Shown here: positions 1-64,000 of the stretch, one piece after another | How positions within the stretch are numbered: the stretch's first letter is position 1 | Layout of the letters: every line of letters begins with the position of its first letter | Virus record (IMG/VR): IMGVR_UViG_3300037882_002341 | Location: 1-64,000 of that record | Source of the DNA: a virus | Direction: 5' to 3' (one strand) | Length of the DNA: 64,000 bases | Program-made: the position numbers and the translations under genes | Notes under the pieces: model-generated | Database searches by the model: none | What the model was told of the DNA's origin: nothing | What the model saw: the letters and a program-made list of their open reading frames with translations, nothing else

Positions 1-120
1 CAGGATGCGGCGGAGGCAGGCGTCGCAGTCCCGGCGTTGGAAGGTTGGTCCACGGCAGACACAGTTGAAGTGATCGAGCGTCTCCGCCACGTCGTCGGCT
101 ACGTCCTTCGCGGTTCTCAC
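1..120 (-). CDS. hypothetical Cys-rich protein, runs off the left edge
   Basis: Forty codons are visible from a GTG start that overlaps the stop of the preceding gene (GTGA). An AAGGAG Shine-Dalgarno lies inside that preceding gene. The product begins MRTAKDVADD and has a CVC followed by CDAC, which could bind zinc. Codon choice is GC-rich like its three upstream neighbours, so it looks like the distal member of the same translationally coupled operon. The C-terminus is outside the window. I recognise no family. Confidence 0.6.
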   Translation of the reverse strand, partial: MRTAKDVADDVAETLDHFNCVCRGPTFQRRDCDACLRRIL

Positions 121-395
121 TTGGCTTTCTCCTTGAGGGTACGGTAGGCAGCAAGAGCGGCATTGAATCGTATGAATGTGTCGGCGGGATATGCGACAAG
201 ACTATGGAGTGAAAACGCCGCCTCCGCCAACTCATGCTCCGCCACCACGAGAGGGTCGGCGGGGAGGGCTTCGAGAGCCTCTATCGTGGAGTCTCGTAGC
301 GTCTCGGCGCTCAGGTCCATCAGGTACTCGTCAACGTGGAGATCGGCGATCTTCCGCTTGACGTCCCCGCGGCGGAGCATGTCGTCGTCGGTCAT
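117..395 (-). CDS. hypothetical acidic helical protein
   Basis: About 92 residues starting MTDDDMLRRG. I chose this start because its ATG overlaps the stop of the MazG-like gene in an ATGA quadruplet; a longer frame would run well into that gene. The product is Ala/Glu/Leu rich and probably all helical, with no Cys pairs, signal peptide or membrane segment. Third codon positions are mostly G or C. It sits in a chain of four genes joined by 4-base overlaps. Function unknown. Confidence 0.65.
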   Translation of the reverse strand: MTDDDMLRRGDVKRKIADLHVDEYLMDLSAETLRDSTIEALEALPADPLVVAEHELAEAAFSLHSLVAYPADTFIRFNAALAAYRTLKEKAK

Positions 396-922
396 TGGGG
401 CTCCTTCACATGCTTCCATGTCCCGTCCTCCCGCTTCACCCAAGTTCTGGCCTTGTTCTTCGCCAACTTGGTTTCAACAGCTGCTTTTAGGTCGAACCCC
501 TTTAGGTAGCAGAAGTGGGTGAGGCACATCAACACGTCCGCAGCCTCCTCGACGGATGGTTCTGCCACGAACTCGGCCGCCTCCTCTTGGAACTTCAGGA
601 CGTCCGACTCTGCTGTGTGCGGGATGACGCGATCGAACCATTCATTGGCGTCTTTCAGCAAGGTCTCCCAAGTCCCCGCCGCGCCGACCGCCGCCGCTCG
701 CTGGGCCTCGGCGGACTCGCGGAGACGGGACTCCGCGTGGAGGGTCGCGAGGTACTTGTCGGACTCCGCTCTCGCCTCGTCTCGCTCGGCGGTCAGGCGG
801 GCGCAGTCGGCGCGGAGAGCCTGAACCTCCGCCTTGGGGATTGCATCGAACCCAACGCAGTCTTGCAGCATTCCGTCGCACGCGGCATCGAAGACACTCC
901 AGTCCCATCTGAAGCCGCTCAT
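392..922 (-). CDS. MazG-like nucleotide pyrophosphohydrolase (all-alpha NTP pyrophosphatase)
   Basis: The C-terminal half carries the MazG/dUTPase-2 metal motif: EEAAE at residues 113-117 and EEAAD at 125-129, followed by a Lys/Asn/Arg-rich strand ending ARTW (158-161). This is the pattern of phage dATP/dGTP pyrophosphohydrolase-type proteins, which hydrolyse (d)NTPs to (d)NMP plus PPi. The first ~90 residues are a predicted coiled coil (repeated ALRADCARLTAERDEARAES-type heptads). I start at MSGFRW because it overlaps the upstream stop by 4 bases, giving 176 residues. Likely role: shaping the nucleotide pool or (p)ppGpp signalling during infection. The fold is fairly certain, the substrate is not. 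Confidence 0.75.
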   Translation of the reverse strand: MSGFRWDWSVFDAACDGMLQDCVGFDAIPKAEVQALRADCARLTAERDEARAESDKYLATLHAESRLRESAEAQRAAAVGAAGTWETLLKDANEWFDRVIPHTAESDVLKFQEEAAEFVAEPSVEEAADVLMCLTHFCYLKGFDLKAAVETKLAKNKARTWVKREDGTWKHVKEPQ

Positions 923-1194
923 CCCTCGGCCCTCCCTTCGATGGCTCGGGCGGCGGCCTTGCACTCTGCCGAATGATCGAAGCCCTCCAACCTCAGAGGG
1001 TTCCCGCGCGCCTTTCCACACCAGCAGTATCCAGAGCGGAACCCGCGGAGCGCCGCCTCCAGTTCCGCCACCCGCGCGGCCTGGGCGTCGACGTGGGCGA
1101 GGAGGGAACGCGCATCCAGCCGCGTCTCGTTGACGTCGTAAAAGCCGAATGCGATCCGCTCCCGCACCGCCGCCAACTCCTCGGGGGTCATCAT
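919..1194 (-). CDS. hypothetical protein with CWC/Cys-His motif
   Basis: Ninety-one residues starting MMTPEELAAV. The N-terminal ~50 residues look like a coiled coil. The C-terminal part has YCWCGKA and later HSAEC, a possible small zinc site. The ATG overlaps the upstream gene's TGA, and the 3' end overlaps the MazG-like gene by 4 bases. This is the first gene on the GC-rich side of a sharp composition change that falls at its own start codon. No family recognised. Confidence 0.6.
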   Translation of the reverse strand: MMTPEELAAVRERIAFGFYDVNETRLDARSLLAHVDAQAARVAELEAALRGFRSGYCWCGKARGNPLRLEGFDHSAECKAAARAIEGRAEG

Positions 1195-1469
1195 TTTCTA
1201 TCTTTCTTTTGTAATATAGCAAGTAGCTTATTACACTCTTCTTGCGCAGCTCGTTCAAAAAGTCCTGCGTCAATTGTAGTGGGCAATGATCCCATATTCC
1301 AATCTACAAGATTTGAGGTATCAATGATACCTCTTTTAATATTTTGCGGGTCGCGATCGTACTCTTGTGCTTCTACAATTATGTTTATTAACTCTCCTTC
1401 AAGTTGTCTTATAAGCCACTTACGTGCAATCTTTTGTGCATCTTTCTCTTCCTTTGTTCTATGATTCAT
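1191..1469 (-). CDS. hypothetical protein
   Basis: Ninety-two residues beginning MNHRTKEEKDAQ, Lys/Glu/Ile rich and probably helical. Codons are AT-rich, unlike the gene directly downstream that it overlaps by 4 bases. Its start codon overlaps the stop of the upstream CCVAGWAG paralogue by one base (TAATG). No motif recognised. Confidence 0.65.
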   Translation of the reverse strand: MNHRTKEEKDAQKIARKWLIRQLEGELINIIVEAQEYDRDPQNIKRGIIDTSNLVDWNMGSLPTTIDAGLFERAAQEECNKLLAILQKKDRK

Positions 1470-1963
1470 TACTTACTATCCTTTCTGGCCTTATATTTAT
1501 TCAATAACTTATTGATATATTTCCTAATATCTCTTACTGTAGTTCTCTGATGTTCATTGTTGGGTCCAGAATAGAAGAGCTTATAAGCTTCTTCGGGCGT
1601 AATACCAAAAAAGTGGGCGAAGTCTGCAGATGTTCGAGAATAATAATCTGACATAGGAAGGTGTAGTGTTTCACTTTCTATATCGTAAGTTAACCCTCTC
1701 TCCTGAAACCATTTGTCTAATCCTGCCCAACCGGCTACACAACAGACAGTATTACAAGGCGGTATATCTTCTTCTTTTATGTCTATCATACAACTTCTAA
1801 AGAAGTTAAGCATTTGAGAACTGTTCTCAAATCTCTTACCCCATTGAGTAATCAAAAAAGCACCAGAGGGCTTTTTTGCCACTTCTCTCATAACTCTCTT
1901 AAGTTGCAAGAGTTTCTCATAAGTTGTACTTATATCCATAATAGGTCTATTGGTCTCTATCAT
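1469..1963 (-). CDS. CCVAGWAG-family protein, paralogue 1 of 3
   Basis: One of three paralogues in the window (others start at 6100 and 7827). Shared blocks: an N-terminal YEKLLQLKRVM helix, GAFLITQWGKRF, the Cys-rich core PPCNTVCCVAGWAG, WFQERGL, FFGITPEEAYKLFYSGPNN and a C-terminal RDIRKYINKLLNKYK. The core resembles small phage and bacterial proteins with a CGT-x2-C-[IL]-AGWA motif followed by an LGLT-EEA-LF segment, a family without assigned function that I know only from pattern. The three Cys could bind metal. It is cytosolic, with no signal peptide. I use the first ATG, MIETNRP; MDISTTYEK nine codons later also fits the paralogues. Confidence 0.8.
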   Translation of the reverse strand: MIETNRPIMDISTTYEKLLQLKRVMREVAKKPSGAFLITQWGKRFENSSQMLNFFRSCMIDIKEEDIPPCNTVCCVAGWAGLDKWFQERGLTYDIESETLHLPMSDYYSRTSADFAHFFGITPEEAYKLFYSGPNNEHQRTTVRDIRKYINKLLNKYKARKDSK

Positions 1964-2145
1964 TTAAGTAACCTTTGATACTTACGTAACTCTGTTACCA
2001 ATTGCTGAAGTACATCGTGTCTCTTATCTGAGAATCTCATATAGCGTCCATCTAGTTTACGGATGATCCATTCACCCTTACGATGGGCATGTTTAACATC
2101 CATGCCCATTCTTTCGGCCATCTTAAGGGCTTCACGCAAGGACAT
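1960..2145 (-). CDS. hypothetical small basic protein
   Basis: Sixty-one residues starting MSLREALKMAER and ending KYQRLLK; basic and helical. I start here, 11 bases after the upstream stop, because the longer frame from 2349 would overlap the neighbour by 193 bases and its first 68 residues look like an out-of-frame shadow. No strong Shine-Dalgarno is seen, so coupling is likely. The 3' end overlaps the next gene by 4 bases. Function unknown. Confidence 0.5.
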   Translation of the reverse strand: MSLREALKMAERMGMDVKHAHRKGEWIIRKLDGRYMRFSDKRHDVLQQLVTELRKYQRLLK

Positions 2146-2156
2146 GTTCTTATGGA

Positions 2157-2675
2157 TTACTTGACCTTGGCGGGGTCTAGGTTTTCTTTGTTCAGTCTCT
2201 CGATGAACGATAGTAACTTCGGACCTGCTGTCCAGCTTGTCTGTTCTATACGCTTCCCGTTTTCCCTCTTCTGAGACGAGGATGACAGAAGATAATCGCT
2301 CATTGGCACATGAATCTTGAATCTCTTCAGTGACACAAGATTTATCCAACCCTTCAGATTCCGGAGAATAATCTTCTGATCGGAATTTATCTGTCGGAGA
2401 ATTTCTGCTGAATCGATTGACTGGGGGCTTACTGAGTAGATTATTTCCAGAATCTGGAGATACAGTTTTGTTTTCTCTGTCAGAGATAGAGGACTTTTCT
2501 TCTTTGGCTCGAATCTGTTCTGTGTTGGTTGCTGTATGGGAAAGAAGTTTGGGTTCGATAACTTGTTCTCCCGAGACAATTCGTCTTTTCCCATATGAGA
2601 AAGAATCTCCCTTGCCTCGGTAGCACTATTGCACTCGATTATGATTCCATTCGGGAAACTAATCTTAATTGACAT
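2157..2675 (-). CDS. hypothetical protein
   Basis: 172 residues. Residues 1-30 look like a small beta domain (SIKISFPNGIIIECNSATEA), followed by a polar linker, then a helical segment (TEKTKLYLQILEIIYSV) resembling the start of a winged-helix or HTH unit, and a basic C-terminus. No catalytic motif. It overlaps the upstream gene by 11 bases. A DNA-binding role would be a guess. Confidence 0.65.
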   Translation of the reverse strand: MSIKISFPNGIIIECNSATEAREILSHMGKDELSRENKLSNPNFFPIQQPTQNRFEPKKKSPLSLTEKTKLYLQILEIIYSVSPQSIDSAEILRQINSDQKIILRNLKGWINLVSLKRFKIHVPMSDYLLSSSSQKRENGKRIEQTSWTAGPKLLSFIERLNKENLDPAKVK

Positions 2676-3108
2676 TATGCTTTTCTTCCTCGGTAAACCT
2701 TTTTAGGGGAGGTTTGACCCAAGATGCAAAAGGTTTTGCACACCACTCTTTGACAAGAGTTACATCAAGTCCTCTGTTAGAGGCGAGAGAATAGAAACGT
2801 TCAGGCCATTGTTCAGGCTCGAACTGATCGTGAATACGTTGGGCACTATCTGCGATACCATATTGAATAGTATCAATTCCTTTATTCTCCAGGAATACTC
2901 TAAGTCTTTGACTTCTTTCTGAAGCACAGGGGTCTCTTAGACTTGCATATCTTACTGTTTCTACTTCTTCATCAGTTAAGAAGATACCTAAGGCACATTT
3001 CGTTCCTTCAGGTCCTCTATATAAACAAGTTAAACTACTATCTGTAGATTTCCTTCCCTGTTTTTGTAGATGCTCAACGATCTTGTCGAGTACTTCTTGA
3101 TCTGTCAT
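2665..3108 (-). CDS. conserved hypothetical protein with CLYRG..KCALG motif
   Basis: 147 residues. The N-terminal pattern VLDKIVEHLQKQGRKS then CLYRGPEGTKCALGIFL resembles a widespread family of uncharacterised phage and bacterial proteins with the same Cys-spaced motif. The middle contains RIHDQFEPEQWPERF. The C-terminus is basic. Its ATG overlaps the TGA of cassette gene B1. Function unknown; cytosolic. Confidence 0.7.
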   Translation of the reverse strand: MTDQEVLDKIVEHLQKQGRKSTDSSLTCLYRGPEGTKCALGIFLTDEEVETVRYASLRDPCASERSQRLRVFLENKGIDTIQYGIADSAQRIHDQFEPEQWPERFYSLASNRGLDVTLVKEWCAKPFASWVKPPLKRFTEEEKHNVN

Positions 3109-3332
3109 ATAATTACCTTTTCCAGGGGTTTACGATCATCGATAATTTCTTGAGCAATAATTCTTATTTCATTACGACTAGTGGTCTTGATTTGGCTACT
3201 ATAGGTAAGTCCATTTAGACAAGGGTCAACACTATGAAATGTGTAAGGTGCTAACTTTTTCCATAAAGCACCGAGAAGTGTAGGTAATTCTCTACATCTC
3301 TTATTCTCTACCTCCGGTAGAGCTATTACCAT
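3105..3332 (-). CDS. cassette protein B, copy 1
   Basis: Seventy-five residues from ATG. Family B is defined within this window by an N-terminal MV-x-ALP-[EG]-x-E block, a middle segment with an aromatic/DP element (HSVDPCLNG here), and a C-terminal EIR-x-IAQEII helix. This copy has MVIALPEVE and NEIRIIAQEIID. It follows gene A1 in the same frame: A1 ends TGA, then CCC, then this ATG, so UGA readthrough would give an A-P-B fusion. No Shine-Dalgarno is placed well for the ATG. Its own stop is TGA and overlaps the next gene. I recognise no described family. Confidence 0.75.
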   Translation of the reverse strand: MVIALPEVENKRCRELPTLLGALWKKLAPYTFHSVDPCLNGLTYSSQIKTTSRNEIRIIAQEIIDDRKPLEKVII

Positions 3333-3335
3333 GGG

Positions 3336-3482
3336 TCAAGCTATTCCACTAACATAATCATAGATTCCGCCATCTAATAGTATAGGTTTTCCTTCTTTAA
3401 TCCATTGTGCGAGTCTTTCTAATCCTTCTGTTGGAATCTGTACTAGACCTAGCTTTATGATTCCTTTAGTTTCTGGGAGCAT
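3336..3482 (-). CDS. cassette protein A, copy 1 (48 aa)
   Basis: A short gene present in six copies, each directly before a B gene. Family pattern: Q-[IV]-P-x2-GL-x-RL-x2-WI-x2-GKP-[IVL]-LL-x-G-x-I. This copy reads VQIPTEGLERLAQWIKEGKP then ILLDGGI. It is helical then beta-like, too short for a membrane protein, with no Cys pairs. Its stop is UGA followed by CC, as in every copy. Conservation across six copies with divergent DNA shows that it is translated. Function unknown. Confidence 0.75.
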   Translation of the reverse strand: MLPETKGIIKLGLVQIPTEGLERLAQWIKEGKPILLDGGIYDYVSGIA

Positions 3483-3491
3483 ATTTTTCTC

Positions 3492-3692
3492 TTATTCTTT
3501 AAGCAGTTTATCTAATAATATATTTAACTGTTTTACATCAATCTCTCCATGTATTTGTCTTATTACCTTACCAACAAGAATTCCCTTAACAGCAGTTTTC
3601 CCAGTACGATATTTTGCAACTATATCGGGATTTGTGGCAAGAATTTTAAGACAGATATTACGAAGGCTAGTATCGTCTTCTTCGATTGTCAT
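3492..3692 (-). CDS. free-standing GatB/YqeY C-terminal (tail) domain-like protein
   Basis: Sixty-six residues. From residue 21 it matches the helical tail domain that ends GatB (the Asp/Glu-tRNA amidotransferase subunit) and the YqeY family: NPDIVAKYRTGKTAVKG, then ILVGKVIRQIHG and a VKQLNILLDKLLKE ending, compared with the family's NP-x2-V-x2-YR-x-GK...GFFVGQVMK...N-x2-LL-x2-L. In GatB this region contacts the elbow of tRNA, and the phage encodes some 33 tRNAs. There is no amidotransferase catalytic part. Likely a tRNA-binding adaptor, but that role is inference. It lies between cassette A1 and a small basic protein gene. Confidence 0.75.
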   Translation of the reverse strand: MTIEEDDTSLRNICLKILATNPDIVAKYRTGKTAVKGILVGKVIRQIHGEIDVKQLNILLDKLLKE

Positions 3693-3697
3693 AATAT

Positions 3698-3856
3698 CTA
3701 CTTTTTATTGAACTTACCTAATCTACGAGACCACTTATCTTTCTTGTGGCCGGAATCTGCCTTAGAACGTTTCGGATTAGGTGGCATGATTCCTGTCTTA
3801 GTAATCGCTAAATCTCTCTTACGTCTCTCCTCTGAGGTCCAACGTATCTTTTTCAT
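3698..3856 (-). CDS. small highly basic protein (52 aa)
   Basis: ATG with an AAAGGAACGG Shine-Dalgarno. The product begins MKKIRWTSEERRKRD and ends KWSRRLGKFNKK, with about a third Lys/Arg. It is probably nucleic-acid associated and disordered. It ends five bases before the GatB/YqeY-like start, so the two are probably co-translated. No family recognised. Confidence 0.6.
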   Translation of the reverse strand: MKKIRWTSEERRKRDLAITKTGIMPPNPKRSKADSGHKKDKWSRRLGKFNKK

Positions 3857-3883
3857 TCCGTTCCTTTATGGGATCAATAAAAT

Positions 3884-4144
3884 TCATAATTGGATATCTA
3901 ATTTAGATTCATTAATGATTTCTTGTGCGATGTCTCGAATCTCACTAGGTGTAAAGTTTTTCAGTGAATGAGAATATCTTAATATTCTTTCTTGTTCTTC
4001 ATATTCTTCTGCACTTGCAGTAATAGCATTACCCATAATGGGATCAATGTCGAACTCTATATATCCAAGTTTACGCCATCTATATCCTAGGTCTGAAAAG
4101 CAGTCGAAATCCTTTTGTTCTTCCTCCGGAAGAGCTACAACCAT
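3884..4144 (-). CDS. cassette protein B, copy 2
   Basis: Eighty-six residues, MVVALPEEEQKDF at the N-terminus and SEIRDIAQEIINESK near the C-terminus, the clearest agreement with copies 1 and 3. The middle has FDIDPIMG plus a short insertion rich in Glu/Arg. Gene A2 ends TGA-CCT immediately before this ATG and in the same frame. Confidence 0.75.
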   Translation of the reverse strand: MVVALPEEEQKDFDCFSDLGYRWRKLGYIEFDIDPIMGNAITASAEEYEEQERILRYSHSLKNFTPSEIRDIAQEIINESKLDIQL

Positions 4145-4147
4145 AGG

Positions 4148-4294
4148 TCAGTGAACACCTTTCGATGTTACTGCTCCATTTAACAGTAACTCTTTACCGC
4201 CATCTATCCAGGCTATAAGTCTTAAAAGTCCATTAATTGGGATTTGCTTCAGAGCAGTTTTTACAACTAATCTTTGTTTATCTATAAGTTTCAT
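4148..4294 (-). CDS. cassette protein A, copy 2 (48 aa)
   Basis: Same length as copy 1: MKLIDKQRLVVKT, then KQIPINGLLRLIAWIDGGKE and LLLNGAV. Its UGA stop is followed by CCT and the B2 ATG in frame. The gene begins 11 bases after the stop of B3, so cassettes 2 and 3 are tandem. Confidence 0.75.
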   Translation of the reverse strand: MKLIDKQRLVVKTALKQIPINGLLRLIAWIDGGKELLLNGAVTSKGVH

Positions 4295-4305
4295 TTAAAA
4301 CTCTC

Positions 4306-4530
4306 TTATTTGTGCCCATTAAGAATATCTTGAGCAATTTTCTTAATATCACTAGGAGTAGTGTTAATAAGTTCTTGAGTGTAAGTGGTTAATGCTTTTC
4401 CACTTTTATCAAGAACATGTGGATTTACACTAAAGTGTCCAAGAAAACCATTTCTTTTCCAAACTTCTCCTAAAACCAGGATTCTTTGTGCAAAACGAGT
4501 AATTTCTGCCGACGGCAGAGCAGCGACCAT
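4306..4530 (-). CDS. cassette protein B, copy 3
   Basis: Seventy-four residues. MVAALPSAEITRF replaces the usual PEE by PSA. The middle reads HFSVNPHVLD and the end SDIKKIAQDILNG. It is preceded in frame by A3-TGA-CCC. Nearest Shine-Dalgarno-like sequence is a weak GAGAG inside A3. Confidence 0.75.
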   Translation of the reverse strand: MVAALPSAEITRFAQRILVLGEVWKRNGFLGHFSVNPHVLDKSGKALTTYTQELINTTPSDIKKIAQDILNGHK

Positions 4531-4533
4531 GGG

Positions 4534-4677
4534 TCAGAATAAACTCTCACTTGCCCAAATTCTTCCATCTAATAGTAAAGGTTTACCATTATCAATCCAC
4601 TCTATTAGTCTTAAAAGACCAGGAGCAGGAATCTGTTCTAAACCTTGTCTTATTGCCTTTACTGTTAGCTCTTTCAT
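4534..4677 (-). CDS. cassette protein A, copy 3 (47 aa)
   Basis: MKELTVKAIRQGL followed by EQIPAPGLLRLIEWIDNGKP and LLLDGRIW, close to the family consensus. It begins five bases after the exonuclease gene's stop. UGA-CCC-ATG junction to B3. Confidence 0.75.
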   Translation of the reverse strand: MKELTVKAIRQGLEQIPAPGLLRLIEWIDNGKPLLLDGRIWASESLF

Positions 4678-4682
4678 ATTAT

Positions 4683-5204
4683 CTATAACCTTATCTTTAA
4701 TCCCATTGTTTCTTTCATATGCAAAAGTGCCTCTACATTACCTTTTGCATCATCAACAGGATTATGTGTATGTTTCGTTTTACGAAGATGCTTAAAATTC
4801 TTAAAGGTATCTTTCACCAATCCCTTATAGAGAGATCCAAGATTTGTCGAACTAAATCCAAATGGATTAGATCCTAAGAAATGATGGAAATACCAGTTTA
4901 CAAATTGCCAATCAAAACCATTATTATCAGAGATAAACATTGGTTTATCATTACATGAAACCGTTGTTATCCAGTTACGGAAAGCACACATGACTTTTGT
5001 CGGATCTTCAAAAGCTAGTGTTTGCTCACGGCTGAAGTTACTTATAGCTAGTGCTTCAGGTATCCATAAATGAGAGATTGGTGCCATGAAGCCTAGAAAA
5101 GCATGGTCTAAAGATGGCTCCACAACAATTGCACCCAGTGCAATCATTGAGTAATCACCTGGAATTGGGCCATCTGTCTCAACATCAACCATGATATATG
5201 TCAT
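4683..5204 (-). CDS. DEDDh-type 3'-5' exonuclease
   Basis: 173 residues with the four acidic residues and the histidine of DEDDh nucleases: D7 and E9 in DVETDGP (Exo I), D98 in SDNNGFDWQ (Exo II), H147 and D152 in HNPVDDA (Exo III). It is a single compact domain, shorter than DnaQ and close in size to RNase T/oligoribonuclease-type and phage-encoded exonucleases whose N-terminus reads VDVETDGPIPGDYSMI. It would degrade single-stranded DNA or RNA 3' to 5' with two metal ions. Substrate cannot be told. Surrounded by cassettes 3 and 4. Confidence 0.85.
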   Translation of the reverse strand: MTYIMVDVETDGPIPGDYSMIALGAIVVEPSLDHAFLGFMAPISHLWIPEALAISNFSREQTLAFEDPTKVMCAFRNWITTVSCNDKPMFISDNNGFDWQFVNWYFHHFLGSNPFGFSSTNLGSLYKGLVKDTFKNFKHLRKTKHTHNPVDDAKGNVEALLHMKETMGLKIRL

Positions 5205-5216
5205 ATTATTTTCTAG

Positions 5217-5447
5217 TTAAAGTTGTTCATAGGACAATCTACTTTGTTCAGATCTCTCGGTTAACAGCATATTTATAACTAATAGAATGTGTGCAGTTGT
5301 TGAAGTTCTAAGTGCCATAAAATACGAGTTCTTTTCAATCTCTGGATTATTTAAGAACTCATTGTTCTTAAATCCCAGATACATTCTTGCACCCTCTATT
5401 AATCCATTGACTCTTGCAACAGATTCTCTTGTTTCCTCCGGAAACAA
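5217..5447 (-). CDS. cassette protein B, copy 4, ATG lost
   Basis: The B-family start ATG is replaced by CAA: the junction reads TGA CCT CAA GTA CAT TTG TTT CCG GAG GAA, aligning QVHLFPEE with MVxALPEE of the others. The frame stays open, so the region is maintained. The coordinates given use the first possible start, a TTG four codons into B; readthrough of the A4 UGA would also translate it. The rest is the most diverged B copy (VARVNGLIEGARMYLGF, C-terminal ILLVINMLLTERS). Confidence 0.6.
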   Translation of the reverse strand: MFPEETRESVARVNGLIEGARMYLGFKNNEFLNNPEIEKNSYFMALRTSTTAHILLVINMLLTERSEQSRLSYEQL

Positions 5448-5459
5448 ATGTACTTGAGG

Positions 5460-5603
5460 TCAGAAAAGTCCTTCTGCACTAGAAACATAACCACTTAGTA
5501 GGAGTTTTCCTCCTTCTTCTATATATTTCTTAAGTCTCTGAAGTGCTTCTATTGGGGTTCTACCTTCTTGTCCCAGACCCAAAGATAGAAGTCTTATCCT
5601 CAT
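5460..5603 (-). CDS. cassette protein A, copy 4
   Basis: Divergent copy: MRIRLLSLGLGQEG, then PIEALQRLKKYIEEGGKLLL and SGYVSS. I chose the inner ATG because it gives the family length (47 residues) and has GGAAGAG just upstream; an ATG four codons earlier (MEESMRIR) is also possible. It ends UGA-CCT like the other copies, although the B ATG beyond is gone. Confidence 0.65.
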   Translation of the reverse strand: MRIRLLSLGLGQEGRTPIEALQRLKKYIEEGGKLLLSGYVSSAEGLF

Positions 5604-5617
5604 GCTCTCTTCCATAA

Positions 5618-6100
5618 TTACCTTATTTTCTCTATCAGTTTATATTTCTTTATCAGGGTATTGAGATAAATCCTTATCTCTTTTAATGTGGTTCTTCCAT
5701 ACTTGTTATTAGGTCCGTTGTAGAAAAGTTTCCAGCTTTCTTCAATACTAATATCGAAGAATTGAGCGAGAGTACTAACACCTACATATCCCGTAGGTAT
5801 CTGCATTCCCTCGGATCCCAAATCAAGGGTAAATCCTCTTTTCTGAAACCAAGGATCTAGTCCAGCCCAACCAGCTACGCAACAAACTGTTTGGCAAGGA
5901 GGAATATCTTTTTCTCTTATTTTCTCGTCCTTTACTCTTTTCAAGTAACTAAGCATATCAAGCTTATTACTGAATACAGAACCCCATCGACTGATAAAGA
6001 ATGCTCCTGAGGGTTTCTTTGCTACTTTATCTAGTACTCTTTTAAGTTGGAGGAGTTTTCCATATCCAGTACTTTTATCTACAAACATCTTGTTACTCAT
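5618..6100 (-). CDS. CCVAGWAG-family protein, paralogue 2 of 3
   Basis: 160 residues, closest to paralogue 1: YGKLLQLKRVLDKVAKKPSG, GAFFISRWGSVF, PPCQTVCCVAGWAG, WFQKRGF, FFDISIEESWKLFYNGPNN, and a C-terminal KEIRIYLNTLIKKYK helix. The three conserved Cys are kept. No change at the putative metal-binding core, so all three copies are probably functional. Confidence 0.8.
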   Translation of the reverse strand: MSNKMFVDKSTGYGKLLQLKRVLDKVAKKPSGAFFISRWGSVFSNKLDMLSYLKRVKDEKIREKDIPPCQTVCCVAGWAGLDPWFQKRGFTLDLGSEGMQIPTGYVGVSTLAQFFDISIEESWKLFYNGPNNKYGRTTLKEIRIYLNTLIKKYKLIEKIR

Positions 6101-6104
6101 ATTA

Positions 6105-6383
6105 TTATTTTTCCACTATGATAGAGAAATCAGGAGATATTTCGACTTTACGTCCATCTTTTAAGTAAAGCGTATGTGATCCATCTTCATGTTTACTTAT
6201 CTCTTTAACACCTAACCAGTAATCTACTCTTTTACCGGTAGATCCCTTTTTATATACATCTACTTTCATGCTAGGTATAGAAGGTGATTTGGGGCCGCAC
6301 TGAGTAGTAAAGATAGGAATAGATAAAAGAGATACAAGTAGGAAAGGTACTATTGAAGTATTACGATTAGAGATATTCTTCAT
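6105..6383 (-). CDS. small exported protein, probable lipoprotein, paralogue 1 of 2
   Basis: Ninety-two residues. A basic start is followed by a hydrophobic stretch (IVPFLLVSLLSIPIFTTQC) ending at a Cys, though TTQC is a poor lipobox. The mature part (MKVDVYKKG, then RVDYWLGVKEISKHEDGSHT, LYLKDGRKVEI, FSIIVEK) is nearly identical to the protein encoded at 9021-9293. It looks like a small beta domain exposed outside the inner membrane. Role unknown; superinfection exclusion or envelope modification would be guesses. Confidence 0.7.
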   Translation of the reverse strand: MKNISNRNTSIVPFLLVSLLSIPIFTTQCGPKSPSIPSMKVDVYKKGSTGKRVDYWLGVKEISKHEDGSHTLYLKDGRKVEISPDFSIIVEK

Positions 6384-6436
6384 AAAGAGATCTCTTCTTA
6401 TAGTGAGGATATTAAGAAGTTATTTAATAGTTACCA

Positions 6437-6838
6437 CTAAAGATGACTTCTAAGAACATACCGCTCACCAATATTATCTGAGAGCCATTTGGCAGTTCTT
6501 TTCATATCTTTAGTAGTAAATAACTCATTAGGACCAAACATCATTTCATCATAAAGACAATAGCCATCAGGTGTATAAACACCCAGATCCATAATGGCTT
6601 TTCCTTTACAATGACATGTTCTACCTAGTTTGTCTCTTTTCCATGGTGTAACCCAAGTTAGATCAATAGACTTAACTATTGTCCAACGTTTCTTGTAATA
6701 ATTATAAATCCTGTCTCCTGGTGATAAAGCAGCTACACGAGCTACTAATATCCACCAAGTACGCCAGGTATATTGAATACCATCATGAAAAGGAGCTTTC
6801 CATTTCTTCTCGTTTACTCCTCTATTGAACTTTTTCAT
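6437..6838 (-). CDS. conserved hypothetical protein
   Basis: 133 residues. Recognisable segments are PGDRIYNYYKKRWTIVKSID, CHCKGKAIMDLG and YDEMMFGPNELF. The N-terminal half is Trp-rich (YTWRTWWILVARVAALSPGD). Single CHC motif, no clear membrane segment. Its start is 2 bases from the B5 stop. The family is unknown to me. Confidence 0.65.
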   Translation of the reverse strand: MKKFNRGVNEKKWKAPFHDGIQYTWRTWWILVARVAALSPGDRIYNYYKKRWTIVKSIDLTWVTPWKRDKLGRTCHCKGKAIMDLGVYTPDGYCLYDEMMFGPNELFTTKDMKRTAKWLSDNIGERYVLRSHL

Positions 6839-6840
6839 GG

Positions 6841-7083
6841 TTATTCCTTCTTAGGTTCTTCCTCAATTAGTTCTTCTACAGCAGTGCGGACACCAGAAAT
6901 ACCATAAAGAGCTAAAGCAAATACATACGATTCTTCGCGTATGTCACAATTTGGATTTGCCGAGAAAGATTCAACACCATGAGCAATCCACTTACCTTCT
7001 AAAAAAGGCACTATCTTTATGCCCGATCTCTTTGATGCATCAATAACTTCTTGACGTGCTTCTCCCGGAAGCATTACAACCAT
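6841..7083 (-). CDS. cassette protein B, copy 5
   Basis: Eighty residues. MVVMLPGEARQEV keeps the N-terminal block, the middle has FSANPNCD, and the C-terminus (YGISGVRTAVEELIEEE) is diverged from the IAQEII consensus. No Shine-Dalgarno precedes the ATG. It follows A5-TGA-CCT in frame. Confidence 0.7.
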   Translation of the reverse strand: MVVMLPGEARQEVIDASKRSGIKIVPFLEGKWIAHGVESFSANPNCDIREESYVFALALYGISGVRTAVEELIEEEPKKE

Positions 7084-7086
7084 AGG

Positions 7087-7236
7087 TCAAGGAGCACCGT
7101 TCAAATCGACTATATAGCCTGTTGTACTAATAGGCTCTCCTTTATCAATAGCTTTAAGGAGACGTCGATATGCACGTATATCTTTTACCTGGCCAAGTCC
7201 AGCTTTCAATATGTTTAAGTGTCTACGGTTTATCAT
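7087..7236 (-). CDS. cassette protein A, copy 5 (49 aa)
   Basis: MINRRHLNILKAGLGQVKD, then IRAYRRLLKAIDKGEP and ISTTGYIVD. This is diverged in the WI-x2-GKP block but aligns without gaps to copy 4. Stop UGA followed by CCT and the B5 ATG. Confidence 0.65.
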   Translation of the reverse strand: MINRRHLNILKAGLGQVKDIRAYRRLLKAIDKGEPISTTGYIVDLNGAP

Positions 7237-7240
7237 TGGT

Positions 7241-7384
7241 CTATCTTTCTTTACTCTTATTAAGCTTAGTCTGAATAGCCTTTAGCTTTTTGCGTATCTC
7301 CTCTTTAGACAAGTGAACATGAATACTATTGTGTCTAATAGTGCTATTCTTACTAGGTTTATTAAGAGGTTTCTTCTTAGACAT
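7241..7384 (-). CDS. small highly basic protein (47 aa)
   Basis: MSKKKPLNKPSKNS at the N-terminus, then HLSKEEIRKKLKAIQTKL. Lys-rich with a short amphipathic helix. AGAGG lies eight bases before the ATG. Possibly nucleic-acid binding. No family recognised. Confidence 0.55.
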   Translation of the reverse strand: MSKKKPLNKPSKNSTIRHNSIHVHLSKEEIRKKLKAIQTKLNKSKER

Positions 7385-7395
7385 ACCAGTAACCT

Positions 7396-7827
7396 CTATT
7401 GCTTATACTTCTCTAGTAATTTATTAATATATATTCTTACTTCTTCTAGTGTAGTACGAGTAAAGTTATTATTAGGTCCAGTGTAGAAAAGCTTTTCACT
7501 CTCATCAGCAGTAATATTAAAAAACAATTGAACATCTTCTGGAAGTGCTACTTTACTAAAGATAAGTAAAGCATTTATTCCTAGATCAATAACAAGTCCT
7601 CTTTCTTGGAACCAGGGATCTGACCCTGCCCAACCTCCAACACAACAGATTGTTTTACATGCTGGAACATCTTCTATTAAATTTCTGGATCTTAAGAAAC
7701 CAAGTACTTCTTCATCAGTGCTGAACTTTTTACCCCATACTCCAAAATAAAATGCTCCCTGTGCTTTTGTTGATATCTCGTCCATCACTCTCTTGAGATT
7801 GAGAAGTCTCTCATATGTGGTATTCAT
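7396..7827 (-). CDS. CCVAGWAG-family protein, paralogue 3 of 3
   Basis: 143 residues, the shortest copy: YERLLNLKRVMDEI, GAFYFGVWGKKF, PACKTICCVGGWAG, DPWFQERGLVIDLG, FFNITADESEKLFYTGPNN, VRIYINKLLEKYK. The core glycine variant (CCVGGWAG) and a Ser/Thr-poor centre are the main differences from copies 1 and 2. Confidence 0.8.
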   Translation of the reverse strand: MNTTYERLLNLKRVMDEISTKAQGAFYFGVWGKKFSTDEEVLGFLRSRNLIEDVPACKTICCVGGWAGSDPWFQERGLVIDLGINALLIFSKVALPEDVQLFFNITADESEKLFYTGPNNNFTRTTLEEVRIYINKLLEKYKQ

Positions 7828-7841
7828 AGTTATTTACCTCT

Positions 7842-8177
7842 TTACTTATCCATAATTGAGTAAATAAGCCATCCCATTAGGACTGCCATAAGTGGATGGC
7901 CTAAATTTATTACAAAGCTCTGTGACACTACCTTTCGCCATAACTTATTCTCATAATCCGTTTCTATTCTTTGCGGATGGAACAGGTTAACAGTGGTAGA
8001 TATACCAAGAGCCCACCACATTGATAGAGTGGGTGCTCCTAATGGAACAATAAACCATGTCCAGAGTTTACACAAAGCCCAGCCTCTAAGGAAGGTTCCT
8101 ACTATGATACCTATTAATACTATTAAGCATCCAAGACTAAGTTCGGTACTATCTGGATCATCTTTAAACTCGGACAT
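7842..8177 (-). CDS. integral membrane protein, 3 or more TM helices
   Basis: 111 residues. After an acidic N-terminus, a hydrophobic segment LGCLIVLIGIIVGTFL (about residues 15-32) leads into WTWFIVPLGAPTLSMWWALG, and a final helix LMAVLMGWLIYSI lies near the C-terminus. The WFIVPLGAPTLS-x3-ALGIS pattern recurs in uncharacterised phage inner-membrane proteins. It could be a holin-like or host-membrane-modifying protein; no lysis gene is next to it. Confidence 0.7.
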   Translation of the reverse strand: MSEFKDDPDSTELSLGCLIVLIGIIVGTFLRGWALCKLWTWFIVPLGAPTLSMWWALGISTTVNLFHPQRIETDYENKLWRKVVSQSFVINLGHPLMAVLMGWLIYSIMDK

Positions 8178-8204
8178 GATTTACTTTCTTTTAATAAGTA
8201 ATAC

Positions 8205-8318
8205 TTAAAAGTCACTATTACCAGGCCAGGTCTTGTTAAAGATAGTCGCTAAGACGGTTACAATTGCTACAGTTACAGGAACTCCGGTAATGACTATTAA
8301 CCATTCATTACAATTCAT
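8205..8318 (-). CDS. single-pass membrane miniprotein (37 aa)
   Basis: MNCNEWLIVITGVPVTVAI then VTVLATIFNKTWP: one hydrophobic helix of about 22 residues. AAGAAAG precedes the ATG. It lies tightly between two other small genes on the same strand. No homologue recognised. Confidence 0.5.
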   Translation of the reverse strand: MNCNEWLIVITGVPVTVAIVTVLATIFNKTWPGNSDF

Positions 8319-8339
8319 AGATTACTTTCTTAGTTCTGA

Positions 8340-8606
8340 TTAACTGATCTTTTCACACTCTTTAATTAGTGAAGAAGCATCAGCTCTATGATCCTCAGCC
8401 CATTCTTGAATAACATACACAGAATAAGGCTCTAGATCAGCTACTGTAGTATTCTCGAATGGATAGGGACAAGAACATCCACTATCTGTGGCGTAGAAAA
8501 GCTTGTTATCTGACTTTCTTCTGTATACACGTAGTGTACAGAATTCATAGAATAGATCAGGCTCATCAAGATCTCCTACGACATCGTATTCTGAGTCTAG
8601 ATCCAT
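8340..8606 (-). CDS. conserved phage hypothetical protein (ATDSGCSCP motif)
   Basis: Eighty-eight acidic residues with YRRKSDNKLFYATDSGCSCP followed by PFENTTVADLE, a pattern I associate with a small uncharacterised protein in many phages (YATDSGCSCPxPFE). The CSC may bind metal. Function unknown. Confidence 0.7.
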   Translation of the reverse strand: MDLDSEYDVVGDLDEPDLFYEFCTLRVYRRKSDNKLFYATDSGCSCPYPFENTTVADLEPYSVYVIQEWAEDHRADASSLIKECEKIS

Positions 8607-8671
8607 AGTATTTTCCTAATGTTAGACAATATTATTATGTTTTACTCGTCTTCTGATACTACGGGTGAGGA

Positions 8672-8812
8672 CTAATTAGCGATTTTCTGGATAGCCTCGC
8701 TAATATCAATCATAGCCCATCCAATAACTCCAATCCAAAGTGTAATTGATATGAGACAGACAATCACTATTACGTTTCCGAATGTTACCTCTATCTTAGT
8801 TTCGTTAGCCAA
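8672..8812 (-). CDS. single-pass membrane miniprotein (46 aa), TTG start
   Basis: TTG start with AAGGAAA a few bases upstream. Product MANETKIEVTFGN, then VIVIVCLISITLWIGVIGWA and a polar tail. One membrane helix. The start codon is inferred because no ATG gives a full hydrophobic segment. Confidence 0.5.
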   Translation of the reverse strand: MANETKIEVTFGNVIVIVCLISITLWIGVIGWAMIDISEAIQKIAN

Positions 8813-8822
8813 GGTATTTCCT

Positions 8823-9008
8823 TTACTTGTGTTTTTCTGGGTGCACTAGTGGAACAAGTAATTGTCCTCGATCATCGATACCATGCATGGTTTCAAGACG
8901 TTCAAGTCGATCATTGCTATTACAACTTGTTCCAATTATTCCCGCTAAGAGCAAAAGTCCCATGAACAGAGTCCATATTCATGCAGGTTCTTTGTTTTCG
9001 GTGGACAC
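8823..9008 (-). pseudogene. small exported lipoprotein-like gene interrupted by an in-frame UGA
   Basis: A GTG with GGAGAAATA upstream opens a frame reading V-S-T-E-N-K-E-P-A, then UGA (8979-8981), then IWTLFMGLLLLAGIIGTSC and a polar tail ending HPEKHK. Without the UGA this would be a 61-residue protein with an N-terminal membrane segment and a TSC lipobox; a Trp codon at that place (TGG to TGA) would restore it. Alternatives are restart at the ATG at 8963 (46 residues, poor Shine-Dalgarno) or readthrough. Confidence 0.45.
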
Positions 9009-9020
9009 TTTATTTCTCCT

Positions 9021-9293
9021 TTACTTTTCTACTATGATGGAGAAGTCTGAAGGGATTTCAATTTGGCGTCCATCTCTTAAATAAAGAGTATAAGATCCAT
9101 CTTCATGTTTACTTATCTCTTTAACACCTAACCAGTAATCTACTCGATCACCGGATTTATCCTTTTTATATACTTGAACATACATAGAAGGTTGTCTAAC
9201 GGTAGTTGGTCCACAACTAACAAGTACTCCAATAACAAAAGCAAGTGCTATTAGAAAGAAGACAAGAAGAAGGTTAAGTCTGAAATTACTCAT
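9021..9293 (-). CDS. small lipoprotein, paralogue 2 of 2
   Basis: Start at MSNFRLNLLLVFF; the longer frame from 9329 has no advantage. The signal segment ends VLVSCGPTT, a good lipobox with Cys at about residue 27. The mature domain (VQVYKKDKSGDRVDYWLGVK, then SKHEDGSYTLYLRDGR, IVEK) is almost the same as the protein at 6105-6383. It is probably anchored to an envelope membrane by lipid. The clear lipobox here supports the same processing for the other copy. Confidence 0.75.
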   Translation of the reverse strand: MSNFRLNLLLVFFLIALAFVIGVLVSCGPTTVRQPSMYVQVYKKDKSGDRVDYWLGVKEISKHEDGSYTLYLRDGRQIEIPSDFSIIVEK

Positions 9294-9396
9294 TAGGATG
9301 AAATCCTTACAAAAGAGTAATGAGTACATTAGGAGGTTAAAGGAAAGGGATATACATATTAAGGAAGAGGAAGTTAGTACTAAAGGTAGTAACGTA

Positions 9397-9666
9397 TTAT
9401 CTTACTTCCTCTACTCTTACACATTCCCACCAGTCATATGGATAATCCATTGTTGTTGTTGGATTTATCCATGACACACGCATTGTTCCATCATCCCATT
9501 TTACATAATGGAGATCTTTGCATGTAAGGAGCTGTGGACCAGTGTTTCGCTCTGCCACATATAGATCACCTGGTTCAATAGAACCTGGTTTCATTCTAAG
9601 ATTAATTCCTTCTAGATTAAGGACACCTCCATCCAGAAGGACTTTTAATGACTTGTACTCTCTCAT
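9397..9666 (-). CDS. hypothetical protein
   Basis: Eighty-nine residues, beta-rich, Trp-containing: GDLYVAERNTGPQLLTCKDL, then DGTMRVSWINPTTTMDYPYD. AGGGAG precedes the ATG, which follows the upstream TAG directly. Possibly an SH3-like or OB-like small fold from its strand pattern; that is a guess. No membrane segment. Confidence 0.65.
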   Translation of the reverse strand: MREYKSLKVLLDGGVLNLEGINLRMKPGSIEPGDLYVAERNTGPQLLTCKDLHYVKWDDGTMRVSWINPTTTMDYPYDWWECVRVEEVR

Positions 9667-9804
9667 CTAATCTCCCTTTTGCGGCGTATTCTTTACATAT
9701 ACACAACACTCTTCACATCCATTACACTCTAAACATATGTACTTGGAATTCCTAGTCCCACATACGTTACAAAGATACTCAGATTCCATTCTTAGAAGAA
9801 GCAT
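9667..9804 (-). CDS. Cys-rich zinc-ribbon-like miniprotein (45 aa)
   Basis: Start at MLLLRMESEY (GAAGG eight bases upstream); an inner ATG at 9789 gives 40 residues. Cys spacing CNVCG, YICLECNGCEECC suggests two C-x2-C pairs for one zinc. Small zinc ribbons like this are common in phage accessory regions. Partner unknown. Confidence 0.6.
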   Translation of the reverse strand: MLLLRMESEYLCNVCGTRNSKYICLECNGCEECCVYVKNTPQKGD

Positions 9805-9809
9805 AGTTC

Positions 9810-10250
9810 TACCTTCGCAATAGTAGTAAGAGCGTTAGATGTCTCTCTCTTGTAATAGCGCGCTAGAAATAGAAAAGTTGCTGTGTAGGTTCAATCCCAC
9901 TTCAGCCTCAGTACTATTTATTTCCAGGCTCAATCCAGCCTATGTCCTTCATGAGCTCGAGCTACGCTCGAGCCTATCTCCAGGCTAAGTCTAGCTTATC
10001 CCTCTTGTAATCCCCGAGCCTAGGTTTTAAGAGCAAAGATGGGCATGGTATCCTCTCGGACAGGTTGCCTCTTGGATATCCACAGTTTGAGAGCTCTTGG
10101 TAGCTCTCTTCTCTGGATCTTTGCTCTTTTATATAAAACAGGGGTCGCAAAAGCTTTTGTTCTTTTGAGCCTAAGTCTTAAGAGTTCTTCTTGAAGAGTT
10201 CTTAAAAATTAGCCTCGAAAATGCCCTCTGGGAGGGGGTAAAGTACAACT
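9810..10250 (-). other. noncoding island with nested inverted repeats
   Basis: About 440 bases without a convincing gene on either strand. It holds a palindrome centred on gctcgagctacgctcgagc (~9958-9980), two tandem imperfect copies of a CCAGGCT...AGCYTAT hairpin, and the branched element annotated separately at 10029-10128. A GTTCAATCC near 9899 resembles a T-loop but I could not fold a tRNA around it. Strand of transcription is not known; minus is assumed from the neighbours. Confidence 0.5.
10029..10128. ncRNA. candidate structured RNA, three-way junction
   Basis: A perfect 12-bp closing stem (10029-10040 with 10117-10128) encloses a hairpin TATCC/GGATA (10049-10053 with 10074-10078) and a 7-bp hairpin GAGAGCT/AGCTCTC (10089-10095 with 10102-10108). 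On the plus strand the closing stem is followed by TTTT. Pairing was found by eye. No known RNA family was recognised. Confidence 0.5.
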
Positions 10251-10252
10251 TC

Positions 10253-10468
10253 TTACCAGTTCTCTCTTAAGAACTCCATGCAAGCTTCTATTCTCCAGTC
10301 CTGGAAGAAGGGATCGAGATCACTTGCCCGGATACGTTCTGCTAGATCTGGTCTTACGGAACATAGTTCATTAAATAAGAACTGTCCCTTGCGCCATGAC
10401 CCTGGACGGGTTATGAAAGATAAAGTTACCCTACCCGCAAATTGCTCATAGTTCTCTTTATCTGGCAT
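10253..10468 (-). CDS. conserved phage hypothetical protein
   Basis: Seventy-one residues: ENYEQFAGRVTLSFITRPGS, FLFNELCSVRPDLAERIRAS, DLDPFFQDWRIEACMEFL. The pattern VRPDLAE-[KR]-IR-x2-DLDPF recurs in small uncharacterised phage proteins. It overlaps the B6 stop by 11 bases. Cytosolic, no known role. Confidence 0.7.
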   Translation of the reverse strand: MPDKENYEQFAGRVTLSFITRPGSWRKGQFLFNELCSVRPDLAERIRASDLDPFFQDWRIEACMEFLRENW

Positions 10469-10697
10469 CTTTATTTCCTACGTTAAGAATAGCCTGTGCT
10501 ATTTCCTTAATGTCTTCTACGCTGACTAATGAAAGACTTGATCCATAACTAAGATATCTCTCTATGCTCGGATCCCAAAATTCCGGGTCTACCTGGAAAA
10601 GAGGGACACCATTAAGCATCCAAGCTCCCGAAAGGGATAGATCTGAATCAAGACAGTCAATCCTGGATCGCTCTGCCTCCGGCAGAGCGCAGACCAT
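10458..10697 (-). CDS. cassette protein B, copy 6
   Basis: Seventy-nine residues: MVCALPEAERSRID, the middle FQVDPEFWDPS, and EDIKEIAQAILNVGNK. It agrees well with the family consensus although it is 3.4 kb from the nearest other copy. It follows A6-TGA-CCT in frame. A GGAGAG lies 13 bases upstream, far for a Shine-Dalgarno. Confidence 0.75.
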   Translation of the reverse strand: MVCALPEAERSRIDCLDSDLSLSGAWMLNGVPLFQVDPEFWDPSIERYLSYGSSLSLVSVEDIKEIAQAILNVGNKDAR

Positions 10698-10700
10698 AGG

Positions 10701-10856
10701 TCAAAAGAGCTTCTCTCCGTTTGCTTTTGTACAAGTAATTTGACCAGTAAGTAATACTGGCTTACCAGCATTGATCCATTCTATTAGTCTCAAAAGACCA
10801 TCCGTAGGGATCTGATCCAGACCATTATGGATAGTCTTTCTTATGATATCCAGCAT
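10701..10856 (-). CDS. cassette protein A, copy 6 (51 aa)
   Basis: MLDIIRKTIHNGL, then DQIPTDGLLRLIEWINAGKP and VLLTGQI, the copy closest to copy 3. The C-terminus is slightly longer (TCTKANGEKLF). Ends UGA-CCT before the B6 ATG. Confidence 0.75.
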   Translation of the reverse strand: MLDIIRKTIHNGLDQIPTDGLLRLIEWINAGKPVLLTGQITCTKANGEKLF

Positions 10857-10867
10857 CTTTATTCCTT

Positions 10868-11008
10868 TCAAGTGGACCTAAATCCAGGACATCTTCTTTC
10901 TTTATTAGGACTAGTATGTCCGTGCCATAGGCACATCTTGCATACTTCTTCGCCGCAAATAACACAACATGCTATTATCACCCTCTCATTGCATAGAGTG
11001 CAAACCAT
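10868..11008 (-). CDS. Cys/His-rich zinc-binding miniprotein (46 aa)
   Basis: MVCTLCNERVIIACCVICGE, then VCKMCLWHGHTS. Three C-x2-C pairs plus HGH suggest two zinc sites as in RING or B-box-like folds. The frame stays open for about a dozen codons upstream without a good start, so the N-terminus is uncertain. It is the most upstream gene of the left minus-strand run. Confidence 0.5.
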   Translation of the reverse strand: MVCTLCNERVIIACCVICGEEVCKMCLWHGHTSPNKERRCPGFRST

Positions 11009-11079
11009 CCAAATAGCTTGCCCAAGCTCTTTACGATGCTTCAGTAGGGGATACTATCAACTCTCATGGTAATCTCACT

Positions 11080-11096
11080 GCGCCCCTTCGGGGCGC
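11080..11096. repeat. GC-rich 7-bp hairpin, copy 1 of 3
   Basis: GCGCCCC-TTC-GGGGCGC followed on the plus strand by CCTTTTAAA. The same architecture (7-bp GC stem, 3-base loop) recurs at 11452 and 11570. Could be a terminator or an RNA-processing signal. Confidence 0.55.
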
Positions 11097-11111
11097 CCTT
11101 TTAAAGCGGTA

Positions 11112-11171
11112 AGCCAGAGGGTACTTGTACTTTCCATGTCGCAGTTCCCAGTCTGACATGGCACTCTGGCT
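11112..11171. ncRNA. candidate structured RNA with 8-bp closing stem
   Basis: AGCCAGAG (11112-11119) pairs with CTCTGGCT (11164-11171). Inside are a small GTACTTGTAC hairpin and a 7-bp hairpin CCATGTC/GACATGG (11134-11140 with 11155-11161). A compact three-way junction by eye. It is not a tRNA, since no T-arm is present. Downstream to 11308 there is a TACCAAA/TTTGGTA hairpin but no gene. Confidence 0.45.
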
Positions 11172-11308
11172 CACCTCGGTGGCTGGTCACCTTTATTTAC
11201 TACCAAAACAACCATTCATCAAACTATTTCAATTTGGTATTCTAAAGGTTTAGTTCTACCGGTTCATGGGACTATCTCCTTTGGTTAAAGGACATCAGGT
11301 TAATTGGT

Positions 11309-11437
11309 GGCGGGGAGTCCAGATCTTTCCATCAAGTTGCCATCTTGATACATTATTGCGGTAGCGATTCCGCGTTTTGTGTATCTGAACCCTCATCGAC
11401 GGTCTTACTACCTTTAGTGACCTCCGAGTTCCCCGCC
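11309..11437. ncRNA. candidate structured RNA with 8-bp closing stem
   Basis: GGCGGGGA (11309-11316) pairs with TCCCCGCC (11430-11437) around three hairpins: ATCAAG/CTTGAT, GCGG/CCGC and GGTC..ACTA/TAGT..GACC. About 130 bases with no open frame of note. No family recognised. Confidence 0.45.
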
Positions 11438-11451
11438 TATTCTCTTGTATT

Positions 11452-11468
11452 GCGCGCCTTCGGCGCGC
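11452..11468. repeat. GC-rich 7-bp hairpin, copy 2 of 3
   Basis: GCGCGCC-TTC-GGCGCGC, preceded by TATT and followed by TTACT, the same flanks as copy 3. It separates the structured element on its left from the tRNA on its right. Confidence 0.55.
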
Positions 11469-11480
11469 TTACTTTATCTT

Positions 11481-11558
11481 TGGTAGGGGCACAGGGATTT
11501 GAACCCTGAACCTGTCGGTTATATGCCGACTGCTCTAGCCAGGTTGAGCTATACCCCG
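11481..11558 (-). tRNA. tRNA, anticodon UAU (Ile), tentative
   Basis: Cloverleaf folds: acceptor CGGGGTA/TGCCCCT with a 1:72 mismatch, D-arm GCTC/GAGC, anticodon arm GTCGG-CATATAA-CCGAC, T-arm CAGGG-TTCAAAT-CCCTG, encoded ACCA end. The anticodon loop has A instead of the normal U at position 33, so identity is tentative. Confidence 0.75.
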
Positions 11559-11569
11559 AGAGTCCTATT

Positions 11570-11586
11570 GCGCCCCTCCGGGGCGC
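11570..11586. repeat. GC-rich 7-bp hairpin, copy 3 of 3
   Basis: GCGCCCC-TCC-GGGGCGC with TATT before and TTACT after. It lies between the tRNA and the Cys-rich gene and overlaps neither. Confidence 0.55.
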
Positions 11587-11946
11587 TTACTGACCGTAGT
11601 AATCGCCGTAATCTTTTTCGAGTTCTTTCTCGATTTCTGCGAGTTCCTTGTTGTACTTCTTCCGGCACTCCATGCAGACCTCGTAGTATACCGAGGGCTC
11701 ATCCCGGGGCTTCAGCCCTGTGATATCTCTTGCCGGTACTTCCTTGTTGCACCAGTCACAGTGTCCCTTGGTGGGCCAGCCGATCTCGGTCAGCTGTTCG
11801 TCTGTGAGTTCTCTTGCAGCATAGTTGCAGCGTTGGCACCCATAGACCCCATCTTCACAGTTCCCCTTGTGAAGAGGCTTGTCATTGAGCATGGGGCCTG
11901 TGTACTCACCCACGTCAACTGGGGGTCCAAGGCTGAAGTCGTGCAT
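11587..11946 (-). CDS. Cys-rich protein with two C-x2-C pairs and a C-terminal coiled coil
   Basis: 119 residues. GCQRCNYAARELTDEQLTEI, then HCDWCNKEVPARDI and VCMECRKKYN provide Cys pairs for one or two zinc ions. The C-terminal 30 residues are a charged coil (KELAEIEKELEKDYGDYYG). GGAG lies five bases before the ATG. It sits between two structured noncoding islands, which may make it their protein partner or simply a neighbour. Family unknown. Confidence 0.7.
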   Translation of the reverse strand: MHDFSLGPPVDVGEYTGPMLNDKPLHKGNCEDGVYGCQRCNYAARELTDEQLTEIGWPTKGHCDWCNKEVPARDITGLKPRDEPSVYYEVCMECRKKYNKELAEIEKELEKDYGDYYGQ

Positions 11947-11949
11947 GGT

Positions 11950-12560
11950 GTCTCCAAGAGGTCTATTGTCGAGGGAGATCTATACCCCTATGCGGAGTCC
12001 AGTCGCCTGGGTAACTGCTTGTCGTAACTGACTTGGGAGCTTATAGATCTCCAAGAGGTTTGGTGCGGGTTGTTTTTATCCAGGTAACCCGCAAAGCCTG
12101 CTCGGGGTCTTTAAGAGCTCGGTGGGGGTCTCCCCGTGTCATCCCCAGGTCAACGCTCTATTTCACAGGTTAACATATTGACATATGTTAGTTGCCCGCC
12201 GGTGTCGCCCGATGACCTGAAATAGGCAGTCTCCAAATCCCCAGTGGTTACGAAACTGCCAAAGATCCACCGTGAGGTCGCTCTTCAGCTATCCCGGGAC
12301 GCCGAGCGTACCATAATTCCCAGGGTTATAGCTCATAAATGGCTGTTGGTTCCCCCGGTGGTCGCCATACACCAGGATCAATACCAGGACGAATACTGTT
12401 CACAGGCTGACCTGATTCCAGTATTGATCGCTTTCTCAGCGGGTGGTACCACACCCCCAAGACTGAACAGATGTCCTCTGTTGGGTCTGTTAACTCCGAT
12501 GAGGACTCTCTACTGCTCTAAGCCTGGTGGCACCCTTTCGGGCACCACCAGGTACTTTAG
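11950..12560. ncRNA. candidate large ornate structured RNA region
   Basis: About 610 bases without a credible gene. Long-range stems seen by eye: 11-bp perfect 11974-11984/12042-12052; 7-bp 12065-12071/12086-12092; 6+5 bp 12158-12170/12215-12225 enclosing a 7-bp hairpin 12171-12177/12184-12190; 6-bp 12225-12230/12255-12260; 8-bp 12276-12283/12304-12312; 9-bp perfect 12376-12384/12421-12429; 6-bp 12473-12478/12501-12506; and a final 8+3 bp hairpin 12523-12552. A 12-base direct repeat (11951-11962 and 12048-12059) flanks the first domain. Size, many nested stems and a neighbouring tRNA recall GOLLD/ROOL-type phage RNAs, but no sequence match is claimed. Confidence 0.55.
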
Positions 12561-12619
12561 TAGTAGTAGGTAATTTAAACTTAGATGTTTGTTTATTACC
12601 TATTTATTACTGTCTTGTG

Positions 12620-13669
12620 CTAGAACCCGACCTCCGCCGGGTTGACGACGTTGTCCTCCGTGTTGGAGGGAGCGAAGTTGCCCGAGGGGGCTTCCATGGG
12701 TCCCGGACCCGACGGTCCGAAGCGCTGGTTCCCGCCCGAGTTCTGGCTGTTCCGAGCCTGGGCCCGGCCCGCGAAGGGGATTCCCTTGATCTCGGAGATC
12801 TGCTTCCAGATCGGCGAGGCCTTGATCTCCCGGAGGAGGTGATCGCTCACCACCTTGCTCCGCTGTCCACGGCTGAAGACCTGCCCGCGGAAGCGACGCG
12901 TCTGCTGACGCCGGTTGTTCATGCGGTCCATGACGGGCACTCCCGTCAGGTTGCCGGCCTCGTCCGTTCCCCAGGTGAAGTAGAGTCCCAGCCCCGGGAG
13001 ACGCGACGAGGACCACTGGTCCGAGTGCGGGTTGACGATGAGGTTCCCGTCCTTGCCGATCGGGCAGAAGAGGAACGGCGTGTAGCCGATCTTCGAAGCC
13101 GGGAACTCGATGATGTGGGTGATGCGCTCGCGGCCCTTGATGGCCTTGAGCCAGCCCTTGTTCTTGAACTCCTCCAGCAGTTCGGGGTTCTCGTTGATGC
13201 TCTTGATGGCGTCGGCCATCAGGTTGTCGAGCTCGATCGTCGAGGGCACGTCCGAGGCGAAGTACGTGTCCGAACCGGAGCCCTGCTCTCCGAAGCGGAG
13301 GCTCACGGCGCTGCCCGAGGCCTTCATGTTCCCGCGGGGGTTGAGGCCGCAGGCTCGGCTGACCAGGACCGGAGGCAGGCTGTACTTCCCGTCCTCCTCG
13401 AGCTTGATCTCGCGGGAGACCCAGAGTTCGGAGGCGGCCCTGTGCTTGTTCTTCTTCTCGGGACGTCCGGGACCGAAGACGAACTGGATGTTCGCTCCGT
13501 TCACGTTGTTCTGCTGGTCCTTCTCGATCAGCAGGTTGAGTCCGGTGACGTGAGGCGGGATGGGCTCGGCCCTCACGACCTGGAGGTTCGGCAGGACCTC
13601 CTGGAGCCACTTGTCGGCGAGCGAAGCGGCGACGGCCACGGCGACGGTGGCCCTGTTCTTTCTGGACAT
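12620..13669 (-). CDS. abundant-looking protein of unknown function (349 aa)
   Basis: Start MSRKNRATVAVAV with a near-perfect AGGAGGA Shine-Dalgarno; the longer frame runs through a tRNA gene. Codons are strongly biased to C/G endings (CTC, GTC, ATC, AAG), the pattern expected of a highly expressed gene. The N-terminal ~280 residues look globular (segments QFVFGPGRPEKKN, DTYFASDVPSTIELDNLMAD, KIGYTPFLFCPIGKDGN). The last ~60 residues are Gly/Pro/Asn rich and disordered, ending with an acidic stretch as in single-stranded-DNA-binding proteins. That resemblance is only compositional, and I cannot assign a function. Its leader has a hairpin and an upstream tRNA-Leu. Confidence 0.75.
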   Translation of the reverse strand: MSRKNRATVAVAVAASLADKWLQEVLPNLQVVRAEPIPPHVTGLNLLIEKDQQNNVNGANIQFVFGPGRPEKKNKHRAASELWVSREIKLEEDGKYSLPPVLVSRACGLNPRGNMKASGSAVSLRFGEQGSGSDTYFASDVPSTIELDNLMADAIKSINENPELLEEFKNKGWLKAIKGRERITHIIEFPASKIGYTPFLFCPIGKDGNLIVNPHSDQWSSSRLPGLGLYFTWGTDEAGNLTGVPVMDRMNNRRQQTRRFRGQVFSRGQRSKVVSDHLLREIKASPIWKQISEIKGIPFAGRAQARNSQNSGGNQRFGPSGPGPMEAPSGNFAPSNTEDNVVNPAEVGF

Positions 13670-13687
13670 TTCTGTCCTCCTGTTTGT

Positions 13688-13710
13688 GTACACACGACAG
13701 CCCTGTGTAC
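13688..13710 (-). promoter_or_regulatory. 5'-leader hairpin before the 12620-13669 gene
   Basis: GTACAC/GTGTAC stem (13688-13693 with 13705-13710) about 20 bases upstream of the Shine-Dalgarno. Similar leader hairpins precede other genes of this block. Likely stabilises the mRNA 5' end. Confidence 0.45.
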
Positions 13711-13771
13711 TGGGCGTGATCTCCTCGAAAGAGAAGATGCAGAGTAAGAGAAAGGAAGAGAAGAGTTCAGC

Positions 13772-13854
13772 TGGGCGAGGAGGGAGTCGAACCCTCACGC
13801 TCTTGCGAGCAGGAGATTTTAAATCTCCAGTGTCTGCCATTCCACCACACGCCC
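13772..13854 (-). tRNA. tRNA-Leu (UAA)
   Basis: Class II cloverleaf: acceptor GGGCGTG/CTCGCCC, anticodon arm GGAGA-TTTAAAA-TCTCC, long variable arm GCTCGCAAGAGC, T-arm GAGGG-TTCGACT-CCCTC. CCA not encoded. Confidence 0.92.
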
Positions 13855-13870
13855 AGGCTTGAGACGGGTA

Positions 13871-14452
13871 CTACTGAGCGTAGCTGGGCATCGACGGAGC
13901 GATACCCTCGAACGGGGAGGTACGGGTCTCCCTGGTCCGTTCCTGTCTGGGCTCGGGCTGAGTCTGGGGCTCGGAGTAGTCCATCTCCTGCCCGTTGTAC
14001 GTGTCCTGCTCGTCGATGTAGCTGAACGGTGTGGACCTCCGGGCGAGTTCCCGGGTGACCTCGCTGTCCGACATCCGGCTGACGATCAGGGCCCAGTTGC
14101 CCTTCTGGGGGCCTTCGATGGTCTCGATCAGGGCGATGCGCCTGGCCTGGGGGTCCACCTTCGAGAGCTGGCGTCCCATGGCCCATTCGGCCTTGCGGTT
14201 CTCGGCCTTGTCCCACCCGTACTTCGTGGACTGGCCGTACTGCGAGCCTGCGATGGAGCTGGCTGCTGACTTCAGGATGTCGCCGAGCATCATGAACGGT
14301 GTGGCCAGGGCGTTGCCCAGTTCACCGGTGGCGACTCCTGCGCAGTGAGTGCTGTGTACGAGCCTGTTGCCCACTGCGGGCATGGGGACGAGACGTCCGT
14401 TGCGCACGACGAGCACGTGGTCCTTGGGGATACGACTTTCCTGGACTCGCAT
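13871..14452 (-). CDS. hypothetical protein
   Basis: 193 residues from MRVQESRIPKD, chosen for the AGGAGGG eight bases upstream. Segments: DHVLVVRNGRLVPMPAVGNR, an Ala/Ser-rich stretch LKSAASSIAGSQYGQS, KGNWALIVSRMSDSEVTREL, and a disordered Pro/Glu/Thr-rich tail. No catalytic motif. Codon bias matches the neighbour downstream of the tRNA-Leu. Confidence 0.7.
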   Translation of the reverse strand: MRVQESRIPKDHVLVVRNGRLVPMPAVGNRLVHSTHCAGVATGELGNALATPFMMLGDILKSAASSIAGSQYGQSTKYGWDKAENRKAEWAMGRQLSKVDPQARRIALIETIEGPQKGNWALIVSRMSDSEVTRELARRSTPFSYIDEQDTYNGQEMDYSEPQTQPEPRQERTRETRTSPFEGIAPSMPSYAQ

Positions 14453-14517
14453 TGAGCCCTCCTGAGAAAGAGAAAAAGAAACCACAAGAGAGGAAGAGAG
14501 AAGAGAAAGAGGTATTC

Positions 14518-14772
14518 TTATGCTACGTTCCTCCTTCCTCGCCTGAGGCTAGTTGTGGTCTGTTGTTCCAGGACAAAGCCCGTAGGGCGCATGTCCGGGA
14601 ATGCCTGATTCAGGACACTCTGCCTGAACTCTGGACTTGAGATCACAACAATTGTTGCCTTGAGCACTGCATCGGCTACGCTTTCGCGCTTGGCCTTAGC
14701 AGAGGCTATGGCAACTATTGTTGCAATACCCGCTCCCAGGAGGAAACACACGAGACCGATGATGATTGTCAT
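14518..14772 (-). CDS. membrane-anchored hypothetical protein (84 aa)
   Basis: Starts MTIIIGLVCFLLGAGIATIV, a single N-terminal membrane helix, followed by a polar helical part (KAKRESVADAVLKATIVVI) and a basic tail (SLRRGRRNVA). Its ATG overlaps the TGA of the upstream gene (ATGA), which supports this start over the longer frame to 14907. Confidence 0.65.
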   Translation of the reverse strand: MTIIIGLVCFLLGAGIATIVAIASAKAKRESVADAVLKATIVVISSPEFRQSVLNQAFPDMRPTGFVLEQQTTTSLRRGRRNVA

Positions 14773-14948
14773 GGTTTGAAGATCCCGATGTAGGTGAGAT
14801 CGTTGTTGTTCTTGTTGAACATGAAGAGCTTGAAGCCACTCTTCTTGTCCTCGATGCGAACGTCTTCTACGACCTTCTCGGGGGACTCCCTGAGCATGGG
14901 CCACCATGTGTAGTCGTCGAAGATTACGTAGAACAGGTACTTATCCAT
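14769..14948 (-). CDS. hypothetical protein (59 aa)
   Basis: MDKYLFYVIFDDYTWWPMLR, then VEDVRIEDKKSGFKLFMFNK and LTYIGIFKP. An alpha-beta miniprotein. The YI-x-IF/YLGIM ending resembles the proteins encoded at 15293 and 15567, so the three may be distant relatives. Coupled to the next gene by ATGA. Confidence 0.65.
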   Translation of the reverse strand: MDKYLFYVIFDDYTWWPMLRESPEKVVEDVRIEDKKSGFKLFMFNKNNNDLTYIGIFKP

Positions 14949-14957
14949 GTTTAGCCC

Positions 14958-15290
14958 CTACATGTCGAGCTGATTTCTCAGCCTCTTCTTTTCGAAGTAG
15001 AGGATCATGGTTAGCATAAGTCCAAAGACTAACCCCGCAGTGAATCCCGTCAGGGTGAATCCGAGGCCATATGTCAACCCCCAAGATAGACCAATGTCAA
15101 TGATCCATGACACTGGGCCCCATGTGATCACTCTCTTCAACCAAGTAGGAGTGAACACGTACGCGAAGCCTACTGAGAACAACATGACAATTCCCAGTAA
15201 TGCCCCGTTGATGATCAGGTGGGCTCCCGACAGGGAGGCCAGGAGTATGACTACTCCGAAGATTGCGCACAGAATCCAGAACGACTTCAT
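14958..15290 (-). CDS. integral membrane protein, about 4 TM helices
   Basis: 110 residues, almost entirely hydrophobic: MKSFWILCAIFGVVILLASL, GALLGIVMLFSVGFAYVF, WIIDIGLSWGLTYGLGFT, AGLVFGLMLTMILYF, then a basic tail KKRLRNQLDM. Inner-membrane protein. Not recognised as a holin family. Confidence 0.7.
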   Translation of the reverse strand: MKSFWILCAIFGVVILLASLSGAHLIINGALLGIVMLFSVGFAYVFTPTWLKRVITWGPVSWIIDIGLSWGLTYGLGFTLTGFTAGLVFGLMLTMILYFEKKRLRNQLDM

Positions 15291-15292
15291 GT

Positions 15293-15502
15293 CTACCTTC
15301 CCTTATATGGCTCGAGGACCCACTTCTTGTGCATGATCCCGAGGTACCTGAAGTCTACGTCCACCTGCTCGTAGATCTCGAGGGGATAGGTCGAGTTCCT
15401 GTCCACCCTGTTCTGGAAGGCCAGGATAGCATCCTCCACGTTTTCCGCCTCACAGTGCCAGAAAGTCCCACCCGTGTAGTGGATAGCGAAGTACTTCTTC
15501 AT
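15293..15502 (-). CDS. hypothetical protein (69 aa)
   Basis: Starts MKKYFAIHYTGGTFWHCEA with CAGGAGA upstream. Contains ENVEDAILAFQNRV and RYLGIMHKKWV. The strand-helix-strand order is similar to the two neighbours of comparable size, suggesting a small duplicated family. No function assigned. Confidence 0.65.
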   Translation of the reverse strand: MKKYFAIHYTGGTFWHCEAENVEDAILAFQNRVDRNSTYPLEIYEQVDVDFRYLGIMHKKWVLEPYKGR

Positions 15503-15566
15503 GTTTATCTCCTGTGAGAAGAAGAGAGAAATAGACCAAGAGGTAGAGAAAGGGAAGAAAAGACTA

Positions 15567-15830
15567 CTACTTGAGCTGCCAGCCCAGTTCCATCCTCCCA
15601 CAGTAGACGAGATTGTTGTTGTCACCCATGCTCTTCTTCCAGTAGAGGAAGACCATGTGTCCCTCTGTCAGGTTCTTGTGTTTCAGTTCCTTGGCGATCT
15701 TCTTCATTGCGCTTTCCCGGTCCGTGTCCATTACAACGATGTACTGACCTTCGTGTAGTGCGTAGAAGAAGAACTCTTCCGTGTCCTGTTCTCCCCCTCC
15801 CAGTTCCTCGAAAACCTTTGCTATGCTCAT
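15567..15830 (-). CDS. hypothetical protein (87 aa)
   Basis: MSIAKVFEELGGGEQDTEEF, FFYALHEGQYIVVMDTDRES, AMKKIAKELKHKNL, YCGRMELGWQLK. It shares the layout beta strand, D-x-[DE]-x-A-[MI] helix and C-terminal Y-x-G strand with the 15293 product. GGAGA six bases before the ATG, and a CCCCTGCAGGGG palindrome (15846-15857) directly before that. Confidence 0.65.
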   Translation of the reverse strand: MSIAKVFEELGGGEQDTEEFFFYALHEGQYIVVMDTDRESAMKKIAKELKHKNLTEGHMVFLYWKKSMGDNNNLVYCGRMELGWQLK

Positions 15831-16056
15831 GTACCTATCTCCTTTCCCCTGCAGGGGACACGTGATAAGACCACAACGTAAGAAGGAGAGAGGAAAGCCT
15901 ACTGTTTACAGAGTGTATTTCTATGGTTTAGGTGGGTTTAAGTATGTGTTTAGCGGGGATCTATTTGAACGAGTAGGTTTATCGAGGATTAGCTTTGAGC
16001 TCGGAAATTCCGGTTGGATGGGATAATCCGGGTCAATTGAGGTTACGTACCTCATT
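15831..16056 (-). other. intergenic leader region, no gene supported
   Basis: About 225 bases upstream of the 15567-15830 gene. The plus strand has an open stretch (VYRVYFYGLGGFKYVFSGDL) without a usable start. The minus strand is open nowhere useful. It probably holds the promoter of the downstream unit, but I see no clear -10/-35 pair. Confidence 0.4.
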
Positions 16057-16090
16057 TAAAACAAAAGGAGTAGGTGATGTCCCTACTCCT
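16057..16090 (-). terminator. rho-independent terminator of the 16117-17844 gene
   Basis: Read on the minus strand: AGGAGTAGG, 7-base loop, CCTACTCCT (9 bp), then TTTTGTTTT. Confidence 0.85.
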
Positions 16091-16116
16091 AATGTTGTGT
16101 ACGTCGTGAGGCTCAG

Positions 16117-17844
16117 TTAGCCTACGACACGCTTGAGCGCATCGAGGAACTGTTCGCCCCCAAGACGGAGCTTGACCACCCAGGTCCGCCCCTCATTCAG
16201 GTCCAGGTGATGGGTGACCTTGCCGTCACACCAACTCCTGTCCTTCGTGAAGGTGGCCCCCGTGGTCCACTGCATCAGTACGATGTAGCTCCGGAAGATC
16301 TTGCTCCTGCCACACAGCAGGCAGCGCCAGTCTCCAGACGTACCCCGGATCTTCCAGGTGTCGTCCATCTCGAAGGCGGCCTTGCCCAGGAGCTTCTCCT
16401 GGGTGTACCGACAGTCCGTCGTGTCCTTCACGAACAGGCTGTAGACTCCGAAGTCACCGGTCTCCCGGTACTGTGTCGCGAACATGTTCCTCACACTGTT
16501 CACGAGGTTCCAGTACCAGTCGCCCTTCTCCGTGACCCTCTTGCTGCAGTGGTCACAGCGAGACTGACGCAGGCTCCGTTTGCCCGCGCACAGCCTCTTG
16601 AATGTCGGAATCTCCGTGTCCCAGCCGATCGGCATGACCAGTCCACTGTTCCTCAGGTTGAGCCTGGGGCGCAGCGTCTCCTCTTCACACAGCCACCGCT
16701 TGAGCAGGCTCTTGGCCCGCTTGACGATGAAGTCCGTGTGGAGCTTGGTGAATCCACGATCTGACTCGTACCCCCAGCCTTCGCCGGGAACGTAGACAGG
16801 CCTGTGAATCCTGGTCTCCCAGGGCAACCGCTCAAGGGACTTGATGCCCTTGATGATCACCACGGGATCCGCTTCGAGCCTGGGAGCATGGACGTGGTAG
16901 TACTTGATGTTGTCCACCATGTCCTGGAGCCTCTTCAGCCCTCCGTGGCGCTGGATCCAGGTACAGAATCCACCCACGTAGTCTGACCGATAGTCCCAGA
17001 ACGGGTACCTCTCGGTCATGTCCCTGAACTCGTCCCTCGCCCACGTCACGGCCCGGCGATCCGTGTGGTGCATGGGATAGTCCGGAAGGACCATGTCCAT
17101 GTCATCACGATCACCCAGATCGTTCTGTGAGTCGAGGGCTTCCTGAAGCACCAGAGAGGTCGGCCTCATCGCCGAGATCACCCTGGCATTCAGGTCGTAG
17201 TACTGCTTCTCTTCGAGGGTATACGTCACCCACGATTCCGAGCAGTGAGTCCTGTGGGCTGCGATGTCCCACTCGTCAGGGGCCTCATCCACCGGGTGGA
17301 GGAGCTTGAGCTCTGCCTTCGTCAGGCGAGGCTTCTTGACCTTGAAGCCTGAGGCGCAGCCAGCAGTCGGATCGGCCTTCTGCAGGCTCTTCAGACGCTT
17401 CTTTGCCTCCTTCAGCCTCTTGATCCGGTCAGCCTCCATGGGATCGGTGTCCGGTGAGATCTTCCCCACCTTCTGCCTCCTCCATGCAAAGGCCTTCCAA
17501 GCCTCAGCGAGCCTAGACCTTTCGGCCATCAGCCCGTAGAGTTGGGAGCTCTTCTCCCAGGCCTGGGCCTCAGCCACGATCGCCGAGTACTCCGAGAGGA
17601 GCCGCTTCAGCGCCATGTTGGGACGCTTGACGACACCCTCTTCCGTGAGCACATCTTCGAACGCAGGCACTTCGAGGAACTCTTCCTTCTCGCGCAGATG
17701 CGAGAGGACGAGCCTACGAAGCACCTCTGCCTTGGCCCACCCTGCATCGATAGGGTCTTCCCTGTTCCGATACGTGACGGACTCGTCAGGTGAGCTGTGG
17801 AAGAGATATTCCATGAGCTCATCGACTCTCTCTTGCTCACTCAT
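16117..17844 (-). CDS. large protein of unknown function with C-x2-C pairs (575 aa)
   Basis: Start MSEQERVDELMEY behind AAAGGAGG; an earlier in-frame ATG has no such site. Residues ~60-190 are helical and charged (SRLAEAWKAFAWRRQKVG, RIKRLKEAKKRLKSLQKA). The centre has GGFCTWIQRHGGLKRLQDMV. The C-terminal third has RCDHCSKRV and RCLLCGRSKIF, plausibly one zinc ribbon. A KLLGKAAFE segment recurs in the 18824 product as ELLGKAAFS. No nuclease or helicase motif found. GC-rich codons and its own terminator suggest a separate, well expressed unit. Confidence 0.75.
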   Translation of the reverse strand: MSEQERVDELMEYLFHSSPDESVTYRNREDPIDAGWAKAEVLRRLVLSHLREKEEFLEVPAFEDVLTEEGVVKRPNMALKRLLSEYSAIVAEAQAWEKSSQLYGLMAERSRLAEAWKAFAWRRQKVGKISPDTDPMEADRIKRLKEAKKRLKSLQKADPTAGCASGFKVKKPRLTKAELKLLHPVDEAPDEWDIAAHRTHCSESWVTYTLEEKQYYDLNARVISAMRPTSLVLQEALDSQNDLGDRDDMDMVLPDYPMHHTDRRAVTWARDEFRDMTERYPFWDYRSDYVGGFCTWIQRHGGLKRLQDMVDNIKYYHVHAPRLEADPVVIIKGIKSLERLPWETRIHRPVYVPGEGWGYESDRGFTKLHTDFIVKRAKSLLKRWLCEEETLRPRLNLRNSGLVMPIGWDTEIPTFKRLCAGKRSLRQSRCDHCSKRVTEKGDWYWNLVNSVRNMFATQYRETGDFGVYSLFVKDTTDCRYTQEKLLGKAAFEMDDTWKIRGTSGDWRCLLCGRSKIFRSYIVLMQWTTGATFTKDRSWCDGKVTHHLDLNEGRTWVVKLRLGGEQFLDALKRVVG

Positions 17845-17917
17845 TTGAGTGGTACCTCCTTTGGGTGAGCAACTCTCGGTGCTTTCTTTAGTGAGGTGCA
17901 CCTAAGCCTCATTGAAA

Positions 17918-17960
17918 ATAAAGAAACAAAAGGGCAGAGCCTGCAAAGCAGGATGCCCTT
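17918..17960 (-). terminator. rho-independent terminator of the 17964-18236 gene
   Basis: Minus strand: GGGCA...TGCCC stem with an inner CCTGC/GCAGG stem, then TTTTGTTTCTTT. Confidence 0.8.
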
Positions 17961-17963
17961 GTC

Positions 17964-18236
17964 TCAGGAATCTGAGCAGGCAGCGCACATCTTGCTGCCA
18001 GTCAGCCTGTCGATAGGGATCTCGTTCGGGCACTGAACCCGACGGTATCCCTCTGGCTTGGACTCATCAGGGACAGTCCATCCAGCCTTGCACTGGACAG
18101 TCTTCTCTGATGAACCGGTCTGCGCACAACGAGCGTGCAGGAATGGGTTGCCAGGTCCACCAACCCTAGAGATCTCTTCTCCAGGTCTGATGTGACCGTA
18201 GCACACCCTGCATGACCCGTGGTACCGGGCACGCAT
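17964..18236 (-). CDS. zinc-finger-like protein (90 aa)
   Basis: MRARYHGSCRVCYGHIRPGE, then NPFLHARCAQTGSSEK: C-x2-C followed by H-x2-C about 26 residues later is a typical Cys3His zinc site (PARP-type-like spacing GE-I-R). A second Cys set (VQCKAG, VQCPNE, KMCAACSDS) may bind another zinc. Probably a nucleic-acid or protein adaptor. Its start is followed closely by the upstream gene at 18258. Confidence 0.7.
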   Translation of the reverse strand: MRARYHGSCRVCYGHIRPGEEISRVGGPGNPFLHARCAQTGSSEKTVQCKAGWTVPDESKPEGYRRVQCPNEIPIDRLTGSKMCAACSDS

Positions 18237-18257
18237 GTTGACCTCCCTTGAATGAAC

Positions 18258-18713
18258 CTACTCGACGTCCTTCACCTCGGATCCACATCCCAGACAGATC
18301 GACGACTCTCCGTATCGATCGATCATGTCAGCCGAACAGCACGGGCTGACGTGGAACTTCTCAGGTTCCTTCGGTGCCCTCTCTTCCTTTTCCTGGACGT
18401 CCGACCAGTACTCGTACCCACACGTGGGATCGCAGAACTTCGCTTCCGCGAGGTCCAGCACATACGGACTGAGCAGGTCCTTCCCGCACTGAGAGCACGT
18501 TCCCATCGGAGTGACAGCCTCGTAGACGATCCCCACCGAGCTGAGATCGTTGATCCCCTGAGCTCGCATCTCTTCTCCGAGCCAGAGACGCTTCTCGATC
18601 ATGACCCCGATGGCCAGCTTCGCAGCGGTCTCCTTATCCTCTGCGTTCACCTGGCAGATCCAGGGGTCACAGGCTCCCTGTCCTGGGTGGATCCAAACAT
18701 TCCATGTCTTCAT
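18258..18713 (-). CDS. hypothetical protein with several C-x2-C pairs (151 aa)
   Basis: Start MKTWNVWIHPGQG with AAGGAG five bases upstream. The N-terminal ~65 residues are an alpha-beta domain. Then GTCSQCGKDLLSPYVLDLAE, KFCDPTCGYEYW and SPCCSADMI, ICLGCGSEV form four Cys pairs, two likely zinc ribbons. No known family. Confidence 0.7.
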   Translation of the reverse strand: MKTWNVWIHPGQGACDPWICQVNAEDKETAAKLAIGVMIEKRLWLGEEMRAQGINDLSSVGIVYEAVTPMGTCSQCGKDLLSPYVLDLAEAKFCDPTCGYEYWSDVQEKEERAPKEPEKFHVSPCCSADMIDRYGESSICLGCGSEVKDVE

Positions 18714-18764
18714 ACTGCTCCTTGGCCATATTGGTAACTGGGTTGGCCAGACCCACTTAAGTAG

Positions 18765-18800
18765 TAAAGAAACAAAGGGCCCACCCGTTAGGGCGAGCCC
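18765..18800 (-). terminator. rho-independent terminator of the 18824-19294 gene
   Basis: Minus strand: GGGC/GCCC and CCC/GGG nested stems (18777-18800), then TTTGTTTCTTTA, the same tail as the neighbouring terminators. Confidence 0.75.
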
Positions 18801-18823
18801 AGTGTTCATGTCCTAGTCAGAGA

Positions 18824-19294
18824 CTAGAACTGCAGGTCCGTGTCCGGAGCCTGAGAGACGGTGGCCTTCTTCGCCAGGTACGCCTTCACGGCCTCCTGGG
18901 TCGGGGCCTGCCGGGTGAAGCGGTTCCTCTGCACTCCGGCCTCCTCCTCCTTGAGGAAGGTGTCGTGGACGATCTGGTCCACGTACGTCTGGACACCGTC
19001 GGTTCCCATCAACTCACGGCCGATGAGGCAGCCGTAGCAGCGGAAGTACCCCGACGACGGGGACGCCTGGTAGACGCCCGTGCCGAGACAGCTCGTGCAC
19101 TCCCTGGAGGGCTTCAGGGTCTCCAGGTACTTCACGAACGCCACGATGTGCTCGCGCCCCTTGACGAAGGTCTTCGAGTCGGTGGACTCGACGAACTTCT
19201 CACGGATGATGCAGAGAAGGCTGAATGCCGCCTTGCCCAGCAACTCCCGCTTCGCCTGGGACTCGACCATCTCGGCGCTGTTCTTCTTGGCCAT
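18824..19294 (-). CDS. hypothetical protein with Cys4 motif (156 aa)
   Basis: MAKKNSAEMVESQAKRELLG, a helical N-terminal half, then ECTSCLGTGVYQASPSSGYF and RCYGCLIG: C-x2-C-x-G-x-G resembles a DnaJ-type or rubredoxin-like zinc knuckle. The C-terminal part is helical (TQEAVKAYLAKKATV). GGAGG precedes the ATG. Shares the [EK]LLGKAAF segment with the 16117 product, suggesting a common ancestor or partner. Confidence 0.7.
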   Translation of the reverse strand: MAKKNSAEMVESQAKRELLGKAAFSLLCIIREKFVESTDSKTFVKGREHIVAFVKYLETLKPSRECTSCLGTGVYQASPSSGYFRCYGCLIGRELMGTDGVQTYVDQIVHDTFLKEEEAGVQRNRFTRQAPTQEAVKAYLAKKATVSQAPDTDLQF

Positions 19295-19308
19295 GTTGGC
19301 CTCCTTTC

Positions 19309-19344
19309 GGTGAGTGGTACCTCACCACCTGACGATATGTCAGG
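19309..19344 (-). promoter_or_regulatory. two 5'-leader hairpins before the 18824-19294 gene
   Basis: GGTGAG/CTCACC (19309-19314 with 19321-19326) and CCTGAC/GTCAGG (19328-19333 with 19339-19344) lie just upstream of the Shine-Dalgarno. Probably mRNA-stabilising or regulatory. Confidence 0.5.
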
Positions 19345-19373
19345 TACTAGGTCTGTTCCTAGTTCAATATAGT

Positions 19374-19416
19374 AAAAGAAACAAAAGGGCAGGCCCTAAA
19401 GCCCACCCTTATGCCC
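19374..19416 (-). terminator. rho-independent terminator of the 19515-19748 gene
   Basis: Minus strand: GGGCA/TGCCC (with 19387-19391 and 19412-19416 paired) plus inner GGC/GCC, then TTTTGTTTCTTTT. Confidence 0.75.
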
Positions 19417-19514
19417 TACACTAGGCCTAGCTACAGCCTGGGTAGGTAAGTCCATGTAGTACCACCAGAGGCCCACAGTGAGTGTCCTGTGAGCCCCTGT
19501 GCATGTCCTGGTGA

Positions 19515-19748
19515 CTAGCCCTTGTTGGGCTTGTGCTGCGTGCTGGGACTTCCAGCCTCACAGAGGTAGCACCTTGGTGCCGTATTGCACACCGATGAGT
19601 GCTTGGTGCACGTGTAGTACACCTTGCCCCTGTGTTCGGGCAATGCCACGACGTGCGCTGTGCCCTTCCTGGTACGGAAGTACTCCCGTGCTTCCTCCAG
19701 GATGCAGAACACTGCGATCAACATTACGACCAACACAATGAGCTCCAT
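19515..19748 (-). CDS. membrane-anchored Cys-containing protein (77 aa)
   Basis: MELIVLVVMLIAVFCILEEA is an N-terminal membrane helix. The soluble part has YYTCTKHSSVCNTAPRCYLC, which offers four Cys for a zinc site. AAGGAGG lies before the ATG and a GATACGC/GCGTATC hairpin (19768-19787) just upstream of it. First gene of the leftward GC-rich block. Confidence 0.65.
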   Translation of the reverse strand: MELIVLVVMLIAVFCILEEAREYFRTRKGTAHVVALPEHRGKVYYTCTKHSSVCNTAPRCYLCEAGSPSTQHKPNKG

Positions 19749-20065
19749 GACAGAGCCTCCTTGAACGGATACGCGGGATTGCGTATCTCGCTAAATAAAA
19801 AGAAAGCAAGCTAGACACAATGTCAATCAGACCTACCCCGGGGCGGGAAATGGAATACAGGCAAAGTACCTACTTACAAACTCCTAGTATCCGGCCAGAT
19901 TTTCCATAAAATTTTCTGCTATAAGGTTCTGGGTCTATTAGCGACTCTTCTCTCTTCCAAGCTCTTATAAAAATTTTGTATACTCTTTTACTGTCTATAT
20001 GGACTTCTGCCATTCGGGGATACTACAATGTCTTCTTGTGCTAAGACTAGGCTCGAAAAGGAGAG
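19749..20065. promoter_or_regulatory. divergent intergenic region
   Basis: About 315 bases between outward-facing gene blocks, with no gene seen. It is AT-rich from 19870 on. A TACAAT at 20027 lies about 30 bases before the Shine-Dalgarno of the first rightward gene and could be a -10. No convincing -35 was found. Likely promoters for both blocks. Confidence 0.45.
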
Positions 20066-20269
20066 ATGTGTGATCTTATGGACAATGAGATGACTTTGGC
20101 CGAGGCCATTATCCAGGGTGAGCAAGCATGGTTGAATAGCGGGAAAGATGTCAGCATTAGAATAGGTAAGTGTGTTCTGACATTCTACGAAGGTCAGCTT
20201 GAGATGATTGAAGATGATAACGGGAAGATGGTGTCAATCCCCGGAGGCTCGGTCATTGTTAAGAAATAG
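20066..20269 (+). CDS. hypothetical small protein (67 aa)
   Basis: MCDLMDNEMTLAEAIIQGEQ with AAAAGGAGAG directly before the ATG. Then KDVSIRIGKCVLTFYEGQLE and a beta ending (VSIPGGSVIVKK). Small helix-plus-sheet protein, first of the rightward block. Unknown. Confidence 0.65.
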   Translation: MCDLMDNEMTLAEAIIQGEQAWLNSGKDVSIRIGKCVLTFYEGQLEMIEDDNGKMVSIPGGSVIVKK

Positions 20270-20657
20270 CTTTGATGGCTTTACCTACAACTCTCTTTCT
20301 AGAGAATATGATTGGTTTTCCAAGCCGCCGAATCTCATTACTCCGTATGAGTTGGTAAAGTGGGCGATAACGTGCTGTGGTTGGGCCACTCGAGACAATG
20401 CCCCACAGGGTAAGCTCTACTGGTGGGGCCCTTCGGGGCCCACTCCATGGACTGGTTCGCGCTATATTGAATACACAGACGATGGTGTAGCACTACAAGT
20501 AATGCGTTCGCACTACTCTCATTGGTGGAATCAAAGAGAGACAGTAAAGAAAGCATTCGAACTTTTGGACGCCGCAGAAGCCAAACCAGATAGTCTTCCC
20601 GGCTTTGTTATGCCAGACGAAACAGATAATGGTTTCAAGGGGACAGAAGAGGATTAA
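20256..20657 (+). CDS. hypothetical protein, TTG start
   Basis: The frame is open from 20208, but the TTG at 20256 has a strong GGAGG eight bases upstream inside the previous gene, giving a 14-base overlap and 133 residues. Contains PYELVKWAITCCGWATRDN, KLYWWGPSGPTPWTGSRYIE and MRSHYSHWWNQRETV. Trp-rich. No known motif. Confidence 0.55.
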   Translation: MLRNSFDGFTYNSLSREYDWFSKPPNLITPYELVKWAITCCGWATRDNAPQGKLYWWGPSGPTPWTGSRYIEYTDDGVALQVMRSHYSHWWNQRETVKKAFELLDAAEAKPDSLPGFVMPDETDNGFKGTEED

Positions 20658-21203
20658 ATGATTACAAAGAGATACGAAGAGACCTTCTGGTATTACACAC
20701 AATCTCGCGACATCCACTGGGGATATACAATCCCAAACTCCACTGCAGACGCGAGAGGATACAAATCAGAAGAAGAGGCGCATCAATTCTATCTAATGTA
20801 TATGAATCTCAATCCCCACCTCAAAGCAGATTCGCCGATCAATCTTCCAAAAGACACAACAATATTCGTAGATTTCGACGGTACGATCTATAAAGGGCCA
20901 CTTAGCGACAACTACCAGGACATGGCGCCACCAGACCCCCAGGCAGTGCGTACAATCCAACAACTCCACGCTGCCGGGTACCGCATTACCCTTTACTCTT
21001 GCCGCTCTAATCCCGCTGTTGTGGGCTCTAATATAAGGGCAGATCAGCAAACCGCCCATATGACAAGATACTGCACACTGCACGGTATCCCTTATGACAA
21101 TGTGGAGTTCTTCAAACCACACTATCATCTTCTTATAGATGATCGTGCTATTTCCGGTAAAGACTGGAATATCGTAAGAAGTCTGTTGGGCATGACACCC
21201 TAG
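20658..21203 (+). CDS. HAD-superfamily phosphatase-like protein
   Basis: 181 residues. Residues 1-60 are a separate small domain. The HAD core follows: motif I VDFDGT (D72, D74), motif II LYSCRS (S114), motif III lysine in FFKP (K153), motif IV LLIDDRA (D161, D162). All catalytic residues are present, so it probably hydrolyses a phosphomonoester, for instance a nucleotide; the substrate cannot be told. ATG directly follows the upstream TAA. Confidence 0.8.
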   Translation: MITKRYEETFWYYTQSRDIHWGYTIPNSTADARGYKSEEEAHQFYLMYMNLNPHLKADSPINLPKDTTIFVDFDGTIYKGPLSDNYQDMAPPDPQAVRTIQQLHAAGYRITLYSCRSNPAVVGSNIRADQQTAHMTRYCTLHGIPYDNVEFFKPHYHLLIDDRAISGKDWNIVRSLLGMTP

Positions 21204-21263
21204 CCTTATACAATGGCGTCCTACGCCAGCAAGGTCCTCCGGACCTTTAAAATAGGTTTAATA

Positions 21264-21452
21264 ATGAGAGATAGAAAAAAGAAACTTGAGATGACCGACA
21301 TAGAACCCTATGATCTATGTGACTTCAGGGAACACTATCCTAGAACAGGAGAAGACCAAGTGATGAAAAAACATATGAGCGAAAAGACAATGAAAAAGAA
21401 CATGGCGAAAAAGCCAAAACCAGACAAAAAGAAGTATCCTAAGTCTAAGTAA
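21264..21452 (+). CDS. small Lys-rich protein (62 aa)
   Basis: Start MRDRKKKLEMTDI; an earlier ATG (21213) has no Shine-Dalgarno and lies before a GGTCC/GGACC hairpin. Contains DIEPYDLCDFREHYPRTGED and a C-terminal Lys-rich tail (MAKKPKPDKKKYPKSK). Probably disordered and nucleic-acid binding. Confidence 0.5.
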   Translation: MRDRKKKLEMTDIEPYDLCDFREHYPRTGEDQVMKKHMSEKTMKKNMAKKPKPDKKKYPKSK

Positions 21453-21475
21453 CTAGCAAATGCAAAAACGCACGC

Positions 21476-21481
21476 TATAAT
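21476..21481 (+). promoter_or_regulatory. -10 box (TATAAT), probable tRNA-operon promoter
   Basis: Perfect TATAAT 170 bases before the first tRNA. The -35 position is poor (TAGCAA at 17-base spacing). Confidence 0.5.
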
Positions 21482-21484
21482 CTA

Positions 21485-21650
21485 CGAGGCCTAGTCAGCC
21501 CAACGGCTGACCCTTCTCCTTAAGGCGGGGTTTGGCCTTGTAAACCAGATCCCGCCAAAGAGTTTATATGATCAAAATCCGCTCCCATTCCTGGCGAAAT
21601 ACCCACACCCGACACACCGGGTAGAGTTTCCCTCTACCTCAGGCATGTCG
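21485..21650 (+). other. structured leader of the tRNA cluster
   Basis: No gene. Three hairpins by eye: GTCAGCC/GGCTGAC (~21494-21511), nested GGCGGG...CCCGCC around GTTT/AAAC (~21524-21556), and GGTAGAG/CTCTACC (~21620-21638). Could be a processed leader or a small RNA. Confidence 0.4.
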
Positions 21651-21654
21651 AGGC

Positions 21655-21726
21655 TCTGAGGTAGCTCAATGGTTGAGCGGCTGGCTGTTACCCAGTTGGA
21701 TGTAGGTTCGAGCCCTACCCTCAGAG
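21655..21726 (+). tRNA. tRNA-Asn (GUU)
   Basis: Acceptor TCTGAGG/CCTCAGA, D-stem GCTC/GAGC, anticodon loop CTGTTAC, T-arm GTAGG-TTCGAGC-CCTAC, G73. CCA not encoded. Confidence 0.9.
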
Positions 21727-21740
21727 CCCTGAATGCCTAC

Positions 21741-21814
21741 AGTAGCCTGGTGCAACGGCAGCATGAGGGACTGTTAATCCCACGATCTAGGTTCGAATCC
21801 TAGGGCTACTGCCA
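21741..21814 (+). tRNA. tRNA-Asn (GUU), second gene
   Basis: Acceptor AGTAGCC/GGCTACT, anticodon loop CTGTTAA, T-arm CTAGG-TTCGAAT-CCTAG, encoded GCCA end. Same anticodon as its neighbour but a different body. Confidence 0.9.
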
Positions 21815-21829
21815 ATTCTAAGACAAAGC

Positions 21830-21903
21830 AGGCTGGAGGTTCCGGCGACCAAGATTGTCTCCAAAACAAATTTAGGTGGGTTCGACTCCCACACAGCCTG
21901 CCA
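21830..21903 (+). tRNA. tRNA-Trp (CCA)
   Basis: Acceptor AGGCTGG/ACAGCCT with a mismatch at 7:66, anticodon loop CTCCAAA, T-arm GTGGG-TTCGACT-CCCAC, encoded GCCA. The anticodon is the normal CCA, not a UGA-reading UCA. Confidence 0.9.
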
Positions 21904-21918
21904 AAAGAATCCTCAGGT

Positions 21919-21990
21919 GTGGCCGTTGACTAAAGGTAAGTCGCCTCTCTGTGAAAGAGGTATATATGGGTTCGAATCCCATCGGTCACC
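21919..21990 (+). tRNA. tRNA-His (GUG)
   Basis: Acceptor GTGGCCG/CGGTCAC, anticodon arm CCTCT-CTGTGAA-AGAGG, T-arm ATGGG-TTCGAAT-CCCAT, C73 as expected for tRNA-His; no encoded G-1. CCA not encoded. Confidence 0.9.
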
Positions 21991-22003
21991 CCTAAGGATA
22001 CCA

Positions 22004-22066
22004 TAGTGTAATTGTAAATAAAACCCCCTTTCGGGGGTTCTAAGATGAGAACTTACAATTACACTA
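22004..22066. terminator. bidirectional terminator with 14-bp outer stem
   Basis: TAGTGTAATTGTAA (22004-22017) pairs perfectly with 22053-22066, and inside it AACCCCC-TTTC-GGGGGTT (22022-22039) forms a second hairpin. It sits between the rightward tRNAs and the converging leftward lipoprotein gene, whose stop overlaps the right arm. Confidence 0.75.
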
Positions 22067-22270
22067 TTTAATGGATTCTATCTCCGACTCTGCCTCCTTG
22101 AGGTCTGTTTGGACCTCAATGGCTTCCTGGATGATCTCTTCTAGTGCTTTCTGATTATTTTTCTGTTGGATATAGATGTCCAACTGTTCTTCTGTTAAAA
22201 GTGGCCTAACGGGTTCTTTTATTGCTTGACCACAACCCAAAAGTAACAGAATAAACAAAAGACATCGCAT
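22064..22270 (-). CDS. small lipoprotein, candidate outer-membrane spanin (Rz1-like)
   Basis: Sixty-eight residues. MRCLLFILLLLGCGQAIKEP: signal peptide with lipobox LLGC. The mature part is a charged helix (LTEEQLDIYIQQKNNQKALE). It overlaps by one base the upstream gene, which encodes an N-terminally anchored coiled-coil protein. Such a pair fits two-component spanins that fuse the membranes at lysis. The rightmost part lacks the usual Pro-rich stretch, so this is a candidate only. Confidence 0.6.
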   Translation of the reverse strand: MRCLLFILLLLGCGQAIKEPVRPLLTEEQLDIYIQQKNNQKALEEIIQEAIEVQTDLKEAESEIESIK

Positions 22271-22590
22271 TACTTCACTCTATCCAACTTGTCTTCAATT
22301 CTCTTTGCGGTGTCTGATACACTTGACAACATAACGCGCAGCGTCTCAACCTGGCCCGTGAGTTTGGTTTGCTCAACCTTTAAAAGACCAGACACAGAGA
22401 TCAGCTCCCTAACTACCTCTTTGTTTTCCAGTAACTCTCTCTCTTGTGAGTCTATTCTATACTCGAGTCTAGCTCCCCACGTTGCGCCACCAATACACAC
22501 CAGGATTATAGGCAAGAGATACTTGACTATATAATTAGGTGTAAGCGGGGAATTTCCCATGTCAGATGTTTCCTGGTCAGTATTTGCCAT
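22270..22590 (-). CDS. membrane-anchored coiled-coil protein, candidate inner-membrane spanin (Rz-like)
   Basis: 106 residues. Short N-terminal tail, one membrane helix (YLLPIILVCIGGATWGA, about residues 24-40), then a periplasmic coiled coil to the end (EYRIDSQERELLENKEVVRE, VEQTKLTGQVETLRVML). The topology and the adjacent lipoprotein support an i-spanin role. No holin or endolysin gene is adjacent. Confidence 0.6.
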   Translation of the reverse strand: MANTDQETSDMGNSPLTPNYIVKYLLPIILVCIGGATWGARLEYRIDSQERELLENKEVVRELISVSGLLKVEQTKLTGQVETLRVMLSSVSDTAKRIEDKLDRVK

Positions 22591-22694
22591 GACTCTCCTT
22601 TGGATTAAGACATAATTATACGATAGATAAATCTAACCCCAATACATTTAAAGTTTAACTTGATCTTTCTACTGATTGATGGCAAAATTCTATC

Positions 22695-22922
22695 ATGAGC
22701 TTTCCTCTTAATCCCAAGTTATTGGAAGCAGCCGAAAAAATTATTGAGGCTCTGTCTTCGGACATCTTGGCTCCGCGCAAGTGTCCCTCTTGTGGAGAGA
22801 CATACTTATCTCCATCTCAAACACAAATAGACAAGATAGACGAAGTGTTACCGGGAAAAATAGACTTCTCCGACGTAGATACAATTTGCTCTTCTTGTGT
22901 GAATACAAGATTTGTAAGCTAG
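22695..22922 (+). CDS. zinc-ribbon protein (75 aa)
   Basis: MSFPLNPKLLEAAEKIIEAL helix, then RKCPSCGETYLSPSQTQIDK and ICSSCVNTRF: two C-x2-C pairs about 36 residues apart. It is followed by a TAGTAGAGC/GCTCTACTA hairpin (~22925-22943). Unknown partner. Confidence 0.65.
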   Translation: MSFPLNPKLLEAAEKIIEALSSDILAPRKCPSCGETYLSPSQTQIDKIDEVLPGKIDFSDVDTICSSCVNTRFVS

Positions 22923-22934
22923 AATAGTAGAGCT

Positions 22935-23114
22935 GTGCTCTACTATCAAAACTTCCATTGTGCAGAGTGTTTAAAAACAGAGAAATTTATTGACGTTGGT
23001 GATTACTGGCTCTGTCTACGGTGTTGTAAGAAACTGTGGAAGAAACATGGTCAAATTAAACCTCGCCCAGATCAGGATGAGAGAAGACTTCCTGAAGATT
23101 CACACGGCGAGTAA
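22935..23114 (+). CDS. zinc-ribbon protein (59 aa), GTG start
   Basis: GTG start inside the preceding hairpin; weak ribosome-binding site. Product MLYYQNFHCAECLKTEKFID, then VGDYWLCLRCCKKLWKKHGQ and an acidic tail. C-x2-C and C-x2-C-C pairs about 16 apart fit one zinc ribbon. It overlaps the next gene by 38-68 bases depending on start. Confidence 0.55.
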   Translation: MLYYQNFHCAECLKTEKFIDVGDYWLCLRCCKKLWKKHGQIKPRPDQDERRLPEDSHGE

Positions 23115-23298
23115 AAGAGCAAGTCCCGACACATCAGAGTTTTGTTTCCTGTGTGACAAGCCAGGAGACAATAGGCAAAGTGGATCCATGTTTAGTACTC
23201 TTATCCCATGTAATCCCGGCAAGGGATTCATAATGGATGAGATAACAGGAATATGGGTTTGCTCAAGTTGCGTGGTCGTGATGGAAAAGAAAATCTAG
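23077..23298 (+). CDS. zinc-ribbon protein (73 aa)
   Basis: MREDFLKIHTASKRASPDTS, FCFLCDKPGDNRQSGSMF, GIWVCSSCVVVMEKKI. C-x2-C pairs at both ends as in the 31310 product, with an IWVC[SQ]-x-C ending in common. An ATG ten codons upstream (MVKLNLAQIR) has a better Shine-Dalgarno (GGAAG) and may be the true start. Confidence 0.6.
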   Translation: MREDFLKIHTASKRASPDTSEFCFLCDKPGDNRQSGSMFSTLIPCNPGKGFIMDEITGIWVCSSCVVVMEKKI

Positions 23299-23401
23299 AA
23301 TTCTCTGGTGTTTTGAAAAGTCTCTGTTAGTATTTGGCACGGTTACTAACCAAGGACAAACCTATGCGTAAAGTCATAAGCCAGATGCCCGCAAAATCCC
23401 C

Positions 23402-23508
23402 GCGAGATACCTTTATAGGTAGTCTCGCCGGACTAGCCACGGCTCGCTATGAATCTGAGCCAAGGCAGTCCTCAGCTAGACCTTGTCGCAAGCAACGACA
23501 AACTAGCT
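23402..23508 (+). ncRNA. candidate structured RNA between tRNA groups
   Basis: Three successive elements: 11-bp hairpin GCGAGATACCT...AGGTAgTCTCGC (23402-23428), GGACT/AGTCC enclosing GGCTC/GAGCC (23430-23471), and AGCTAG/CTAGCT enclosing TTGTCG/CGACAA (23474-23508). No T-arm. It ends nine bases before a tRNA, so it may be processed with it. The stretch 23299-23401 shows nothing else. Confidence 0.45.
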
Positions 23509-23516
23509 AACCCGGT

Positions 23517-23595
23517 AGCGCGGTAGGGGAGTTTGGTCGTCCCCGCTAGCCTCATAAGCTAGAGATCACAGGTTCGAATCCTGTCTGCGCCACCA
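23517..23595 (+). tRNA. tRNA with CAU anticodon (Met or Ile2)
   Basis: Acceptor AGCGCGG/CTGCGCC with an A1:C72 mismatch, anticodon arm CTAGC-CTCATAA-GCTAG, T-arm ACAGG-TTCGAAT-CCTGT, encoded ACCA. The 1:72 mismatch is initiator-like, but the three G:C pairs of initiator anticodon stems are missing. Confidence 0.88.
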
Positions 23596-23601
23596 CCGGG
23601 G

Positions 23602-23674
23602 TTTCGAGATCGTCTAACGGCAGGACCTCGGACTTTGACCCCGACGATGTTGGTTCGAATCCAGCTCTCGAAAC
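23602..23674 (+). tRNA. tRNA-Gln (UUG)
   Basis: Acceptor TTTCGAG/CTCGAAA, anticodon loop CTTTGAC, T-arm GTTGG-TTCGAAT-CCAGC. CCA not encoded. Confidence 0.88.
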
Positions 23675-23733
23675 TCTGGTTGTAAAGCTCTTTGACATTT
23701 CTGGTATCTAAGTAATCTTAGGTATGGTTTTAT

Positions 23734-23808
23734 GGGCTTGTAGTGCTAATGGTAGCACGCCTGCTTTGCAAGCAGGAAGTTAGAGTTCGATTCTCTACTG
23801 GTCCACCA
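23734..23808 (+). tRNA. tRNA-Ala (UGC)
   Basis: Acceptor GGGCTTG/CTGGTCC, anticodon arm CCTGC-TTTGCAA-GCAGG, T-arm TAGAG-TTCGATT-CTCTA, encoded ACCA. First tRNA inside a 16-bp inverted-repeat pair. Confidence 0.9.
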
Positions 23809-23810
23809 GT

Positions 23811-23885
23811 GCTGCTTTCTTCTACTGGCTAGGATATCTCCCTTTCAAGGAGATGAAGAGGGGTCGGAACCCTCAAGCAGTACCA
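23811..23885 (+). tRNA. tRNA-Glu (UUC)
   Basis: Acceptor GCTGCTT/AAGCAGT, anticodon loop CTTTCAA, T-arm GAGGG-GTCGGAA-CCCTC (unusual T-loop), encoded ACCA. Confidence 0.88.
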
Positions 23886-23890
23886 CATAC

Positions 23891-23966
23891 GGGGATGAGG
23901 ATAAAGAGTCGAGTCGCCGACCTGTCACGTCGGAAAAAGCGAGTTCAAGTCTCGTCTTCCCCGCCA
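23891..23966 (+). tRNA. tRNA-Asp (GUC)
   Basis: Acceptor GGGGATG/CTTCCCC, anticodon arm CCGAC-CTGTCAC-GTCGG, T-loop TTCAAGT, encoded GCCA. Confidence 0.9.
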
Positions 23967-23977
23967 CTGTCTTCAAT

Positions 23978-24055
23978 GCTCCTATCGTCTACGTTTGGCT
24001 AGGATAAGACCTTCTCAAGGTCTAGAACTCGGATCGACACCGAGTAGGAGTACCA
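23978..24055 (+). tRNA. tRNA-Glu (CUC)
   Basis: Acceptor GCTCCTA/TAGGAGT, anticodon arm AGACC-TTCTCAA-GGTCT, T-arm CTCGG-ATCGACA-CCGAG, encoded ACCA. Complements the UUC isoacceptor. Confidence 0.9.
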
Positions 24056-24059
24056 CTGT

Positions 24060-24133
24060 ACCGGTTTCGTCTAACGGCAGGATGACGGTCTCTGACTCCG
24101 TCGATTGGGGTTCGAATCCCTGAGCCGGTACCA
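24060..24133 (+). tRNA. tRNA-Gln (CUG)
   Basis: Acceptor ACCGGTT/AGCCGGT, anticodon loop CTCTGAC, T-arm TGGGG-TTCGAAT-CCCTG, encoded ACCA. Confidence 0.88.
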
Positions 24134-24136
24134 TAT

Positions 24137-24211
24137 GTTCAGATAGCTGAGATGGATTAGCGAGGGTCTGAAAAGCCCTAGAGATTGGATCGATACCAAT
24201 TCTGGACACCA
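24137..24211 (+). tRNA. tRNA-Phe (GAA)
   Basis: Acceptor GTTCAGA/TCTGGAC, anticodon arm AGGGT-CTGAAAA-GCCCT, T-arm ATTGG-ATCGATA-CCAAT, encoded ACCA. Confidence 0.9.
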
Positions 24212-24242
24212 AACCTAAGATTACTTAGTATTACTATATGGA

Positions 24243-24317
24243 CGAGGAGTAGGGTAATGGTATCCCACCAGCTTTGGGAGCTGGGGACTGCGAGTTCGAG
24301 TCTCGCCTTCTCGACCA
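24243..24317 (+). tRNA. tRNA-Pro (UGG)
   Basis: Acceptor CGAGGAG/CTTCTCG, anticodon arm CCAGC-TTTGGGA-GCTGG, T-arm GCGAG-TTCGAGT-CTCGC, encoded ACCA. A perfect 10-bp ATAGTGGTGC-CAGA hairpin follows at ~24329-24352. Confidence 0.9.
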
Positions 24318-24359
24318 TAAAGTAATGTATAGTGGTGCCAGAGCACCACTATTTACAAC

Positions 24360-24433
24360 TGCTATGTAGTTTAAGGGTAAAATAGGGCCCTCATAAGGCT
24401 TTGATCCTAGTTCGACTCTAGGCGTAGCAACCA
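24360..24433 (+). tRNA. tRNA with CAU anticodon (Met or Ile2), second gene
   Basis: Acceptor TGCTATG/CGTAGCA, anticodon arm GGGCC-CTCATAA-GGCTT, T-arm CCTAG-TTCGACT-CTAGG, encoded ACCA. Full 1:72 pairing suggests an elongator. Confidence 0.88.
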
Positions 24434-24460
24434 GACATTTGAAAACAAGGTGAGTAAAAC

Positions 24461-24538
24461 GGGGCGGGAGTGGTATAGAGGCTGTGCCCTTGCCTTCCAA
24501 GCAAGAGAGGTCCGGTTCGAGTCCGGCCTTCCGCCCCA
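24461..24538 (+). tRNA. tRNA-Gly (UCC)
   Basis: Acceptor GGGGCGG/CCGCCCC, anticodon arm CTTGC-CTTCCAA-GCAAG, T-loop TTCGAGT. CCA not encoded. Confidence 0.9.
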
Positions 24539-24565
24539 AGCTATGTTTGTTTAATGCTTCAGTTG

Positions 24566-24593
24566 TTGCATAAACAAAAGAATCTAGTACAAT
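24566..24593 (+). promoter_or_regulatory. sigma70-like promoter for the HNH gene
   Basis: TTGCAT, 16-base spacer, TACAAT, then only six bases to the ATG of the next gene. A transcript would therefore be leaderless or nearly so. Confidence 0.6.
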
Positions 24594-24599
24594 AACCAA

Positions 24600-25217
24600 A
24601 TGCCCAAATCCAAGACATGTAAACACTGTCAAAAAGAATTTTATGGAACAGGGAAATACTTTTGCTCTCTATCTTGCTCTTCTTTTGCCAATGCGAGACG
24701 CGGGCAAAGAGTTGACAGGGCTAAAGTTTGTAGACATTGCCTCAATATTTTTCAGGCGCCAGATCGTAGACAGAGATACTGTAGCCATTCTTGTGCTGCC
24801 CTATTTTATAATAAGAAAAGAGGTATAGCACCCGCTAAGCGTTGTGAGGGGTGCGGTGTGCCTCTCAAGTCTCGTAGAAGTACACACTGTAGTACACGAT
24901 GCCATTCAGATCACTTCATTAGGAAATGGTTAGCGGGAGAGGTCAGTGGTACAGGAAAATTGAAATATGCAAATCCCATCAAGAGATATTTAATTGAGGC
25001 GAGTGGTGACAAGTGTCAGCTGTGTGAATTTAATGGTCACAACCCCGTATCCGGGAAGACCATCCTACAGATCGATCATATAGATGGTAGGTGGGATAAC
25101 AACTCGCCATCAAATGTTCGACTTATTTGCCCCAACTGTCATGCTATGACACCAAATTATGGATTTCTAAACAAAGGCAACGGCAGAGAGTACCGTTATA
25201 AGAAAACTCTAACTTAG
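24600..25217 (+). CDS. HNH endonuclease with three N-terminal zinc knuckles
   Basis: 205 residues. Three Cys4 knuckles (Cys 7/10/22/26, 44/47/61/65, 82/85/97/101), each about 40 residues, then an HNH domain: CQLC (139-142), IDHIDGRWDNN with D159/H160 and N167, and LICPNCHAMT (Cys 177/180, His 181). Catalytic residues are intact. It is a free-standing nuclease placed between tRNA genes, typical of mobile homing-type genes in phages. The triple knuckle resembles the zinc modules of other phage HNH proteins. No intron is evident. Confidence 0.85.
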   Translation: MPKSKTCKHCQKEFYGTGKYFCSLSCSSFANARRGQRVDRAKVCRHCLNIFQAPDRRQRYCSHSCAALFYNKKRGIAPAKRCEGCGVPLKSRRSTHCSTRCHSDHFIRKWLAGEVSGTGKLKYANPIKRYLIEASGDKCQLCEFNGHNPVSGKTILQIDHIDGRWDNNSPSNVRLICPNCHAMTPNYGFLNKGNGREYRYKKTLT

Positions 25218-25254
25218 GGGCACCATAACCGAACATCTCCATAGCAACCACGGT

Positions 25255-25328
25255 TCCCGCTTGGTCTATTGGTAGCACTCCTCTTTTACAAGGAGGAAGA
25301 AGTGGTTCGATTCCACTAGTGGGAACCA
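25255..25328 (+). tRNA. tRNA-Val (UAC)
   Basis: Acceptor TCCCGCT/AGTGGGA, anticodon arm CCTCT-TTTACAA-GGAGG, T-arm AGTGG-TTCGATT-CCACT, encoded ACCA. Confidence 0.9.
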
Positions 25329-25336
25329 TAAACAAT

Positions 25337-25430
25337 GCACCCATAGCTCTTGGTAGAGCAGGGGCCCTTATAAAGCCTTTTACCGGCAGATTACCGGAAG
25401 GATACAGTTCGATTCTATATGGGTGTACCA
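25337..25430 (+). tRNA. tRNA with long variable arm, anticodon UAU (Ile), tentative
   Basis: Acceptor GCACCCA/TGGGTGT, D-stem GCTC/GAGC, anticodon loop CTTATAA on a stem with a C:A mismatch, an extra CCGG...CCGG arm of about 20 bases, T-loop TTCGATT on a stem with one mismatch, encoded ACCA. The long variable arm is unexpected for tRNA-Ile and would suit Leu, Ser or Tyr. Confidence 0.75.
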
Positions 25431-25431
25431 T

Positions 25432-25507
25432 CTCTCTATAGTCTAACGGGATAAAACTACTGCCTCCTAAGCAGTGATTCTTGGTTCGAGCCCAAGTGGA
25501 GAGACCA
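25432..25507 (+). tRNA. tRNA-Arg (CCU)
   Basis: Acceptor CTCTCTA/TGGAGAG, anticodon arm ACTGC-CTCCTAA-GCAGT, T-arm CTTGG-TTCGAGC-CCAAG, encoded ACCA. Confidence 0.9.
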
Positions 25508-25511
25508 TATT

Positions 25512-25586
25512 GCCTCTGTAGTTTAACGGGATAAAATGGGGTCTTCTAAGCCCTAGTTTGAGGTTCGAGCCCTCACGGAGGTACCA
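25512..25586 (+). tRNA. tRNA-Arg (UCU)
   Basis: Acceptor GCCTCTG/CGGAGGT, anticodon arm GGGGT-CTTCTAA-GCCCT, T-arm TGAGG-TTCGAGC-CCTCA, encoded ACCA. Confidence 0.9.
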
Positions 25587-25592
25587 AAAGTA

Positions 25593-25646
25593 GAGATGCG
25601 CTAAATGGGAGGACAGTCAGTGAACTAGCTAGCACAAGCGCCTCTC
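25593..25646 (+). other. hairpin element after tRNA-Arg
   Basis: GAGATGCGCT (25593-25602) pairs with AGCGCCTCTC (25637-25646) with one mismatch, enclosing 34 bases. Lacks tRNA arms. Possibly a processing signal or a terminator without a U-tract. Confidence 0.35.
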
Positions 25647-25686
25647 CCTCTCTATTTGTGGTTCCTTTTCACAACAGGAGCATAAT

Positions 25687-25917
25687 ATGCATTTAGATTT
25701 TGGTCATTTAGATGGCTTCGATGAGCTTGTACTAAACCTAAAGCAGGCACTTGATGCACTTAAGCTTCATGAAGAGAACATGAAGATAGAAAACCCTGAT
25801 TTTCAATATGAAGAGACAGGGGTCATCAGGATAGAAATCCACGACAAGAACCAGGTTCCCGGCAAACATGGTATTAGGGTTACGTTTAATACAGATATTA
25901 TCAATACTCTAGTTTAG
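25687..25917 (+). CDS. hypothetical protein (76 aa)
   Basis: MHLDFGHLDGFDELVLNLKQ, ALDALKLHEENMKIENPD, then a beta-rich half (VIRIEIHDKN, GIRVTFNTDIIN). CAGGAG precedes the ATG. Acidic; no motif known. Confidence 0.65.
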   Translation: MHLDFGHLDGFDELVLNLKQALDALKLHEENMKIENPDFQYEETGVIRIEIHDKNQVPGKHGIRVTFNTDIINTLV

Positions 25918-25926
25918 GTCTTCACG

Positions 25927-26592
25927 ATGAGAATAGTTGCAATTAGTGATACCCACAACCTCCAAAAGCACTTTCCGCCTCTTCCCGAGGCAGATATGAT
26001 AATCCACTGTGGAGATATGACCACCCACGGTAAACATCAAGAGTTTTTTAACTTTAACTCCTGGTGGAGAAATCTACGTTATAAACATAAGATCCTTATC
26101 CCTGGCAATCACGACAGATGTCTAGCCTCAGATCCTTCCCTCGAAATGATGCTTAAAGAATATTGTCACTATCTAGTTGATGATAGTGTTGAAATCGAAG
26201 GACTTGTCTTTCACGGTAGTCCATGGGTGCTTACCTTCCTGAATTATCCCTTTATGATGGATGAGGGAGGAGATCTCGAACACAAGTGGTCTTTAATCCC
26301 AGATAAGACCGACGTTCTTATTACTCATGGTCCTCCTTATGGCATAAGAGACTTTGTTACGCGCAATTCAGAGAACGCAGGCTCTATGTCTCTACTGGAA
26401 GCCGTTCTTAGAATAAAACCACAAGTGCACGTCTTTGGACACATTCATGAAAACTATGGCCAGGAAGAACACGCCGGCATTAAGTTTATTAATGCAGCTA
26501 GTCACAAGGGTCCATGGAAAGACCCTGACGATCCATACCATTCTCTTAACGCCCCCATGGTCTTCGAAGTAACACCACGGAAAGCCAACTAG
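25927..26592 (+). CDS. calcineurin-like metallophosphoesterase
   Basis: 221 residues with all five blocks: DTH (D8, H10), GD (D30), GNHD (N61, H62), H134 in LITHGPP, GHIH (H172, H174). Compact, resembling the MPPED/YfcE-like small phosphodiesterases. Two metals would be bound; substrate unknown, perhaps a cyclic nucleotide or RNA end. The last 14 bases of the gene also form the 5' end of tRNA-Ser(GCU). Confidence 0.88.
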   Translation: MRIVAISDTHNLQKHFPPLPEADMIIHCGDMTTHGKHQEFFNFNSWWRNLRYKHKILIPGNHDRCLASDPSLEMMLKEYCHYLVDDSVEIEGLVFHGSPWVLTFLNYPFMMDEGGDLEHKWSLIPDKTDVLITHGPPYGIRDFVTRNSENAGSMSLLEAVLRIKPQVHVFGHIHENYGQEEHAGIKFINAASHKGPWKDPDDPYHSLNAPMVFEVTPRKAN

Positions 26593-26663
26593 TGAGGCGC
26601 TAGTCCTGATTGCTAATCAGAGAGTACCCTTGGTATGTGGGTCGGGTCCACGACTTTCCGCCA
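26579..26663 (+). tRNA. tRNA-Ser (GCU)
   Basis: Acceptor GGAAAGC/ACTTTCC with the last pair mismatched, anticodon arm CCTGA-TTGCTAA-TCAGA, variable arm, T-loop region GTGG-GTCGGGT-CCAC, encoded GCCA. Its first 14 bases lie inside the metallophosphoesterase gene. Confidence 0.82.
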
Positions 26664-26671
26664 TATAGAAC

Positions 26672-26764
26672 AGACAGGTTCGCGGTTAATGGTTAATCTA
26701 CCGGCTCAATAGGGAAGCTACAGATGCAACGCTGTACCTATAAGGAAACTTCCCCGGCCTGTCT
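26672..26764. ncRNA. candidate tRNA-sized structured RNA
   Basis: Closing stem AGACAGG/CCTGTCT (26672-26678 with 26758-26764), inner GGGAAG/CTTCCC (26712-26717 with 26749-26754) and TACAG/CTGTA hairpin (26719-26723 with 26732-26736). A 7-bp acceptor-like stem but no T-arm. Its right arm overlaps the stop of the protease gene. Confidence 0.4.
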
Positions 26765-27431
26765 AGTTCTCTTCCAGAACCCAGCCCATTTTCTGTCTGC
26801 CAAGCATCATTAATATCTCAATCATTGGTACGTATCCGCCCACATCCCCAGCTTCATTCCTTGTGGCAAGGATACCAATTAGTCTGTGATCCTCGTCGTA
26901 TACTCCTGATCCAGAGTTCCCAAACTTTACGTCGCTCTCGTCTGTAAAGAAATTGTAATTAGAGCCCTGTCTACCGCCATAGGTGTATGGGCTTTCCTCT
27001 GGACAGAAAGCCTCAATACAAAGACATTCTCCTCTGTCTGGTGTATCAAAGCTCTCTATTGAGGCCAAACAGTTTATTTCTTCTGGTACCCATAGTAATA
27101 CGAAGTCAACATCTTGAACATCTCCCGTTATGACAAAAGCATCAAACTCTTGCCCAGAAGAATTGATGATCTTGATATTGTCAAGAATGGCTTTACCGGC
27201 AGGAAGGATAAAGCCACCAACTCCGACATGCCCAACTATCACAACATGACCAGAGGTTAAGATAAATGAACCATGTTCTGTTGTCTTAACAACAACACCA
27301 GAACCAGAAGAGAAGGGGGTTTTGACCAATACCGTTCTTGATAGAGAGTCGTGCTCAATGGGTGCGGTGATGCAACAGCTTAGCCAGAGCAAAACTACAG
27401 CAAACAGACCCCAGACTCTTTTAAAGGTCAT
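26763..27431 (-). CDS. trypsin-like serine protease with lipoprotein signal
   Basis: 222 residues from MTFKRVWGLFAVVLLWLSCC, a signal peptide with lipobox WLSC. The protease triad is visible: H62 in ILTSGHVV, D109 in DVDFVLL, S173 in FGNSGSGVYD. The protein has the length of a single two-barrel chymotrypsin-fold domain and ends soon after the second barrel. Likely anchored to a membrane outside the cytoplasm. A longer frame to 27548 reads through tRNA-Ser and is rejected. Role might be cleavage of host envelope or receptor proteins; inference. Confidence 0.8.
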   Translation of the reverse strand: MTFKRVWGLFAVVLLWLSCCITAPIEHDSLSRTVLVKTPFSSGSGVVVKTTEHGSFILTSGHVVIVGHVGVGGFILPAGKAILDNIKIINSSGQEFDAFVITGDVQDVDFVLLWVPEEINCLASIESFDTPDRGECLCIEAFCPEESPYTYGGRQGSNYNFFTDESDVKFGNSGSGVYDEDHRLIGILATRNEAGDVGGYVPMIEILMMLGRQKMGWVLEEN

Positions 27432-27454
27432 AAGTATATTGTACTCTATAAAAT

Positions 27455-27547
27455 GGAAGATGAACCGGACAGGCGCACCGGGACCGCTTTGAAAGCGATT
27501 CGTGCCCCCGAAAAGGGCATGGGGGTCAGGCCCTCCGTCTTCCTCCA
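27455..27547 (+). tRNA. tRNA-Ser (UGA)
   Basis: Acceptor GGAAGAT/GTCTTCC, anticodon arm ACCGC-TTTGAAA-GCGAT, long variable arm GCCCCCGAAAAGGGC, encoded TCCA. Confidence 0.9.
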
Positions 27548-27549
27548 AT

Positions 27550-27624
27550 CTCTCGGTCGTCCAATGGATAGGATAGGACGCTACGAACGTTCAGATCTGA
27601 GTTCGAGTCTCAGCTGAGAGACCA
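27550..27624 (+). tRNA. tRNA-Arg (ACG)
   Basis: Acceptor CTCTCGG/CTGAGAG, anticodon arm GGACG-CTACGAA-CGTTC, T-loop TTCGAGT, encoded ACCA. A34 would need deamination to inosine by host TadA. Confidence 0.9.
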
Positions 27625-27630
27625 CAAAGT

Positions 27631-27705
27631 GGGTCTAAAGGATAAATGGTGATCTTCCTGTTTCTTACACAGGCAAACTTGGTTCGATTCCAAGTAGACC
27701 CACCA
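27631..27705 (+). tRNA. tRNA-Lys (CUU)
   Basis: Acceptor GGGTCTA/TAGACCC, anticodon arm CCTGT-TTCTTAC-ACAGG, T-arm CTTGG-TTCGATT-CCAAG, encoded ACCA. Confidence 0.9.
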
Positions 27706-27712
27706 CTCCGTG

Positions 27713-27718
27713 TATAAT
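27713..27718 (+). promoter_or_regulatory. -10 box (TATAAT) seven bases before an ATG
   Basis: Consensus -10 whose expected start point coincides with the ATG of the Ntn-hydrolase gene. No -35 or Shine-Dalgarno is seen, so the mRNA may be leaderless. Confidence 0.5.
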
Positions 27719-27725
27719 AAGAACT

Positions 27726-28274
27726 ATGACTTGCTGCATAGCTCTTAAGACCAAAGATAAAGGCAAGACATCTATCCTGATGGGTGCCGACAGCGCAGCC
27801 TGTGACGACAATGAAGTAAGAAGTGCTCTGGATACCAAAATATCTCAGTCGGGCCCCTTTACTTTATCATACGCCGGAGACGTCAGGGTTGGACAGGTAC
27901 TTAAGTATTCTTTCATCCCGCCAGAACCTCCAAAAGATCCAGAGGATCTTTTTTGCTTCATGATTACTGATTTCGTAGACTCTTTAGTAAGAATAATGAA
28001 GAAAAATGGTCTTTGGATAAAGAATAAGCTAATAGGTGAAACCGAATTAATCGTTGTGGTATTGTCTCGTGTCTTCTATGTTGGGGATGATCTTTGTGTT
28101 CTCGAGATGGAAGATGATATGGTTTCCATAGGAGCTGGTGCAGAGCTCGCTTTAGGCTCGCTCTTTACGTCGGCTGGTCTACCTCCTCGGGATAGAGTTC
28201 TAGCGGCACTTAAAGCCGCGGCACATTTTTGCCCCTGGGTAAAAGAACCATATACAATTCTTAAGTGTACTTAG
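27726..28274 (+). CDS. proteasome-beta/HslV-like Ntn hydrolase
   Basis: 182 residues. After the initiator Met comes TCCIAL, so Thr1 would be the N-terminal nucleophile. MGADSAACDD supplies the Asp of the beta-subunit fold, and DTKISQSG the active-site Lys. LSYAGDVRVGQVLKY and SIGAGAELALGSLF match the conserved Gly-rich strands, with RVLAALKAAAHFCPWV as the C-terminal helix. No partner ATPase is visible. It probably assembles as a self-compartmentalised protease or another Ntn amidohydrolase. The stop codon's last base is the first base of tRNA-Cys. Confidence 0.8.
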   Translation: MTCCIALKTKDKGKTSILMGADSAACDDNEVRSALDTKISQSGPFTLSYAGDVRVGQVLKYSFIPPEPPKDPEDLFCFMITDFVDSLVRIMKKNGLWIKNKLIGETELIVVVLSRVFYVGDDLCVLEMEDDMVSIGAGAELALGSLFTSAGLPPRDRVLAALKAAAHFCPWVKEPYTILKCT

Positions 28275-28348
28275 CTCGTGTAGCCAAGTGGTAAGGCCGC
28301 GGTCTGCAAAACCGTTAGACACAGGTTCGATTCCTGTCTCGAGCTCCA
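28274..28348 (+). tRNA. tRNA-Cys (GCA)
   Basis: Acceptor GCTCGTG/CTCGAGC, anticodon arm CGGT-CTGCAAA-ACCG, T-arm ACAGG-TTCGATT-CCTGT, encoded TCCA. Begins at the G of the upstream TAG. Confidence 0.9.
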
Positions 28349-28351
28349 AAT

Positions 28352-28425
28352 GCTGGTGTAGTTCAGTGGGAGAATAAGGGTTTTGTAAACCTTTGACCTT
28401 GGTTCGATTCCAGGCTCCAGCACCA
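28352..28425 (+). tRNA. tRNA-Thr (UGU)
   Basis: Acceptor GCTGGTG/CTCCAGC, anticodon arm AGGGT-TTTGTAA-ACCTT, T-loop TTCGATT, encoded ACCA. Confidence 0.9.
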
Positions 28426-28447
28426 TCTAGTCTCTTATCTAATCTTT

Positions 28448-28522
28448 GGGCTGTAAGCTTTAATGGTGAAGCACCTGGCTTTTAACCAGGGGAACACGGA
28501 TCGTTACCGTGGCGGCCTACCA
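28448..28522 (+). tRNA. tRNA-Lys (UUU)
   Basis: Acceptor GGGCTGT/GCGGCCT, anticodon loop CTTTTAA on CTGG/CCAG, T-arm CACGG-ATCGTTA-CCGTG, encoded ACCA. Confidence 0.9.
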
Positions 28523-28533
28523 AAAACACTTGT

Positions 28534-28608
28534 GCCCGTATGGTGCTAATGGTAGCATGCTAACTTGGTAAGTTAGCGGATCAGGTTCGAATCCTGATAT
28601 GGGCTCCA
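28534..28608 (+). tRNA. tRNA-Thr (GGU)
   Basis: Acceptor GCCCGTA/TATGGGC, anticodon arm CTAAC-TTGGTAA-GTTAG, T-arm TCAGG-TTCGAAT-CCTGA, encoded TCCA. Confidence 0.9.
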
Positions 28609-28615
28609 AAACGGT

Positions 28616-28703
28616 GCCTTCGTGGTTGGAATTGGCAGACACGCGGGGCTCAAATCCTCGTGACCGAAAGGTCGTACAGGTTCAACTCCTGTCGGAGGCA
28701 CCA
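28616..28703 (+). tRNA. tRNA-Leu (CAA)
   Basis: Acceptor GCCTTCG/CGGAGGC, anticodon arm CGGGG-CTCAAAT-CCTCG, variable arm GACCGAAAGGTC, T-loop TTCAACT, encoded ACCA. Confidence 0.9.
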
Positions 28704-28712
28704 AGAAATCTC

Positions 28713-29024
28713 ATGGAACAAGAGACAGAAGAACTCGATACGTGGATGAAATGGATGATTGAATTCAAGGATCTCAATCTGGATTCAAGAGACTACAGTA
28801 TTAGTGCCATAGAAGAAATGCTCGAAAATCCCGTATTGGCAAGACAATCAATCACTGAAGCAAAAGAGTTCTTATCCTATCTATACTCGGATATGCTATT
28901 CGGTGGATTCCTGGACAGAGCAGAGGACAAGGAAGAGAAAGAGTTCTTTTCAAGACAAGAAATCCATATCGCTCATCTAGTGAGACGTTATTACAAATAC
29001 GGAAAAGAGAAAAGACATGGATAG
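28713..29024 (+). CDS. hypothetical acidic protein (103 aa)
   Basis: Start MEQETEELDTWMKWM; the longer frame from 28599 reads through tRNA-Leu. Helical and acidic: SISAIEEMLENPVLARQS, AKEFLSYLYSDMLFGGFLD, RQEIHIAHLVRRYYKYGKEK. No motif. It starts 10 bases after the tRNA CCA end and overlaps the next gene by 8 bases. Confidence 0.65.
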   Translation: MEQETEELDTWMKWMIEFKDLNLDSRDYSISAIEEMLENPVLARQSITEAKEFLSYLYSDMLFGGFLDRAEDKEEKEFFSRQEIHIAHLVRRYYKYGKEKRHG

Positions 29025-29202
29025 AAAGAGCTTTACCTTTGATTTTGCACTGAGTTTTGAACTATATCCACGTTATTGGACAATAGACTATTGGTTTGAA
29101 ATCTCCAATATCAAAAGATTTATGACTTTTGGATTGGTCCTTGGTCCTATAACGTTCACGTTAGATCTTTATAGAAGCATAACTAAAATGATGCCTAAAT
29201 AG
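29017..29202 (+). CDS. hypothetical aromatic-rich protein (61 aa)
   Basis: MDRKSFTFDFALSFELYPRY, then WTIDYWFEISNIKRFMTFG and LVLGPITFTLDLYRS. Beta-rich, with no clear membrane helix. Its last three codons and stop lie inside tRNA-Tyr. Confidence 0.6.
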   Translation: MDRKSFTFDFALSFELYPRYWTIDYWFEISNIKRFMTFGLVLGPITFTLDLYRSITKMMPK

Positions 29203-29276
29203 TCTTGTAAGGGGCAAGAGCAGACTGTAAATCTGATGTGAAAACCCTGTGGGCTCGAATCCCACTTTAGGCACCA
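29193..29276 (+). tRNA. tRNA-Tyr (GUA)
   Basis: Acceptor GCCTAAA/TTTAGGC, anticodon loop CTGTAAA on CAGA/TCTG, long variable arm, T-arm GTGGG-CTCGAAT-CCCAC, encoded ACCA. First 10 bases overlap the upstream gene. Confidence 0.9.
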
Positions 29277-29277
29277 C

Positions 29278-29351
29278 CCACAGATAATTCAAAGGAAGAA
29301 TAGGCGGCTGATAACCGCCCAACCCAGGATCGTTACCTGGTCTGTGGACCA
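29278..29351 (+). tRNA. tRNA-Ile (GAU)
   Basis: Acceptor CCACAGA/TCTGTGG, anticodon arm GGCGG-CTGATAA-CCGCC, T-arm CCAGG-ATCGTTA-CCTGG, encoded ACCA. Confidence 0.9.
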
Positions 29352-29362
29352 ATATAAACTGT

Positions 29363-29446
29363 GGGCAGGTGGCGTAACGGCAGCCGCGCGGGTCTTAGAA
29401 GCCCGTCTCGAAAGGGGTATAGGTTCGACTCCTATCCTGCCTACCA
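29363..29446 (+). tRNA. tRNA-Leu (UAG)
   Basis: Acceptor GGGCAGG/CCTGCCT, anticodon arm CGGGT-CTTAGAA-GCCCG, variable arm CTCGAAAGGGG, T-arm ATAGG-TTCGACT-CCTAT, encoded ACCA. Confidence 0.9.
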
Positions 29447-29456
29447 AATTAATGGT

Positions 29457-29571
29457 AATGTGATCGGTTTCAGAGGTACGGGCCTCATAAAGCTCGTGGT
29501 ACCAACCGGGACCGAATAAAAGCTTGCATGCAAAGTGAAAGTAGGACTGACACCGTTCTGCCGATCACATT
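29457..29571 (+). ncRNA. candidate structured RNA with 11-bp closing stem
   Basis: AATGTGATCGG (29457-29467) pairs perfectly with 29561-29571. Inside, CGGTTTC can pair with GGGACCG (29465-29471 with 29508-29514) around GGTAC/GTACC plus GGGC/GCTC with a CTCATAAA loop like a Met anticodon loop. No T-arm. It lies between tRNA-Leu and a tRNA-like element. Could be a small RNA or a decayed tRNA. Confidence 0.5.
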
Positions 29572-29645
29572 AAACTCACCTTGTTCATAACTCTATTCAG
29601 AATCAGTATTTGCTAATATAGTATACTGTATGGTATATTTTATAT

Positions 29646-29726
29646 ACCGGTGTGGTGTAATGTGGACAGCATGATTACTTGAGATGAGGTAATAGGCGCT
29701 GGTTCGACTCCAGCCTCCGGGTGCCA
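29646..29726 (+). tRNA. tRNA-like element, anticodon undetermined
   Basis: Good T-arm (GCTGG-TTCGACT-CCAGC) and an encoded GCCA end. The anticodon stem ATTAC/GTAAT carries a 10-base loop TTGAGATGAG, and the acceptor stem ACCGG/CCGGGT has a bulge. Probably a degenerate or unusual tRNA; last of the cluster. Confidence 0.5.
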
Positions 29727-29729
29727 ATA

Positions 29730-29764
29730 GGAGCCCAGGTTTTCCTGGGCTCCTTCTATTTTCA
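29730..29764 (+). terminator. rho-independent terminator of the tRNA cluster
   Basis: GGAGCCCAGG-TTTT-CCTGGGCTCC (10 bp) followed by TTCTATTTT. Confidence 0.9.
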
Positions 29765-29766
29765 TA

Positions 29767-29775
29767 TGCTAGAAT
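29767..29775 (+). promoter_or_regulatory. extended -10 promoter (TGC-TAGAAT)
   Basis: TGCTAGAAT followed six bases later by an ATG that opens a 7-codon frame; the real gene starts at the next ATG, 13 bases further. The leader would be very short. Confidence 0.5.
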
Positions 29776-29794
29776 AGCCGTATGAAGAACGAGT

Positions 29795-30052
29795 ATGAGC
29801 GGTAGTAAATACCGTAAACATCTTCGGGCTCTAGTAAAGTCCTGTAAAAGCAAGCCATGCAAGGACTGCGGGAAACTATACCCTCTTAATGAGATGTCCT
29901 ATGACCATGTCAAGGGTATAAAATTATTTAATCTTGGCGGCTCTCTACTAGGCCTAACAGAACAAGATATTCGTAGTGAGATAAGTAAGTGCGAAGTTGT
30001 CTGTATCTGGTGCCATAGAAATAGGGAATCACAGAGAAATAGGGCCGCTTAA
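29795..30052 (+). CDS. small HNH-type nuclease-like protein (85 aa)
   Basis: CKDCGKLYP (C22, C25), YDHVKGIK (D37, H38), CEVVCIWCHRNRES (C70, C73, H74): the Cys4-plus-His core of a minimal HNH domain. The middle helix carries GGSLLGLTEQDIRSEI. The third conserved His/Asn (H74) is kept, so it may be active. It lies at the end of the tRNA block, converging on a metallophosphoesterase gene. Confidence 0.7.
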   Translation: MSGSKYRKHLRALVKSCKSKPCKDCGKLYPLNEMSYDHVKGIKLFNLGGSLLGLTEQDIRSEISKCEVVCIWCHRNRESQRNRAA

Positions 30053-31221
30053 ATCTCTCTGATAATCTTCTTGTTACCATCTATTTCTAACATCTTTCCA
30101 CCGGGAAGATGATAAGACAATATACCATCGTAGATCAACACGGGGATCATCTGAGTCTGGCCATCTGGATAGATAATCACAATCCCCATGGCGTGCATGT
30201 GATCGTTTGGCGCATGGTATTCATAGTCATGAATAAGTTGTCCACGGGTACCACATGTCATACCTAGTTCTGGATAACCAGGACGGGTATTTGACAAGAA
30301 TGTCTGGACACGATGCGTGTGTCCGAATACCGTAGACCCCTCTTTCTCCATAGTCTTTGCGGCAACGAACTTACTATGGCCTCTCCCGTGAGTAAATTGC
30401 ACGGGCCCCACTCGTATAGCACCACCGTACGCCACGAAGTCCCAACCAGACTCCTCTAATTCAAGCATACCAGCTATGGTTGGCATCATCTCGTAAAGCT
30501 CTGGACACTTCTTTACTATATATGCATGCATCCTCTTCTCATGATTACCACCAAGCATGGCTCTTCTCTTAACCCCAGCCGCTGTCAATCTCTCACCTTG
30601 GTTCTTCAGAATCTCCCTGCCAGGGATTATTGATTCATACAGAAATCCGCTTTCACCACGATGGACCCTTACCGGATCATGGGCAGAGACTTCTTCCAGA
30701 TCCAGAAAGTCACCAAGATCTATAACTATATCTGGCACCATGTACTCAGCAAACATTGTACATGCTTCTACTGTTCCGGGGTCATGCAATGGAACGTGAG
30801 CATCAGGCCAAACATGTATTACTGTTGGTTTGTTGGGATTCAATTCATAGCGCAAATCTCCTCTTTGTCTTGGATTAGCGGGATTTGCATGCTTGAATTG
30901 TAGTTCTTTTTTGCTATATTTAAGGTAATCAGGACGTTGATCTCTGACATTCATGGCTTGATCATCAACCTCTTTTATGAGATTCATGAACTTTGTTGCT
31001 ATGGATTTGTCTTGCGTTGCACGGATCCTTTTACCGACATAGTCTCTAAGATTTACTTCAGGGAAAGATGAAGAAAGCATCTTTTGTAAACTGTTCTTTG
31101 TTACTTCCTTTCCAAAATCTGTTGATATTTTTCTTGCTGCCTCCTCCAGATTTTCGTGATCCAACACCGCCTCAAAAGCATGTAACTTGCGCTCCTCTGA
31201 CCAGAACGTATTCCTTGCCAT
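30049..31221 (-). CDS. metallophosphoesterase with N-terminal helical domain (390 aa)
   Basis: Start MARNTFWSEERKLHA behind GGAG; the longer frame adds unlikely sequence. Residues 1-60 look like a DNA-binding-type helical domain (EEAARKISTDFGKEVTKNSL). The phosphoesterase part has D140-A-H142, G170-D171, GGNHEKR (N226, H227), H278 in FTHGR and GHTHR (H301, H303). It resembles phage and prophage calcineurin-like proteins encoded near packaging genes. A nuclease or phosphodiesterase role on DNA is inference. TAA overlaps the convergent small HNH stop by a few bases. Confidence 0.85.
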   Translation of the reverse strand: MARNTFWSEERKLHAFEAVLDHENLEEAARKISTDFGKEVTKNSLQKMLSSSFPEVNLRDYVGKRIRATQDKSIATKFMNLIKEVDDQAMNVRDQRPDYLKYSKKELQFKHANPANPRQRGDLRYELNPNKPTVIHVWPDAHVPLHDPGTVEACTMFAEYMVPDIVIDLGDFLDLEEVSAHDPVRVHRGESGFLYESIIPGREILKNQGERLTAAGVKRRAMLGGNHEKRMHAYIVKKCPELYEMMPTIAGMLELEESGWDFVAYGGAIRVGPVQFTHGRGHSKFVAAKTMEKEGSTVFGHTHRVQTFLSNTRPGYPELGMTCGTRGQLIHDYEYHAPNDHMHAMGIVIIYPDGQTQMIPVLIYDGILSYHLPGGKMLEIDGNKKIIREI

Positions 31222-31264
31222 CTCTTCTCCTTTTTGTCTACGGGACGCCGTAGCTGACGCCACT

Positions 31265-31293
31265 ATTGTACAAGGAACCACGAACAAGTCTAA
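31265..31293 (-). promoter_or_regulatory. sigma70-like promoter for the 30049-31221 gene
   Basis: Minus strand: TTAGAC, 17-base spacer, TACAAT, about 37 bases of leader before the ATG. Confidence 0.55.
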
Positions 31294-31309
31294 TGTACTC
31301 CACATCTTT

Positions 31310-31543
31310 ATGGCGATTAATAAGGCTTCTTTAACGTTGTGCCAAAAGTGTCACGCCAAAGTGACCATCGTGTTTCTCACGGATGATTCTGGCGTGGTTT
31401 TTACACCTGTTATTCATAAAGAAAAAACAACATGGGCAGTGGTTGCGACAAAAGAGTGTCCTTATCCAGACACAAGGAAATTTACAGATGGCAGACCCCT
31501 TTGGGTCTGCCAAACTTGTCTTAGGAGTATAAATGTTAAGTGA
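31310..31543 (+). CDS. zinc-ribbon protein (77 aa)
   Basis: MAINKASLTLCQKCHAKVTI, then PVIHKEKTTWAVVATKECPY and PLWVCQTCLRSINVK. C-x2-C pairs at the two ends frame a beta-rich centre, the same plan as the 23077 product. Start chosen as the first ATG downstream of the divergent promoter. Overlaps the next gene by 11 bases. Confidence 0.65.
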   Translation: MAINKASLTLCQKCHAKVTIVFLTDDSGVVFTPVIHKEKTTWAVVATKECPYPDTRKFTDGRPLWVCQTCLRSINVK

Positions 31544-32087
31544 ACAAACTCTAACACAGGCAGCCGAAATATATTTCCAGGAAAATCTACCCAGAGTTCT
31601 TGGAGAAAACTTTTGGCGACCTCTAACAAGATGCGAAGTCTACGAAGCCGTAGAAGCAATTGTCAAACTGACATCAGAGGAAATGGATGGCCAAGAGCTA
31701 AAATACGAGATCTCAGATCACTGTATGCACTGGCTAGTTGATCTTACGGTTGTTACTCCAGAGACTGAGTCCACAATTGAGATACCGATCAACAGGGTCT
31801 CAAGCGCAGAGACCCATATCGGGATGCCACACTTTTTCCTAATGGCAATACTGTCTCAAATAGTCTCTGGAGAGAACCTAAGGATTCTTAATCCTGTCGC
31901 AATCAGACAATGTAGTGATAAATTAGAGGAGATCATTACAAGGTGTAAGGGTTGCGAAGCCAATATTGTTTTGCAGGAAGTTAAGTTTCATTCGGACACT
32001 GTCTTCTTCTGTTTCCGTGTTCAGTTTGACGCAGGTCTTCTTAAGACCACGTTTGTTACATATGAGATACCATGGCCTCGCACCTAA
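31533..32087 (+). CDS. hypothetical protein (184 aa)
   Basis: MLSEQTLTQAAEIYFQENLP; AGGAG lies just upstream. Segments ISDHCMHWLVDLTVVTPETE, RCKGCEANIVLQEVKF, FDAGLLKTTFVTYEIPWP. Mixed alpha-beta, no catalytic motif. First of four overlapping genes of unknown role before the packaging genes. Confidence 0.7.
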   Translation: MLSEQTLTQAAEIYFQENLPRVLGENFWRPLTRCEVYEAVEAIVKLTSEEMDGQELKYEISDHCMHWLVDLTVVTPETESTIEIPINRVSSAETHIGMPHFFLMAILSQIVSGENLRILNPVAIRQCSDKLEEIITRCKGCEANIVLQEVKFHSDTVFFCFRVQFDAGLLKTTFVTYEIPWPRT

Positions 32088-32413
32088 CAATAAGATTCAC
32101 TGACCAATCTAATCGTGTCTTCATAGGAAGAGTGAAGAACGGTGTGGTTAGTCTAATCTCCTCTCCCCAAGATCTAGAGCACAGCATACTGGAAGCAGAT
32201 ATTAAACTTCAAAGTTGGCCTAGCTTCACAGTGGTGGGTGATGTTAATATATCTGTTATGGCCAAAATAGGCGCCAAGACTATTAACACAAAAGTGTTTA
32301 AAACAAGAGAGCTCAAAATCATAAGGGGAGAGACGTGTCATTCTCTTTATTGTCTCGTGAAGAACATAGACCTAAGAGAATTCTTTGGGAGCATTCATGA
32401 ACATTCTTCCTAA
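32072..32413 (+). CDS. hypothetical beta-rich protein (113 aa)
   Basis: MASHLTIRFTDQSNRVFIGR, VKNGVVSLISSPQDLEHS, WPSFTVVGDVNISVMAKIG, CLVKNIDLREFFGS. Strand-rich and hydrophilic, possibly a beta-barrel or virion-associated protein. It overlaps both neighbours by about 16 bases. Confidence 0.65.
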   Translation: MASHLTIRFTDQSNRVFIGRVKNGVVSLISSPQDLEHSILEADIKLQSWPSFTVVGDVNISVMAKIGAKTINTKVFKTRELKIIRGETCHSLYCLVKNIDLREFFGSIHEHSS

Positions 32414-33059
32414 CGTTACTGCGGTCCACGTCCTCTTGCCGGGACAAAGTCCCAATAGAGCAAAGATAAACTTTGATAATGCCGATCTGCACATAGTCAA
32501 CACAGAAACATCTCTACAGGGTGGTGTGTGGCTAGCCATAGCCAATATTTGGCTTGCTGCAAGAACAAAATATGTTTGCTATCTCCCACCTTTCTATGGC
32601 AGTCTTCCTGGAAGATTCAATGCGCAAATTGATTTCATGGAACACCACGATCTAGCAGGATGCTATACGGACATAAAGCTCATTGATCCCGACAATAATG
32701 AAATAAGTCTTTGCACATTTACGGCATTTGACGCCGATATGATTGGCACACCGGCAATCCCAAACGAAAGTCTCCTCATTAATAGAAAGAAGTTCCTGGA
32801 TACCGGTGGTTTTGACACGATGATAGCGGGTTGCTATGACCCCGTGCGCTATATTACGACCATGACAGCATGCGCTGGGCGCATCATGCATCTAAATAAA
32901 CACCTTGTTTCTCTGTCTGTTGACTCAAATGGATCCACTCTTGGTCTTCAAAGAGACCTATCGTACAGAGATGAAGACTTTCACGATATACACAAGAGAT
33001 TTCGTATGGACAAGTGGATCACTAGAGCAAGAACACACTACAAATCAATGAGATGGTAA
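32397..33059 (+). CDS. GT-A glycosyltransferase-like protein, possibly degenerate
   Basis: 220 residues from MNILPNVTAVHVLLPG (GGGAG upstream). The order NTETSLQGGVWLAIANIWLA, YVCYLPPFYGSLPGRFNAQI, FMEHHDLAGCYTDIK and the late LINRKKFLDTGGFDTMIAGC follows family-2 glycosyltransferases, where LPPDD and the GGFD acceptor loop are typical. Here the DD is PF, so the metal motif seems lost. It may be a non-catalytic sugar-binding protein or have diverged. Confidence 0.55.
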   Translation: MNILPNVTAVHVLLPGQSPNRAKINFDNADLHIVNTETSLQGGVWLAIANIWLAARTKYVCYLPPFYGSLPGRFNAQIDFMEHHDLAGCYTDIKLIDPDNNEISLCTFTAFDADMIGTPAIPNESLLINRKKFLDTGGFDTMIAGCYDPVRYITTMTACAGRIMHLNKHLVSLSVDSNGSTLGLQRDLSYRDEDFHDIHKRFRMDKWITRARTHYKSMRW

Positions 33060-33967
33060 TGTCAGATTTCTCCGATCCACTTGATCCTCTTGGCATAGGC
33101 AAGAATAGAATTCCCGAGAATCCTCCTCCGGAGGATATATCTGCGTCTTTAGAACCAGTAATTCCAGAGAACTTTGGCCTACCATCTCCCATCTCTATTG
33201 AAGAGGATAAATCAAACACCCTTGTCCACATTGGGTTAAGAGAAGAAAACGTACCAGAAGAGAGAAGAGTAGAACTACCTGAGTTTAATGTCCCTGAGTC
33301 GGCTACAGAGAAACAACGTAAATTGGTTCAGGATGCGGTAAAGGATGTTGTCCTTCTCGGGGCCCAGGCATCCGCTATGATCTGTGAGGGAGAGGCCTGT
33401 CCGTATGCTAAGAAGTGTCCCCTTTTAAGATACAACCTACCCACACCAAATGGCTCCGAATGCCCAATCGAGCTATACGCTATGAGAATCTGGATGCAGG
33501 CACAGATGAGAGAAATGGAGATTAATCCACACGATGTCGGTTCTTTCTATGATGTAATGGCAAGTCAGGCCATGACCGGTCTTCTTCTTCAAACTCAAAG
33601 AGCAAGATGGGGAGAAGCCCTGAACCCCATACTAGAGCAGACCATGGAGAACATTATTTCTCAGGGGAATAAGACCATTACCACTATTGTGAAGACAGGC
33701 AACTTCAACACAGACTACAGAGAAAGAGCTCTTAAACAATTAGAGAAAATGGCCAAGAGCAATATGCAAACAAGGGAAAGAAAAGCCGCTCTCACCAAGG
33801 CTGGCTGGAAAGATAAGTCTAAGCATGCTGCGGAGGTCTCTGAAAGACTGGCAGAGATAAGAGAGGTTGAAGAGAAGGTGTCTGGGGTAGATGTTAATGG
33901 TCTTCCTGTGGCCTTGTCTAGGATTAAACGCTTTAACGTTGGCACACCAGACAAGGAAGTCGATTAA
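33059..33967 (+). CDS. hypothetical protein with Cys cluster, upstream of packaging genes (302 aa)
   Basis: Start overlaps the previous stop (TAATG). Pro/Glu-rich N-terminal ~85 residues, then ICEGEACPYAKKCPLLRY and later SECPIELYAMRIWMQ, giving four closely spaced Cys for zinc or an Fe-S cluster. The rest is helical and basic. Position suggests a small terminase-like or packaging accessory protein; nothing in the sequence proves it. Confidence 0.65.
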   Translation: MSDFSDPLDPLGIGKNRIPENPPPEDISASLEPVIPENFGLPSPISIEEDKSNTLVHIGLREENVPEERRVELPEFNVPESATEKQRKLVQDAVKDVVLLGAQASAMICEGEACPYAKKCPLLRYNLPTPNGSECPIELYAMRIWMQAQMREMEINPHDVGSFYDVMASQAMTGLLLQTQRARWGEALNPILEQTMENIISQGNKTITTIVKTGNFNTDYRERALKQLEKMAKSNMQTRERKAALTKAGWKDKSKHAAEVSERLAEIREVEEKVSGVDVNGLPVALSRIKRFNVGTPDKEVD

Positions 33968-33982
33968 GACATATATTTAATG

Positions 33983-33988
33983 TAGAAT
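33983..33988 (+). promoter_or_regulatory. -10-like box (TAGAAT) six bases before an ATG
   Basis: TAGAAT, then GTATCT, then the ATG of the dual-nuclease gene. No Shine-Dalgarno and no -35. Possible leaderless start. Confidence 0.4.
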
Positions 33989-33994
33989 GTATCT

Positions 33995-35824
33995 ATGCCC
34001 AGTCCCAGCGTAGATAACTATTCTGACAGCGCCTTTCTGCGTAACTCTATTTACTACCAGAAATACGGCAGCAAGGGGCACAATCTCCTAATGGAGTATC
34101 TTGGGAACCAACTCCCACAACTGTCTCGTAGTTTTCACCCAACAACAAATGTCCTTGCTTTTGACCTCGAGACAACCGGAGTTGGAGATGATGCAGAAAT
34201 CATTCAGTTCTTTGGAAGGCTCCACGATAAGAATCTTAATCCTATAGATAGTGGCCTTGAGGTTATAGCCAAAAGAACCAAACCCTGGGAATGGAAGGCC
34301 CAGGCCTTGGCTAAAAGCGCAGGATTAGGAGATGACGTTCTGTCTACACGGGGAGTAGACCAAGACGTAATGAAGACACGGGTCATAGATTATCTTGATA
34401 CCCTACATGCAAAGCATGGTAAGTTCCAGGCTCTAGGATCCAATATTAGATTCGATACAGAGCGACTATCTGCTCTTATCGGTGAGGAGAAAATGGCTCA
34501 GTATTTTGAGCCCAATCTTCTCGACACAATGTCTTTATCCGCCTTTGAAACGGGTAGAAGAGGAGGACCAAGTGTATCTCACGGTCTTCCTGCGATCATA
34601 CAAAGACTTGGTATTGAAAATACCATGATCCACAATGCGGTGGGAGACGTACCCGCAGCTGTGGAGGCGTATAAAACATTACTGGGTGGCACAGAAACAG
34701 TATCACGTACCCCAATAAGAAGAGCATTTGTCATTCCACAAGCAATTCAAAGCGCTGGTAAAGCCAGCGTACCGGGCATTAAGGGGCACTGGAAGCTTGC
34801 CACTGCGATAGCCGGTCTTGGTGTGATCGGAATGGCCTCCAGAAGCGATAGCTCAGACAGCCAGCAGATTAAGGGCATTCGCACGCCCTATGGTCCATAT
34901 GACACCATACACGGTATTAATACCAGCTCTTCTCTTACTCCTTTCGGTTCCGGCAGGAATATCATATCTCAATTCTTAAACGAGGCTAACCTACCAGGAC
35001 ACCCATGGATTAGAGCATCAAGTCTTGGATATACAAGACAAGAAGACATCAATAAGGTTTATTTACGGGATTCCGAGGACGACCCGGAATCCAGAAGTAT
35101 CATGTCTAGCGGTGACTTTATTCACGCACACATTCAAAGAATGATGATGCGTAACGGGCAAGCCGTAGGATCAGAAGTAGAGGTGGCTGATCCAATCTCA
35201 AGAGTGCAGGGCTCAATTGACGTGCTTCTTAAGGGTAATATTCCACTCGAGATCAAGACTGTTGGAAGCCTATATGATCTTAAAAGTCTAAAAGCAGCTA
35301 AAGATACAGCTGTATCACAGGCCAATGCTTATGCAATTATGCTGGGCGCACCCTATGGCATTGTCATGTATACGGCCAGAGAAAATCAAGACCATTATAA
35401 AAGCTTTAAAATACCGGTTGATCTCGAGAGATATAGATCAGATGTTGCAAGACTAAGGCTTGGTATTCAGAGAATCCCCGGAGAGCCCGTTGGTCATAAC
35501 ACTCTTGCTGTTAACTTTAAACAATTCAAGGCTACACTATCTCAACCACAAGGCTTAATAGAAAGATTGCTTCACCCTTGGAGAGGTACAGCGGGCCCGC
35601 CTGTCTTTTATAGCCAGGATGCTGTAGAGCCCATAGGTGATTATGGTAGAACCATGGTGGCGGCCTTTAGAGAAGGTAATGCTGGTGTGGTTCAAGACTT
35701 GGGAGAAAGGGCAATAAATCACGGATATCGCAATCAAAGACGTCATATGATAGGATATAGTGGAAGCCCACATTCTAATTCTCACCCAATAAGAAGCAGG
35801 GCTAATAGGAGTGGTAATGTCTAG
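33995..35824 (+). CDS. fused DEDDh exonuclease and PD-(D/E)XK nuclease (609 aa)
   Basis: Residues ~50-232 form a DnaQ-like domain: D57 and E59 in FDLETTG, D154 in SNIRFDTERL, H213 and D218 in HNAVGDVPAA. Residues 265-285 are a Gly/Ala-rich hydrophobic stretch (LATAIAGLGVIGMAS). Residues ~315-460 form a Cas4/RecB-like nuclease: GDFIHAHIQRMM, D409 in QGSIDVLL, E419-x-K421 in LEIKTVG, Q442 in SQANAYAIMLG. The C-terminus is basic. Both sites look intact. Likely DNA processing linked to packaging or ejection; inference from its place before terminase. Confidence 0.85.
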   Translation: MPSPSVDNYSDSAFLRNSIYYQKYGSKGHNLLMEYLGNQLPQLSRSFHPTTNVLAFDLETTGVGDDAEIIQFFGRLHDKNLNPIDSGLEVIAKRTKPWEWKAQALAKSAGLGDDVLSTRGVDQDVMKTRVIDYLDTLHAKHGKFQALGSNIRFDTERLSALIGEEKMAQYFEPNLLDTMSLSAFETGRRGGPSVSHGLPAIIQRLGIENTMIHNAVGDVPAAVEAYKTLLGGTETVSRTPIRRAFVIPQAIQSAGKASVPGIKGHWKLATAIAGLGVIGMASRSDSSDSQQIKGIRTPYGPYDTIHGINTSSSLTPFGSGRNIISQFLNEANLPGHPWIRASSLGYTRQEDINKVYLRDSEDDPESRSIMSSGDFIHAHIQRMMMRNGQAVGSEVEVADPISRVQGSIDVLLKGNIPLEIKTVGSLYDLKSLKAAKDTAVSQANAYAIMLGAPYGIVMYTARENQDHYKSFKIPVDLERYRSDVARLRLGIQRIPGEPVGHNTLAVNFKQFKATLSQPQGLIERLLHPWRGTAGPPVFYSQDAVEPIGDYGRTMVAAFREGNAGVVQDLGERAINHGYRNQRRHMIGYSGSPHSNSHPIRSRANRSGNV

Positions 35825-36434
35825 ACTCGGTATTATAGATTCCTTTGGGCAAGGCCTTAGAAGAACGGCTGAGAAGTATATTGACAATATCAATCCTATT
35901 CGTATGTTCAATATGCAACAGGGACATAAATTAAGAGCCGATCTTGGTGGATCTTATTCAAGAAGAGTTGGCCCCGCGATGCTAGGTAGAACAACGAGGG
36001 CCCGAGCAGGAAGGCAAAGTGTGCCTACTGGTAAAAGAATTCAAGCTTATTTTAATGGTTACAACATGGACGATCTGTCTGGACTACCAGAGCATGGGAA
36101 TATGATGTCTATGTCCAGAATGGAAAGGGCTGGAAGTCGTGGACATAGCCTTTATGCGAAAGTTGCAGCTAAGAGAGCTGGTGTACGAAGAGTGTCGGCT
36201 GGTATCTTGGGTGCTGCAACGGTCGGTACGATGGTTTTCGGCAGAGACAACCTTGTCTCAGAAGCGGGGATAAGTGGTGTTTCTCTTGGGGGTGTCGGTC
36301 TAGCCTCGGCTGGCATAGCCGAATTAGGCCATAGATCGGGTCACGGTAGAGCAGGAGCTATGGGCGCTGCTGCTCTCGTCGGTTGGACAGCTCTAAATAT
36401 GTACAGAAGTGGCGACAATTGGGGGCCAATGTAA
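35817..36434 (+). CDS. Gly-rich hydrophobic basic protein (205 aa), possible virion-internal protein
   Basis: MSRLGIIDSFGQGLRRTAEK, with GGAG five bases before this ATG. It is Arg/Gly-rich, with two hydrophobic Gly/Ala segments (AGILGAATVGTMVFG and GVSLGGVGLASAGIAELG) and a third near the end. It resembles the next two gene products and the long protein at the right edge. Such amphipathic basic proteins are typical of internal or ejected virion proteins, but no family is recognised. Confidence 0.65.
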   Translation: MSRLGIIDSFGQGLRRTAEKYIDNINPIRMFNMQQGHKLRADLGGSYSRRVGPAMLGRTTRARAGRQSVPTGKRIQAYFNGYNMDDLSGLPEHGNMMSMSRMERAGSRGHSLYAKVAAKRAGVRRVSAGILGAATVGTMVFGRDNLVSEAGISGVSLGGVGLASAGIAELGHRSGHGRAGAMGAAALVGWTALNMYRSGDNWGPM

Positions 36435-37345
36435 TGTTGGGGAGCATACTTAAAACAGGTGCTCGCGCAGTGCGAGGAACCACCAGAGCCATTTTCAGAG
36501 CCCCTCCTGGCCACAGGATAAGTCCACTAATCAAGGGCGCTGCGGGCGTAATAGGTTTTAACACTGCAGCTAGCATGTTAGAAAACTACTCCAGAGGTAA
36601 TTTTGAGAATGATGGTAGTAAAACAGTTGCCAATATTGGTGCTGGCCTATTAAGACTTAAAGGATTTCATTCCGGTTTGATGGGAGCTACCAGGACAGCG
36701 GGTATGTATGGTGGTTTTGCTGGAAGATCTCTGGGTAATAGTAACAATGGGATAGCCAGAATGACCGGCAGGAAACTAAGCTCTTTCTCCGGAGAGATAA
36801 GACCAGGGGGATCAGCAGACAAATTTCTTTCAGGACTCTCTCCAGAAAGACTTATCTTCAAGGGAGGTAAACTTGCTGGTAAAGGTTTAGGCCATCTGGC
36901 TAAACTCCCCATAAATGCGGCGACAGGAACTGGAGAATACTTCAGATTAGGTTACAGAATTGAGAAGGCCTCAAGAGCAGCGGGTGGTGGCATCGCTGGT
37001 GCCAAGGCTGGATGGTCAACCTTTGGGGCCGGTATGGCAGGCATGAGACATGATTTTGCGCCCATGCTAGCTGCTGGATTGGCCGTTGGTGGTGCGCGTG
37101 CATTTGTCAAGAACTATCATCCTCAACAAGGTGATGGTTACCTATCTGATCCCAGGTCTTGGAGCGAGACAAGATACACAATGCCAGGCATGGGTGGACC
37201 ACATGGTAGTGTGGGCTCTATAGACCCGTCTAATTTCCCAGGTGGTATAACCGTGGGGAGAGGAAGATCCGCAATAAGAAGTCAAACCGTCATGGAAGGT
37301 CAAATGGCTGTTACCTCCAAAATGGTAACAAGAAGAAGAGTCTAA
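36434..37345 (+). CDS. Gly-rich hydrophobic basic protein (303 aa)
   Basis: TAATG junction fixes the start MLGSILKTGARAVRG. Repeated Gly/Ala segments: LIKGAAGVIGFNTAASML, GLMGATRTAGMYGGFAG, GGGIAGAKAGWSTFGAGMAG, MLAAGLAVGGARAFV. The C-terminal 90 residues are polar, with GGPHGSVGSIDPSN. Probably membrane-active or buried in the virion. Its shape is like its two neighbours. Confidence 0.65.
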   Translation: MLGSILKTGARAVRGTTRAIFRAPPGHRISPLIKGAAGVIGFNTAASMLENYSRGNFENDGSKTVANIGAGLLRLKGFHSGLMGATRTAGMYGGFAGRSLGNSNNGIARMTGRKLSSFSGEIRPGGSADKFLSGLSPERLIFKGGKLAGKGLGHLAKLPINAATGTGEYFRLGYRIEKASRAAGGGIAGAKAGWSTFGAGMAGMRHDFAPMLAAGLAVGGARAFVKNYHPQQGDGYLSDPRSWSETRYTMPGMGGPHGSVGSIDPSNFPGGITVGRGRSAIRSQTVMEGQMAVTSKMVTRRRV

Positions 37346-37346
37346 A

Positions 37347-38180
37347 ATGCCAGGACCCTATGACCTCTATGGAAACATAGAAGAAGAGAGATCTGTAAGC
37401 TCAAGACTTCCCTTTAACATAGGTGGCTCAGGCGTCGGAGCTTGGTTACCTGAGCTTGGCACCTACGCAGTAGGTGCCCTTGCCTTCCGCTATGGCATTA
37501 AGAGTGGTCTTGGAAACAAATTCTTTGGTGGACCAAAGAGCCTATTAACCTTTGGTGCGGGATACACCCCAGCAGAGAAGGCTATTGCCAATGCCGTAGG
37601 AAGAACAGCAAAGTTGGGCGGCTCTCGCTCAAGTATCAACAGTAGAGTTAGACAAACTCTACTAGACGCCCAAGCCACAAGAGCTACAACAACCATTCAA
37701 ACAACCATGAGAATTGAAGAACAACTATCTGGCTCACCCAATAGAGTTAGACCTAATGCTCTTTGGGGGGAAAGATTTGTTAATGCTCAACAGAATGTCC
37801 CCGCGGTTAGATTCGGGAACGGTACAACCCTACCACTTAATGACCCTCAGGCTCGCTTAAGACTTGGCAAAATAGCAGCCAATACAAGAAGGGGATCTAA
37901 CTTTGCGCAATGGGGCAATAACCTCAAAGGATTTTCTAAAGCTCTGGGTGCAATGGCTGTTTTTGGTGGCATGATAGATCTAGGCACATCTTTGGGAGAG
38001 GCCGCAATTGATTGGAGACCACGTAGAGATAGTCCATCTCCATTTGAGTTTGGCAATGTTTATACAGAAATCACAGGGGCCTATACCCAGCGTCAGAGGG
38101 CCATCATGGCCATTCATGATTCACAGCTTACAAGCCGTGCTGCCATTGGCAACGAAGCTAGTTTCATCCACGGTGCGTAA
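37347..38180 (+). CDS. Gly-rich hydrophobic protein (277 aa)
   Basis: MPGPYDLYGNIEEERSVSSR, then LPELGTYAVGALAFRYGIKS, LLTFGAGYTPAEKAIANAVG, ALGAMAVFGGMIDLGTSLGE and a polar C-terminus. Third of three consecutive proteins of this kind. It ends three bases before terminase. Confidence 0.65.
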   Translation: MPGPYDLYGNIEEERSVSSRLPFNIGGSGVGAWLPELGTYAVGALAFRYGIKSGLGNKFFGGPKSLLTFGAGYTPAEKAIANAVGRTAKLGGSRSSINSRVRQTLLDAQATRATTTIQTTMRIEEQLSGSPNRVRPNALWGERFVNAQQNVPAVRFGNGTTLPLNDPQARLRLGKIAANTRRGSNFAQWGNNLKGFSKALGAMAVFGGMIDLGTSLGEAAIDWRPRRDSPSPFEFGNVYTEITGAYTQRQRAIMAIHDSQLTSRAAIGNEASFIHGA

Positions 38181-38183
38181 ACA

Positions 38184-40316
38184 ATGAGATACGATGACTA
38201 CGTACCCGAGATAGATTATGCTCAGAGAGGTTACAAACCAGTAGGTGGTAGGGTTAATCATTTCTGCGAAGACTGTGTTGTGTACTATAAGGAGCTCCAC
38301 GCAGACGGGAAGACCAAAAGAGAATTCCCCTTCAACTATGTCAAACAAGACGGCAGAACCATCCAGACTTGTCGTTTTGATAAACGACTAGACAAAGAAT
38401 ATGTTCGCAGAGAGAACTTTGATACAGATGAAGATTATGAAGAAGCCCTTGTCTCTGTCGATCCTGTAACATGGGCGTATTCTGAGCTTGGCTGGAAACC
38501 TAGGTGGTATCAGGAAGAAATTCTTTGTTGCACTTCTCAGTTTAAGGCCATCAGAGCTGGCCGACGTGTCGGTAAAACAGCGTCCCTATCTGTACTAGCT
38601 CTTTGGTATGCTGTAACCAATAAGAACTTCGAGGTTCTACTTGTCTGCCCGTTCGTTGCCCAGGTCTCAAAGATCATGGACAACATTAGAAAACTCATGG
38701 CAGAGAGTCCCGGTGTATCAAACTCCGTTGTAAGAGACGTGAGAAGCTCCCCTCAGGAAATAGAGTTTGCCAATGGATCCAAGATAAGAGGTTTCGCTGC
38801 CGGAGGCAGCTCGTCTGGCAGATCTGACCAGATCAGAGGACAGGATGCCGACCTTATTATCATGGACGAGGTGGACTATATTGCGGACGCAGACATCGAA
38901 GTCATTATGGCTATCCTCACATCCAACGAGGGAGTTAGAGTCGTAGTTTCTTCTACTCCACGTGGTCTAAGATCTCGACTATTTGAATGGACGAGAGACA
39001 AGGATGGTAGATGGAAAGAATTCTGGTACATCTCTGCGGAGGGCCCTTCTTGGAAAGAGGAAACAGAAGAGTTCTATCTGCAGATGTACTCTCCAGGAGG
39101 CTATGCTCGAGAGTTTCTTGCGGAATTCGGCGAGGAGATGACCGGAGTATTTAGGGGAACAGATCTTCAAAAATGCATCTTCCCATATAAATACGAAGAC
39201 TGTCACCCAGATAACACCAATTGTACCTACACCATGGGTGTTGACTGGAATAAGATTACCGGTACACACATTTGTGTTATTGAAAGACCTAAGACTGGCC
39301 CAATCTCTTATAAGCTTGTAGACAAAGTTATCATAAGAAAGACAGAGTTCACGCAGATGGATGCGGTTAGGACTATTCAGGAACTAGATAATAAGTGGCA
39401 CACAAGTTATATCTATTGCGACGCAGGATTTGGCCATACACAGGTTGAAATGTTGTGGTCAGAAGATAAGACAACACCACACAAAAACTATAGAAATCGA
39501 GTCAAGCCTATTGAGATGAACTCAAATATCATTATTTATGATCCAATCTTGAAGCAAGAGATTAAGAAGCCAGCCAAACCACTAATGGTCTATCTGGCCG
39601 CACATCAGGTAGAGAGAACAAGAGTTATGTTCCCCAAACTTGAGGACACAGTAACTCCAGTTGTGCCAGAAGAACTGGCATATGCAAATATAGGTATTAT
39701 CCAGCAAGCCAGAAACTTTATGGTAACTAAAGTTTCCCCAACAGGCAGAGAAACGTTCTCTCAGGATTACGAGCACACTCTTACCGCCTGGATGTTGGGT
39801 ATCATGGCTCACCTTCTTGAGTACGGAGATTACCAGAAGATAAACCACGATCTCTTTATAGGTAAGACTGGACCACTTGGACAGAGTAGTGGGAGACCAG
39901 AAGTTAAACTCAAGGATGTATTTGGTCAAGATCTTCCTCCTGCGCAGATCAAGAATGCCATGGATCGTCTTAGAGATATAAGACAAAAAGAGGCTGCAGA
40001 AAGAAAAGCCAATCTCTTCAACACAAGAAGAGCCAGCCTCGAGAAAGATACCACTTCCCGAGGCGCAGTCTTGAATGGTGCCTCAGAAAGCGATGAGATG
40101 AACAGGGGTAGCTCAGTAACACGCCACGAGGGTGGTGTCTATGTTAGCCACAAAATGGGCGAGACTCTTATCTCCAGAAACGGGGTGCCCGTAAAAGACG
40201 CTTCGAAACTAGCTCGTTGGGGTAGGAATTCTATAGGTGATAGTCCTAGACAAAGAGACATATATGGCCGTAGAATAACCAGAACTGGTAAGTTTGAGAG
40301 GCGCAATGGCCGTTAA
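38184..40316 (+). CDS. terL: terminase large subunit
   Basis: 710 residues. ATPase: Walker A AGRRVGKTA (around residues 126-132), Walker B LIIMDE (224-229) and the coupling motif VVSSTP (~254-259). Nuclease (RNase H-like): D354 in GVDWNKITG and D413 in YCDAGFGHTQ, with further acids downstream. The N-terminal 100 residues carry CEDC and another Cys. The long Arg/Lys-rich C-terminal tail is unusual. It docks on the portal and packages DNA with ATP, cutting it at the end. Confidence 0.93.
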   Translation: MRYDDYVPEIDYAQRGYKPVGGRVNHFCEDCVVYYKELHADGKTKREFPFNYVKQDGRTIQTCRFDKRLDKEYVRRENFDTDEDYEEALVSVDPVTWAYSELGWKPRWYQEEILCCTSQFKAIRAGRRVGKTASLSVLALWYAVTNKNFEVLLVCPFVAQVSKIMDNIRKLMAESPGVSNSVVRDVRSSPQEIEFANGSKIRGFAAGGSSSGRSDQIRGQDADLIIMDEVDYIADADIEVIMAILTSNEGVRVVVSSTPRGLRSRLFEWTRDKDGRWKEFWYISAEGPSWKEETEEFYLQMYSPGGYAREFLAEFGEEMTGVFRGTDLQKCIFPYKYEDCHPDNTNCTYTMGVDWNKITGTHICVIERPKTGPISYKLVDKVIIRKTEFTQMDAVRTIQELDNKWHTSYIYCDAGFGHTQVEMLWSEDKTTPHKNYRNRVKPIEMNSNIIIYDPILKQEIKKPAKPLMVYLAAHQVERTRVMFPKLEDTVTPVVPEELAYANIGIIQQARNFMVTKVSPTGRETFSQDYEHTLTAWMLGIMAHLLEYGDYQKINHDLFIGKTGPLGQSSGRPEVKLKDVFGQDLPPAQIKNAMDRLRDIRQKEAAERKANLFNTRRASLEKDTTSRGAVLNGASESDEMNRGSSVTRHEGGVYVSHKMGETLISRNGVPVKDASKLARWGRNSIGDSPRQRDIYGRRITRTGKFERRNGR

Positions 40317-42300
40317 TCCCCTATCCCCATCTGTTATTGAGCTACATCGCGAACGTATCCTAACGGATATCGGGCGCATTAGAGACTCCAAAAATCTAAC
40401 TCCCGATCCAGATCAACTAGAAAAACTATTCAATAGGGCAGCCTTTCTTTCCAACAAGGCCAACATTGTGGCCAGATCTCTCTCCGAAGTGGCAGAGAAA
40501 TACTTTATTCCTGTTGATCCTGAAGCTACTGACGTAGTCGCGGCTGTAAAAAGAAAGAGTGCTGATTCTCTGGATGGTCTAAAGATATCCTTTGATCTCT
40601 TCAAGGATGCCGTCAAGGCATCCCAACAAACTAAGAAAGACATGGAAGAAACTGTCATTCTTAGTCAATCAATAACAACTGGCTCTGTCCTTCAAAAGAG
40701 GATAAGGAAGATTCGGGCCCGAGCCTCCATCATGGTCCAAAGTGGCTTTGATCCGGAAGATCAATTGCTCGAGACTTTAGTCTCGCAGTTTATCATCCTG
40801 TGGATAGCTCATGAACTTATGAAGCCCTTTGAGGCCATCACAGACCACACTCAGCTCTCGGAAACATGGGTAGAGAAAGGATCCGGTAGTTCTAAGGCAC
40901 AGATCATAATCTCCATTCTTATTGGTCTTGTGATGCAGTTCATAATCATGGGACTCAATGATGACCTAATGGAAGAGTACCTGAACGAGGCAGCGGGAGG
41001 AATCTTCCCAGAAGGACACACGGCTGCTTCAATCATAGCTGAGGCCAGGTCTTTTGAGAAAACTAGGGCACATGAACTTGCCGAAATCATGGTTGGGCTT
41101 AACGATTACGAGATTATCTTACGTTATAGTTTTCAATATCTCAGAGCCACAACAGAGCCTGGGTATGATTTTTGGCTAGCCTATGTTGACGCAGTCCAAA
41201 TGAGATACACAGCACAATCTCTTTGGGTTCAAGCCCCACACTACTCTGTTTCTCATGCAATTGTTACACAGACCTTTCAGGCTGGCCACAAGAGACCCAG
41301 AAACTGGGACAAGCTAGGTAAACAAAACTCCACCATCGCCTTCGATGATGTCGGGAGAATTGACAGTGAATTGGTTAGAAATGAGTTTAGACAAACAATT
41401 GTTAGCAGTCTTGTGCCCATGGCACAAGTTTCCTACCTAGCTAGGAGTGACACTCTAGACGGTATAGATCAGAATCTTGACTTAATAGCGCAAGTATTTA
41501 GTAGTGATTTTGCTATAGAAATAGCATATTGTATTGGGAGCTTTCTTGGTAAACTAGATCCCAAGATTCTCAGGGCCCTTAGGGCCATGCTTGATGGTCT
41601 CCTTAAAGCGCACAGATTTGATTTTGGCGCAGCGCTCAATGCGATGCTAGATGCACTGATAACGCCAAACTTCGAAGAAGTAATAGCCCAAGAGGCCATG
41701 CATCAAATAGATAAGATCTTTGATAAGCTTATTGATAAGGTTTTGGGCCTATTTGGAGATGATATAGAACCATTACTTTGCTGCCCCTTTATAGGGGAAA
41801 TAATACAAATGGTACTGGAAAGTATAATTAGACTTGAGGCAGAATTAAAAGGAGCTGTTAAAATCTTTCTCGGTAAGCTGTTAGAATCTACGGGTATAGG
41901 AAGCGTTAATATCGCATTGAGAGCAGAGCAAAAATACGAAGAAAGAATCATACACAAGATGATAAAGATCATCGATTCTGTTATTCGAGCCGTAGAAGCC
42001 ATGGATGCAGCAACAGAGGATAAAAGAAACTTTAGTCCAAAACCACAGGATCTTCACACATCAATTCAATTACCTGTCCTTCAGATAGACGACAACGAAA
42101 GAACAAACTATTTTACCAGTGCTCTCCCAAGAGAGCTGAGCAATGGTAAATTTCTTCCTGCCCTTGGGGAAAAGATTGAAGCCACAGCGGTTGGAACCAC
42201 TACAGATGCTCTGGACAGAATAGCGGGTAAACATTCCTGTAGTTCAGCATTTAGCCAAGAGATTTTAAACAAAGCAGCAAGATCGTTTGTTACCAAATAA
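40306..42300 (+). CDS. large helical protein between terminase and portal (664 aa)
   Basis: Start MAVNPLSPSVIELHR; GAGAGG precedes it and it overlaps the terminase end. Predominantly alpha-helical, with a hydrophobic stretch IIISILIGLVMQFIIMG (~residues 195-215) and several others (LVSQFIILWIAHELMK, AIEIAYCIGSFLG). Only a few Cys. Possibly a virion structural or core protein that contacts membranes. No family recognised. Confidence 0.6.
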   Translation: MAVNPLSPSVIELHRERILTDIGRIRDSKNLTPDPDQLEKLFNRAAFLSNKANIVARSLSEVAEKYFIPVDPEATDVVAAVKRKSADSLDGLKISFDLFKDAVKASQQTKKDMEETVILSQSITTGSVLQKRIRKIRARASIMVQSGFDPEDQLLETLVSQFIILWIAHELMKPFEAITDHTQLSETWVEKGSGSSKAQIIISILIGLVMQFIIMGLNDDLMEEYLNEAAGGIFPEGHTAASIIAEARSFEKTRAHELAEIMVGLNDYEIILRYSFQYLRATTEPGYDFWLAYVDAVQMRYTAQSLWVQAPHYSVSHAIVTQTFQAGHKRPRNWDKLGKQNSTIAFDDVGRIDSELVRNEFRQTIVSSLVPMAQVSYLARSDTLDGIDQNLDLIAQVFSSDFAIEIAYCIGSFLGKLDPKILRALRAMLDGLLKAHRFDFGAALNAMLDALITPNFEEVIAQEAMHQIDKIFDKLIDKVLGLFGDDIEPLLCCPFIGEIIQMVLESIIRLEAELKGAVKIFLGKLLESTGIGSVNIALRAEQKYEERIIHKMIKIIDSVIRAVEAMDAATEDKRNFSPKPQDLHTSIQLPVLQIDDNERTNYFTSALPRELSNGKFLPALGEKIEATAVGTTTDALDRIAGKHSCSSAFSQEILNKAARSFVTK

Positions 42301-42309
42301 AAGGAAACT

Positions 42310-44466
42310 ATGAGTCTTTCCGGGACACTTAAATCCTTTCTAGAAGAAAGCTTTCCAAAGAAGCCCGAACCACCTCGCGTTAGAGCGGAGGCCAGGTCTC
42401 CTATCATCTTGGCTCCGGACTTCCGCTTAACAGCCCCTGGCGCCAGAGCGCCAGAATCTATTGAGGAAGCTGTTAAAGAAAAGGGTAGAGCCCCCTTATC
42501 GGTACTCACATTCCAAAGAGGCAACCTACAACCAAGAGGTAATCCCGGTGATGGTCAAGGCCTCATGTATGAAGAGTCTCATTACGATCTGGTAGAGCTC
42601 GCCAGGGCACGAGACACCGAGTCTCTTATAAATACCTCGTGTGAAAGACACGTAGAGACAGCGCTACAACAAGGATTCCATTGGCAAGGCTCAAATGAAG
42701 AGATCGTTAATTATGTAAAAGAACGCACACTGCAGATAAGCGTTATTTCAAGAATAACCCTGCGCAAGATTCTCGAACAGATCCTTGATCAATTAGCGAC
42801 ATATGGTACGGCTTTTATGGTTGTTCGCAGAGATAAAGAAAGATCCTCTGGCAGAGCAATAAGAATGTTCGGTAGAGATCTAGAGCCTATCTCTTCTTGG
42901 TCTGTCCCAGATACCTCAACCATGAAAATGGCCGAGAATAAAAGCGGTAATATTATTGGTTGGAAACAAGAGATAAGAGAATCCGGCATCCTTTCTGGTG
43001 GTACATCGAAGACAAAATTCTATTTTCCACAAGATGTTTTTCTCTTCACAAGACACAAACAGCCCGGTCGTGTATTTGGAAGATCTATGTATCTGGCATC
43101 TTTAGATGATGCAATTATGCTTAGATCTCTTGAAGACTTGGTCTACATAATATCTCAAAAACACGCCTTCCCTATATTTCAATATATCGTAGGAACTCCA
43201 GAAAGACCAGCCACAGATGTTACTCTGCCAAATGGTCAGCTCATTTCTGAGGTTGAGCTTGCCCAGGCGGTGGTAGAGAACATGCCTGTTGAAGGTGGCT
43301 TCGTTACACCTGAGCGTCATGAGATCAAATTGATTGGCACCGAGGGTAAGGTTCTTGACCTCACCTCGTACATTGAACACTTTCGCCAACGCGTACAAGA
43401 CTCCACAAGAATGTCCAATGCGGCCCTGGGTACGGGAAAGGGCGAGCAGTCCAAGTCTACAGCGCAGTCTCAAATACAAAATCTTGTTGATTCATCCAAG
43501 TATCTCCAGGATGTTGTTATTGACGGCATGTCGTGGTTTGTCATGATGATAATTGCCGAAGGTGGCTTCGAGATAAACGAAGAAAACGAAGTGAAACTAG
43601 ACTTTAGTTCTCCGGACACGGAAGAGAACCGTGCCAGAGAGAATCATGTCACAGCCCAGCTGCAGGCTGATCTTGTTACCTTCAAAGAAGCCAGACACGC
43701 TCTTGGTAGGAAGGAGTTCTCAGAAGAGGAGAAGTCCGACACATTCTCTGAAAAGAATCACGCTAGAGATCTTAATCTTGCAAGAACAGCAGCCGCCGCT
43801 AAGGCTGCCAACTCCGCCAGCTCTAGTAGTTCTTCTTCGGCAAACTCCACACTGAGCACAACAAGACCCACTAACCAGAGTGGAACCAAAGCCACAAAAA
43901 CAAAAGTTCGTAAGAACGACTATCTATCCGAGATAGAAAAATTGTGGACAGATGCAAAAAATGCATCTCTTAAACATGAACCAATTAAGACAGAAAAATA
44001 CCTGGGGTACAACAGGATAACCTCTGAGGCCATTGATAAGATGGGAGAGCTGGCCAAGAAATTCTTGGGGACCGGCATAGAAGAGGGCATTGCCGAAGCA
44101 AGAATAAAGAGTAAGAATGGATATGCTTTTGTTACCCTAAACCAGAGAAAAGCTATATTCCACGCTTGCAGACAAGCATTCAAAAAGCACATGTCAGATA
44201 CTGTTGGTACGGGATTTAAAGACGGTAATAAAGTATGGATTAATGCCGCATTTACATCTGGTAAAAGGAAGCTGGATGAGATAGCAGAGTCTCAAATAGG
44301 ATTTGTTTTCAGAGCGGGATTAATAGCAGCCCTGAGTAATACGGGTATAGATAAAATCAAAGTCACCGACAATCAAACAGGTCAATCTGTTATAATTGAT
44401 TGCTTAGACTACTCTAGCAGTATTGTTCAACTTATGTCAGAAGAACACACTATCGAGGTAGCGTAA
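42310..44466 (+). CDS. portal protein
   Basis: 718 residues. Portal-like core: YDLVELARARDTESLINTSC, ILDQLATYGTAFMVVRRDKE, FPQDVFLFTRHKQPGRVFGR, YIISQKHAFPIFQYIVGTPE, then RVQDSTRMSNAALGTGKGEQ. After residue ~485 comes a Ser/Ala/Thr linker and a ~220-residue helical C-terminal domain that may be a head-core extension. Position between terminase and protease is classical. It forms the DNA-entry ring. Confidence 0.85.
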   Translation: MSLSGTLKSFLEESFPKKPEPPRVRAEARSPIILAPDFRLTAPGARAPESIEEAVKEKGRAPLSVLTFQRGNLQPRGNPGDGQGLMYEESHYDLVELARARDTESLINTSCERHVETALQQGFHWQGSNEEIVNYVKERTLQISVISRITLRKILEQILDQLATYGTAFMVVRRDKERSSGRAIRMFGRDLEPISSWSVPDTSTMKMAENKSGNIIGWKQEIRESGILSGGTSKTKFYFPQDVFLFTRHKQPGRVFGRSMYLASLDDAIMLRSLEDLVYIISQKHAFPIFQYIVGTPERPATDVTLPNGQLISEVELAQAVVENMPVEGGFVTPERHEIKLIGTEGKVLDLTSYIEHFRQRVQDSTRMSNAALGTGKGEQSKSTAQSQIQNLVDSSKYLQDVVIDGMSWFVMMIIAEGGFEINEENEVKLDFSSPDTEENRARENHVTAQLQADLVTFKEARHALGRKEFSEEEKSDTFSEKNHARDLNLARTAAAAKAANSASSSSSSSANSTLSTTRPTNQSGTKATKTKVRKNDYLSEIEKLWTDAKNASLKHEPIKTEKYLGYNRITSEAIDKMGELAKKFLGTGIEEGIAEARIKSKNGYAFVTLNQRKAIFHACRQAFKKHMSDTVGTGFKDGNKVWINAAFTSGKRKLDEIAESQIGFVFRAGLIAALSNTGIDKIKVTDNQTGQSVIIDCLDYSSSIVQLMSEEHTIEVA

Positions 44467-46493
44467 TGAGATTGTCCTGGTGTGATACTACTACATTCAA
44501 ACCTATTATATCGGATTCGGGGCGTTCTTTCCTCGATGATGCTATAAAGTCGATAGACAACAAGGTATTCCTCGAGACCAAGATCAGAGCCACACATTCT
44601 GGCCATCTTATAACAGGTCGTTGCTATACCGGTTGGGGTATGCGAGGTGGTTGTCCAACCTGGTTTGACATGATAAATGGTGGCAAAGCTGGCTTCAATA
44701 AGCCAGTATTGATAGATCATGACCTTAGCAGCGAACCCCTTGGTCGAGTTGTTTATGCCGAGTTTACTCAATTAAAGACAGGTCAAGATTGGTTAAGCGA
44801 CTGGAAAAATCCAGAAGAGGGTCCCGGTAAAATGGGTAGTGGTTATATAACAACCACCTCACACATTTTCAATCCCGAGGCAATGGTCATGATCGCAGAC
44901 GGTCGCTACTCGACCGTCTCTACTCGTCAAGAAGCCAAGGATGCCTGGTGTAGTGTATGTGGTACCCAATTCGAAGATGGATGCGAGCATGAAATTGAAT
45001 CTGTATACGATGGAGTTCCCTGTTACGCAGTAACAGGGCTTCTTGACTATATAGAACAATCTTTTGTAAATTCACCCCGTCAACCCAATGCCAAAGTGAT
45101 GTCTTTCAAACAAATGAAGGATGCTCTTATGGACAAGGACGTTAACGGTACTGTCCTTGTTGGAGATTGCAGATACGAAGGGGCCGTTGATTCTTGGACA
45201 GCTCTAAAAAGTCTTGAGGACCTTGGTATAACCATTAATCTAGCGGACACCACCTTGCCATCGATTGGCACTGTTACAGGAAAGACTCAGGTATCTATGA
45301 CTAATAAAAAGAAAGAAGTTATTCTTGATGGTTTTGATAAGGCCAAAGCAGAGGCAGAAGCCCAACCCGATACGATAATCGAGGATAATTTTTATTTCAT
45401 CTTTGCCAATCTGTGTCGTTTCTGGAAAGACTCTCTTGATCTTAAAGAACCACTCACAGATAGTTCGTATGTTATGGGTATAACAGACAAGTCTTCTGGT
45501 CACGCTCACGTATTTGACTCATTCCTTGATACCAAGAATAAAGTGTTTCGCGGCAATACCTATGGTTCGGGACAGGGGAAGACAACCGAATCCCATGGCC
45601 ACGCTATATGGTTAGAGGGTATTGATCTCAATCAAGAGATTAAGGGCGAGACCAGAAGTGCAAGTGCGGGACCAGATCATACACATACTTTCGTTGCAAC
45701 AATGTGCGACGCCAAGAAATTGCATGGTACACTTATATCTGATGTTGATACTATTCAGAAGGCCATCAAGGCTCTTGATGACAGGGTTAACAAGGACACC
45801 CTACAATCGGGAGACAAAGATAGACTTCTAGATGGTAAAAACACCAAGATAGTTTGGGATGATGTTCATTTTACTGCTGCAATGCGTTTAATGGGACGTC
45901 TCAGTCTAACCAAGCGACAAGAGGTTGTGGAAGATCTTATAGCCACAGGCTTCTTAAAGACAGACGAAGAGGAACCTAATATGGAAAAATCGACTGTAGA
46001 TAAGCTCCTGGTTGATCTGCTTGCAGATAAGACCAAGCTTACTGCGCAGCTTGCAGATGCCATTCAGCTTGCAGACTCAAAAGAGGCTGAAAGACAGAAG
46101 CTACTCGATGAGAATGTCGGTCTAAAGACCTCCATTCTTAACACCAAGGCAACCCTCATCGTAAATGCCAGAGTCAAATTGTCTGGTGAGCCACTTGAAG
46201 ATGCTGCTCGTAAGACCACCATCCAAGAACTCGCCACGAAAGACGAAACGACTCTTGACACAATGCTTGACACTGAGGTAATCGCCAATATCCGCAAGGA
46301 ATATGTTGCACCGGTTGTAGAGACCGTTGTGGCAGACAATAGTAAAAAGGAACTAATCACAGGAGAATCAGCTCCCCCATTCAATGACTCTGATAATAGT
46401 AAGACTGGTGCAGTAACTCCTCCCAGTCCGCCAAAAAGCTTTGCCTCTCTCGACAAGAGAATAACCCAAAAAGCTACTCGCCAGAGAGCTTAA
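44466..46493 (+). CDS. prohead protease fused to scaffold-like region, with His-rich domain
   Basis: 675 residues. N-terminal domain: PVLIDHDLSSEPLGRVVYAE (His in LIDHD) and later GRYSTVSTRQEA (Ser), as in U35-type prohead proteases; then CSVCGTQFEDGCEHE, a Cys/His site absent from most family members. Residues ~335-400 carry HAH, HGH and HTH motifs spaced about 28-30 apart, a likely metal domain. Residues ~500-600 are a coiled coil (LADKTKLTAQLADAIQLADS) typical of scaffolds. One polypeptide thus combines protease and scaffold. An internal ATG (45981, MEKSTVDKLL) could yield scaffold alone. TAATG overlap with portal. Confidence 0.75.
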   Translation: MRLSWCDTTTFKPIISDSGRSFLDDAIKSIDNKVFLETKIRATHSGHLITGRCYTGWGMRGGCPTWFDMINGGKAGFNKPVLIDHDLSSEPLGRVVYAEFTQLKTGQDWLSDWKNPEEGPGKMGSGYITTTSHIFNPEAMVMIADGRYSTVSTRQEAKDAWCSVCGTQFEDGCEHEIESVYDGVPCYAVTGLLDYIEQSFVNSPRQPNAKVMSFKQMKDALMDKDVNGTVLVGDCRYEGAVDSWTALKSLEDLGITINLADTTLPSIGTVTGKTQVSMTNKKKEVILDGFDKAKAEAEAQPDTIIEDNFYFIFANLCRFWKDSLDLKEPLTDSSYVMGITDKSSGHAHVFDSFLDTKNKVFRGNTYGSGQGKTTESHGHAIWLEGIDLNQEIKGETRSASAGPDHTHTFVATMCDAKKLHGTLISDVDTIQKAIKALDDRVNKDTLQSGDKDRLLDGKNTKIVWDDVHFTAAMRLMGRLSLTKRQEVVEDLIATGFLKTDEEEPNMEKSTVDKLLVDLLADKTKLTAQLADAIQLADSKEAERQKLLDENVGLKTSILNTKATLIVNARVKLSGEPLEDAARKTTIQELATKDETTLDTMLDTEVIANIRKEYVAPVVETVVADNSKKELITGESAPPFNDSDNSKTGAVTPPSPPKSFASLDKRITQKATRQRA

Positions 46494-46513
46494 GAACTTT
46501 ACGGAGATAAAAT

Positions 46514-47479
46514 ATGGTTGACTTCCGCACGCCACGTGGCTACCAGAAGGTTGACTGGCCTTTCCAGACCAGATTCACTGACGGTACGACTCCTTCGTAC
46601 TTTGTCAAACCGGCTATATTCTTGCCGGTCTGGGCTGTAGACAAGGTTCAGGATGACCCCGTGGTAATCCCACCTGGTACTTTCATTGGCCGTCTCAATG
46701 CTACAGATCATTCTGACCTGTACGCACTTGACCCTGCATTCGTGGGTAATGATGACCTAGCACCAGCTAGTCCTATTGCCTACATAATCACATATGGTTC
46801 AAATGACCTTGCTGATGCAGTTGACACAGGTTCTGGTACACCAGACATCGATGTTGACTCAACAACCTACGTAGCGGCAGCAGGAGATGCCACGGAGACG
46901 GTTAACCCCGTTAAGCCTTGTGGTATGGCCTTCAGACCTTACTATGCGGGTTGGATCAAGTCACGTTATGAGAACTACGACCCTCACCTTCTACAGACCT
47001 GGATCTCGGGTAATCACATTGTCCGAATCCCTGCTATGACCGCCGGAGAATTCGACGTTCAGCCAGGCGATCTGGTACAGCTGAACGATGGTGCAGGTCA
47101 AAAGTGGAACCCTGGTGCACTTCTAACCAGTCTACCGGGACGTGTCGAACCATACGATGGCACATACAACGTTGAATTCATAGTTGGACGTTGTGTTAAC
47201 AAGCATCGTATCGCACGTCAGGCCGCTTATTCCTCTGGTCAAAAGCTTCTAACAGCCATAGGAACAGCAGCTCCTCGTACCCTTACCAATATCAACACAA
47301 CAACCACCTATCTATGGCCAACAGGCGAGAACTATCAGGTTCAGTCTAAGGTAGAAGGTGTTCCCGGCATGCAGTTGTCTGCAACATCGGCAACGCTAGG
47401 TCGTCCATCTGAATTGCTCTGGGCTATGCCAGACACGAATGGCGATTACTGGGCTTTGGACATCCTTCTCAGGGTCTAA
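46514..47479 (+). CDS. candidate capsid decoration protein (321 aa)
   Basis: Lies between protease and major capsid. Beta-rich and hydrophilic: AIFLPVWAVDKVQDDPVVIP, YIITYGSNDLADAVDTGSG, GEFDVQPGDLVQLNDGAG, GRCVNKHRIARQAAYSSG. Codons are highly expressed-like, with a GGAGA Shine-Dalgarno. Head decoration proteins usually sit here, but no specific family is recognised. Confidence 0.55.
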   Translation: MVDFRTPRGYQKVDWPFQTRFTDGTTPSYFVKPAIFLPVWAVDKVQDDPVVIPPGTFIGRLNATDHSDLYALDPAFVGNDDLAPASPIAYIITYGSNDLADAVDTGSGTPDIDVDSTTYVAAAGDATETVNPVKPCGMAFRPYYAGWIKSRYENYDPHLLQTWISGNHIVRIPAMTAGEFDVQPGDLVQLNDGAGQKWNPGALLTSLPGRVEPYDGTYNVEFIVGRCVNKHRIARQAAYSSGQKLLTAIGTAAPRTLTNINTTTTYLWPTGENYQVQSKVEGVPGMQLSATSATLGRPSELLWAMPDTNGDYWALDILLRV

Positions 47480-47506
47480 CCCAGAAAGATATAGGAGCAA
47501 TTAAAC

Positions 47507-48922
47507 ATGGATAAGAACAAAACCTTTGTTGACGAAGCCCTTGTATCAGAGGTATTCGCCAGCGAAAAGAAAGAACAGGCAATGGCTTTGTTCGATGGTG
47601 TGGGTGATAGTGTAACAGCTATCGCTACCGAAGCTGTCGATAGAGCTATGATAGATAATGGAATCTTCCGCCGTGCGGTTCCAGCTAATAAGGGAACTCG
47701 TCTTGTCAGAGAGCTTAAGTCGATCTTTGACAACAACGGTATTGATCCTCGTACTGGAGAGAAGTGGTCGATCGCCGATTTCCAGAACGTAGACAAAGAA
47801 CTCTTTGATGCAATTAAGACCAACAAGGCAAACCCAAGAGACTATGCTGACCTTCAGATGTCTGGAGATCAACCTCTTCTTATGCCACGTGTGGTCTCTC
47901 AGACCGTCAGAGAGGCTCTTGAGCCAGCTCTACTTCTAACTCCTCTTCTTCAGAGAATTAACTTCAGCAACGGAACAACCATTACGTTCCCTGCAATTTC
48001 TTCGATGATGGCTGGGGATCTAAGAATCGCAGAGCGTGGTGAGTATCCAGAGGGCAAGCTACAGTTCGCAGGACAGATCACTGCATCGATTGGTAAGCAT
48101 GGTATCAAGGTCTCCATGACCGAAGAGGCCATCAAGTACTCAATCATGGATATCTGGGCCATGAACTTGCGTGCCGCTGGACGCGCTCTTGCTAAGCACA
48201 AGGAACAACAGGTTGTTGATCAGATCTTTGGTCAGGGCCAAATCTACTTTGACAACAGCACCATCTCTGGTCGTAAGACCACAGGCCGCGATATGACAGG
48301 TGCCTTCAATGGTACCTTCACACAGGACGACCTGTTTGAGATGTGGGCTGACCTGGTCAAGGACGGCTTCGTTCCAGACACCATTATGATGCATCCTTTC
48401 GCGTGGCCTATCTTCGCACGCGATCCAGTTCTACGTAACCTTGCGTACATCAATGGTGGCGGACCTGTAATCAGCAATGGTTACCAGGGTAAGCCAGGCA
48501 GTGCTCCTTCTCAGTGGGATCTCGGTGGTCTTAACCAGCAGAGGAATCTGACAGAGCCAGCCAACCAGGCTACTACTTTCAGCCCTGTGCCAGGTACTTT
48601 CCCATTCGGCCAGATCCGTATGATCATCACTCCTTTCGTTAACTATGACACCACATCTAACTTCACGGATATCTGGATCTTCGATAGCCGCGATCTAGGT
48701 GTGATGGTTGTGGACGAGGACGTAATGACAGAAGAGTGGAAGGATCCAGAGCACGATATACGTAGCATTAAGCTGCGTGAACGTTATGCTCTCGCCAATG
48801 CCAACAACGGCAGAAGCATCCGTAGAGCTAAGAACGTTGTTGTTACTAAGTCTTACGACTTCAGTCTCAGCACCCTATCTGCTCAGATAACACTTGACAC
48901 ATCAGAAATCATAATTAGCTAA
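47507..48922 (+). CDS. major capsid protein (HK97 fold)
   Basis: 471 residues. N-terminal ~80 residues are helical (a possible delta domain for the protease). Core landmarks: LMPRVVSQTVREALEPALLL, TTITFPAISSMMAGDLRIAE, GEYPEGKLQFAGQITASIGK with the E-loop strand, VSMTEEAIKYSIMDIWAMNL helix, DTIMMHPFAWPIFARDPVLR, and FTDIWIFDSRDLGVMVVDED. Codons strongly optimised and AGGAG upstream, fitting the most abundant virion protein. A 9-bp hairpin follows. Confidence 0.88.
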   Translation: MDKNKTFVDEALVSEVFASEKKEQAMALFDGVGDSVTAIATEAVDRAMIDNGIFRRAVPANKGTRLVRELKSIFDNNGIDPRTGEKWSIADFQNVDKELFDAIKTNKANPRDYADLQMSGDQPLLMPRVVSQTVREALEPALLLTPLLQRINFSNGTTITFPAISSMMAGDLRIAERGEYPEGKLQFAGQITASIGKHGIKVSMTEEAIKYSIMDIWAMNLRAAGRALAKHKEQQVVDQIFGQGQIYFDNSTISGRKTTGRDMTGAFNGTFTQDDLFEMWADLVKDGFVPDTIMMHPFAWPIFARDPVLRNLAYINGGGPVISNGYQGKPGSAPSQWDLGGLNQQRNLTEPANQATTFSPVPGTFPFGQIRMIITPFVNYDTTSNFTDIWIFDSRDLGVMVVDEDVMTEEWKDPEHDIRSIKLRERYALANANNGRSIRRAKNVVVTKSYDFSLSTLSAQITLDTSEIIIS

Positions 48923-48951
48923 ACTAATTAGAATAATCTGTTGTTGACGAC

Positions 48952-48992
48952 AGGGCCATGTTTAGGATAGACTAATATCCTGGCGTGGCCCT
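48952..48992 (+). terminator. stem-loop after the major capsid gene
   Basis: AGGGCCATG (48952-48960) pairs with CGTGGCCCT (48984-48992), enclosing GGATA/TATCC. Followed by AACCCTTTAA, a weak U-tract. Probably partial termination or RNA processing that lowers downstream expression. Confidence 0.55.
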
Positions 48993-49016
48993 AACCCTTT
49001 AATCCAGGAGATTAAA

Positions 49017-49667
49017 ATGAATCCAAGCCTTGTAGGTAGGTCTTTGAACAGCACACTTGATATCTCAGACACCTTTAATCCTAATCTGCTTCGTGGGAAG
49101 ATGGTTTCACTGAACCTTAAGTCATGTAAATGGTTTCTTCCACCATCCCAAGATCCCCGTCTAAGCCTTAACACAGAAGAGCCCTCTGTTAAAATCCCAG
49201 AGACTGCTTCTCCAGCCGATCTCGAATGCATCTATCTAAAGATGAAAGCAGGACATATTGTCCTGGGAGCTATCCCCGTCCCCGAGCATACCAAGGTCCA
49301 AGACGTGCTCCAGGCCCACTTAAACATGGTCAAGCAACAGTTCCCTGAACCGGTTGTGCTCGATCATATTAAGGCCATTGTTGGTGGAGTAAATCTCGAT
49401 GGAGGTTATAGTAAGATCGAGATACTTGAGGCCCTATTGGAAGCCGAGGAAGTTAACCCTGTAACACGCAAGGGTGGCAGAAATAGGCCGAAGGTCATAA
49501 ATCTTATTAGAGAGGCTATAACATACGTAGAAGAAGTCTATGGTGGCCACTCCAGAGTTAAGAGAGAAGACTTTGTACCATCAAACGATGGCTCCTCTCT
49601 GCGTGAATATCCCTCCGCAAAAGTCACAGGGCCCAAAGCAAGATCTTTCCTTGGCTTAAAAGAATAA
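49017..49667 (+). CDS. hypothetical head/neck protein (216 aa)
   Basis: MNPSLVGRSLNSTLDISDTF with CAGGAGA upstream. Segments RGKMVSLNLKSCKWFLPPSQ, KAGHIVLGAIPVPEHTKVQD, GGYSKIEILEALLEAEEVNP, EYPSAKVTGPKARSFLGLK. Position right after the capsid gene suggests a head-completion protein, but the sequence is not recognisable. Confidence 0.6.
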   Translation: MNPSLVGRSLNSTLDISDTFNPNLLRGKMVSLNLKSCKWFLPPSQDPRLSLNTEEPSVKIPETASPADLECIYLKMKAGHIVLGAIPVPEHTKVQDVLQAHLNMVKQQFPEPVVLDHIKAIVGGVNLDGGYSKIEILEALLEAEEVNPVTRKGGRNRPKVINLIREAITYVEEVYGGHSRVKREDFVPSNDGSSLREYPSAKVTGPKARSFLGLKE

Positions 49668-49690
49668 TCTTAAGCCAGACAAGGTAGTCC

Positions 49691-51109
49691 ATGGGTGTTC
49701 CAACCATTGCATCCACCAGTCCATCGACTGGTGAGAACAGTGTTTACAAGAACAAGACTCTTACAGTAACGTTCTCAGAAACGTTACTGTCTTCTACGGT
49801 TAATGCGTCCACATTTATTCTTAAGAATCTGGACTCTAATCAAATTGTTCCCGTAGATGTCACGTTACTAGCGGGCAGCCTATCTGTCGCAGTAACACCT
49901 ATTCGACACCTTATAGGATCAACCTCCTATAGATTAACAATTGTGGGTGCCAACACTGCGGTTGGCACCCCTGTAAAGTCAGCTACCTCTGATAGCCTTG
50001 CGACCACTCTACTAATAACATTCAGTACTGGAGATGAGATTGAGGTTGTCGCGCCTCAAAAGACAGAAATAGAGAAAGTCCAAGAAGGTGAAATAACCCT
50101 TCCAGAGAACTGGAATATTACAGTAGAGACCAGTTCGCTCGAGATTGTCGCCACAGATCCTGTTAATAGAGACTATGGAGTAGACCCAGGGCTAACAGAG
50201 ATATCTGTTCTGTTTAGTGATGATCTATCTACCTCGTCTATTACAGACGAAACCTTCGTAGTGTCTATCGAACCATACTACGAAGAAGACGAACCGTACT
50301 TTGCGTATCCAGACACATCAGACGGATCCATGAACTTTAAGTGGCAAGAACCAACAGATACCTCTGATGTGCCACTGGATTTCTCAGATCTTACTGGAAC
50401 ACTTTCTTCTTCTGGAAAGGTAGCTGTCTGGACAGTAGACCCAGACAGAGACTTCCCAAGAAACACCAAAGTAAGATTAACCCTAACAACAGGTATAGAA
50501 TCTGTTGGTGGCATAGCGTTAAGCGGTAACTATGAAGTGGTCTTCTATATTAAGCAATTTCCAAATGTAGTATCTGTTGATCGCATTAAAGATGAGTTTT
50601 ATCCCTACAAACTCGCGGCGTGGACCGACGATATGATAGGTAAGACGATATATAAAAACACACTAGATGCACTCAACATAATGCGATATGTCTATGATTT
50701 CAGAGAAAGAAATCGCATCCTATCTGAATATGTAGTGGCCTCAACAATCGTGGATGTTTTTAAGGGTCTTCGTATAGAAGAGGATCTCCTTGCTGGTCAG
50801 TTCAAGAAACTAGGAGATCTAGTTGTAAGATACGACGTAGGTATGTCTGGGTCTCTACCTCCTAAAATGAAAGAGGCTATGAAGAAAGTAGAGGAACTCA
50901 AAGACATGTTAAGGGGTCGTTGGACCAAGGCGTCTATATCAACAGTTAAAGGAAGAGAACACCCAGAGCAAAAAACGATATGGAGAACAAGGCTTTGGCA
51001 TCAAGATCTTGAATTTGCACTGGAAGGATATTACGCCGGATCTCAAGTGTCAGGAAACGACAGAAACCAAAGGGCAACAAAGGTCCCAGGGGCCTTAGAC
51101 AGGTGGTAA
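49691..51109 (+). CDS. protein with two Big_5-type Ig-like domains (472 aa)
   Basis: Domain 1 (residues ~1-120) has IASTSPSTGENSVYKNKTLT, VTFSETLLSSTVNASTFILK and the closing RLTIVGANT strand. Domain 2 (~150-290) repeats ATDPVNRDYGVDPGLTEISV, LFSDDLSTSSITDETFVV and RLTLTTGIESVGGIALSG. These are bacterial Ig-like domain 5 (SbsA-type) patterns. The C-terminal ~180 residues are helical. In phages such domains decorate heads or tails and bind cell surfaces weakly. Expected on the virion exterior. Confidence 0.8.
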   Translation: MGVPTIASTSPSTGENSVYKNKTLTVTFSETLLSSTVNASTFILKNLDSNQIVPVDVTLLAGSLSVAVTPIRHLIGSTSYRLTIVGANTAVGTPVKSATSDSLATTLLITFSTGDEIEVVAPQKTEIEKVQEGEITLPENWNITVETSSLEIVATDPVNRDYGVDPGLTEISVLFSDDLSTSSITDETFVVSIEPYYEEDEPYFAYPDTSDGSMNFKWQEPTDTSDVPLDFSDLTGTLSSSGKVAVWTVDPDRDFPRNTKVRLTLTTGIESVGGIALSGNYEVVFYIKQFPNVVSVDRIKDEFYPYKLAAWTDDMIGKTIYKNTLDALNIMRYVYDFRERNRILSEYVVASTIVDVFKGLRIEEDLLAGQFKKLGDLVVRYDVGMSGSLPPKMKEAMKKVEELKDMLRGRWTKASISTVKGREHPEQKTIWRTRLWHQDLEFALEGYYAGSQVSGNDRNQRATKVPGALDRW

Positions 51110-51111
51110 CC

Positions 51112-51537
51112 ATGAAGAGACTCGTTTTAATAATAGCTATCCTTTTTTGCACCGGCTGCGCAACAAATGTTGGTCGTGCATTAAGTAGTGCCTTTCGGGG
51201 TACGCCAGAAGAGGTTGTAGCTGCGGTGCAATTTGTCGATCAGAAAATGGGCAGAGAGCTTCGTGAGAAGTACGACGCCGTAGAATCGTCAGATGTAACC
51301 AATCCGGATGGGTCTATTAACCATACCGCAGCCGAAAATAGATTTCGTGACATGGCCGACTACAACGCTGAGATAGAAAAATGGGAAGAGCTATCCCAGG
51401 GACTGGCAGATTATCTTGGTGTGTCGTTAGACGAGCCAAGTGACGCCTCAGAGAAGAGAGCAGACAAGAGACGTAGAGAACTGTGGAGTGGCCTTCTAAA
51501 GGGCGCCAAAGAGGTTATAGAGGGTCTGGAGGAATAA
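51112..51537 (+). CDS. lipoprotein encoded within the structural operon (141 aa)
   Basis: MKRLVLIIAILFCTGCATNV: signal peptide with FCTGC lipobox; the upstream ATG is two codons earlier (51103) and overlaps the previous gene. The mature part is helical and charged (FVDQKMGRELREKYDAVESS, AENRFRDMADYNAEIEKWEE). Membrane-anchored, unusual between virion genes. Role unknown. Confidence 0.65.
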   Translation: MKRLVLIIAILFCTGCATNVGRALSSAFRGTPEEVVAAVQFVDQKMGRELREKYDAVESSDVTNPDGSINHTAAENRFRDMADYNAEIEKWEELSQGLADYLGVSLDEPSDASEKRADKRRRELWSGLLKGAKEVIEGLEE

Positions 51538-51538
51538 A

Positions 51539-51718
51539 ATGATGACTCCCACAGAAGTGGCATATCTCAAAGGACAAGCTATGCTTGTCGTTACCAATAA
51601 TCCCTCTGTAACACCCGAGACAATAGCAAATCATCTCGGTATAACTATTGACGTTGCAGAGATGCTAGTTAGACAACTAATAAAAGAGAAAAGACTCAAG
51701 ATGAATCCCAAGGTCTAA
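51539..51718 (+). CDS. small winged-helix-like protein (59 aa)
   Basis: MMTPTEVAYLKGQAMLVVTN, PSVTPETIANHLGITIDVAE, MLVRQLIKEKRLKMNPKV: helix, turn, helix (PETIANHLG-x6-EMLVRQL) and a C-terminal basic wing, as in MarR/IclR-type winged helices. GGAGG lies upstream. Probably a small regulator or DNA-binding protein. Confidence 0.6.
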   Translation: MMTPTEVAYLKGQAMLVVTNNPSVTPETIANHLGITIDVAEMLVRQLIKEKRLKMNPKV

Positions 51719-51727
51719 GGAGTTTAC

Positions 51728-51991
51728 ATGTCAAAGATTAAACCTGGTTTTGTGTGGGACGCTTTGGGCCGTCGCTGGAAACCAGTTGACTACATGAACA
51801 TGTCCTCAGATGAAATGCAAAGACGACGCGATGAAGCAGAGGACAGACTACTCGAGGTTGACTTTCAGGTCAGAGCCATATTGCCCGCAGCAGCTGCCCA
51901 GGCTCTATTGACAAAGGGATCCGAGGCCCTTATGGACACTCTGATTAAGCTAGCCAAGAAGGCGCCTGAGGCATTGCTTGGGGTTATATAA
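51728..51991 (+). CDS. hypothetical protein (87 aa)
   Basis: MSKIKPGFVWDALGRRWKPV, then an acidic helix (MQRRRDEAEDRLLEVDFQ) and an Ala-rich hydrophobic helix (AILPAAAAQALLTKGSEALM) ending KKAPEALLGVI. Probably a small virion or chaperone protein. Unknown. Confidence 0.6.
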   Translation: MSKIKPGFVWDALGRRWKPVDYMNMSSDEMQRRRDEAEDRLLEVDFQVRAILPAAAAQALLTKGSEALMDTLIKLAKKAPEALLGVI

Positions 51992-52606
51992 ATGCCCAAT
52001 AATCCATTGCCGCCACCTAAGATCAAGAAGCCAGACAATAAGATAGACGCCAACGAAGCCAAGCTCATTGGCGCTTTCTTTGTAACGGTCGGAAACGAAC
52101 TTAATGATGCCAATGCAGAATTAAGAACAGATGTTCTTAAGAGAGCAGACTCTGGTGTGCCAATAGATTACTATTGGATAGACGGAGCCGAAGCAGAATA
52201 CAAACTTGCCATAGAAGTTGGTACCAACACAGAAGGTGGTGGTAAGAAAAGAGAGTCTGAGGTTGTGTTAAAAGCACAGTACAAAAGGACTTCCGTCAAC
52301 AACCAACACGCACCACATAACGTTCTTTTCGGTGTAATCTCCCCAGCGGAGAGACAAAGACAAAACATTATAACCACTCTAAATGACGCCTTCCCGGCAA
52401 GCCCAGCAAGCCCGACATCCCCGATTTTCCATCTTGGAGGATCCAGGTTTTGGGTAGTGGTTGGTGGAACAGAGTTCTACGTGGTAGAATTAGGACCACC
52501 TAATCATACAATAAAGATTAAAGATCTTAATGAAATGAAAGAGAATTTAAAAGGTATGTTCTTGTTCCTTGAAACCCAGCTCGCAGGCACTCACACAGGG
52601 AGTTAA
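51992..52606 (+). CDS. hypothetical protein (204 aa)
   Basis: Pro/Lys-rich start (MPNNPLPPPKIKKPDNKIDA), then ELRTDVLKRADSGVPIDYYW, EVVLKAQYKRTSVNNQHAP and SRFWVVVGGTEFYVVELGPP. Mixed fold, with a beta-rich C-terminal half. ATG directly follows the upstream stop. Function unknown. Confidence 0.6.
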   Translation: MPNNPLPPPKIKKPDNKIDANEAKLIGAFFVTVGNELNDANAELRTDVLKRADSGVPIDYYWIDGAEAEYKLAIEVGTNTEGGGKKRESEVVLKAQYKRTSVNNQHAPHNVLFGVISPAERQRQNIITTLNDAFPASPASPTSPIFHLGGSRFWVVVGGTEFYVVELGPPNHTIKIKDLNEMKENLKGMFLFLETQLAGTHTGS

Positions 52607-52608
52607 TC

Positions 52609-53220
52609 ATGGCTAAAAACTTTAAAGACGCACTTGGTTCTGTAGGACCAGCACTCTACGAAATACTAGAGGCCATAGTGCAGACCAATGATCTTGCGGC
52701 CTCAGGCCAAATCAAGACATTCAAGGAACTCGTACAGCTATCCTTGAAGGCAAAAGAAGCTGGGGTTGACATGGACTTCTTCCTAACCCTGCTATCTTCT
52801 TTCAGGGTTGATCGTGCCGCTCTAGCTGGTGGAGAGATTGAAATGGCAGGTGCTGCTAGCACGGGACTAGAAACCCAAAAGGGTAACGCTCTGCATGTAG
52901 ACTTCAATGCCGGAGGCTCTCTTGTTGGCTTTGAACTCGGCCTTAATGCTGGTTATCAACAGTCTGAGAGTAGAGCTAACTTCGAACGCTCTTCTCAGAA
53001 CTTCAGGATACTTGCAAGGTGGCAAGTCGGCCCAGCCGAACTTGCCCCAGAGCTTATGGCCAAGATGGTAGACTTTATCTCTGCCTCAACACCGGGCGCC
53101 GCAGTACCACCATTACCAGCAGAATTCCAGAGTCCTACCCTAGAAATGCTGCGTGACATGCTACCTCTTCTATCAAAGGTTTTGGGAGTAGATGATACCC
53201 CCGCTGGACCAGGACAGTAA
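52609..53220 (+). CDS. hypothetical amphipathic protein (203 aa)
   Basis: MAKNFKDALGSVGPALYEIL, helical first ~90 residues, then alternating beta strands (LHVDFNAGGSLVGFELGLNA, YQQSESRANFERSSQNFRIL, ARWQVGPAELAPEL) that look amphipathic, as in membrane-inserting or barrel-like proteins. No signal peptide. It is followed directly by a lipoprotein gene. Confidence 0.55.
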   Translation: MAKNFKDALGSVGPALYEILEAIVQTNDLAASGQIKTFKELVQLSLKAKEAGVDMDFFLTLLSSFRVDRAALAGGEIEMAGAASTGLETQKGNALHVDFNAGGSLVGFELGLNAGYQQSESRANFERSSQNFRILARWQVGPAELAPELMAKMVDFISASTPGAAVPPLPAEFQSPTLEMLRDMLPLLSKVLGVDDTPAGPGQ

Positions 53221-53235
53221 TATCGGTTTGATCCC

Positions 53236-53967
53236 ATGAAGATCTTATTGGTAATGTTCTTGTTTCTTTTGGCTGGTTGTGGGACGCTTACACAACCCAT
53301 CCAGGAGACAGACAAGGTCCTTGAGCAGAGGCTTCTCCAGATAGAGGACGCCACCAAGCGTCTGAAATCAGAAGCTATTGCCGAAGCACGAGACGCAGCA
53401 GTCGATCTCGTGTCTAAGGCAACTAAGAAGCTCGAGGATACTGGAAAGGAGGTGATCTCTCACGCTGCTAGTGAGCTCGATTCCAAGCTTGAAAAACGCC
53501 TTGATCAAGTAGATGTCATTCTTGAAAAGAGAATAGATCAAACAATGGTTAAGGTTGAGGGCGTAGTTGATCGTCAAAAGAACGACGCCACCGAGATTGT
53601 GAGAATGCTCATGAGGGACGAAGTCCCTGTAATGATCGAATCCTCTGTGGTAAAGTCTGCCGATAAAATAGCTGAAAGATTTGGCGCGGTTAAGAAGACC
53701 ACTATTGGATCCGACGGTGTTCCAATGGAGGTCTGGGCCCTCGGTGGCTCAGGCCTCCTAGGAACTTTAATGGGAGCTTTCCAGTTCTTTAGAAACTATC
53801 TCAATACAAGGGCTGGACAACAGCGCTGGTCAGAAAAAGAGATAGAAGAAAAAGTAGACAACCGTGTCTATAGGGCTGTCGTAGCAAGAGAAATAAATGG
53901 ATCAATTAGCAATAGTGGTAGCTCTGATAATGGTTCCGGTTCTAGTTTTAGTTATACCTCTTCTTAA
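53236..53967 (+). CDS. lipoprotein with long coiled coil and C-terminal membrane segment (243 aa)
   Basis: MKILLVMFLFLLAGCGTLTQ with lipobox LAGC (Cys 15). Residues ~25-150 are coiled coil with heptads (VLEQRLLQIEDATKRLKSEA, LEKRLDQVDVILEKRIDQTM). A Gly-rich hydrophobic segment follows (VWALGGSGLLGTLMGAFQFF), and the C-terminus is Ser/Gly-rich. Two membrane contacts would bridge the envelope, a spanin-like or tether-like layout. The last 71 bases overlap the next gene. Confidence 0.7.
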   Translation: MKILLVMFLFLLAGCGTLTQPIQETDKVLEQRLLQIEDATKRLKSEAIAEARDAAVDLVSKATKKLEDTGKEVISHAASELDSKLEKRLDQVDVILEKRIDQTMVKVEGVVDRQKNDATEIVRMLMRDEVPVMIESSVVKSADKIAERFGAVKKTTIGSDGVPMEVWALGGSGLLGTLMGAFQFFRNYLNTRAGQQRWSEKEIEEKVDNRVYRAVVAREINGSISNSGSSDNGSGSSFSYTSS

Positions 53968-54328
53968 TAAACTACTCCGTACCCATATAGCTGAAAAGCA
54001 ACTTAGTATTCTCACAGAGAATATTCAGGTGCAAGTCAACTCGTTTATGGGTCAGGCTGCGCGTATGAAGGCCGAGAACAAGGAAACACAAAAGCTAACC
54101 AAAGAACAAAGAGATGGACTTGAAGAACATGCCATCAATATGGCCCTTGAATCAACCAAGAGTATCCTTGGGGAACAATTTGTTTCCCCAACATTCCAGG
54201 ATCTTCAGGCAAGAATCGCTTGCGCTGTGGGGTTAGCCAAGATGCAATTTGCTAGTTCCGGTATGGCAGACATAGTGGCTCTCAAAGAGATACTGAAAAA
54301 TGAAGACGAAGATGAAGACGAAGAATAG
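53897..54328 (+). CDS. N-terminally anchored coiled-coil protein, holin-LLH-like (143 aa)
   Basis: MDQLAIVVALIMVPVLVLVI is one membrane helix, followed by PLLNKLLRTHIAEKQLSILT and a long helix rich in Lys/Glu/Gln, then an acidic tail (NEDEDEDEE). The topology resembles small phage holins of the LLH type, which have one membrane helix and a charged helical tail. It overlaps the lipoprotein gene by 71 bases, which suggests that the two are co-expressed. Lysis function is possible, not shown. Confidence 0.55.
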   Translation: MDQLAIVVALIMVPVLVLVIPLLNKLLRTHIAEKQLSILTENIQVQVNSFMGQAARMKAENKETQKLTKEQRDGLEEHAINMALESTKSILGEQFVSPTFQDLQARIACAVGLAKMQFASSGMADIVALKEILKNEDEDEDEE

Positions 54329-54363
54329 AGGCTACCATCACAGAGATAAATCTTCGAAGAGAA

Positions 54364-54804
54364 TTGGTTAAGTGGTTCCTAAAAAGGGCCCACTGGGTAG
54401 TCGTACGTTCAAGTAGTCTGCAATTATCGGGCGTGGTTGATACAGAAACTGGTCAGGTATCCGTAATAAACACGGGATTAAATAGGGCAGATGGGAAACC
54501 CTATACAGACTTCCTTGTAAAGTCTGACCGTAGAAAAGTGGTCCCCGATATTTCACTGGACACACGTGTTGGTGACATGGCATCTGGATCAGACCACTTC
54601 TATTTCGAACATTTTATCCCCATCAAAGAGGGAGATATGATTCTCGAAATCGAACTACAAAGCACCGGAGATCCCGTGGTCCCCATTAGGATTAGAAAAG
54701 CCTACAAGGTTATTGATCCAGAAGATATGAGGGATGGCGCCGGTATAACACCGGGAAGAGTGGAATTTTTTCAATGCAAAGTTGAAATGATAAATGCCGG
54801 TTAG
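54364..54804 (+). CDS. hypothetical tail-associated protein, start uncertain (146 aa)
   Basis: Best start is a TTG (coordinates given) with AAGAGAA before it; the frame is open back to 54316 and reads EATITEINLRREL, so ATA or ATC starts cannot be excluded. Segments SDRRKVVPDISLDTRVGDMA, HFIPIKEGDMILEIELQSTG and IRIRKAYKVIDPEDMRDGAG are beta-rich. The gene ends GATAAATGCCGG-TTAG, the left edge of the inserted HNH segment. Confidence 0.55.
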   Translation: MVKWFLKRAHWVVVRSSSLQLSGVVDTETGQVSVINTGLNRADGKPYTDFLVKSDRRKVVPDISLDTRVGDMASGSDHFYFEHFIPIKEGDMILEIELQSTGDPVVPIRIRKAYKVIDPEDMRDGAGITPGRVEFFQCKVEMINAG

Positions 54805-54813
54805 AATAACTCA

Positions 54814-55359
54814 ATGCCCAACTTCATAAACCTAACAGGTCAACGATTTGGACGCCTGCTTGTCGTCCAAAGAGATGGCATCTATACTTCTCCCAAGGGG
54901 CACAAACTAATCTTGTGGAAGTGTATCTGTGATTGTGGCAACAATGTATCTGTCATAAGACCCAATCTTATGCGATGCAATACTAGTAGCTGTGGGTGTC
55001 TCAAGAAAGAATTGGGTGTAGTCAAAATGTCAGAAAGGAGAGGCGCACTTAACCCAAACTGGAAGGGTGGTAGGACAAAGACGCCCGATGGCTACGTCCT
55101 CGTCGCGGCGCGTAATCACCCCAGTGCCAAGAAGCCACATTATAAAGTTGCAGAACATAGACTTGTCATGGAGAAACATATCGGAAGATATTTATTAAAA
55201 CATGAGAATGTTCACCATAAGAACGGTATCAAGGATGACAACAGAATAGAGAATCTAGAGCTCTGGTCCAGGTCCCAACCAACTGGTCAGCGTGTTGAGG
55301 ATAAGCTTGCCTGGGCTTACGAGATCATAAAACTATATGAGCAGATAAATGCCGGATAA
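54814..55359 (+). CDS. HNH homing-type endonuclease inserted between tail genes (181 aa)
   Basis: The N-terminal zinc module is CICDCG at 38-43 and SCGCL at 59-63. The HNH core follows: [20 protein letters not shown] then [17 protein letters not shown], with the HH pair and N residues intact. It lies between two genes that would otherwise abut, and the 12-base sequence GATAAATGCCGG occurs at both edges (54789 and 55344). The HNH frame borrows the right copy for its last codons (INAG). A mobile free-standing nuclease. Confidence 0.85.
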
Positions 55360-56512
55360 TCCAAACTTTAACCGACGTCTCTCTGCCTCTATACCCACAA
55401 AACCGGGTAAAGAAGAGCGTCCCAGGCTTAAAGAGGTTATCGGCAGACCTATCTTCGACAAAAGATATATGTCCTGGAGGCTTGTTAATCCTAATCATAA
55501 ACAGGCACATGATCCGGATCTAGACAGAGAAGGCCGCTGGCCACGCCAGCAGGCCGACTCGTCATGTAACCTTCTACAGCTATATGAGCATATTGAATAC
55601 TACGCACTAGAGAGTCAAACAGAATATAACCATTTTGGCTCAAGTCGGGTCTTAATGATGCCCCACCAGGAGATCACACCACTACCTGGCTGGATGCTTT
55701 ACGACAATGACACCAACGCTGTCTATACAGTAAAAGAAGTTTTAGTATCTCATGACCCACAGGGTCGTTCGGTATTTGATGGAAGAGTATTACTTTCTGA
55801 ATCAGAGGGACCTGCAGAGGGACATAGGCTTTCCTGGATGGACCCCCTTGGGGAATTAGATGAGCAAATTAAGGTTATTCGCCTGATACACCAGGAAGAA
55901 ATTAGACCACTCGTAGCCACCAGAAGACAAGAAGGTGATACGGCTGATGTTACCGGTAAGCCATTCTCTCCTATCATAGGTTATTCACTTATTAGGCGCG
56001 AGCCTGCATCTGTCTCAAATCATCCATTTGGGCCCGCAAGAGAGCTTAAACATAGACTCAGAATGGTGGTTAGAGACCCAGAATCTCCAGATTTAATTCA
56101 AAAAGTTTGGGGTCAGTGGTATGACTGTCTGATTGAATTTCACGTATATGCCCTTGGACCAAAGGTGGCAGATCGCATAGGAGTATGGTTAGAACACTTC
56201 TTTATGAGGTATAATCGTGTTCTCATGCAACTAGGTGTACAAAGAGTATTACCTTGGAGCATGCGTAGAGACAGTGAAGAGGCAAGAGCCATCCACGACT
56301 TGAGTGTACGCACAATTGAAATTTATTTCCGATTAGAAGACATACAAGTAGAGGTAGATGGTCAAATAAAGAGTTACAATATAAAGCTTAATGTATCACA
56401 GGACACAGACCCTGCCCCCTGGTTTACGTCGGAACCTGAACTACCCTGCTTTGTAACAGACACATCCGGACTTCCTTTGTTTGGTGACGCAGACATAGGA
56501 GATGACTACTAA
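55349..56512 (+). CDS. tail/neck structural protein (387 aa)
   Basis: [20 protein letters not shown] start within the right copy of the 12-base repeat. Later [13 protein letters not shown]-like strands: [80 protein letters not shown]. Beta-rich, with [20 protein letters not shown] near the C-terminal third. Placed just before the sheath, so a tail-completion or terminator protein is likely by position; no family recognised. Confidence 0.6.
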
Positions 56513-56527
56513 TGGAGACAGAATAAC

Positions 56528-57964
56528 ATGACTACGCCTTCCGCAAACTACTCTCTTCCTGGCGTAACAGTTAGTATAGGTGACTTTGGTCTTAGGATCA
56601 GTGCACCACTACCTGGACCTAAGCTTACTCTTATCGGCGCCACAACAAGCACACTTGGTGGCTCCGTTGATCTAAATGAGCCTTATCTTATTCAATCCTT
56701 CCCTACCGCCATAGTCGCTCTCAAGAACGCAGACGGGACAGACTCTGAGCTATCCCTGGCGGTAGAGAAGGCTGTTGAGGCCGGAGCGGATCACGTTGAG
56801 ATTGTTATTTGCTCAGACTCCAGCTCGTATACAAACGAGAATGCGCGTTGGGACTCGCTCAAGGCGAGTCTTACAAGCCTTAAGCATCACCCATTAGACT
56901 GGGTAATCTCAGATAATGCTTGGTTCGATGCAACCGGTCTTACCGGTACTGGTCCAGATGGAGAGGCGCGTACCGACTACCGTAGGATGTTTGGGGACTT
57001 CTGCCATCGTGCAACCGCAATAGGAAACACCGTCCGCGCAGTTGTTGGTATGAAGCCACTTCTAAAGGTTGCTCTTGACGAGACTTGGTCTGTGGCACCA
57101 ACCTCACAGAACCAGGTTGACTTTGATTACCCAACTCTCTCGCAGGTCAACGAATATGAATACCACGTTCGTGGAGAGAATGGTGTTCTTGAGAACCACA
57201 GCGCCGAGACCACTCTAACAGGACACGTACAAGGTTCTGTTGAGGCTTCTCCTGGTGTGATTCACCCAGCCTATGATGGCTGGGCCAAGGACGACGATGG
57301 CTCCCAGGCCTACGACCATCTTGGTAATAAGGTTGATGGTGGTAGGGCAATCACTATCTTCGGTGGTATCTGTCGCCAGGCACTATCTAGCACACGTACC
57401 AGAGCTGCACAACAGGGCTACGGTGGTGAGACAAGCCAGAATACTAATGGAGCCGTAGCTTTCGCTGCTGCTCTTACTAAGCTTCAGCCTGGAGAGTCTA
57501 TTACCAACAAGACCATACCTTCTATTCTCCCAGCCAGAAGCATTCCTGCTTCGCTGGCCACAGCTCTCCTAAACGCAAGAATTTGCACCATGGTAAACAG
57601 GACAAATGGTTTCGTGGTATCCAAGGGTATCACTGCGGCGCACAACGCTGGACCATACACTAAGTCTGACTTTACCAACATCTCAACCTACGATGTTGTT
57701 ATCCTTGCTGTTGACATCTCTAAGGCCAGAGTCGAGAAGTATATTGGTAAGCAGTCAGCACCAGAGATAATCAACGCTATGCAAAACGAACTTGACCAGG
57801 GTCTACACACCCTGATTCAGGCCGGCTTAGCATCAAGAGTAACAGCCTCAATCATTCAAACAAGGGATCAACAGATCCTAGGAGATCTTGATATCGAACT
57901 CGATATCGTTCCTTACGGCGAGATCAGTACAATCAACTTCAGGGCCCTGCTACACAGAGAGTAA
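56528..57964 (+). CDS. contractile tail sheath protein
   Basis: 478 residues. N-terminal YSLPGVTVSIGDFGLRISAP and LTLIGATTSTLGGSVDLNEP, a long middle with YRRMFGDFCHRATAIGNTVR, and the conserved C-terminal core: GAVAFAAALTKLQPGESITN, AALLNARICTMVNRTNGFVV, KARVEKYIGKQSAPEIINAM, LDIELDIVPYGEISTINFRA. Polymerises around the tube and contracts on infection. GGAGACAG upstream; ordinary length for the family. Confidence 0.88.
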   Translation: MTTPSANYSLPGVTVSIGDFGLRISAPLPGPKLTLIGATTSTLGGSVDLNEPYLIQSFPTAIVALKNADGTDSELSLAVEKAVEAGADHVEIVICSDSSSYTNENARWDSLKASLTSLKHHPLDWVISDNAWFDATGLTGTGPDGEARTDYRRMFGDFCHRATAIGNTVRAVVGMKPLLKVALDETWSVAPTSQNQVDFDYPTLSQVNEYEYHVRGENGVLENHSAETTLTGHVQGSVEASPGVIHPAYDGWAKDDDGSQAYDHLGNKVDGGRAITIFGGICRQALSSTRTRAAQQGYGGETSQNTNGAVAFAAALTKLQPGESITNKTIPSILPARSIPASLATALLNARICTMVNRTNGFVVSKGITAAHNAGPYTKSDFTNISTYDVVILAVDISKARVEKYIGKQSAPEIINAMQNELDQGLHTLIQAGLASRVTASIIQTRDQQILGDLDIELDIVPYGEISTINFRALLHRE

Positions 57965-57986
57965 TCCCTAAAGGGGAAAATTAACT

Positions 57987-58673
57987 ATGCCTAATGCAAC
58001 CTTTTCACAAACCTTCAACTCTTTTTGCGGGGTTGACATGTTGGTTACCTTTGGTAACCAGGTCATTGGAGAGATCCAGGGACTTTCCTACACTATCACA
58101 AGAGAGAAGGCACCGCTCTACACCATGGGCAGTGCTAACCCCCGTTCGTTCAGTAGAGGCAAGAGAGGTATAGCGGGATCACTTATCTTCCTTGTATTCG
58201 ATCGCTCGGCTATTCTCGAGACCCTTGGTAACCAAGAGAGCTCTAAGTATGTCGGTAATGAGTATGAGGTACGACCAGATTATGACCCTCAGCGTATTAC
58301 CTCGACAAATACAGCGTCTCAGCTAGGTGCAAGCAGCGTAGGCACACCAACCAGGATAGGCGGCGTAGGTCTCAATGAGATAGGCGCCTCAAAGGTTCTG
58401 GCTAAGCCACAGTACCATGATCAGATTCTGCCATTCAACGTGTCTATCACCGCGGCCAATGAATATGGCCACGTGGCCAGCATGCACATCCTTGGTATTG
58501 AAATCATGAATTGCGGGAGTGGAATGTCCGTTGATGACATCACCGTTGATGAGTCCTGCACATTCGTATGCACCGATGTCATTGCCTGGGGCAACCAGAA
58601 GTTCATTCGTGGTGGCATTCAGGACGTATCTCGCAGAAGCGAAAGTCCTAAGGCTGGCGGAGGCCTGATCTAA
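57987..58673 (+). CDS. major tail tube protein
   Basis: 228 residues with strong codon bias. Typical tube strands: DMLVTFGNQVIGEIQGLSYT, APLYTMGSANPRSFSRGKRG, IAGSLIFLVFDRSAILETLG, LPFNVSITAANEYGHVASMH, VDESCTFVCTDVIAWGNQKF. Sits directly after the sheath. Two further genes downstream have the same strand plan. Confidence 0.85.
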   Translation: MPNATFSQTFNSFCGVDMLVTFGNQVIGEIQGLSYTITREKAPLYTMGSANPRSFSRGKRGIAGSLIFLVFDRSAILETLGNQESSKYVGNEYEVRPDYDPQRITSTNTASQLGASSVGTPTRIGGVGLNEIGASKVLAKPQYHDQILPFNVSITAANEYGHVASMHILGIEIMNCGSGMSVDDITVDESCTFVCTDVIAWGNQKFIRGGIQDVSRRSESPKAGGGLI

Positions 58674-58709
58674 TCTAGTATATTGCATTATAGAAATCTT
58701 CGGCGACAA

Positions 58710-58740
58710 TAAGGCGGTCTCTTAAAAGGGGGCCGCCTTA
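58710..58740 (+). promoter_or_regulatory. hairpin that pairs up the ribosome-binding site and start of the next gene
   Basis: TAAGGCGGTC (58710-58719) pairs with GGCCGCCTTA (58731-58740). The loop and right arm carry AAAAGGGGG, the Shine-Dalgarno, and the last A of the stem is the A of the next ATG. Stable pairing would lower translation of the second tube-like gene. Confidence 0.65.
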
Positions 58741-59678
58741 TGTCTGCCAACTTCTTACTCAATCCCAATAACGATCCGAGAGATCGTTTCCTCTATCGCC
58801 TAGGATTACTCACTGGCAAGAGCCAGCTTGGGACTAACTCTAGATTTGAGTCATTGAACTGGGACAAGATTGTTAATAGACCTAGTTTCAATCCCCTGGA
58901 TCCTCAATCTAAGATCCTAGTAAGAGATGATACTGTAGGAGAAGATCCTTATTTCAACTCCTATTCTGGCACCGATGTATCCATTTATCTTTTGTTTGAT
59001 GATGGCGATACAAACCAGGGTATAAGAAACTTCAGACCATTCAGGGAAATTCAGACTCTGTCTGTGTCATCCGCAAGATCAGTACATCCTGTACGTAGGC
59101 TGGGTGAGAGTCATGTCACTGAATACACAAGAGGAGCCAGGACCATAGCTGGCTCTATGGTCTGTGTGTCAGGTGACAGAGACCCCTTGGCCAAGATAGC
59201 CGCAAAGTCTCTAAGAGAGAAGTCCAGTGATGTTCCATTCTTTACTGATGAGTTGCCAGCATTCAATATCCTTATTATGGCTTCTGATGAATATGGGAAT
59301 GTTTCTCATGCAGCTCTAACAGATTTGACTATCACCAACTTCGGTCAAACCTTTTCTGCAGACGACCTTTACTTAGAAAACACCTATACCTATGTAGCAA
59401 GATACTACCATCCATTGCTTCCCGATCCAAGTGTACTTAATCATCTTCCACAGAGATATGGTCCACGCAATAGGGCGTCCAAAGTATTTATTAACGGCTG
59501 GGGCACAACCGGTGGAAGTGGAGATATAAAGAATTTTGTTAACGAGAGTAACATTTCCAATCTGGCCAGTGAACAGTTCGATGTCTCCATAGATCTGGAT
59601 GCCGAAGACAGAGCCGTATCGAGAGAATGGTTGTTACGTCAAACTCTACTTAACCAAGCTGCGGGAACAGGTTCTTAA
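58740..59678 (+). CDS. tail-tube-like protein 2 (312 aa)
   Basis: Shares with the tube: EIQTLSVSSARSVHPVRRLG, EYTRGARTIAGSMVCVSGDR, LPAFNILIMASDEYGNVSHA, YLENTYTYVARYYHPLL. About 85 residues longer, with an N-terminal extension and a long C-terminal tail. Probably a baseplate-proximal or tip tube paralogue. Its start lies at the edge of the hairpin above. Confidence 0.75.
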   Translation: MSANFLLNPNNDPRDRFLYRLGLLTGKSQLGTNSRFESLNWDKIVNRPSFNPLDPQSKILVRDDTVGEDPYFNSYSGTDVSIYLLFDDGDTNQGIRNFRPFREIQTLSVSSARSVHPVRRLGESHVTEYTRGARTIAGSMVCVSGDRDPLAKIAAKSLREKSSDVPFFTDELPAFNILIMASDEYGNVSHAALTDLTITNFGQTFSADDLYLENTYTYVARYYHPLLPDPSVLNHLPQRYGPRNRASKVFINGWGTTGGSGDIKNFVNESNISNLASEQFDVSIDLDAEDRAVSREWLLRQTLLNQAAGTGS

Positions 59679-60410
59679 ATGTACGGTAACTATATTACTC
59701 CAAGTCAGAGTGCCATTTACATAGGTGAATACCATGTCGATGACTGTTACAGTATAGAGTGGAACTATAGAGATAATCGGAACCCTTTATATAGTTATTT
59801 CAACGACGAAGTGGTATCCACTTCTTTAGGTAAGAAGATAGTTGTTGGTTCCTTATCTATTAACTATAGATATCCTGGGTATCTACCGTGGGCCATTAAA
59901 GAAGCAAGAAGTATAAGTCTTAGTGGATCCATAGATGTTAAACAAATTCATCAAGATGGTAGAAACTTTGTTGATACCTATTTAACAGAGATGAAGAATG
60001 GTACAGCTGCAGAGCGCATGAAGCTTCTACTCGCAGCGGCTATTGTTGGACCCAAGGCACTCAACAGAATGTCTGCCCTTGCCTACCTAAGTCAACAAGG
60101 CCTATCTTTGGGCCTAAGAGGGGTAGATAGTCAACAAGAGTTCCCTGATGTATTTGACATACAAAATCCAGATCTAGATGTAGTTCCTGTTGACATTTGG
60201 ACACATTTCGGCGACATTGACGAGACGCACGTTGCGGAGAAAATAGAAGGCGCTGTATTTATCGGAGAGTCTCGACAAGTACAAGCAGGAGCATCGGCCT
60301 CTGGTGGACTGTCTGCCAGTGGCATAAACCTACTTGAAGTTTACTCTTTTTGGGCCAAAAAGGTAACCAAGTTTAGATTCGAAGGAGGAACGCTAGATAA
60401 GCGTTCATAA
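59679..60410 (+). CDS. tail-tube-like protein 3 (243 aa)
   Basis: SAIYIGEYHVDDCYSIEWNY, RDNRNPLYSYFNDEVVSTSL, GKKIVVGSLSINYRYPGYLP parallel the ITREKAPLYTMG...GKRGIAGSLIF region of the tube. The C-terminal half is Ala/Ser-rich then beta (GDIDETHVAEKIEGAVFIGE). Stop of the previous gene abuts its ATG. Probably another tip or baseplate protein. Confidence 0.65.
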   Translation: MYGNYITPSQSAIYIGEYHVDDCYSIEWNYRDNRNPLYSYFNDEVVSTSLGKKIVVGSLSINYRYPGYLPWAIKEARSISLSGSIDVKQIHQDGRNFVDTYLTEMKNGTAAERMKLLLAAAIVGPKALNRMSALAYLSQQGLSLGLRGVDSQQEFPDVFDIQNPDLDVVPVDIWTHFGDIDETHVAEKIEGAVFIGESRQVQAGASASGGLSASGINLLEVYSFWAKKVTKFRFEGGTLDKRS

Positions 60411-60418
60411 GGAGAGAC

Positions 60419-61048
60419 ATGGATATCAAAGACATTGTGGCAGCAGCTATTCAGGAAGCAAAGAAGCCCGACGAGGACTTTACCTCAGAAGCCACACCTA
60501 GCACTGTTGTTATGGAGTCTGATCCTAAGCCTAGTATCGAAGCCTATGTTCAGGACAAGGTTACATCAAGCCCTGGCGAACTAATCGTAGTCACAGAGCA
60601 TTTTGGTGAGAACACTGTGGTACCTGGATTCGAATCTTTTACCATAGGCTTAGCTCAGGTTTATGGACTTAAGTGGGGTGCTCTGGGAAGCTATCTCGAG
60701 TGGAAAGACAAGGCCTACCAGGCTCACCTTGTGCCAACTAGCGTTGGGGTCCACGTTGTCCGAGGCTTTAGCAGGAGAGAATGGTCCAGCTTGCAGAAGA
60801 AGATCCTTGAGCACACCAAGGATCGTATCACAAAGCACACAGAAGAGTCTTCGGATGCACGCTGGGCCGAGACCGAGATCCAGATGCACACAGAAGAGAT
60901 GATTGTTGTAGCTGGTTCCTGCGATCCCAAATACACCATGGAGACAATACGCCAGGTTCCTACTGGTATAGTTAGTCATCTTGCTAACTGTGTCATGGTG
61001 GCTTCTGGTCATGAGACCAACCCATTGCCACCACTTGCACTAAAATAA
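60419..61048 (+). CDS. tail assembly chaperone-like protein 1 (209 aa)
   Basis: Acidic N-terminal ~60 residues, then GAYLEWKD-type turn and VHVVRGFSRREWSSLQKKIL, like the [VF]FR-x-L[ST]R[KR]E[YW] block of phage tail chaperones. Then RITKHTEESSDARWAETEIQ and a C-terminal domain. GGAGAG before the ATG. It precedes a second protein with the same block and a very long frame, matching chaperone-chaperone-tape-measure order. Confidence 0.6.
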   Translation: MDIKDIVAAAIQEAKKPDEDFTSEATPSTVVMESDPKPSIEAYVQDKVTSSPGELIVVTEHFGENTVVPGFESFTIGLAQVYGLKWGALGSYLEWKDKAYQAHLVPTSVGVHVVRGFSRREWSSLQKKILEHTKDRITKHTEESSDARWAETEIQMHTEEMIVVAGSCDPKYTMETIRQVPTGIVSHLANCVMVASGHETNPLPPLALK

Positions 61049-61053
61049 TCTCT

Positions 61054-61815
61054 GTGCAGTTCCCAGAAGAGCTTAAGGAACAGATTTCAAAATGGAGACG
61101 CATGGGGTACGAGCCCCATAGCGTCTCCATATCTAATTTGTCCAAGGAAACAATTGTTGTATTTAGAACCCTAACAAAAAGAGAATACGATGAACTAACC
61201 AGAAGCCCTCTCCACAATCCTCCTGAGGAATCTCGTTTTTTGGGCTCTCTGTACAATACTCAATTCCAAGAGATCATAGAGCTTGCTCTCCTGTGGCCAA
61301 GACCATTACCGGATGACTTACCCGCAGCGGCAGACAAGTTGATAGCAGAGGCTATCATAGATGCCTCTGCTTGGATCAGTACAGAGAAACTTACCACGGG
61401 GTTAAATGAGGCCAGAGAAAAGGCAAGCAGTCTTGAGGGATTTCTTAGAAGCAGAGTCTTTGCGGCTTTCCCTACGATGTCCGTAGACGAAGTTAATGAT
61501 CTCAGATTTACACAACTTATAGATCTTGTAGCAAGCTCAGAAATTATCACCGGCTTCCCTGTAGATCTTCAACCATGGTTAGATCCAGATGGTTATAGAA
61601 GTAAGATAGATAGACAGGAAAGAATGGGTAGAAGAATTCAACAGGAAAGAGAGGCGGGTATGAATGTTGATCCAAGAATGAAAGACCCCGCCTTCAGAAG
61701 AAAACTTATTGAACAAGCACAAGAATCCCGAGAAAGGCTCCATGCTCGACCAACTAACGAAACAATAGATCTTAATAAGATGGCAGAGCAGTTGACAAAA
61801 GCAAAGAATGCCTAA
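61054..61815 (+). CDS. tail assembly chaperone-like protein 2 (253 aa), GTG start
   Basis: GTG start (MQFPEELKEQISKWRRMGYE). IVVFRTLTKREYDELTRSPL matches the first chaperone-like protein's VVRGFSRREWSSL. Later QFQEIIELALLWPRPLPDDL, and a charged C-terminus (KMAEQLTKAKNA). No clear Shine-Dalgarno, so coupling is likely. No slippery frameshift site was seen between the two chaperone genes. Confidence 0.6.
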   Translation: MQFPEELKEQISKWRRMGYEPHSVSISNLSKETIVVFRTLTKREYDELTRSPLHNPPEESRFLGSLYNTQFQEIIELALLWPRPLPDDLPAAADKLIAEAIIDASAWISTEKLTTGLNEAREKASSLEGFLRSRVFAAFPTMSVDEVNDLRFTQLIDLVASSEIITGFPVDLQPWLDPDGYRSKIDRQERMGRRIQQEREAGMNVDPRMKDPAFRRKLIEQAQESRERLHARPTNETIDLNKMAEQLTKAKNA

Positions 61816-64000
61816 TTTTGAACCACGTGGTAACACTAATTACAGGAGAGAAGAAGATCTCTTCACTTCCAGGATTCTCAACAAGAGATCTGAGGATCAA
61901 CGTTTCCCAGGACAGACTGCTAGGGAGGACTCTGAAGCCGAACTAGTAAGGCAAGAGATCAGAGACAAAACACCAGACCTGCAGCGTATCGCTAAGATGG
62001 TTGTGGTTGCTGGTGGTGCCGCAGCTGTTGGTAAGGCAATCGGTCGTAAGAATATGATAGGCATGATGTCATGGGTAAGTACCCATGGATATTCAGCCAA
62101 TAAAAGAGTATTTCAGCCGATCAGACACCTTGTAGACGACATGGTACTTGGGCAGGGCCCAGCAGCAAGATCTATATCACGAAGATATCTTGGGGCTAGC
62201 ACCTCTGGTGCGCCCAGCAGACTTGATCCAGATCTCTCAATGGAGCTCGAGCGCATGTACTCCAAGTACAGCGCTAATGGACCGGATTCTATTACATGGC
62301 TCCATGGACCAAACAGAACCGGTGTTGACTATCATCGTCAGTATCTGTCTGCCCGCTTCTCTGGAAGAACTGCCCCTGATGGACTTCAACACTTAACAGT
62401 CGGGGACGTTTTAGGCAGTTCCAATATTAGAGATAGATTCTCTAGTAACTCCATAAAGGTTCTACAGCAAGCCAGAAGACACGGCGTCATTCATGACGCA
62501 ATGTCCGTCTCTTCTTCTAATACCTTTGGTCTGTTTAAGAATAGCACAGGAAACATTCTTGACTCCCAGGCTTTCTCACCGTTACGCGTCTTCGATGCAG
62601 CCCACTCGGCACTTCGACAGTTCACCATACCGTTCTTTGAGTTAAGACCAGCCGATCTTATCTTTGGTGCCATAAGGCCAATGCTTGTGCCATCAAGGCA
62701 CACCACTATTGGTGGTGGACAAAGACTCCCTAATGGATCAGTAACAGGAAGAGGTCTTAACTTCAGCATGGGAGACACAATATTCTCCCAGGTACCAGGA
62801 CTAAATAGATTCACTGCGGTCGCCAGAGGTGTCAAGACCTACGATATCTCAGGAGAGGGTTCACACTTCTATGGTCGTGCTGTTGCTATTAAGCAAGGTC
62901 GCATAGCCTCAGAGATGAACAGGAACCTACAAGGGAACTTTGTTCCCCGTAATACCCAGCCGATCAAACACTTTTGGCAAAGAGTTCAAGAGACCATAGG
63001 TGTAGGACCAGAGTTCGCCACCAACAGGAGCATCTTTGGACTCATCAAGGATGCAGCCCAAAGACACTCAATAGACAGAGGCAACTCAGGAGGAGCCTTC
63101 TTACCTAACCGCTTCATGCCCCGTCATGCCACCATGACAAGAAGACAGGTTATCCAGGCTCAGTCTGCTTTTAATCAGGGACTATTACCAAATCAGGCTC
63201 TCTATTCCAACGCACAAGAGTATCTCGATGAGGCTATACCTAGTCCAGCTGGTCCAGTGCCCCTGTATGAAAGAATAAAGGCAAAGTTATTTGATAACTC
63301 TAGATCCGGATCCTATTATTCAAGATTACCTTCCGCAGGATTCCCGGGAGAAAAAATAGGAGAGGTACCTAATCCCCGCACCCCCAAGCAGGGTTACACT
63401 CTCGTGGCTCCTGGAGCGGTGCCAATAGTAGGCCCTGGTGGAGTCCCAGCTTCAACCGTCCCCGCCACAGGCGTAGTAGACAGTCCTGGATTCATGAACA
63501 GCGCCAACCTGTTCCTGCACCACGGTGTTGAGCGCCTAAACCAACTCATAGGTACAACAACAGGGTTTGGCATTAGGCCTAGTAGTGGAACCTATGGCTG
63601 GATAGGAAGCCTGGCCAAGGTTTACGGAGGAGCCTTTCTTGCGAAGATGGGTCTCGAGTATGCAAAATACTCTGACTATATTGCCGGAGAAGCCCTAGAC
63701 TTCGTCCCCGGTTTAGATAATACAACGCCATCCGAGTATGCCGTTAGAGCCTATTCTGGGTCCATGGTTCTCAGACAGAAACTTAGAGAACAAGCGGGCA
63801 TTCAGCAGTTAGCGGCCTATTCAGAAAGCTTAATGCCCGGTAGTATGAATCTCCCTGGCATGACAATGGCCCGCACAGCGGGCCCAGTGGCCTTGGGAGC
63901 TCTCCTTAGTGGTAGGAGAGGGGCAATGCTTGGGAGCGCAGTCAGCGCGATAATAGGAGGTTTAGACCCAGATATCAAATCCCAAGAGCTTGCCGACATT
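61808..64000 (+). CDS. very large structural protein, open to the right edge (at least 731 aa)
   Basis: The frame is open for 731 codons from ATG 61808, which overlaps the previous stop, and leaves the window. Segments: AKMVVVAGGAAAVGKAIGRK near residue 70, RRYLGASTSGAPSRLDPDLS, FFELRPADLIFGAIRPMLVP, a Pro/Gly/Val-rich linker (~residues 515-570), then YGWIGSLAKVYGGAFLAKMG and VALGALLSGRRGAMLGSAVS. Gly/Ala-rich hydrophobic stretches resemble the 35817-38180 proteins. By position it may be the tape measure, but it lacks long coiled coils. It could equally be an ejected internal protein. Confidence 0.75.
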   Translation, partial: MPNFEPRGNTNYRREEDLFTSRILNKRSEDQRFPGQTAREDSEAELVRQEIRDKTPDLQRIAKMVVVAGGAAAVGKAIGRKNMIGMMSWVSTHGYSANKRVFQPIRHLVDDMVLGQGPAARSISRRYLGASTSGAPSRLDPDLSMELERMYSKYSANGPDSITWLHGPNRTGVDYHRQYLSARFSGRTAPDGLQHLTVGDVLGSSNIRDRFSSNSIKVLQQARRHGVIHDAMSVSSSNTFGLFKNSTGNILDSQAFSPLRVFDAAHSALRQFTIPFFELRPADLIFGAIRPMLVPSRHTTIGGGQRLPNGSVTGRGLNFSMGDTIFSQVPGLNRFTAVARGVKTYDISGEGSHFYGRAVAIKQGRIASEMNRNLQGNFVPRNTQPIKHFWQRVQETIGVGPEFATNRSIFGLIKDAAQRHSIDRGNSGGAFLPNRFMPRHATMTRRQVIQAQSAFNQGLLPNQALYSNAQEYLDEAIPSPAGPVPLYERIKAKLFDNSRSGSYYSRLPSAGFPGEKIGEVPNPRTPKQGYTLVAPGAVPIVGPGGVPASTVPATGVVDSPGFMNSANLFLHHGVERLNQLIGTTTGFGIRPSSGTYGWIGSLAKVYGGAFLAKMGLEYAKYSDYIAGEALDFVPGLDNTTPSEYAVRAYSGSMVLRQKLREQAGIQQLAAYSESLMPGSMNLPGMTMARTAGPVALGALLSGRRGAMLGSAVSAIIGGLDPDIKSQELADI

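Follow-up and report, generated by a model that had tools for sequence, protein, structure and literature searches.

Nine A-UGA-B units in one phage genome

The window, which is the whole 64-kb stretch of DNA analyzed here, belongs to a phage record of 192,957 bp and carries six of that record's nine A-UGA-B units. The initial annotation had described six A-UGA-CCY-B pairs on the minus strand, and all six are present there, in frame and with a CCY codon after the UGA. Five of them have the boundaries it described; in copy 4, the A reading frame begins at 5615, and 5603, taken earlier as the start, is an inner ATG. The units and their hairpins in the window are as follows.

3105..3482, minus strand: copy 1, predicted selenoprotein gene (A, selenocysteine UGA, and B), UGA at 3336-3338
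3306-3322, minus strand: copy 1, SECIS-like hairpin, CUCUACC-GGA-GGUAGAG
3884..4294, minus strand: copy 2, predicted selenoprotein gene, UGA at 4148-4150
4119-4133, minus strand: copy 2, hairpin, UCUUCC-GGA-GGAAGA
4306..4677, minus strand: copy 3, predicted selenoprotein gene, UGA at 4534-4536; used for the structure model
4505-4519, minus strand: copy 3, hairpin, UCUGCC-GUC-GGCAGA
5217..5615, minus strand: copy 4, predicted selenoprotein gene, UGA at 5460-5462; CAA replaces the AUG of B
5428-5448, minus strand: copy 4, hairpin, UUUGUUUCC-GGA-GGAAACAAG
6841..7236, minus strand: copy 5, predicted selenoprotein gene, UGA at 7087-7089
7057-7073, minus strand: copy 5, hairpin, UGCUUC-CGGGA-GAAGCA
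10458..10856, minus strand: copy 6, predicted selenoprotein gene, UGA at 10701-10703
10669-10689, minus strand: copy 6, hairpin, CGCUCUGCC-GGA-GGCAGAGCG

Three further units lie on the minus strand, with the first bases of their UGA codons at 139546, 168049, and 188424 of the virus record. A profile search over the whole record gave nine matches and no more, and within every match lies a single in-frame TGA. The invariance of the UGA, claimed earlier for six copies, thus extends to the three new units: every copy has exactly one internal UGA (9/9), conserved among proteins that share only 24-48% identity with the first copy. UGA is the rarest stop codon of this phage (of the 95 ORFs with 200 aa or more, 64 end in TAA, 25 in TAG, and 6 in TGA). 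If the copies are taken as independent, although they are paralogues, the chance of finding UGA in all nine is ∼2e-11 at the 6/95 rate; on the same assumption of independence for these paralogues, it is 5e-5 at the rate seen at the ends of B (3/9), where the B parts of copies 1, 2, and 9 terminate at UGA.

The codon after the UGA is CCN (Pro) in all nine copies and CCG in none. The CCY rule of the initial annotation holds for the six copies in the window, and CCA also occurs among the copies outside it, so the rule becomes CCN. This Pro codon, which precedes the AUG of B, is conserved and varies in its third base only. The AUG itself occupies the same place in eight of the nine copies; copy 4 has CAA there and keeps the rest of the unit. 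Shine-Dalgarno matches are weak throughout, and comparing the starts of A and B was not informative.

A conserved hairpin downstream of the UGA

Past the UGA, every copy can form a small RNA hairpin whose apical loop lies 19-20 nt downstream, a spacing constant within 1 nt. The loop trinucleotide is G[G/U]N in 9/9 copies; the loops are GGA (five copies), GUC, GUU (copy 8, across a mismatched stem), CGGGA, and AGUUA. The bacterial SECIS model has a loop of 3-9 nt, a stem of 4-16 bp, and a spacing of 16-37 nt from the UGA, with a G as the first or second loop nucleotide, usually in the context N?G[G|U]NN? (PMC13188914). Eight of the nine hairpins match this published geometry, the exception being copy 8 with one A.C mismatch in its stem. 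Relative to the published free-energy cut-off of −7.5 kcal/mol, six of the nine are at or below it and three lie above: copy 5 (−7.4), copy 9 (−7.1), and copy 8 (−5.6 kcal/mol, with the A.C mismatch and a competing fold). A strict SECIS-like filter was passed by 8/9 of the unit UGAs compared with 28 of the ∼6,190 remaining TGAs, and no such hairpin follows the UGA that ends B in copies 1, 2, and 9. An Rfam search returned no meaningful match.

The stem differs in sequence between copies in a compensated manner, with 12 doubly changed cells against 5.0 ± 1.7 in shuffles. Stem covariation was 0.482 compared with 0.181 ± 0.049 in shuffles, none of 500 shuffles reached this value, and the signal vanished once the stem partners were slid. 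The summed stem length of 59 compares with 28.5 ± 4.1 under a synonymous recoding null, whose maximum in 20,000 recodings was 45. Moreover, the loop starts on the third base of a Pro codon, and this codon is CCG in eight of nine copies, although CCG accounts for 9.5% of Pro codons (p ∼6e-8). The hairpin is under selection beyond the amino-acid sequence.

The joined protein and the search for relatives

We predicted the structure of A-X-B from copy 3 and obtained a single confident domain (pLDDT 94.2, pTM 0.87). In the protein alignment, the residue encoded by the UGA and the following Pro fall within the best conserved patch; a second conserved Cys that would give a CxxU-type motif was not found among the copies. 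Sequence comparison with Pfam, PHROGs, and the PDB gave no significant match, and a fold search of the PDB and BFVD gave nothing at E ≤ 0.001. Scans of IMG/VR by DNA pattern and peptide for U-forms, Cys-forms, and A halves, of genome contigs with the Cys-form peptide pattern, and of phages and plasmids by tblastn returned no relative, nor did 16 terminase-related virus records or the Moorella and Bacillus jumbo phages. One DNA match (L065) was rejected because it lies in a different gene and a different frame. A Cys homologue aligned to the UGA was found in none of IMG/VR, the genome contigs, the phages, or the plasmids. Such homologues are the usual companion of selenoproteins, known for almost all families, not all; finding none here lowers confidence in a selenocysteine reading, yet it is not a defining criterion. 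The neighboring KCAxG family (window 2665-3108, PHROG 17693) was considered as a Cys homologue and rejected: a profile alignment set its Cys on the UGA, but the signal was that single letter, P changing from 0.0033 to 0.49 when the UGA residue was masked. A single-sequence structure of this neighbor was a poor model and was left out.

We also searched the phage genome for tRNA-Sec, SelA, SelB, and SelD and found none of them, so incorporation of selenocysteine (Sec) would depend wholly on the host. A host sought through the terminase in genome contigs gave no match. By terminase and capsid, the closest isolate is Moorella phage MTATph1, a distant one at 32-33% identity; its host species has genes for six selenoproteins (PMC1794560).

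Readings of the UGA

Because a hairpin at a fixed distance fits the bacterial SECIS model, the UGA is most likely a selenocysteine codon. We put the probability that each unit is one phage selenoprotein gene, with a SECIS hairpin and Sec insertion through host SelB, at roughly 0.78, on the computed basis of the invariant UGA, the selection on the hairpin, its SECIS-like geometry and loop, and the predicted single fold across the junction; copies 1-9 are paralogues of one genome and do not amount to nine independent trials. A, UGA, and B would then form one gene with a product of ∼115-136 aa, and the hairpin 19-20 nt past the UGA would act in the mRNA as a bacterial-type SECIS element. Host SelB carrying Sec-tRNA(Sec) would bind the G[G/U]N loop, and the UGA in the A site would be decoded as Sec to give A-Sec-Pro-B, with SelA, SelB, SelC, and SelD all presumably the host's. 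Were selenium or SelB short, the ribosome would halt and only an incomplete N-terminal piece would be produced. The Sec-Pro site may be catalytic or thiol-reactive.

The initial annotation had proposed readthrough. Translation past the UGA is indeed well supported by the one domain over the junction, the conserved Pro codon, the AUG-less copy 4, and the invariant UGA, but its two products, A alone and A-Pro-B from plain readthrough, are probably not the main point: the hairpin, unnoticed at that stage, points to A-Sec-Pro-B, and under the Sec reading, A alone would be a truncated by-product, not necessarily one with a purpose. All signs of translation past the UGA would also fit programmed readthrough without selenium, in which the hairpin causes a ribosomal pause or impedes release factor 2, and a near-cognate ordinary tRNA reads the UGA, yielding A and A-X-Pro-B in a set ratio. 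The lack of Sec machinery in the phage favors this, as does the C following the UGA, which makes for a leaky context. However, it leaves unexplained why G[G/U]N and CCG stay constant while the stem drifts, why the loop distance is SECIS-like, and why a sense codon or UAG occurs in 0/9 copies, and the end of A within a predicted single domain makes a useful short product less plausible; we regard it as unlikely. Somewhat less likely again is hairpin-directed decoding in this nine-member phage family by an undescribed bacterial recoding system unlike SelB/Sec.

Two translationally coupled genes, with a stop at the UGA, a restart of B at the AUG 3 nt on, and a hairpin inside B that tunes initiation, would account for the AUG position shared by eight of nine copies, and neighboring small genes are common in phages. 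We nevertheless consider coupling improbable, given that copy 4 has CAA for this AUG and retains the remainder, that the Pro codon ahead of it changes only in its third base, that A and B are predicted to form a single domain, and that the UGA is retained in 9/9 copies despite its rarity as a stop; the Shine-Dalgarno matches, weak everywhere, do not decide the matter. Several GGA loops would suit a CsrA-like regulator site, or the palindrome could be DNA of a mobile cassette, either having no part in UGA decoding, but copies 3, 7, and 8 have GUC or GUU in place of GGA, the distance to the UGA is constant within 1 nt, and the compensated stem changes argue against a fixed DNA recognition site, so that this explanation is very improbable. 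The least credible is a UGA read as sense across the phage or host (a Trp or Gly code). Its rarity as a terminator would agree with this; against it, each gene has one UGA at the homologous place with a hairpin, UGA terminates B in copies 1, 2, and 9 without a hairpin as well as 6/95 long ORFs, and no UCA-anticodon tRNA occurs among the 31 phage tRNAs. Stop-codon reassignment (code 4 or 25) was rejected, as UGA is not in general sense use.

The nine units are thus probably phage-encoded selenoproteins, and a literature search for phage selenoproteins found no description of any; a 2026 review of prokaryotic selenoproteins mentions neither phages nor viruses. If the Sec reading is true, a bacteriophage makes a whole protein family of its own with the host's selenocysteine machinery, which would link the success of the phage to host selenium and would give a reason for the tRNA-Sec genes found in phages. 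Standard gene calling would cut such genes into two "hypothetical proteins," and therefore, more may be hidden in phage genomes. The units would also offer nine natural SECIS variants at equal spacing for study.

Compared with known systems, the units resemble SelB-dependent selenoproteins of the E. coli FdhF type in their in-frame UGA, small hairpin in the coding region, and G[G/U]N loop; in E. coli fdhF, we measured a GGUC loop 18 nt past the UGA, against 19-20 nt here. The E. coli SECIS stem has a bulged U, which the phage hairpins lack. The units differ from bacterial selenoproteins in being phage-borne, with nine paralogues in one genome, no Cys homologue found, and no family match. In the Q-beta coat gene, cited in PMC8310308 as phage stop-codon readthrough, a UGA inside a phage gene is likewise read through. 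The coat protein is in that case the shorter of the two products. To our knowledge, the Q-beta case involves no covarying hairpin with SECIS geometry. Among viral selenoproteins, molluscum contagiosum virus and fowlpox virus have glutathione peroxidases (PMC8310308), which also exploit the host Sec machinery but derive from genes captured from the host and use SECIS elements of the eukaryotic type, whereas the present family is phage-specific. Phages have been tied to Sec decoding through tRNA-Sec genes, in Basilisk-like phages of Bacillus (PMC6145125) and in huge wastewater phages, where Sec proteins were surmised from the tRNA only (PMC10747093). In those phages, the tRNA gene was reported; here, the tRNA is absent, and the predicted target genes are present.

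UGA-interrupted genes and their predicted protein

Six A-UGA-CCY-B pairs had been claimed in the initial annotation at 3105-10856 on the minus strand, A and B being small ORFs before and after an in-frame UGA. We found all six in frame, and a profile search reading through UGA added three minus-strand units elsewhere in the record (UGA at 139546, 168049, and 188424). The record spans 192,957 bp and has a T4-like terminase; searched independently from end to end, it yielded exactly nine sites with one internal TGA in each. The additional genes of this family are single, far from the window cluster, and lie in stretches of the record labeled L010, L012, and L013:

L010:17317-17694, minus strand, UGA gene
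L012:6853-7200, minus strand, UGA gene
L013:7695-8066, minus strand, UGA gene

The copies share just 24-48% protein identity with the first; the UGA column and the following Pro column are both invariant, and the best conserved part is the Sec-Pro-Met-Val...Leu-Pro stretch (UGA written as selenocysteine, Sec). CCY after the UGA holds in the window but not family-wide, where the codon is CCC, CCT, or CCA and never CCG.

A and B are most likely one protein. An AlphaFold2 model of A-X-B, with the nine copies as input alignment, gave one confident domain spanning the junction (pLDDT 94.2, pTM 0.87), with the UGA residue after a strand near the middle. The Pro codon preceding the putative B start is conserved and varies in its third base only, and copy 4 has CAA at the position of B's AUG; together with the invariant UGA-Pro, these features support the unity of A and B. 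Searches by fold and by family gave no match.

Among 95 ORFs of at least 200 aa in the whole record, some possibly spurious, stops were TAA in 64, TAG in 25, and TGA in 6. Nine UGAs of nine are therefore unlike random terminators, although this reckoning counts each copy as an independent case and paralogues are not independent. The record has 29 tRNA genes in the window and 2 in the remainder; 27 form an array of about 8 kb (21654-29722, plus strand) and two lie elsewhere in the window, none of these 29 with a UCA anticodon.

Hairpins downstream of the UGA

An RNA hairpin follows the UGA at each of the nine junctions, its loop opening after 19-20 nt counted from the first base past UGA.

Hairpins by copy (5′ arm-loop-3′ arm)
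Copy 1: CUCUACC-GGA-GGUAGAG
Copy 2: UCUUCC-GGA-GGAAGA
Copy 3: UCUGCC-GUC-GGCAGA
Copy 4: UUUGUUUCC-GGA-GGAAACAAG
Copy 5: UGCUUC-CGGGA-GAAGCA
Copy 6: CGCUCUGCC-GGA-GGCAGAGCG
Copy 7: GCUCCC-AGUUA-GGGAGC
Copy 8: GCUUUaCC-GUU-GGcAAAGC (with a single A.C mismatch; another fold competes)
Copy 9: UGCUUCC-GGA-GGAAGUA

In the eight copies that share a register, both sides change at five of the eight stem pairs, and stem covariation scored 0.482 vs. 0.181±0.049 in shuffles; sliding the stem partners abolished this signal. Summed stem length was 59 vs. 28.5±4.1 when codons were redrawn with the protein unchanged (maximum 45 in 20,000 draws). The hairpin is thus under selection beyond the amino-acid sequence. 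Moreover, the loop is opened by the third base of a Pro codon, and that codon is CCG in 8/9 copies, compared with 9.5% of Pro codons phage-wide (p about 6e-8).

Selenocysteine as the probable reading of the UGA

Models of the bacterial SECIS, the hairpin directing Sec insertion, specify an apical loop of 3-9 nt with at least one G in its first two positions (most often N?G[G|U]NN?), a stem of 4-16 bp, a loop 16-37 nt from the UGA, and an energy of at most -7.5 kcal/mol (2026 review, PMC13188914). Loop size, loop sequence, and spacing fit in all nine elements, in copy 8 only across the mismatched stem; six stay within the energy cut-off, with copy 8 clearly and copies 5 and 9 narrowly above it. 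By the same measurement, Escherichia coli fdhF has a GGUC loop 18 nt past its UGA. A strict SECIS-like filter passed 8/9 unit UGAs vs. 28 of about 6,190 other TGAs in the record, and no such hairpin appeared at the terminal UGAs of copies 1, 2, and 9, even with loose settings.

Generic UGA readthrough without selenocysteine, as the initial annotation proposed, would account for the presence of a hairpin but leaves its SECIS-like loop and loop distance unexplained. Translation across the UGA into a single protein is well supported, and of the readings of that codon Sec has the best support (probability about 0.78). As in known selenoproteins, the Sec would probably be a catalytic or thiol-reactive residue.

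Searches of IMG/VR, genome contigs, phages, and plasmids, using short patterns or limited collections, found no Cys homologue, and none found a relative outside the record, although near-identical records may be missing from them. SelA, SelB, SelD, and tRNA-Sec are absent from the phage, so the host would have to supply them. Distant likeness to the closest isolate, Moorella phage MTATph1 (terminase 32%, capsid 33%), and the six selenoproteins of Moorella thermoacetica (PMC1794560) are a faint hint as to that host.

Gene neighborhood and known selenoproteins

The UGA genes lie among other small phage genes without assigned function, some likewise multicopy, company that suggests a host-takeover or accessory role. 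Three PHROG 889-like paralogues are interleaved with them:

1469-1963, minus strand, PHROG 889-like protein
5618-6100, minus strand, PHROG 889-like protein
7396-7827, minus strand, PHROG 889-like protein

The CxTxCCVxGWAG motif is invariant among them, and their identity to the first is 52-53%. Two small paralogous proteins (6105-6383 and 9021-9329, minus strand) have a hydrophobic start resembling that of a lipoprotein and share a near-identical C-terminus, VDYWLGVKEISKHEDGS. Copy 1's terminal UGA and the ATG of a KCAxG-type phage protein (PHROG 17693; 2665-3108, minus strand) overlap as ATGA.

Bacteria are known to insert Sec by means of a hairpin downstream of the UGA, and the phage units also have a hairpin in that position. 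A literature search, mostly without subscription journals, found no phage selenoprotein. Phage tRNA-Sec genes are on record (PMC6145125; PMC10747093), whereas this phage has none. Among viruses, two poxviruses have reported selenoproteins (PMC8310308); new here is a predicted selenoprotein family that is phage-specific, present in nine copies, and without known Cys relatives.

Follow-up and report, generated by a model that had tools for sequence, protein, structure and literature searches.

The closest described counterparts of the genes reported here are the bacterial selenoproteins with a SECIS element in the coding region, such as those encoded by E. coli fdhF, fdnG and fdoG (PMC13188914, PMC8659212). 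The two have in common an in-frame UGA, a hairpin that begins about 13-16 nt downstream of it, a small apical loop whose G[G/U] lies about 20 nt after it, and a UGA that elsewhere is still a normal stop. The genes reported here differ from them in being phage-borne, in numbering nine paralogues in one genome, in having no Cys homologue that we could find and in showing no known fold; their hairpin differs from that of fdhF in being short and without a bulged U. Selenocysteine decoding has been linked to phages before, through the tRNA-Sec genes of Basilisk-like Bacillus phages (PMC6145125) and of huge wastewater phages (PMC10747093); the portions of those two papers on which we draw report the tRNA and not selenoprotein genes with a SECIS, whereas here there are genes and no tRNA-Sec. 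The crAss-like phages, in which a stop is recoded under genetic code 15 (PMC9523058), likewise read a stop codon as sense in phage genes, but in the present case a single UGA per gene is concerned, with a local RNA signal, and UGA elsewhere still terminates. Among the open-access papers covered by our searches, phage selenocysteine amounts to occasional tRNA-Sec genes: we found there no description of a phage selenoprotein gene with its own SECIS, which is not proof of absence, and the words phage and virus do not occur in the main text of a 2026 review of the prokaryotic selenoproteome.

The locus lies on a viral record of 192,957 bases that carries about 30 tRNA genes together with tailed-phage structural genes; the stretch of DNA analysed, termed the window, is its first 64 kb. 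The record also has a gene for tmRNA, at about 174944-175368 (locus L015 10944-11368, minus strand). Between 3.1 and 10.9 kb of the window, interspersed with other small phage genes, are six minus-strand cassettes, each made up of two short frames, A and B. TGA closes A in every copy, and B follows in the same frame; the junction reads TGA CCN ATG G.. except in copy 4, where it is TGA CCT CAA GTA. Copy 1 (3105-3482) has its in-frame TGA at 3336-3338, followed by a hairpin at 3306-3322 (CTCTACC-GGA-GGTAGAG); copy 2 (3884-4294) has them at 4148-4150 and 4118-4134 (CTCTTCC-GGA-GGAAGAA, with one mismatch), and copy 3 (4306-4677) at 4534-4536 and 4504-4520 (around TCTGCC-GTC-GGCAGA). Copy 4 (5217-5615) opens with ATG at 5613-5615 and closes with TAA at 5217-5219, the fused A4-TGA-B4 product being 132 aa long; its TGA, the proposed Sec codon, is at 5460-5462 and its SECIS-like hairpin at 5430-5446 (TGTTTCC-GGA-GGAAACA). 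In copy 5 (6841-7236) the TGA is at 7087-7089 and the hairpin at 7057-7073 (TGCTTC-CGGGA-GAAGCA). Copy 6 (10458-10856), with TGA at 10701-10703, has the longest stem of the set, its hairpin core at 10671-10687 reading CGCTCTGCC-GGA-GGCAGAGCG.

A profile of the six fused window proteins picked out three further copies in the phage genome, at record positions 139316-139693, 188194-188565 and 167852-168199, each with one internal TGA, and a DNA pattern scan of IMG/VR yielded a tenth, also with TGA, on the viral contig L077. At a threshold of E<=1e-3, no frame of L077 other than A-B had a match in this phage, so gene, TGA and hairpin alike are shared by two viral sequences that are not otherwise related. 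No copy of A-B turned up in sixteen terminase relatives of the phage, whose records span 8-118 kb. The HMM search of the phage's own genome gave exactly one TGA per copy, and this TGA is invariant in all ten copies, with homologous coding sequence on both sides as judged by an HMM that runs across A and B; nine of the ten are paralogues, hence not independent. B is kept in the frame of A in every one of the ten, and every B frame is open. The UGA is always followed by C, the Pro codon after it being invariant, and then by ATG in nine copies (five in the window, three elsewhere in the phage genome, and that of L077).

A hairpin with a stem of five to nine pairs and a small loop is possible in every copy over the interval from about 14 to 30 nt downstream of the TGA, and its stem covaries even though the region is coding (CTA/GTA, CTT/GAA, CTG/GCA, TTT/GAA). 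In a gap-free alignment 90% of the cells are paired, against 41-66% in slid controls; two-sided changes are found in 13 cells, a number reached by none of 500 shuffles (4.7 +/- 1.6); and the covariation score is 0.540, compared with 0.07-0.15 for slid partners. In a search with a covariance model built on these sites, all ten scored E<=3e-6 and no other site came below 0.2, the ten being its training set, so that only the absence of others is informative. All ten loops (CGGAG, CGTCG, CGGGA, AGTTA, CGTTG and CGGCG are the forms seen) carry N-G-[G/U], at a spacing of 17-20 nt. The loop G falls on the third, freely variable position of a conserved Pro codon, which at this place is CCG in nine of the copies, as against 9.4% of the phage's Pro codons: a naive P of 5e-9 which, like the probabilities for the hairpin, is optimistic because the paralogues are related. 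In the remaining copy the loop is shifted by one base, G falling again within the first two loop positions.

These properties can be set against the published model of the bacterial element (bSECIS; PMC13188914), which specifies a loop of 3-9 nt, a stem of 4-16 bp, a minimum free energy of -7.5 kcal/mol or below, and a G at loop position 1 or 2, mostly as N1G[G|U]NN2, 16-37 nt from the UGA. Loop size, stem length, loop G and spacing are as specified in all ten copies. Folded in isolation, the hairpins have energies of -5.5 to -15.8 kcal/mol, four of the ten reaching -7.5 on their own and six being weaker (-5.5 to -7.4); 50-nt folds from the UGA, in which other pairings are counted, give -7.8 to -22.4 kcal/mol. 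At chance level, about 7% of the phage's TGAs pass the full model and 1.9% a stricter fixed-position test. E. coli fdhF, put through the same script as a positive control, came out with loop AGGTCT, a spacing of 17 and a weak local energy, since the script does not model the bulge in the fdhF stem. The G23/U24 essential in E. coli (reviewed in PMC8659212) is within 1-2 nt of the position of G[G/U] here. Position and loop of the phage hairpin fit the bacterial model, several copies being weaker than its energy cut-off.

We think it probable that the UGA is decoded as selenocysteine at a coding-region SECIS, and that the ATG beyond it is only a Met codon. Each A+B cassette would be one gene of about 120-135 codons with a decoded UGA in its middle. 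Host SelB:GTP:Sec-tRNA-Sec would be recruited by the hairpin, whose G[G/U] lies at the apex some 20 nt past the UGA; Sec would be inserted and the ribosome would run on into B without a new start, and the product would be a protein of one domain in which a short helix begins with Sec. Wherever the Sec machinery or selenium was missing, translation would yield nothing beyond the A peptide, about 50 aa long. SelA, SelB, SelC and SelD would presumably be supplied by the host; the phage has no recognisable SelB and no recognisable tRNA-Sec above the cut-off. Readthrough of the UGA in all ten copies is well supported by comparison of the copies, from which we infer translation across it: the TGA is invariant in all ten, the hairpin covaries, TGA is put to two uses, and B4 appears not to have evolved neutrally. 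The residue inserted at the UGA is presumably Sec. Our confidence goes no higher because no Cys homologue was found and the phage brings no tRNA-Sec above the cut-off.

Cys homologues exist for most known selenoproteins. For A-B, no homologue with Cys or any other sense codon at the position of the UGA came from patterned scans of IMG/VR and GTDB genomes, from tblastn against phages and plasmids, or from HMM searches of about 1,600 genomes, these searches being less than exhaustive for so short and diverged a family. A tblastn match in Pseudomonas phage D6 (E=0.1) proved to be a different protein, and phrog_889, aligned by hhalign, was not significant as a Cys homologue. The protein of window 2665-3108 (minus strand; phrog_17693), GTKCALGIFLTDEE, contains the motif Y-R-G-P-x-G-x-K-C-A-x-G, and hhalign aligns its invariant Cys with the residue at the A-B UGA, making it a possible distant Cys relative; the probability of that alignment is 16% and a larger profile scored within the upper range of shuffled controls, so we keep it as a lead only.

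The main rival to selenocysteine is simple readthrough of the Trp type, a programmed event without selenium in which a near-cognate tRNA, either a Trp tRNA or the tRNA-Trp CCA that the phage itself encodes, would decode a leaky UGA-C with the aid of the hairpin and set a fixed ratio of A to A-B. It would account for the C that always follows the UGA, for a stimulatory hairpin downstream, for the tRNA-Trp CCA gene that the phage carries at 21830, and for our having found neither a Cys homologue nor a tRNA-Sec. The CC after the UGA is nevertheless accounted for by the invariant Pro, and both the fixed spacing of the conserved apical G[G/U] and the forced CCG suit SelB rather than a generic stimulator; we consider selenium-free readthrough unlikely, while taking it seriously.

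Under selenocysteine decoding A and B form one polypeptide, and models of the fused chain were made with AlphaFold2, the TGA residue being entered as Cys. Fused copy 3 gave a mean pLDDT of 93.5 and a pTM of 0.87, fused copy 4 a pLDDT of 87.7 and a pTM of 0.83; the fused chain, that of copy 4 included, is accordingly predicted to be a single compact domain. In the copy 3 model the UGA residue stands immediately before a short helix, with short strands just ahead of it. The motif around it, [FPHYA]-U-P-M-V-x-[AM]-L-P, is conserved, and the ATG of nine copies is most plausibly taken as the codon for the Met of its U-P-M-V segment. Neither a Cys partner nor a known redox fold was found in the A-B protein; searches with the fused proteins in Pfam, PHROGs and NCBIfam returned nothing meaningful, and fold searches of the PDB and BFVD returned no match, which is not proof of a new fold.

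Copy 4 runs, on the minus strand, TGA (5460-5462), CCT, CAA (5454-5456), GTA CAT TTG (5445-5447) TTT CCG GAG GAA. An earlier note on this DNA had pointed out that CAA stands where the other five copies of the window have ATG, which is correct, copy 4 being the one ATG-less member among the ten, and that the frame beyond is open nonetheless, as it is: up to the TAA at 5217 there are 80 codons counting from the TGA, or 76 aa counting from the TTG. The V-x2-[LF]-PEE block that it described there survives in part, P-x-[VA]-x-x-[LF]-P being universal while PEE is replaced in other copies by PSA, PGE, PVR, PLA or PAE. The note saw in copy 4 a hint of readthrough of the A stop or of a shift to the TTG. 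The first of these is upheld, and for all ten copies; the second is not favoured, for no ribosome-binding site precedes the TTG (duplex energy -0.2 kcal/mol), and the TTG is located between the TGA and the hairpin that is conserved in all copies. The hint had been drawn without the hairpin, its covariation, its fit to the bacterial SECIS or the prediction of one domain for A+B.

The same evidence bears on a second alternative, that there are two proteins: A would end at the UGA, and translational coupling would restart synthesis for B at the ATG 3 nt further on, or in copy 4 at the TTG of 5445-5447. In its favour, the ATG that nine of the ten copies have just past the stop lies at a distance typical of coupling. 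Yet coupling requires neither UGA in preference to UAA or UAG nor a B in the frame of A, which is kept in all ten; it leaves unexplained the covarying hairpin inside B and the missing ATG of copy 4, whose TTG lacks a ribosome-binding site, so that a start codon is not present in every copy; and A+B is predicted to be one domain. Shine-Dalgarno sites at the B starts are mostly poor. Reinitiation seems to us improbable. With readthrough and a single predicted domain, B would need no start codon of its own, and the CAA of copy 4 is best read as a Met-to-Gln change in the U-P-M-V motif rather than as loss of a start codon.

Still more improbable is a change of genetic code, local or host-wide, that gives UGA the meaning Trp or Gly under code 4 or code 25. 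The observation in its favour is that TGA is under-used as a stop by the phage: in greedy gene calls over the 193 kb, ORFs of at least 100 aa end in TAA 99 times, TAG 52 times and TGA 17 times (n=168). At 10%, TGA is unusually rare record-wide, with TAG at 31%, which could reflect a leaky or recoded UGA in the host. Against recoding, the phage genes of at least 150 aa contain 700 TGG and no internal TGA, an absence imposed by gene calls that took TGA as a stop; TGA was not found as Trp in core genes, and what is informative is that these come out full length with TGA as stop over the 193 kb and that the scan described below lists so few cases. Copies 1, 2 and 8 themselves end in TGA, six genes in the same calls have stop/start overlaps of the ATGA type, and none of the called tRNAs has a UCA anticodon; two tRNAs missed by ARAGORN, considered as possible UCA suppressors, are Asp GUC and Tyr GUA. 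TGA is never a general sense codon in this phage, and recoding by code 4 or 25 is largely refuted.

The two uses of TGA are seen side by side in copies 1, 2 and 8, where the internal TGA has the hairpin and the terminal one has no SECIS-like hairpin; among 33 TGA-terminated genes, two are followed by a comparable one (-5.5 kcal/mol or better). A scan of the 193 kb for TGA linking two open frames outside other genes gave 27 cases only, and when these are ranked by hairpin energy all nine A-B genes of the phage fall within the top ten. The remaining one of the ten is weak and overlaps tRNA genes, and the scan produced no convincing gene with an in-frame TGA other than A-B. A stretch at window 8823-9000 (minus strand; MSTENKEPA-TGA-IWTLF) was considered as a second in-frame TGA; it is more simply a lipoprotein-like ORF with its own ATG, and is missing from the hits of the scan for in-frame TGA and hairpin.

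That the copies are pseudogenes, or paralogues in decay after a nonsense mutation long ago, as copy 4 with its lost ATG and its 8 of 17 conserved B columns might suggest, is hardly credible when the TGA is present in ten of ten very diverged copies, all B frames are open, and B4 has codon-position bias, a covarying hairpin and a fold predicted with high confidence. The earlier note had named neutral evolution of B4 as a pseudogene as evidence that would tell against its hint of readthrough, and this is contradicted: identity of B4 to the other copies is 0.476 at codon position 2, far above the 0.304 at position 3 (baseline for unrelated sequences about 0.28), from which it follows that B4 has spent most of its history evolving as coding sequence for a protein. 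The similarity is not fortuitous: an HMM from which copy 4 was left out recovers the fused copy 4 protein (E=6e-14) and also B4 by itself (E=0.004). B4 has diverged further than its counterparts, as the retained columns indicate; its hairpin is intact, the stem TGTTTCC/GGAAACA differing from those of the other copies by compensation. Under selenocysteine decoding copy 4 would be an ordinary member with Gln for the Met of the motif, and it most likely belongs to a previously undescribed viral selenium-protein family instead of being a gene that has lost its start codon.

We lean, somewhat less firmly than for the decoding itself, towards such a family in the wider sense: phage Sec proteins with nine paralogues here and a copy in an unrelated phage, perhaps of a new fold and without Cys relatives, dependent on the host's selenium machinery for their synthesis, and acting perhaps in host takeover or as a sink for host SelB. 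Their place in a minus-strand block of small genes suggests that the role of the protein is possibly redox or selenolate chemistry early in host takeover. Ordinary gene callers would split each A-B gene into two unrelated small ORFs, and families of this kind would be systematically overlooked as a result. If the reading is correct, such phages depend on the selenium status of the host and may tune themselves to it, and the ten copies are natural SECIS variants with compensatory changes that would be useful for defining what SelB requires.

The surroundings of the cassettes have features of their own. The GC content of the cassette block is 36-39%, that of most of the remainder about 45%, and it rises to 53-59% at window 1-1200 and 11000-20000, possible recent acquisitions. 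Three paralogues of phrog_889, at 1469-1963, 5618-6100 and 7396-7827 (minus strand), are interleaved with the A-TGA-B copies; they share the motif C-x-T-x-CC-x-x-GWAG and make up another multiplied family of small Cys-rich proteins. A lipoprotein-like gene is likewise duplicated, at 6105-6383 and 9021-9329 (minus strand), the DNA of the two being 80% identical over 172 bases.
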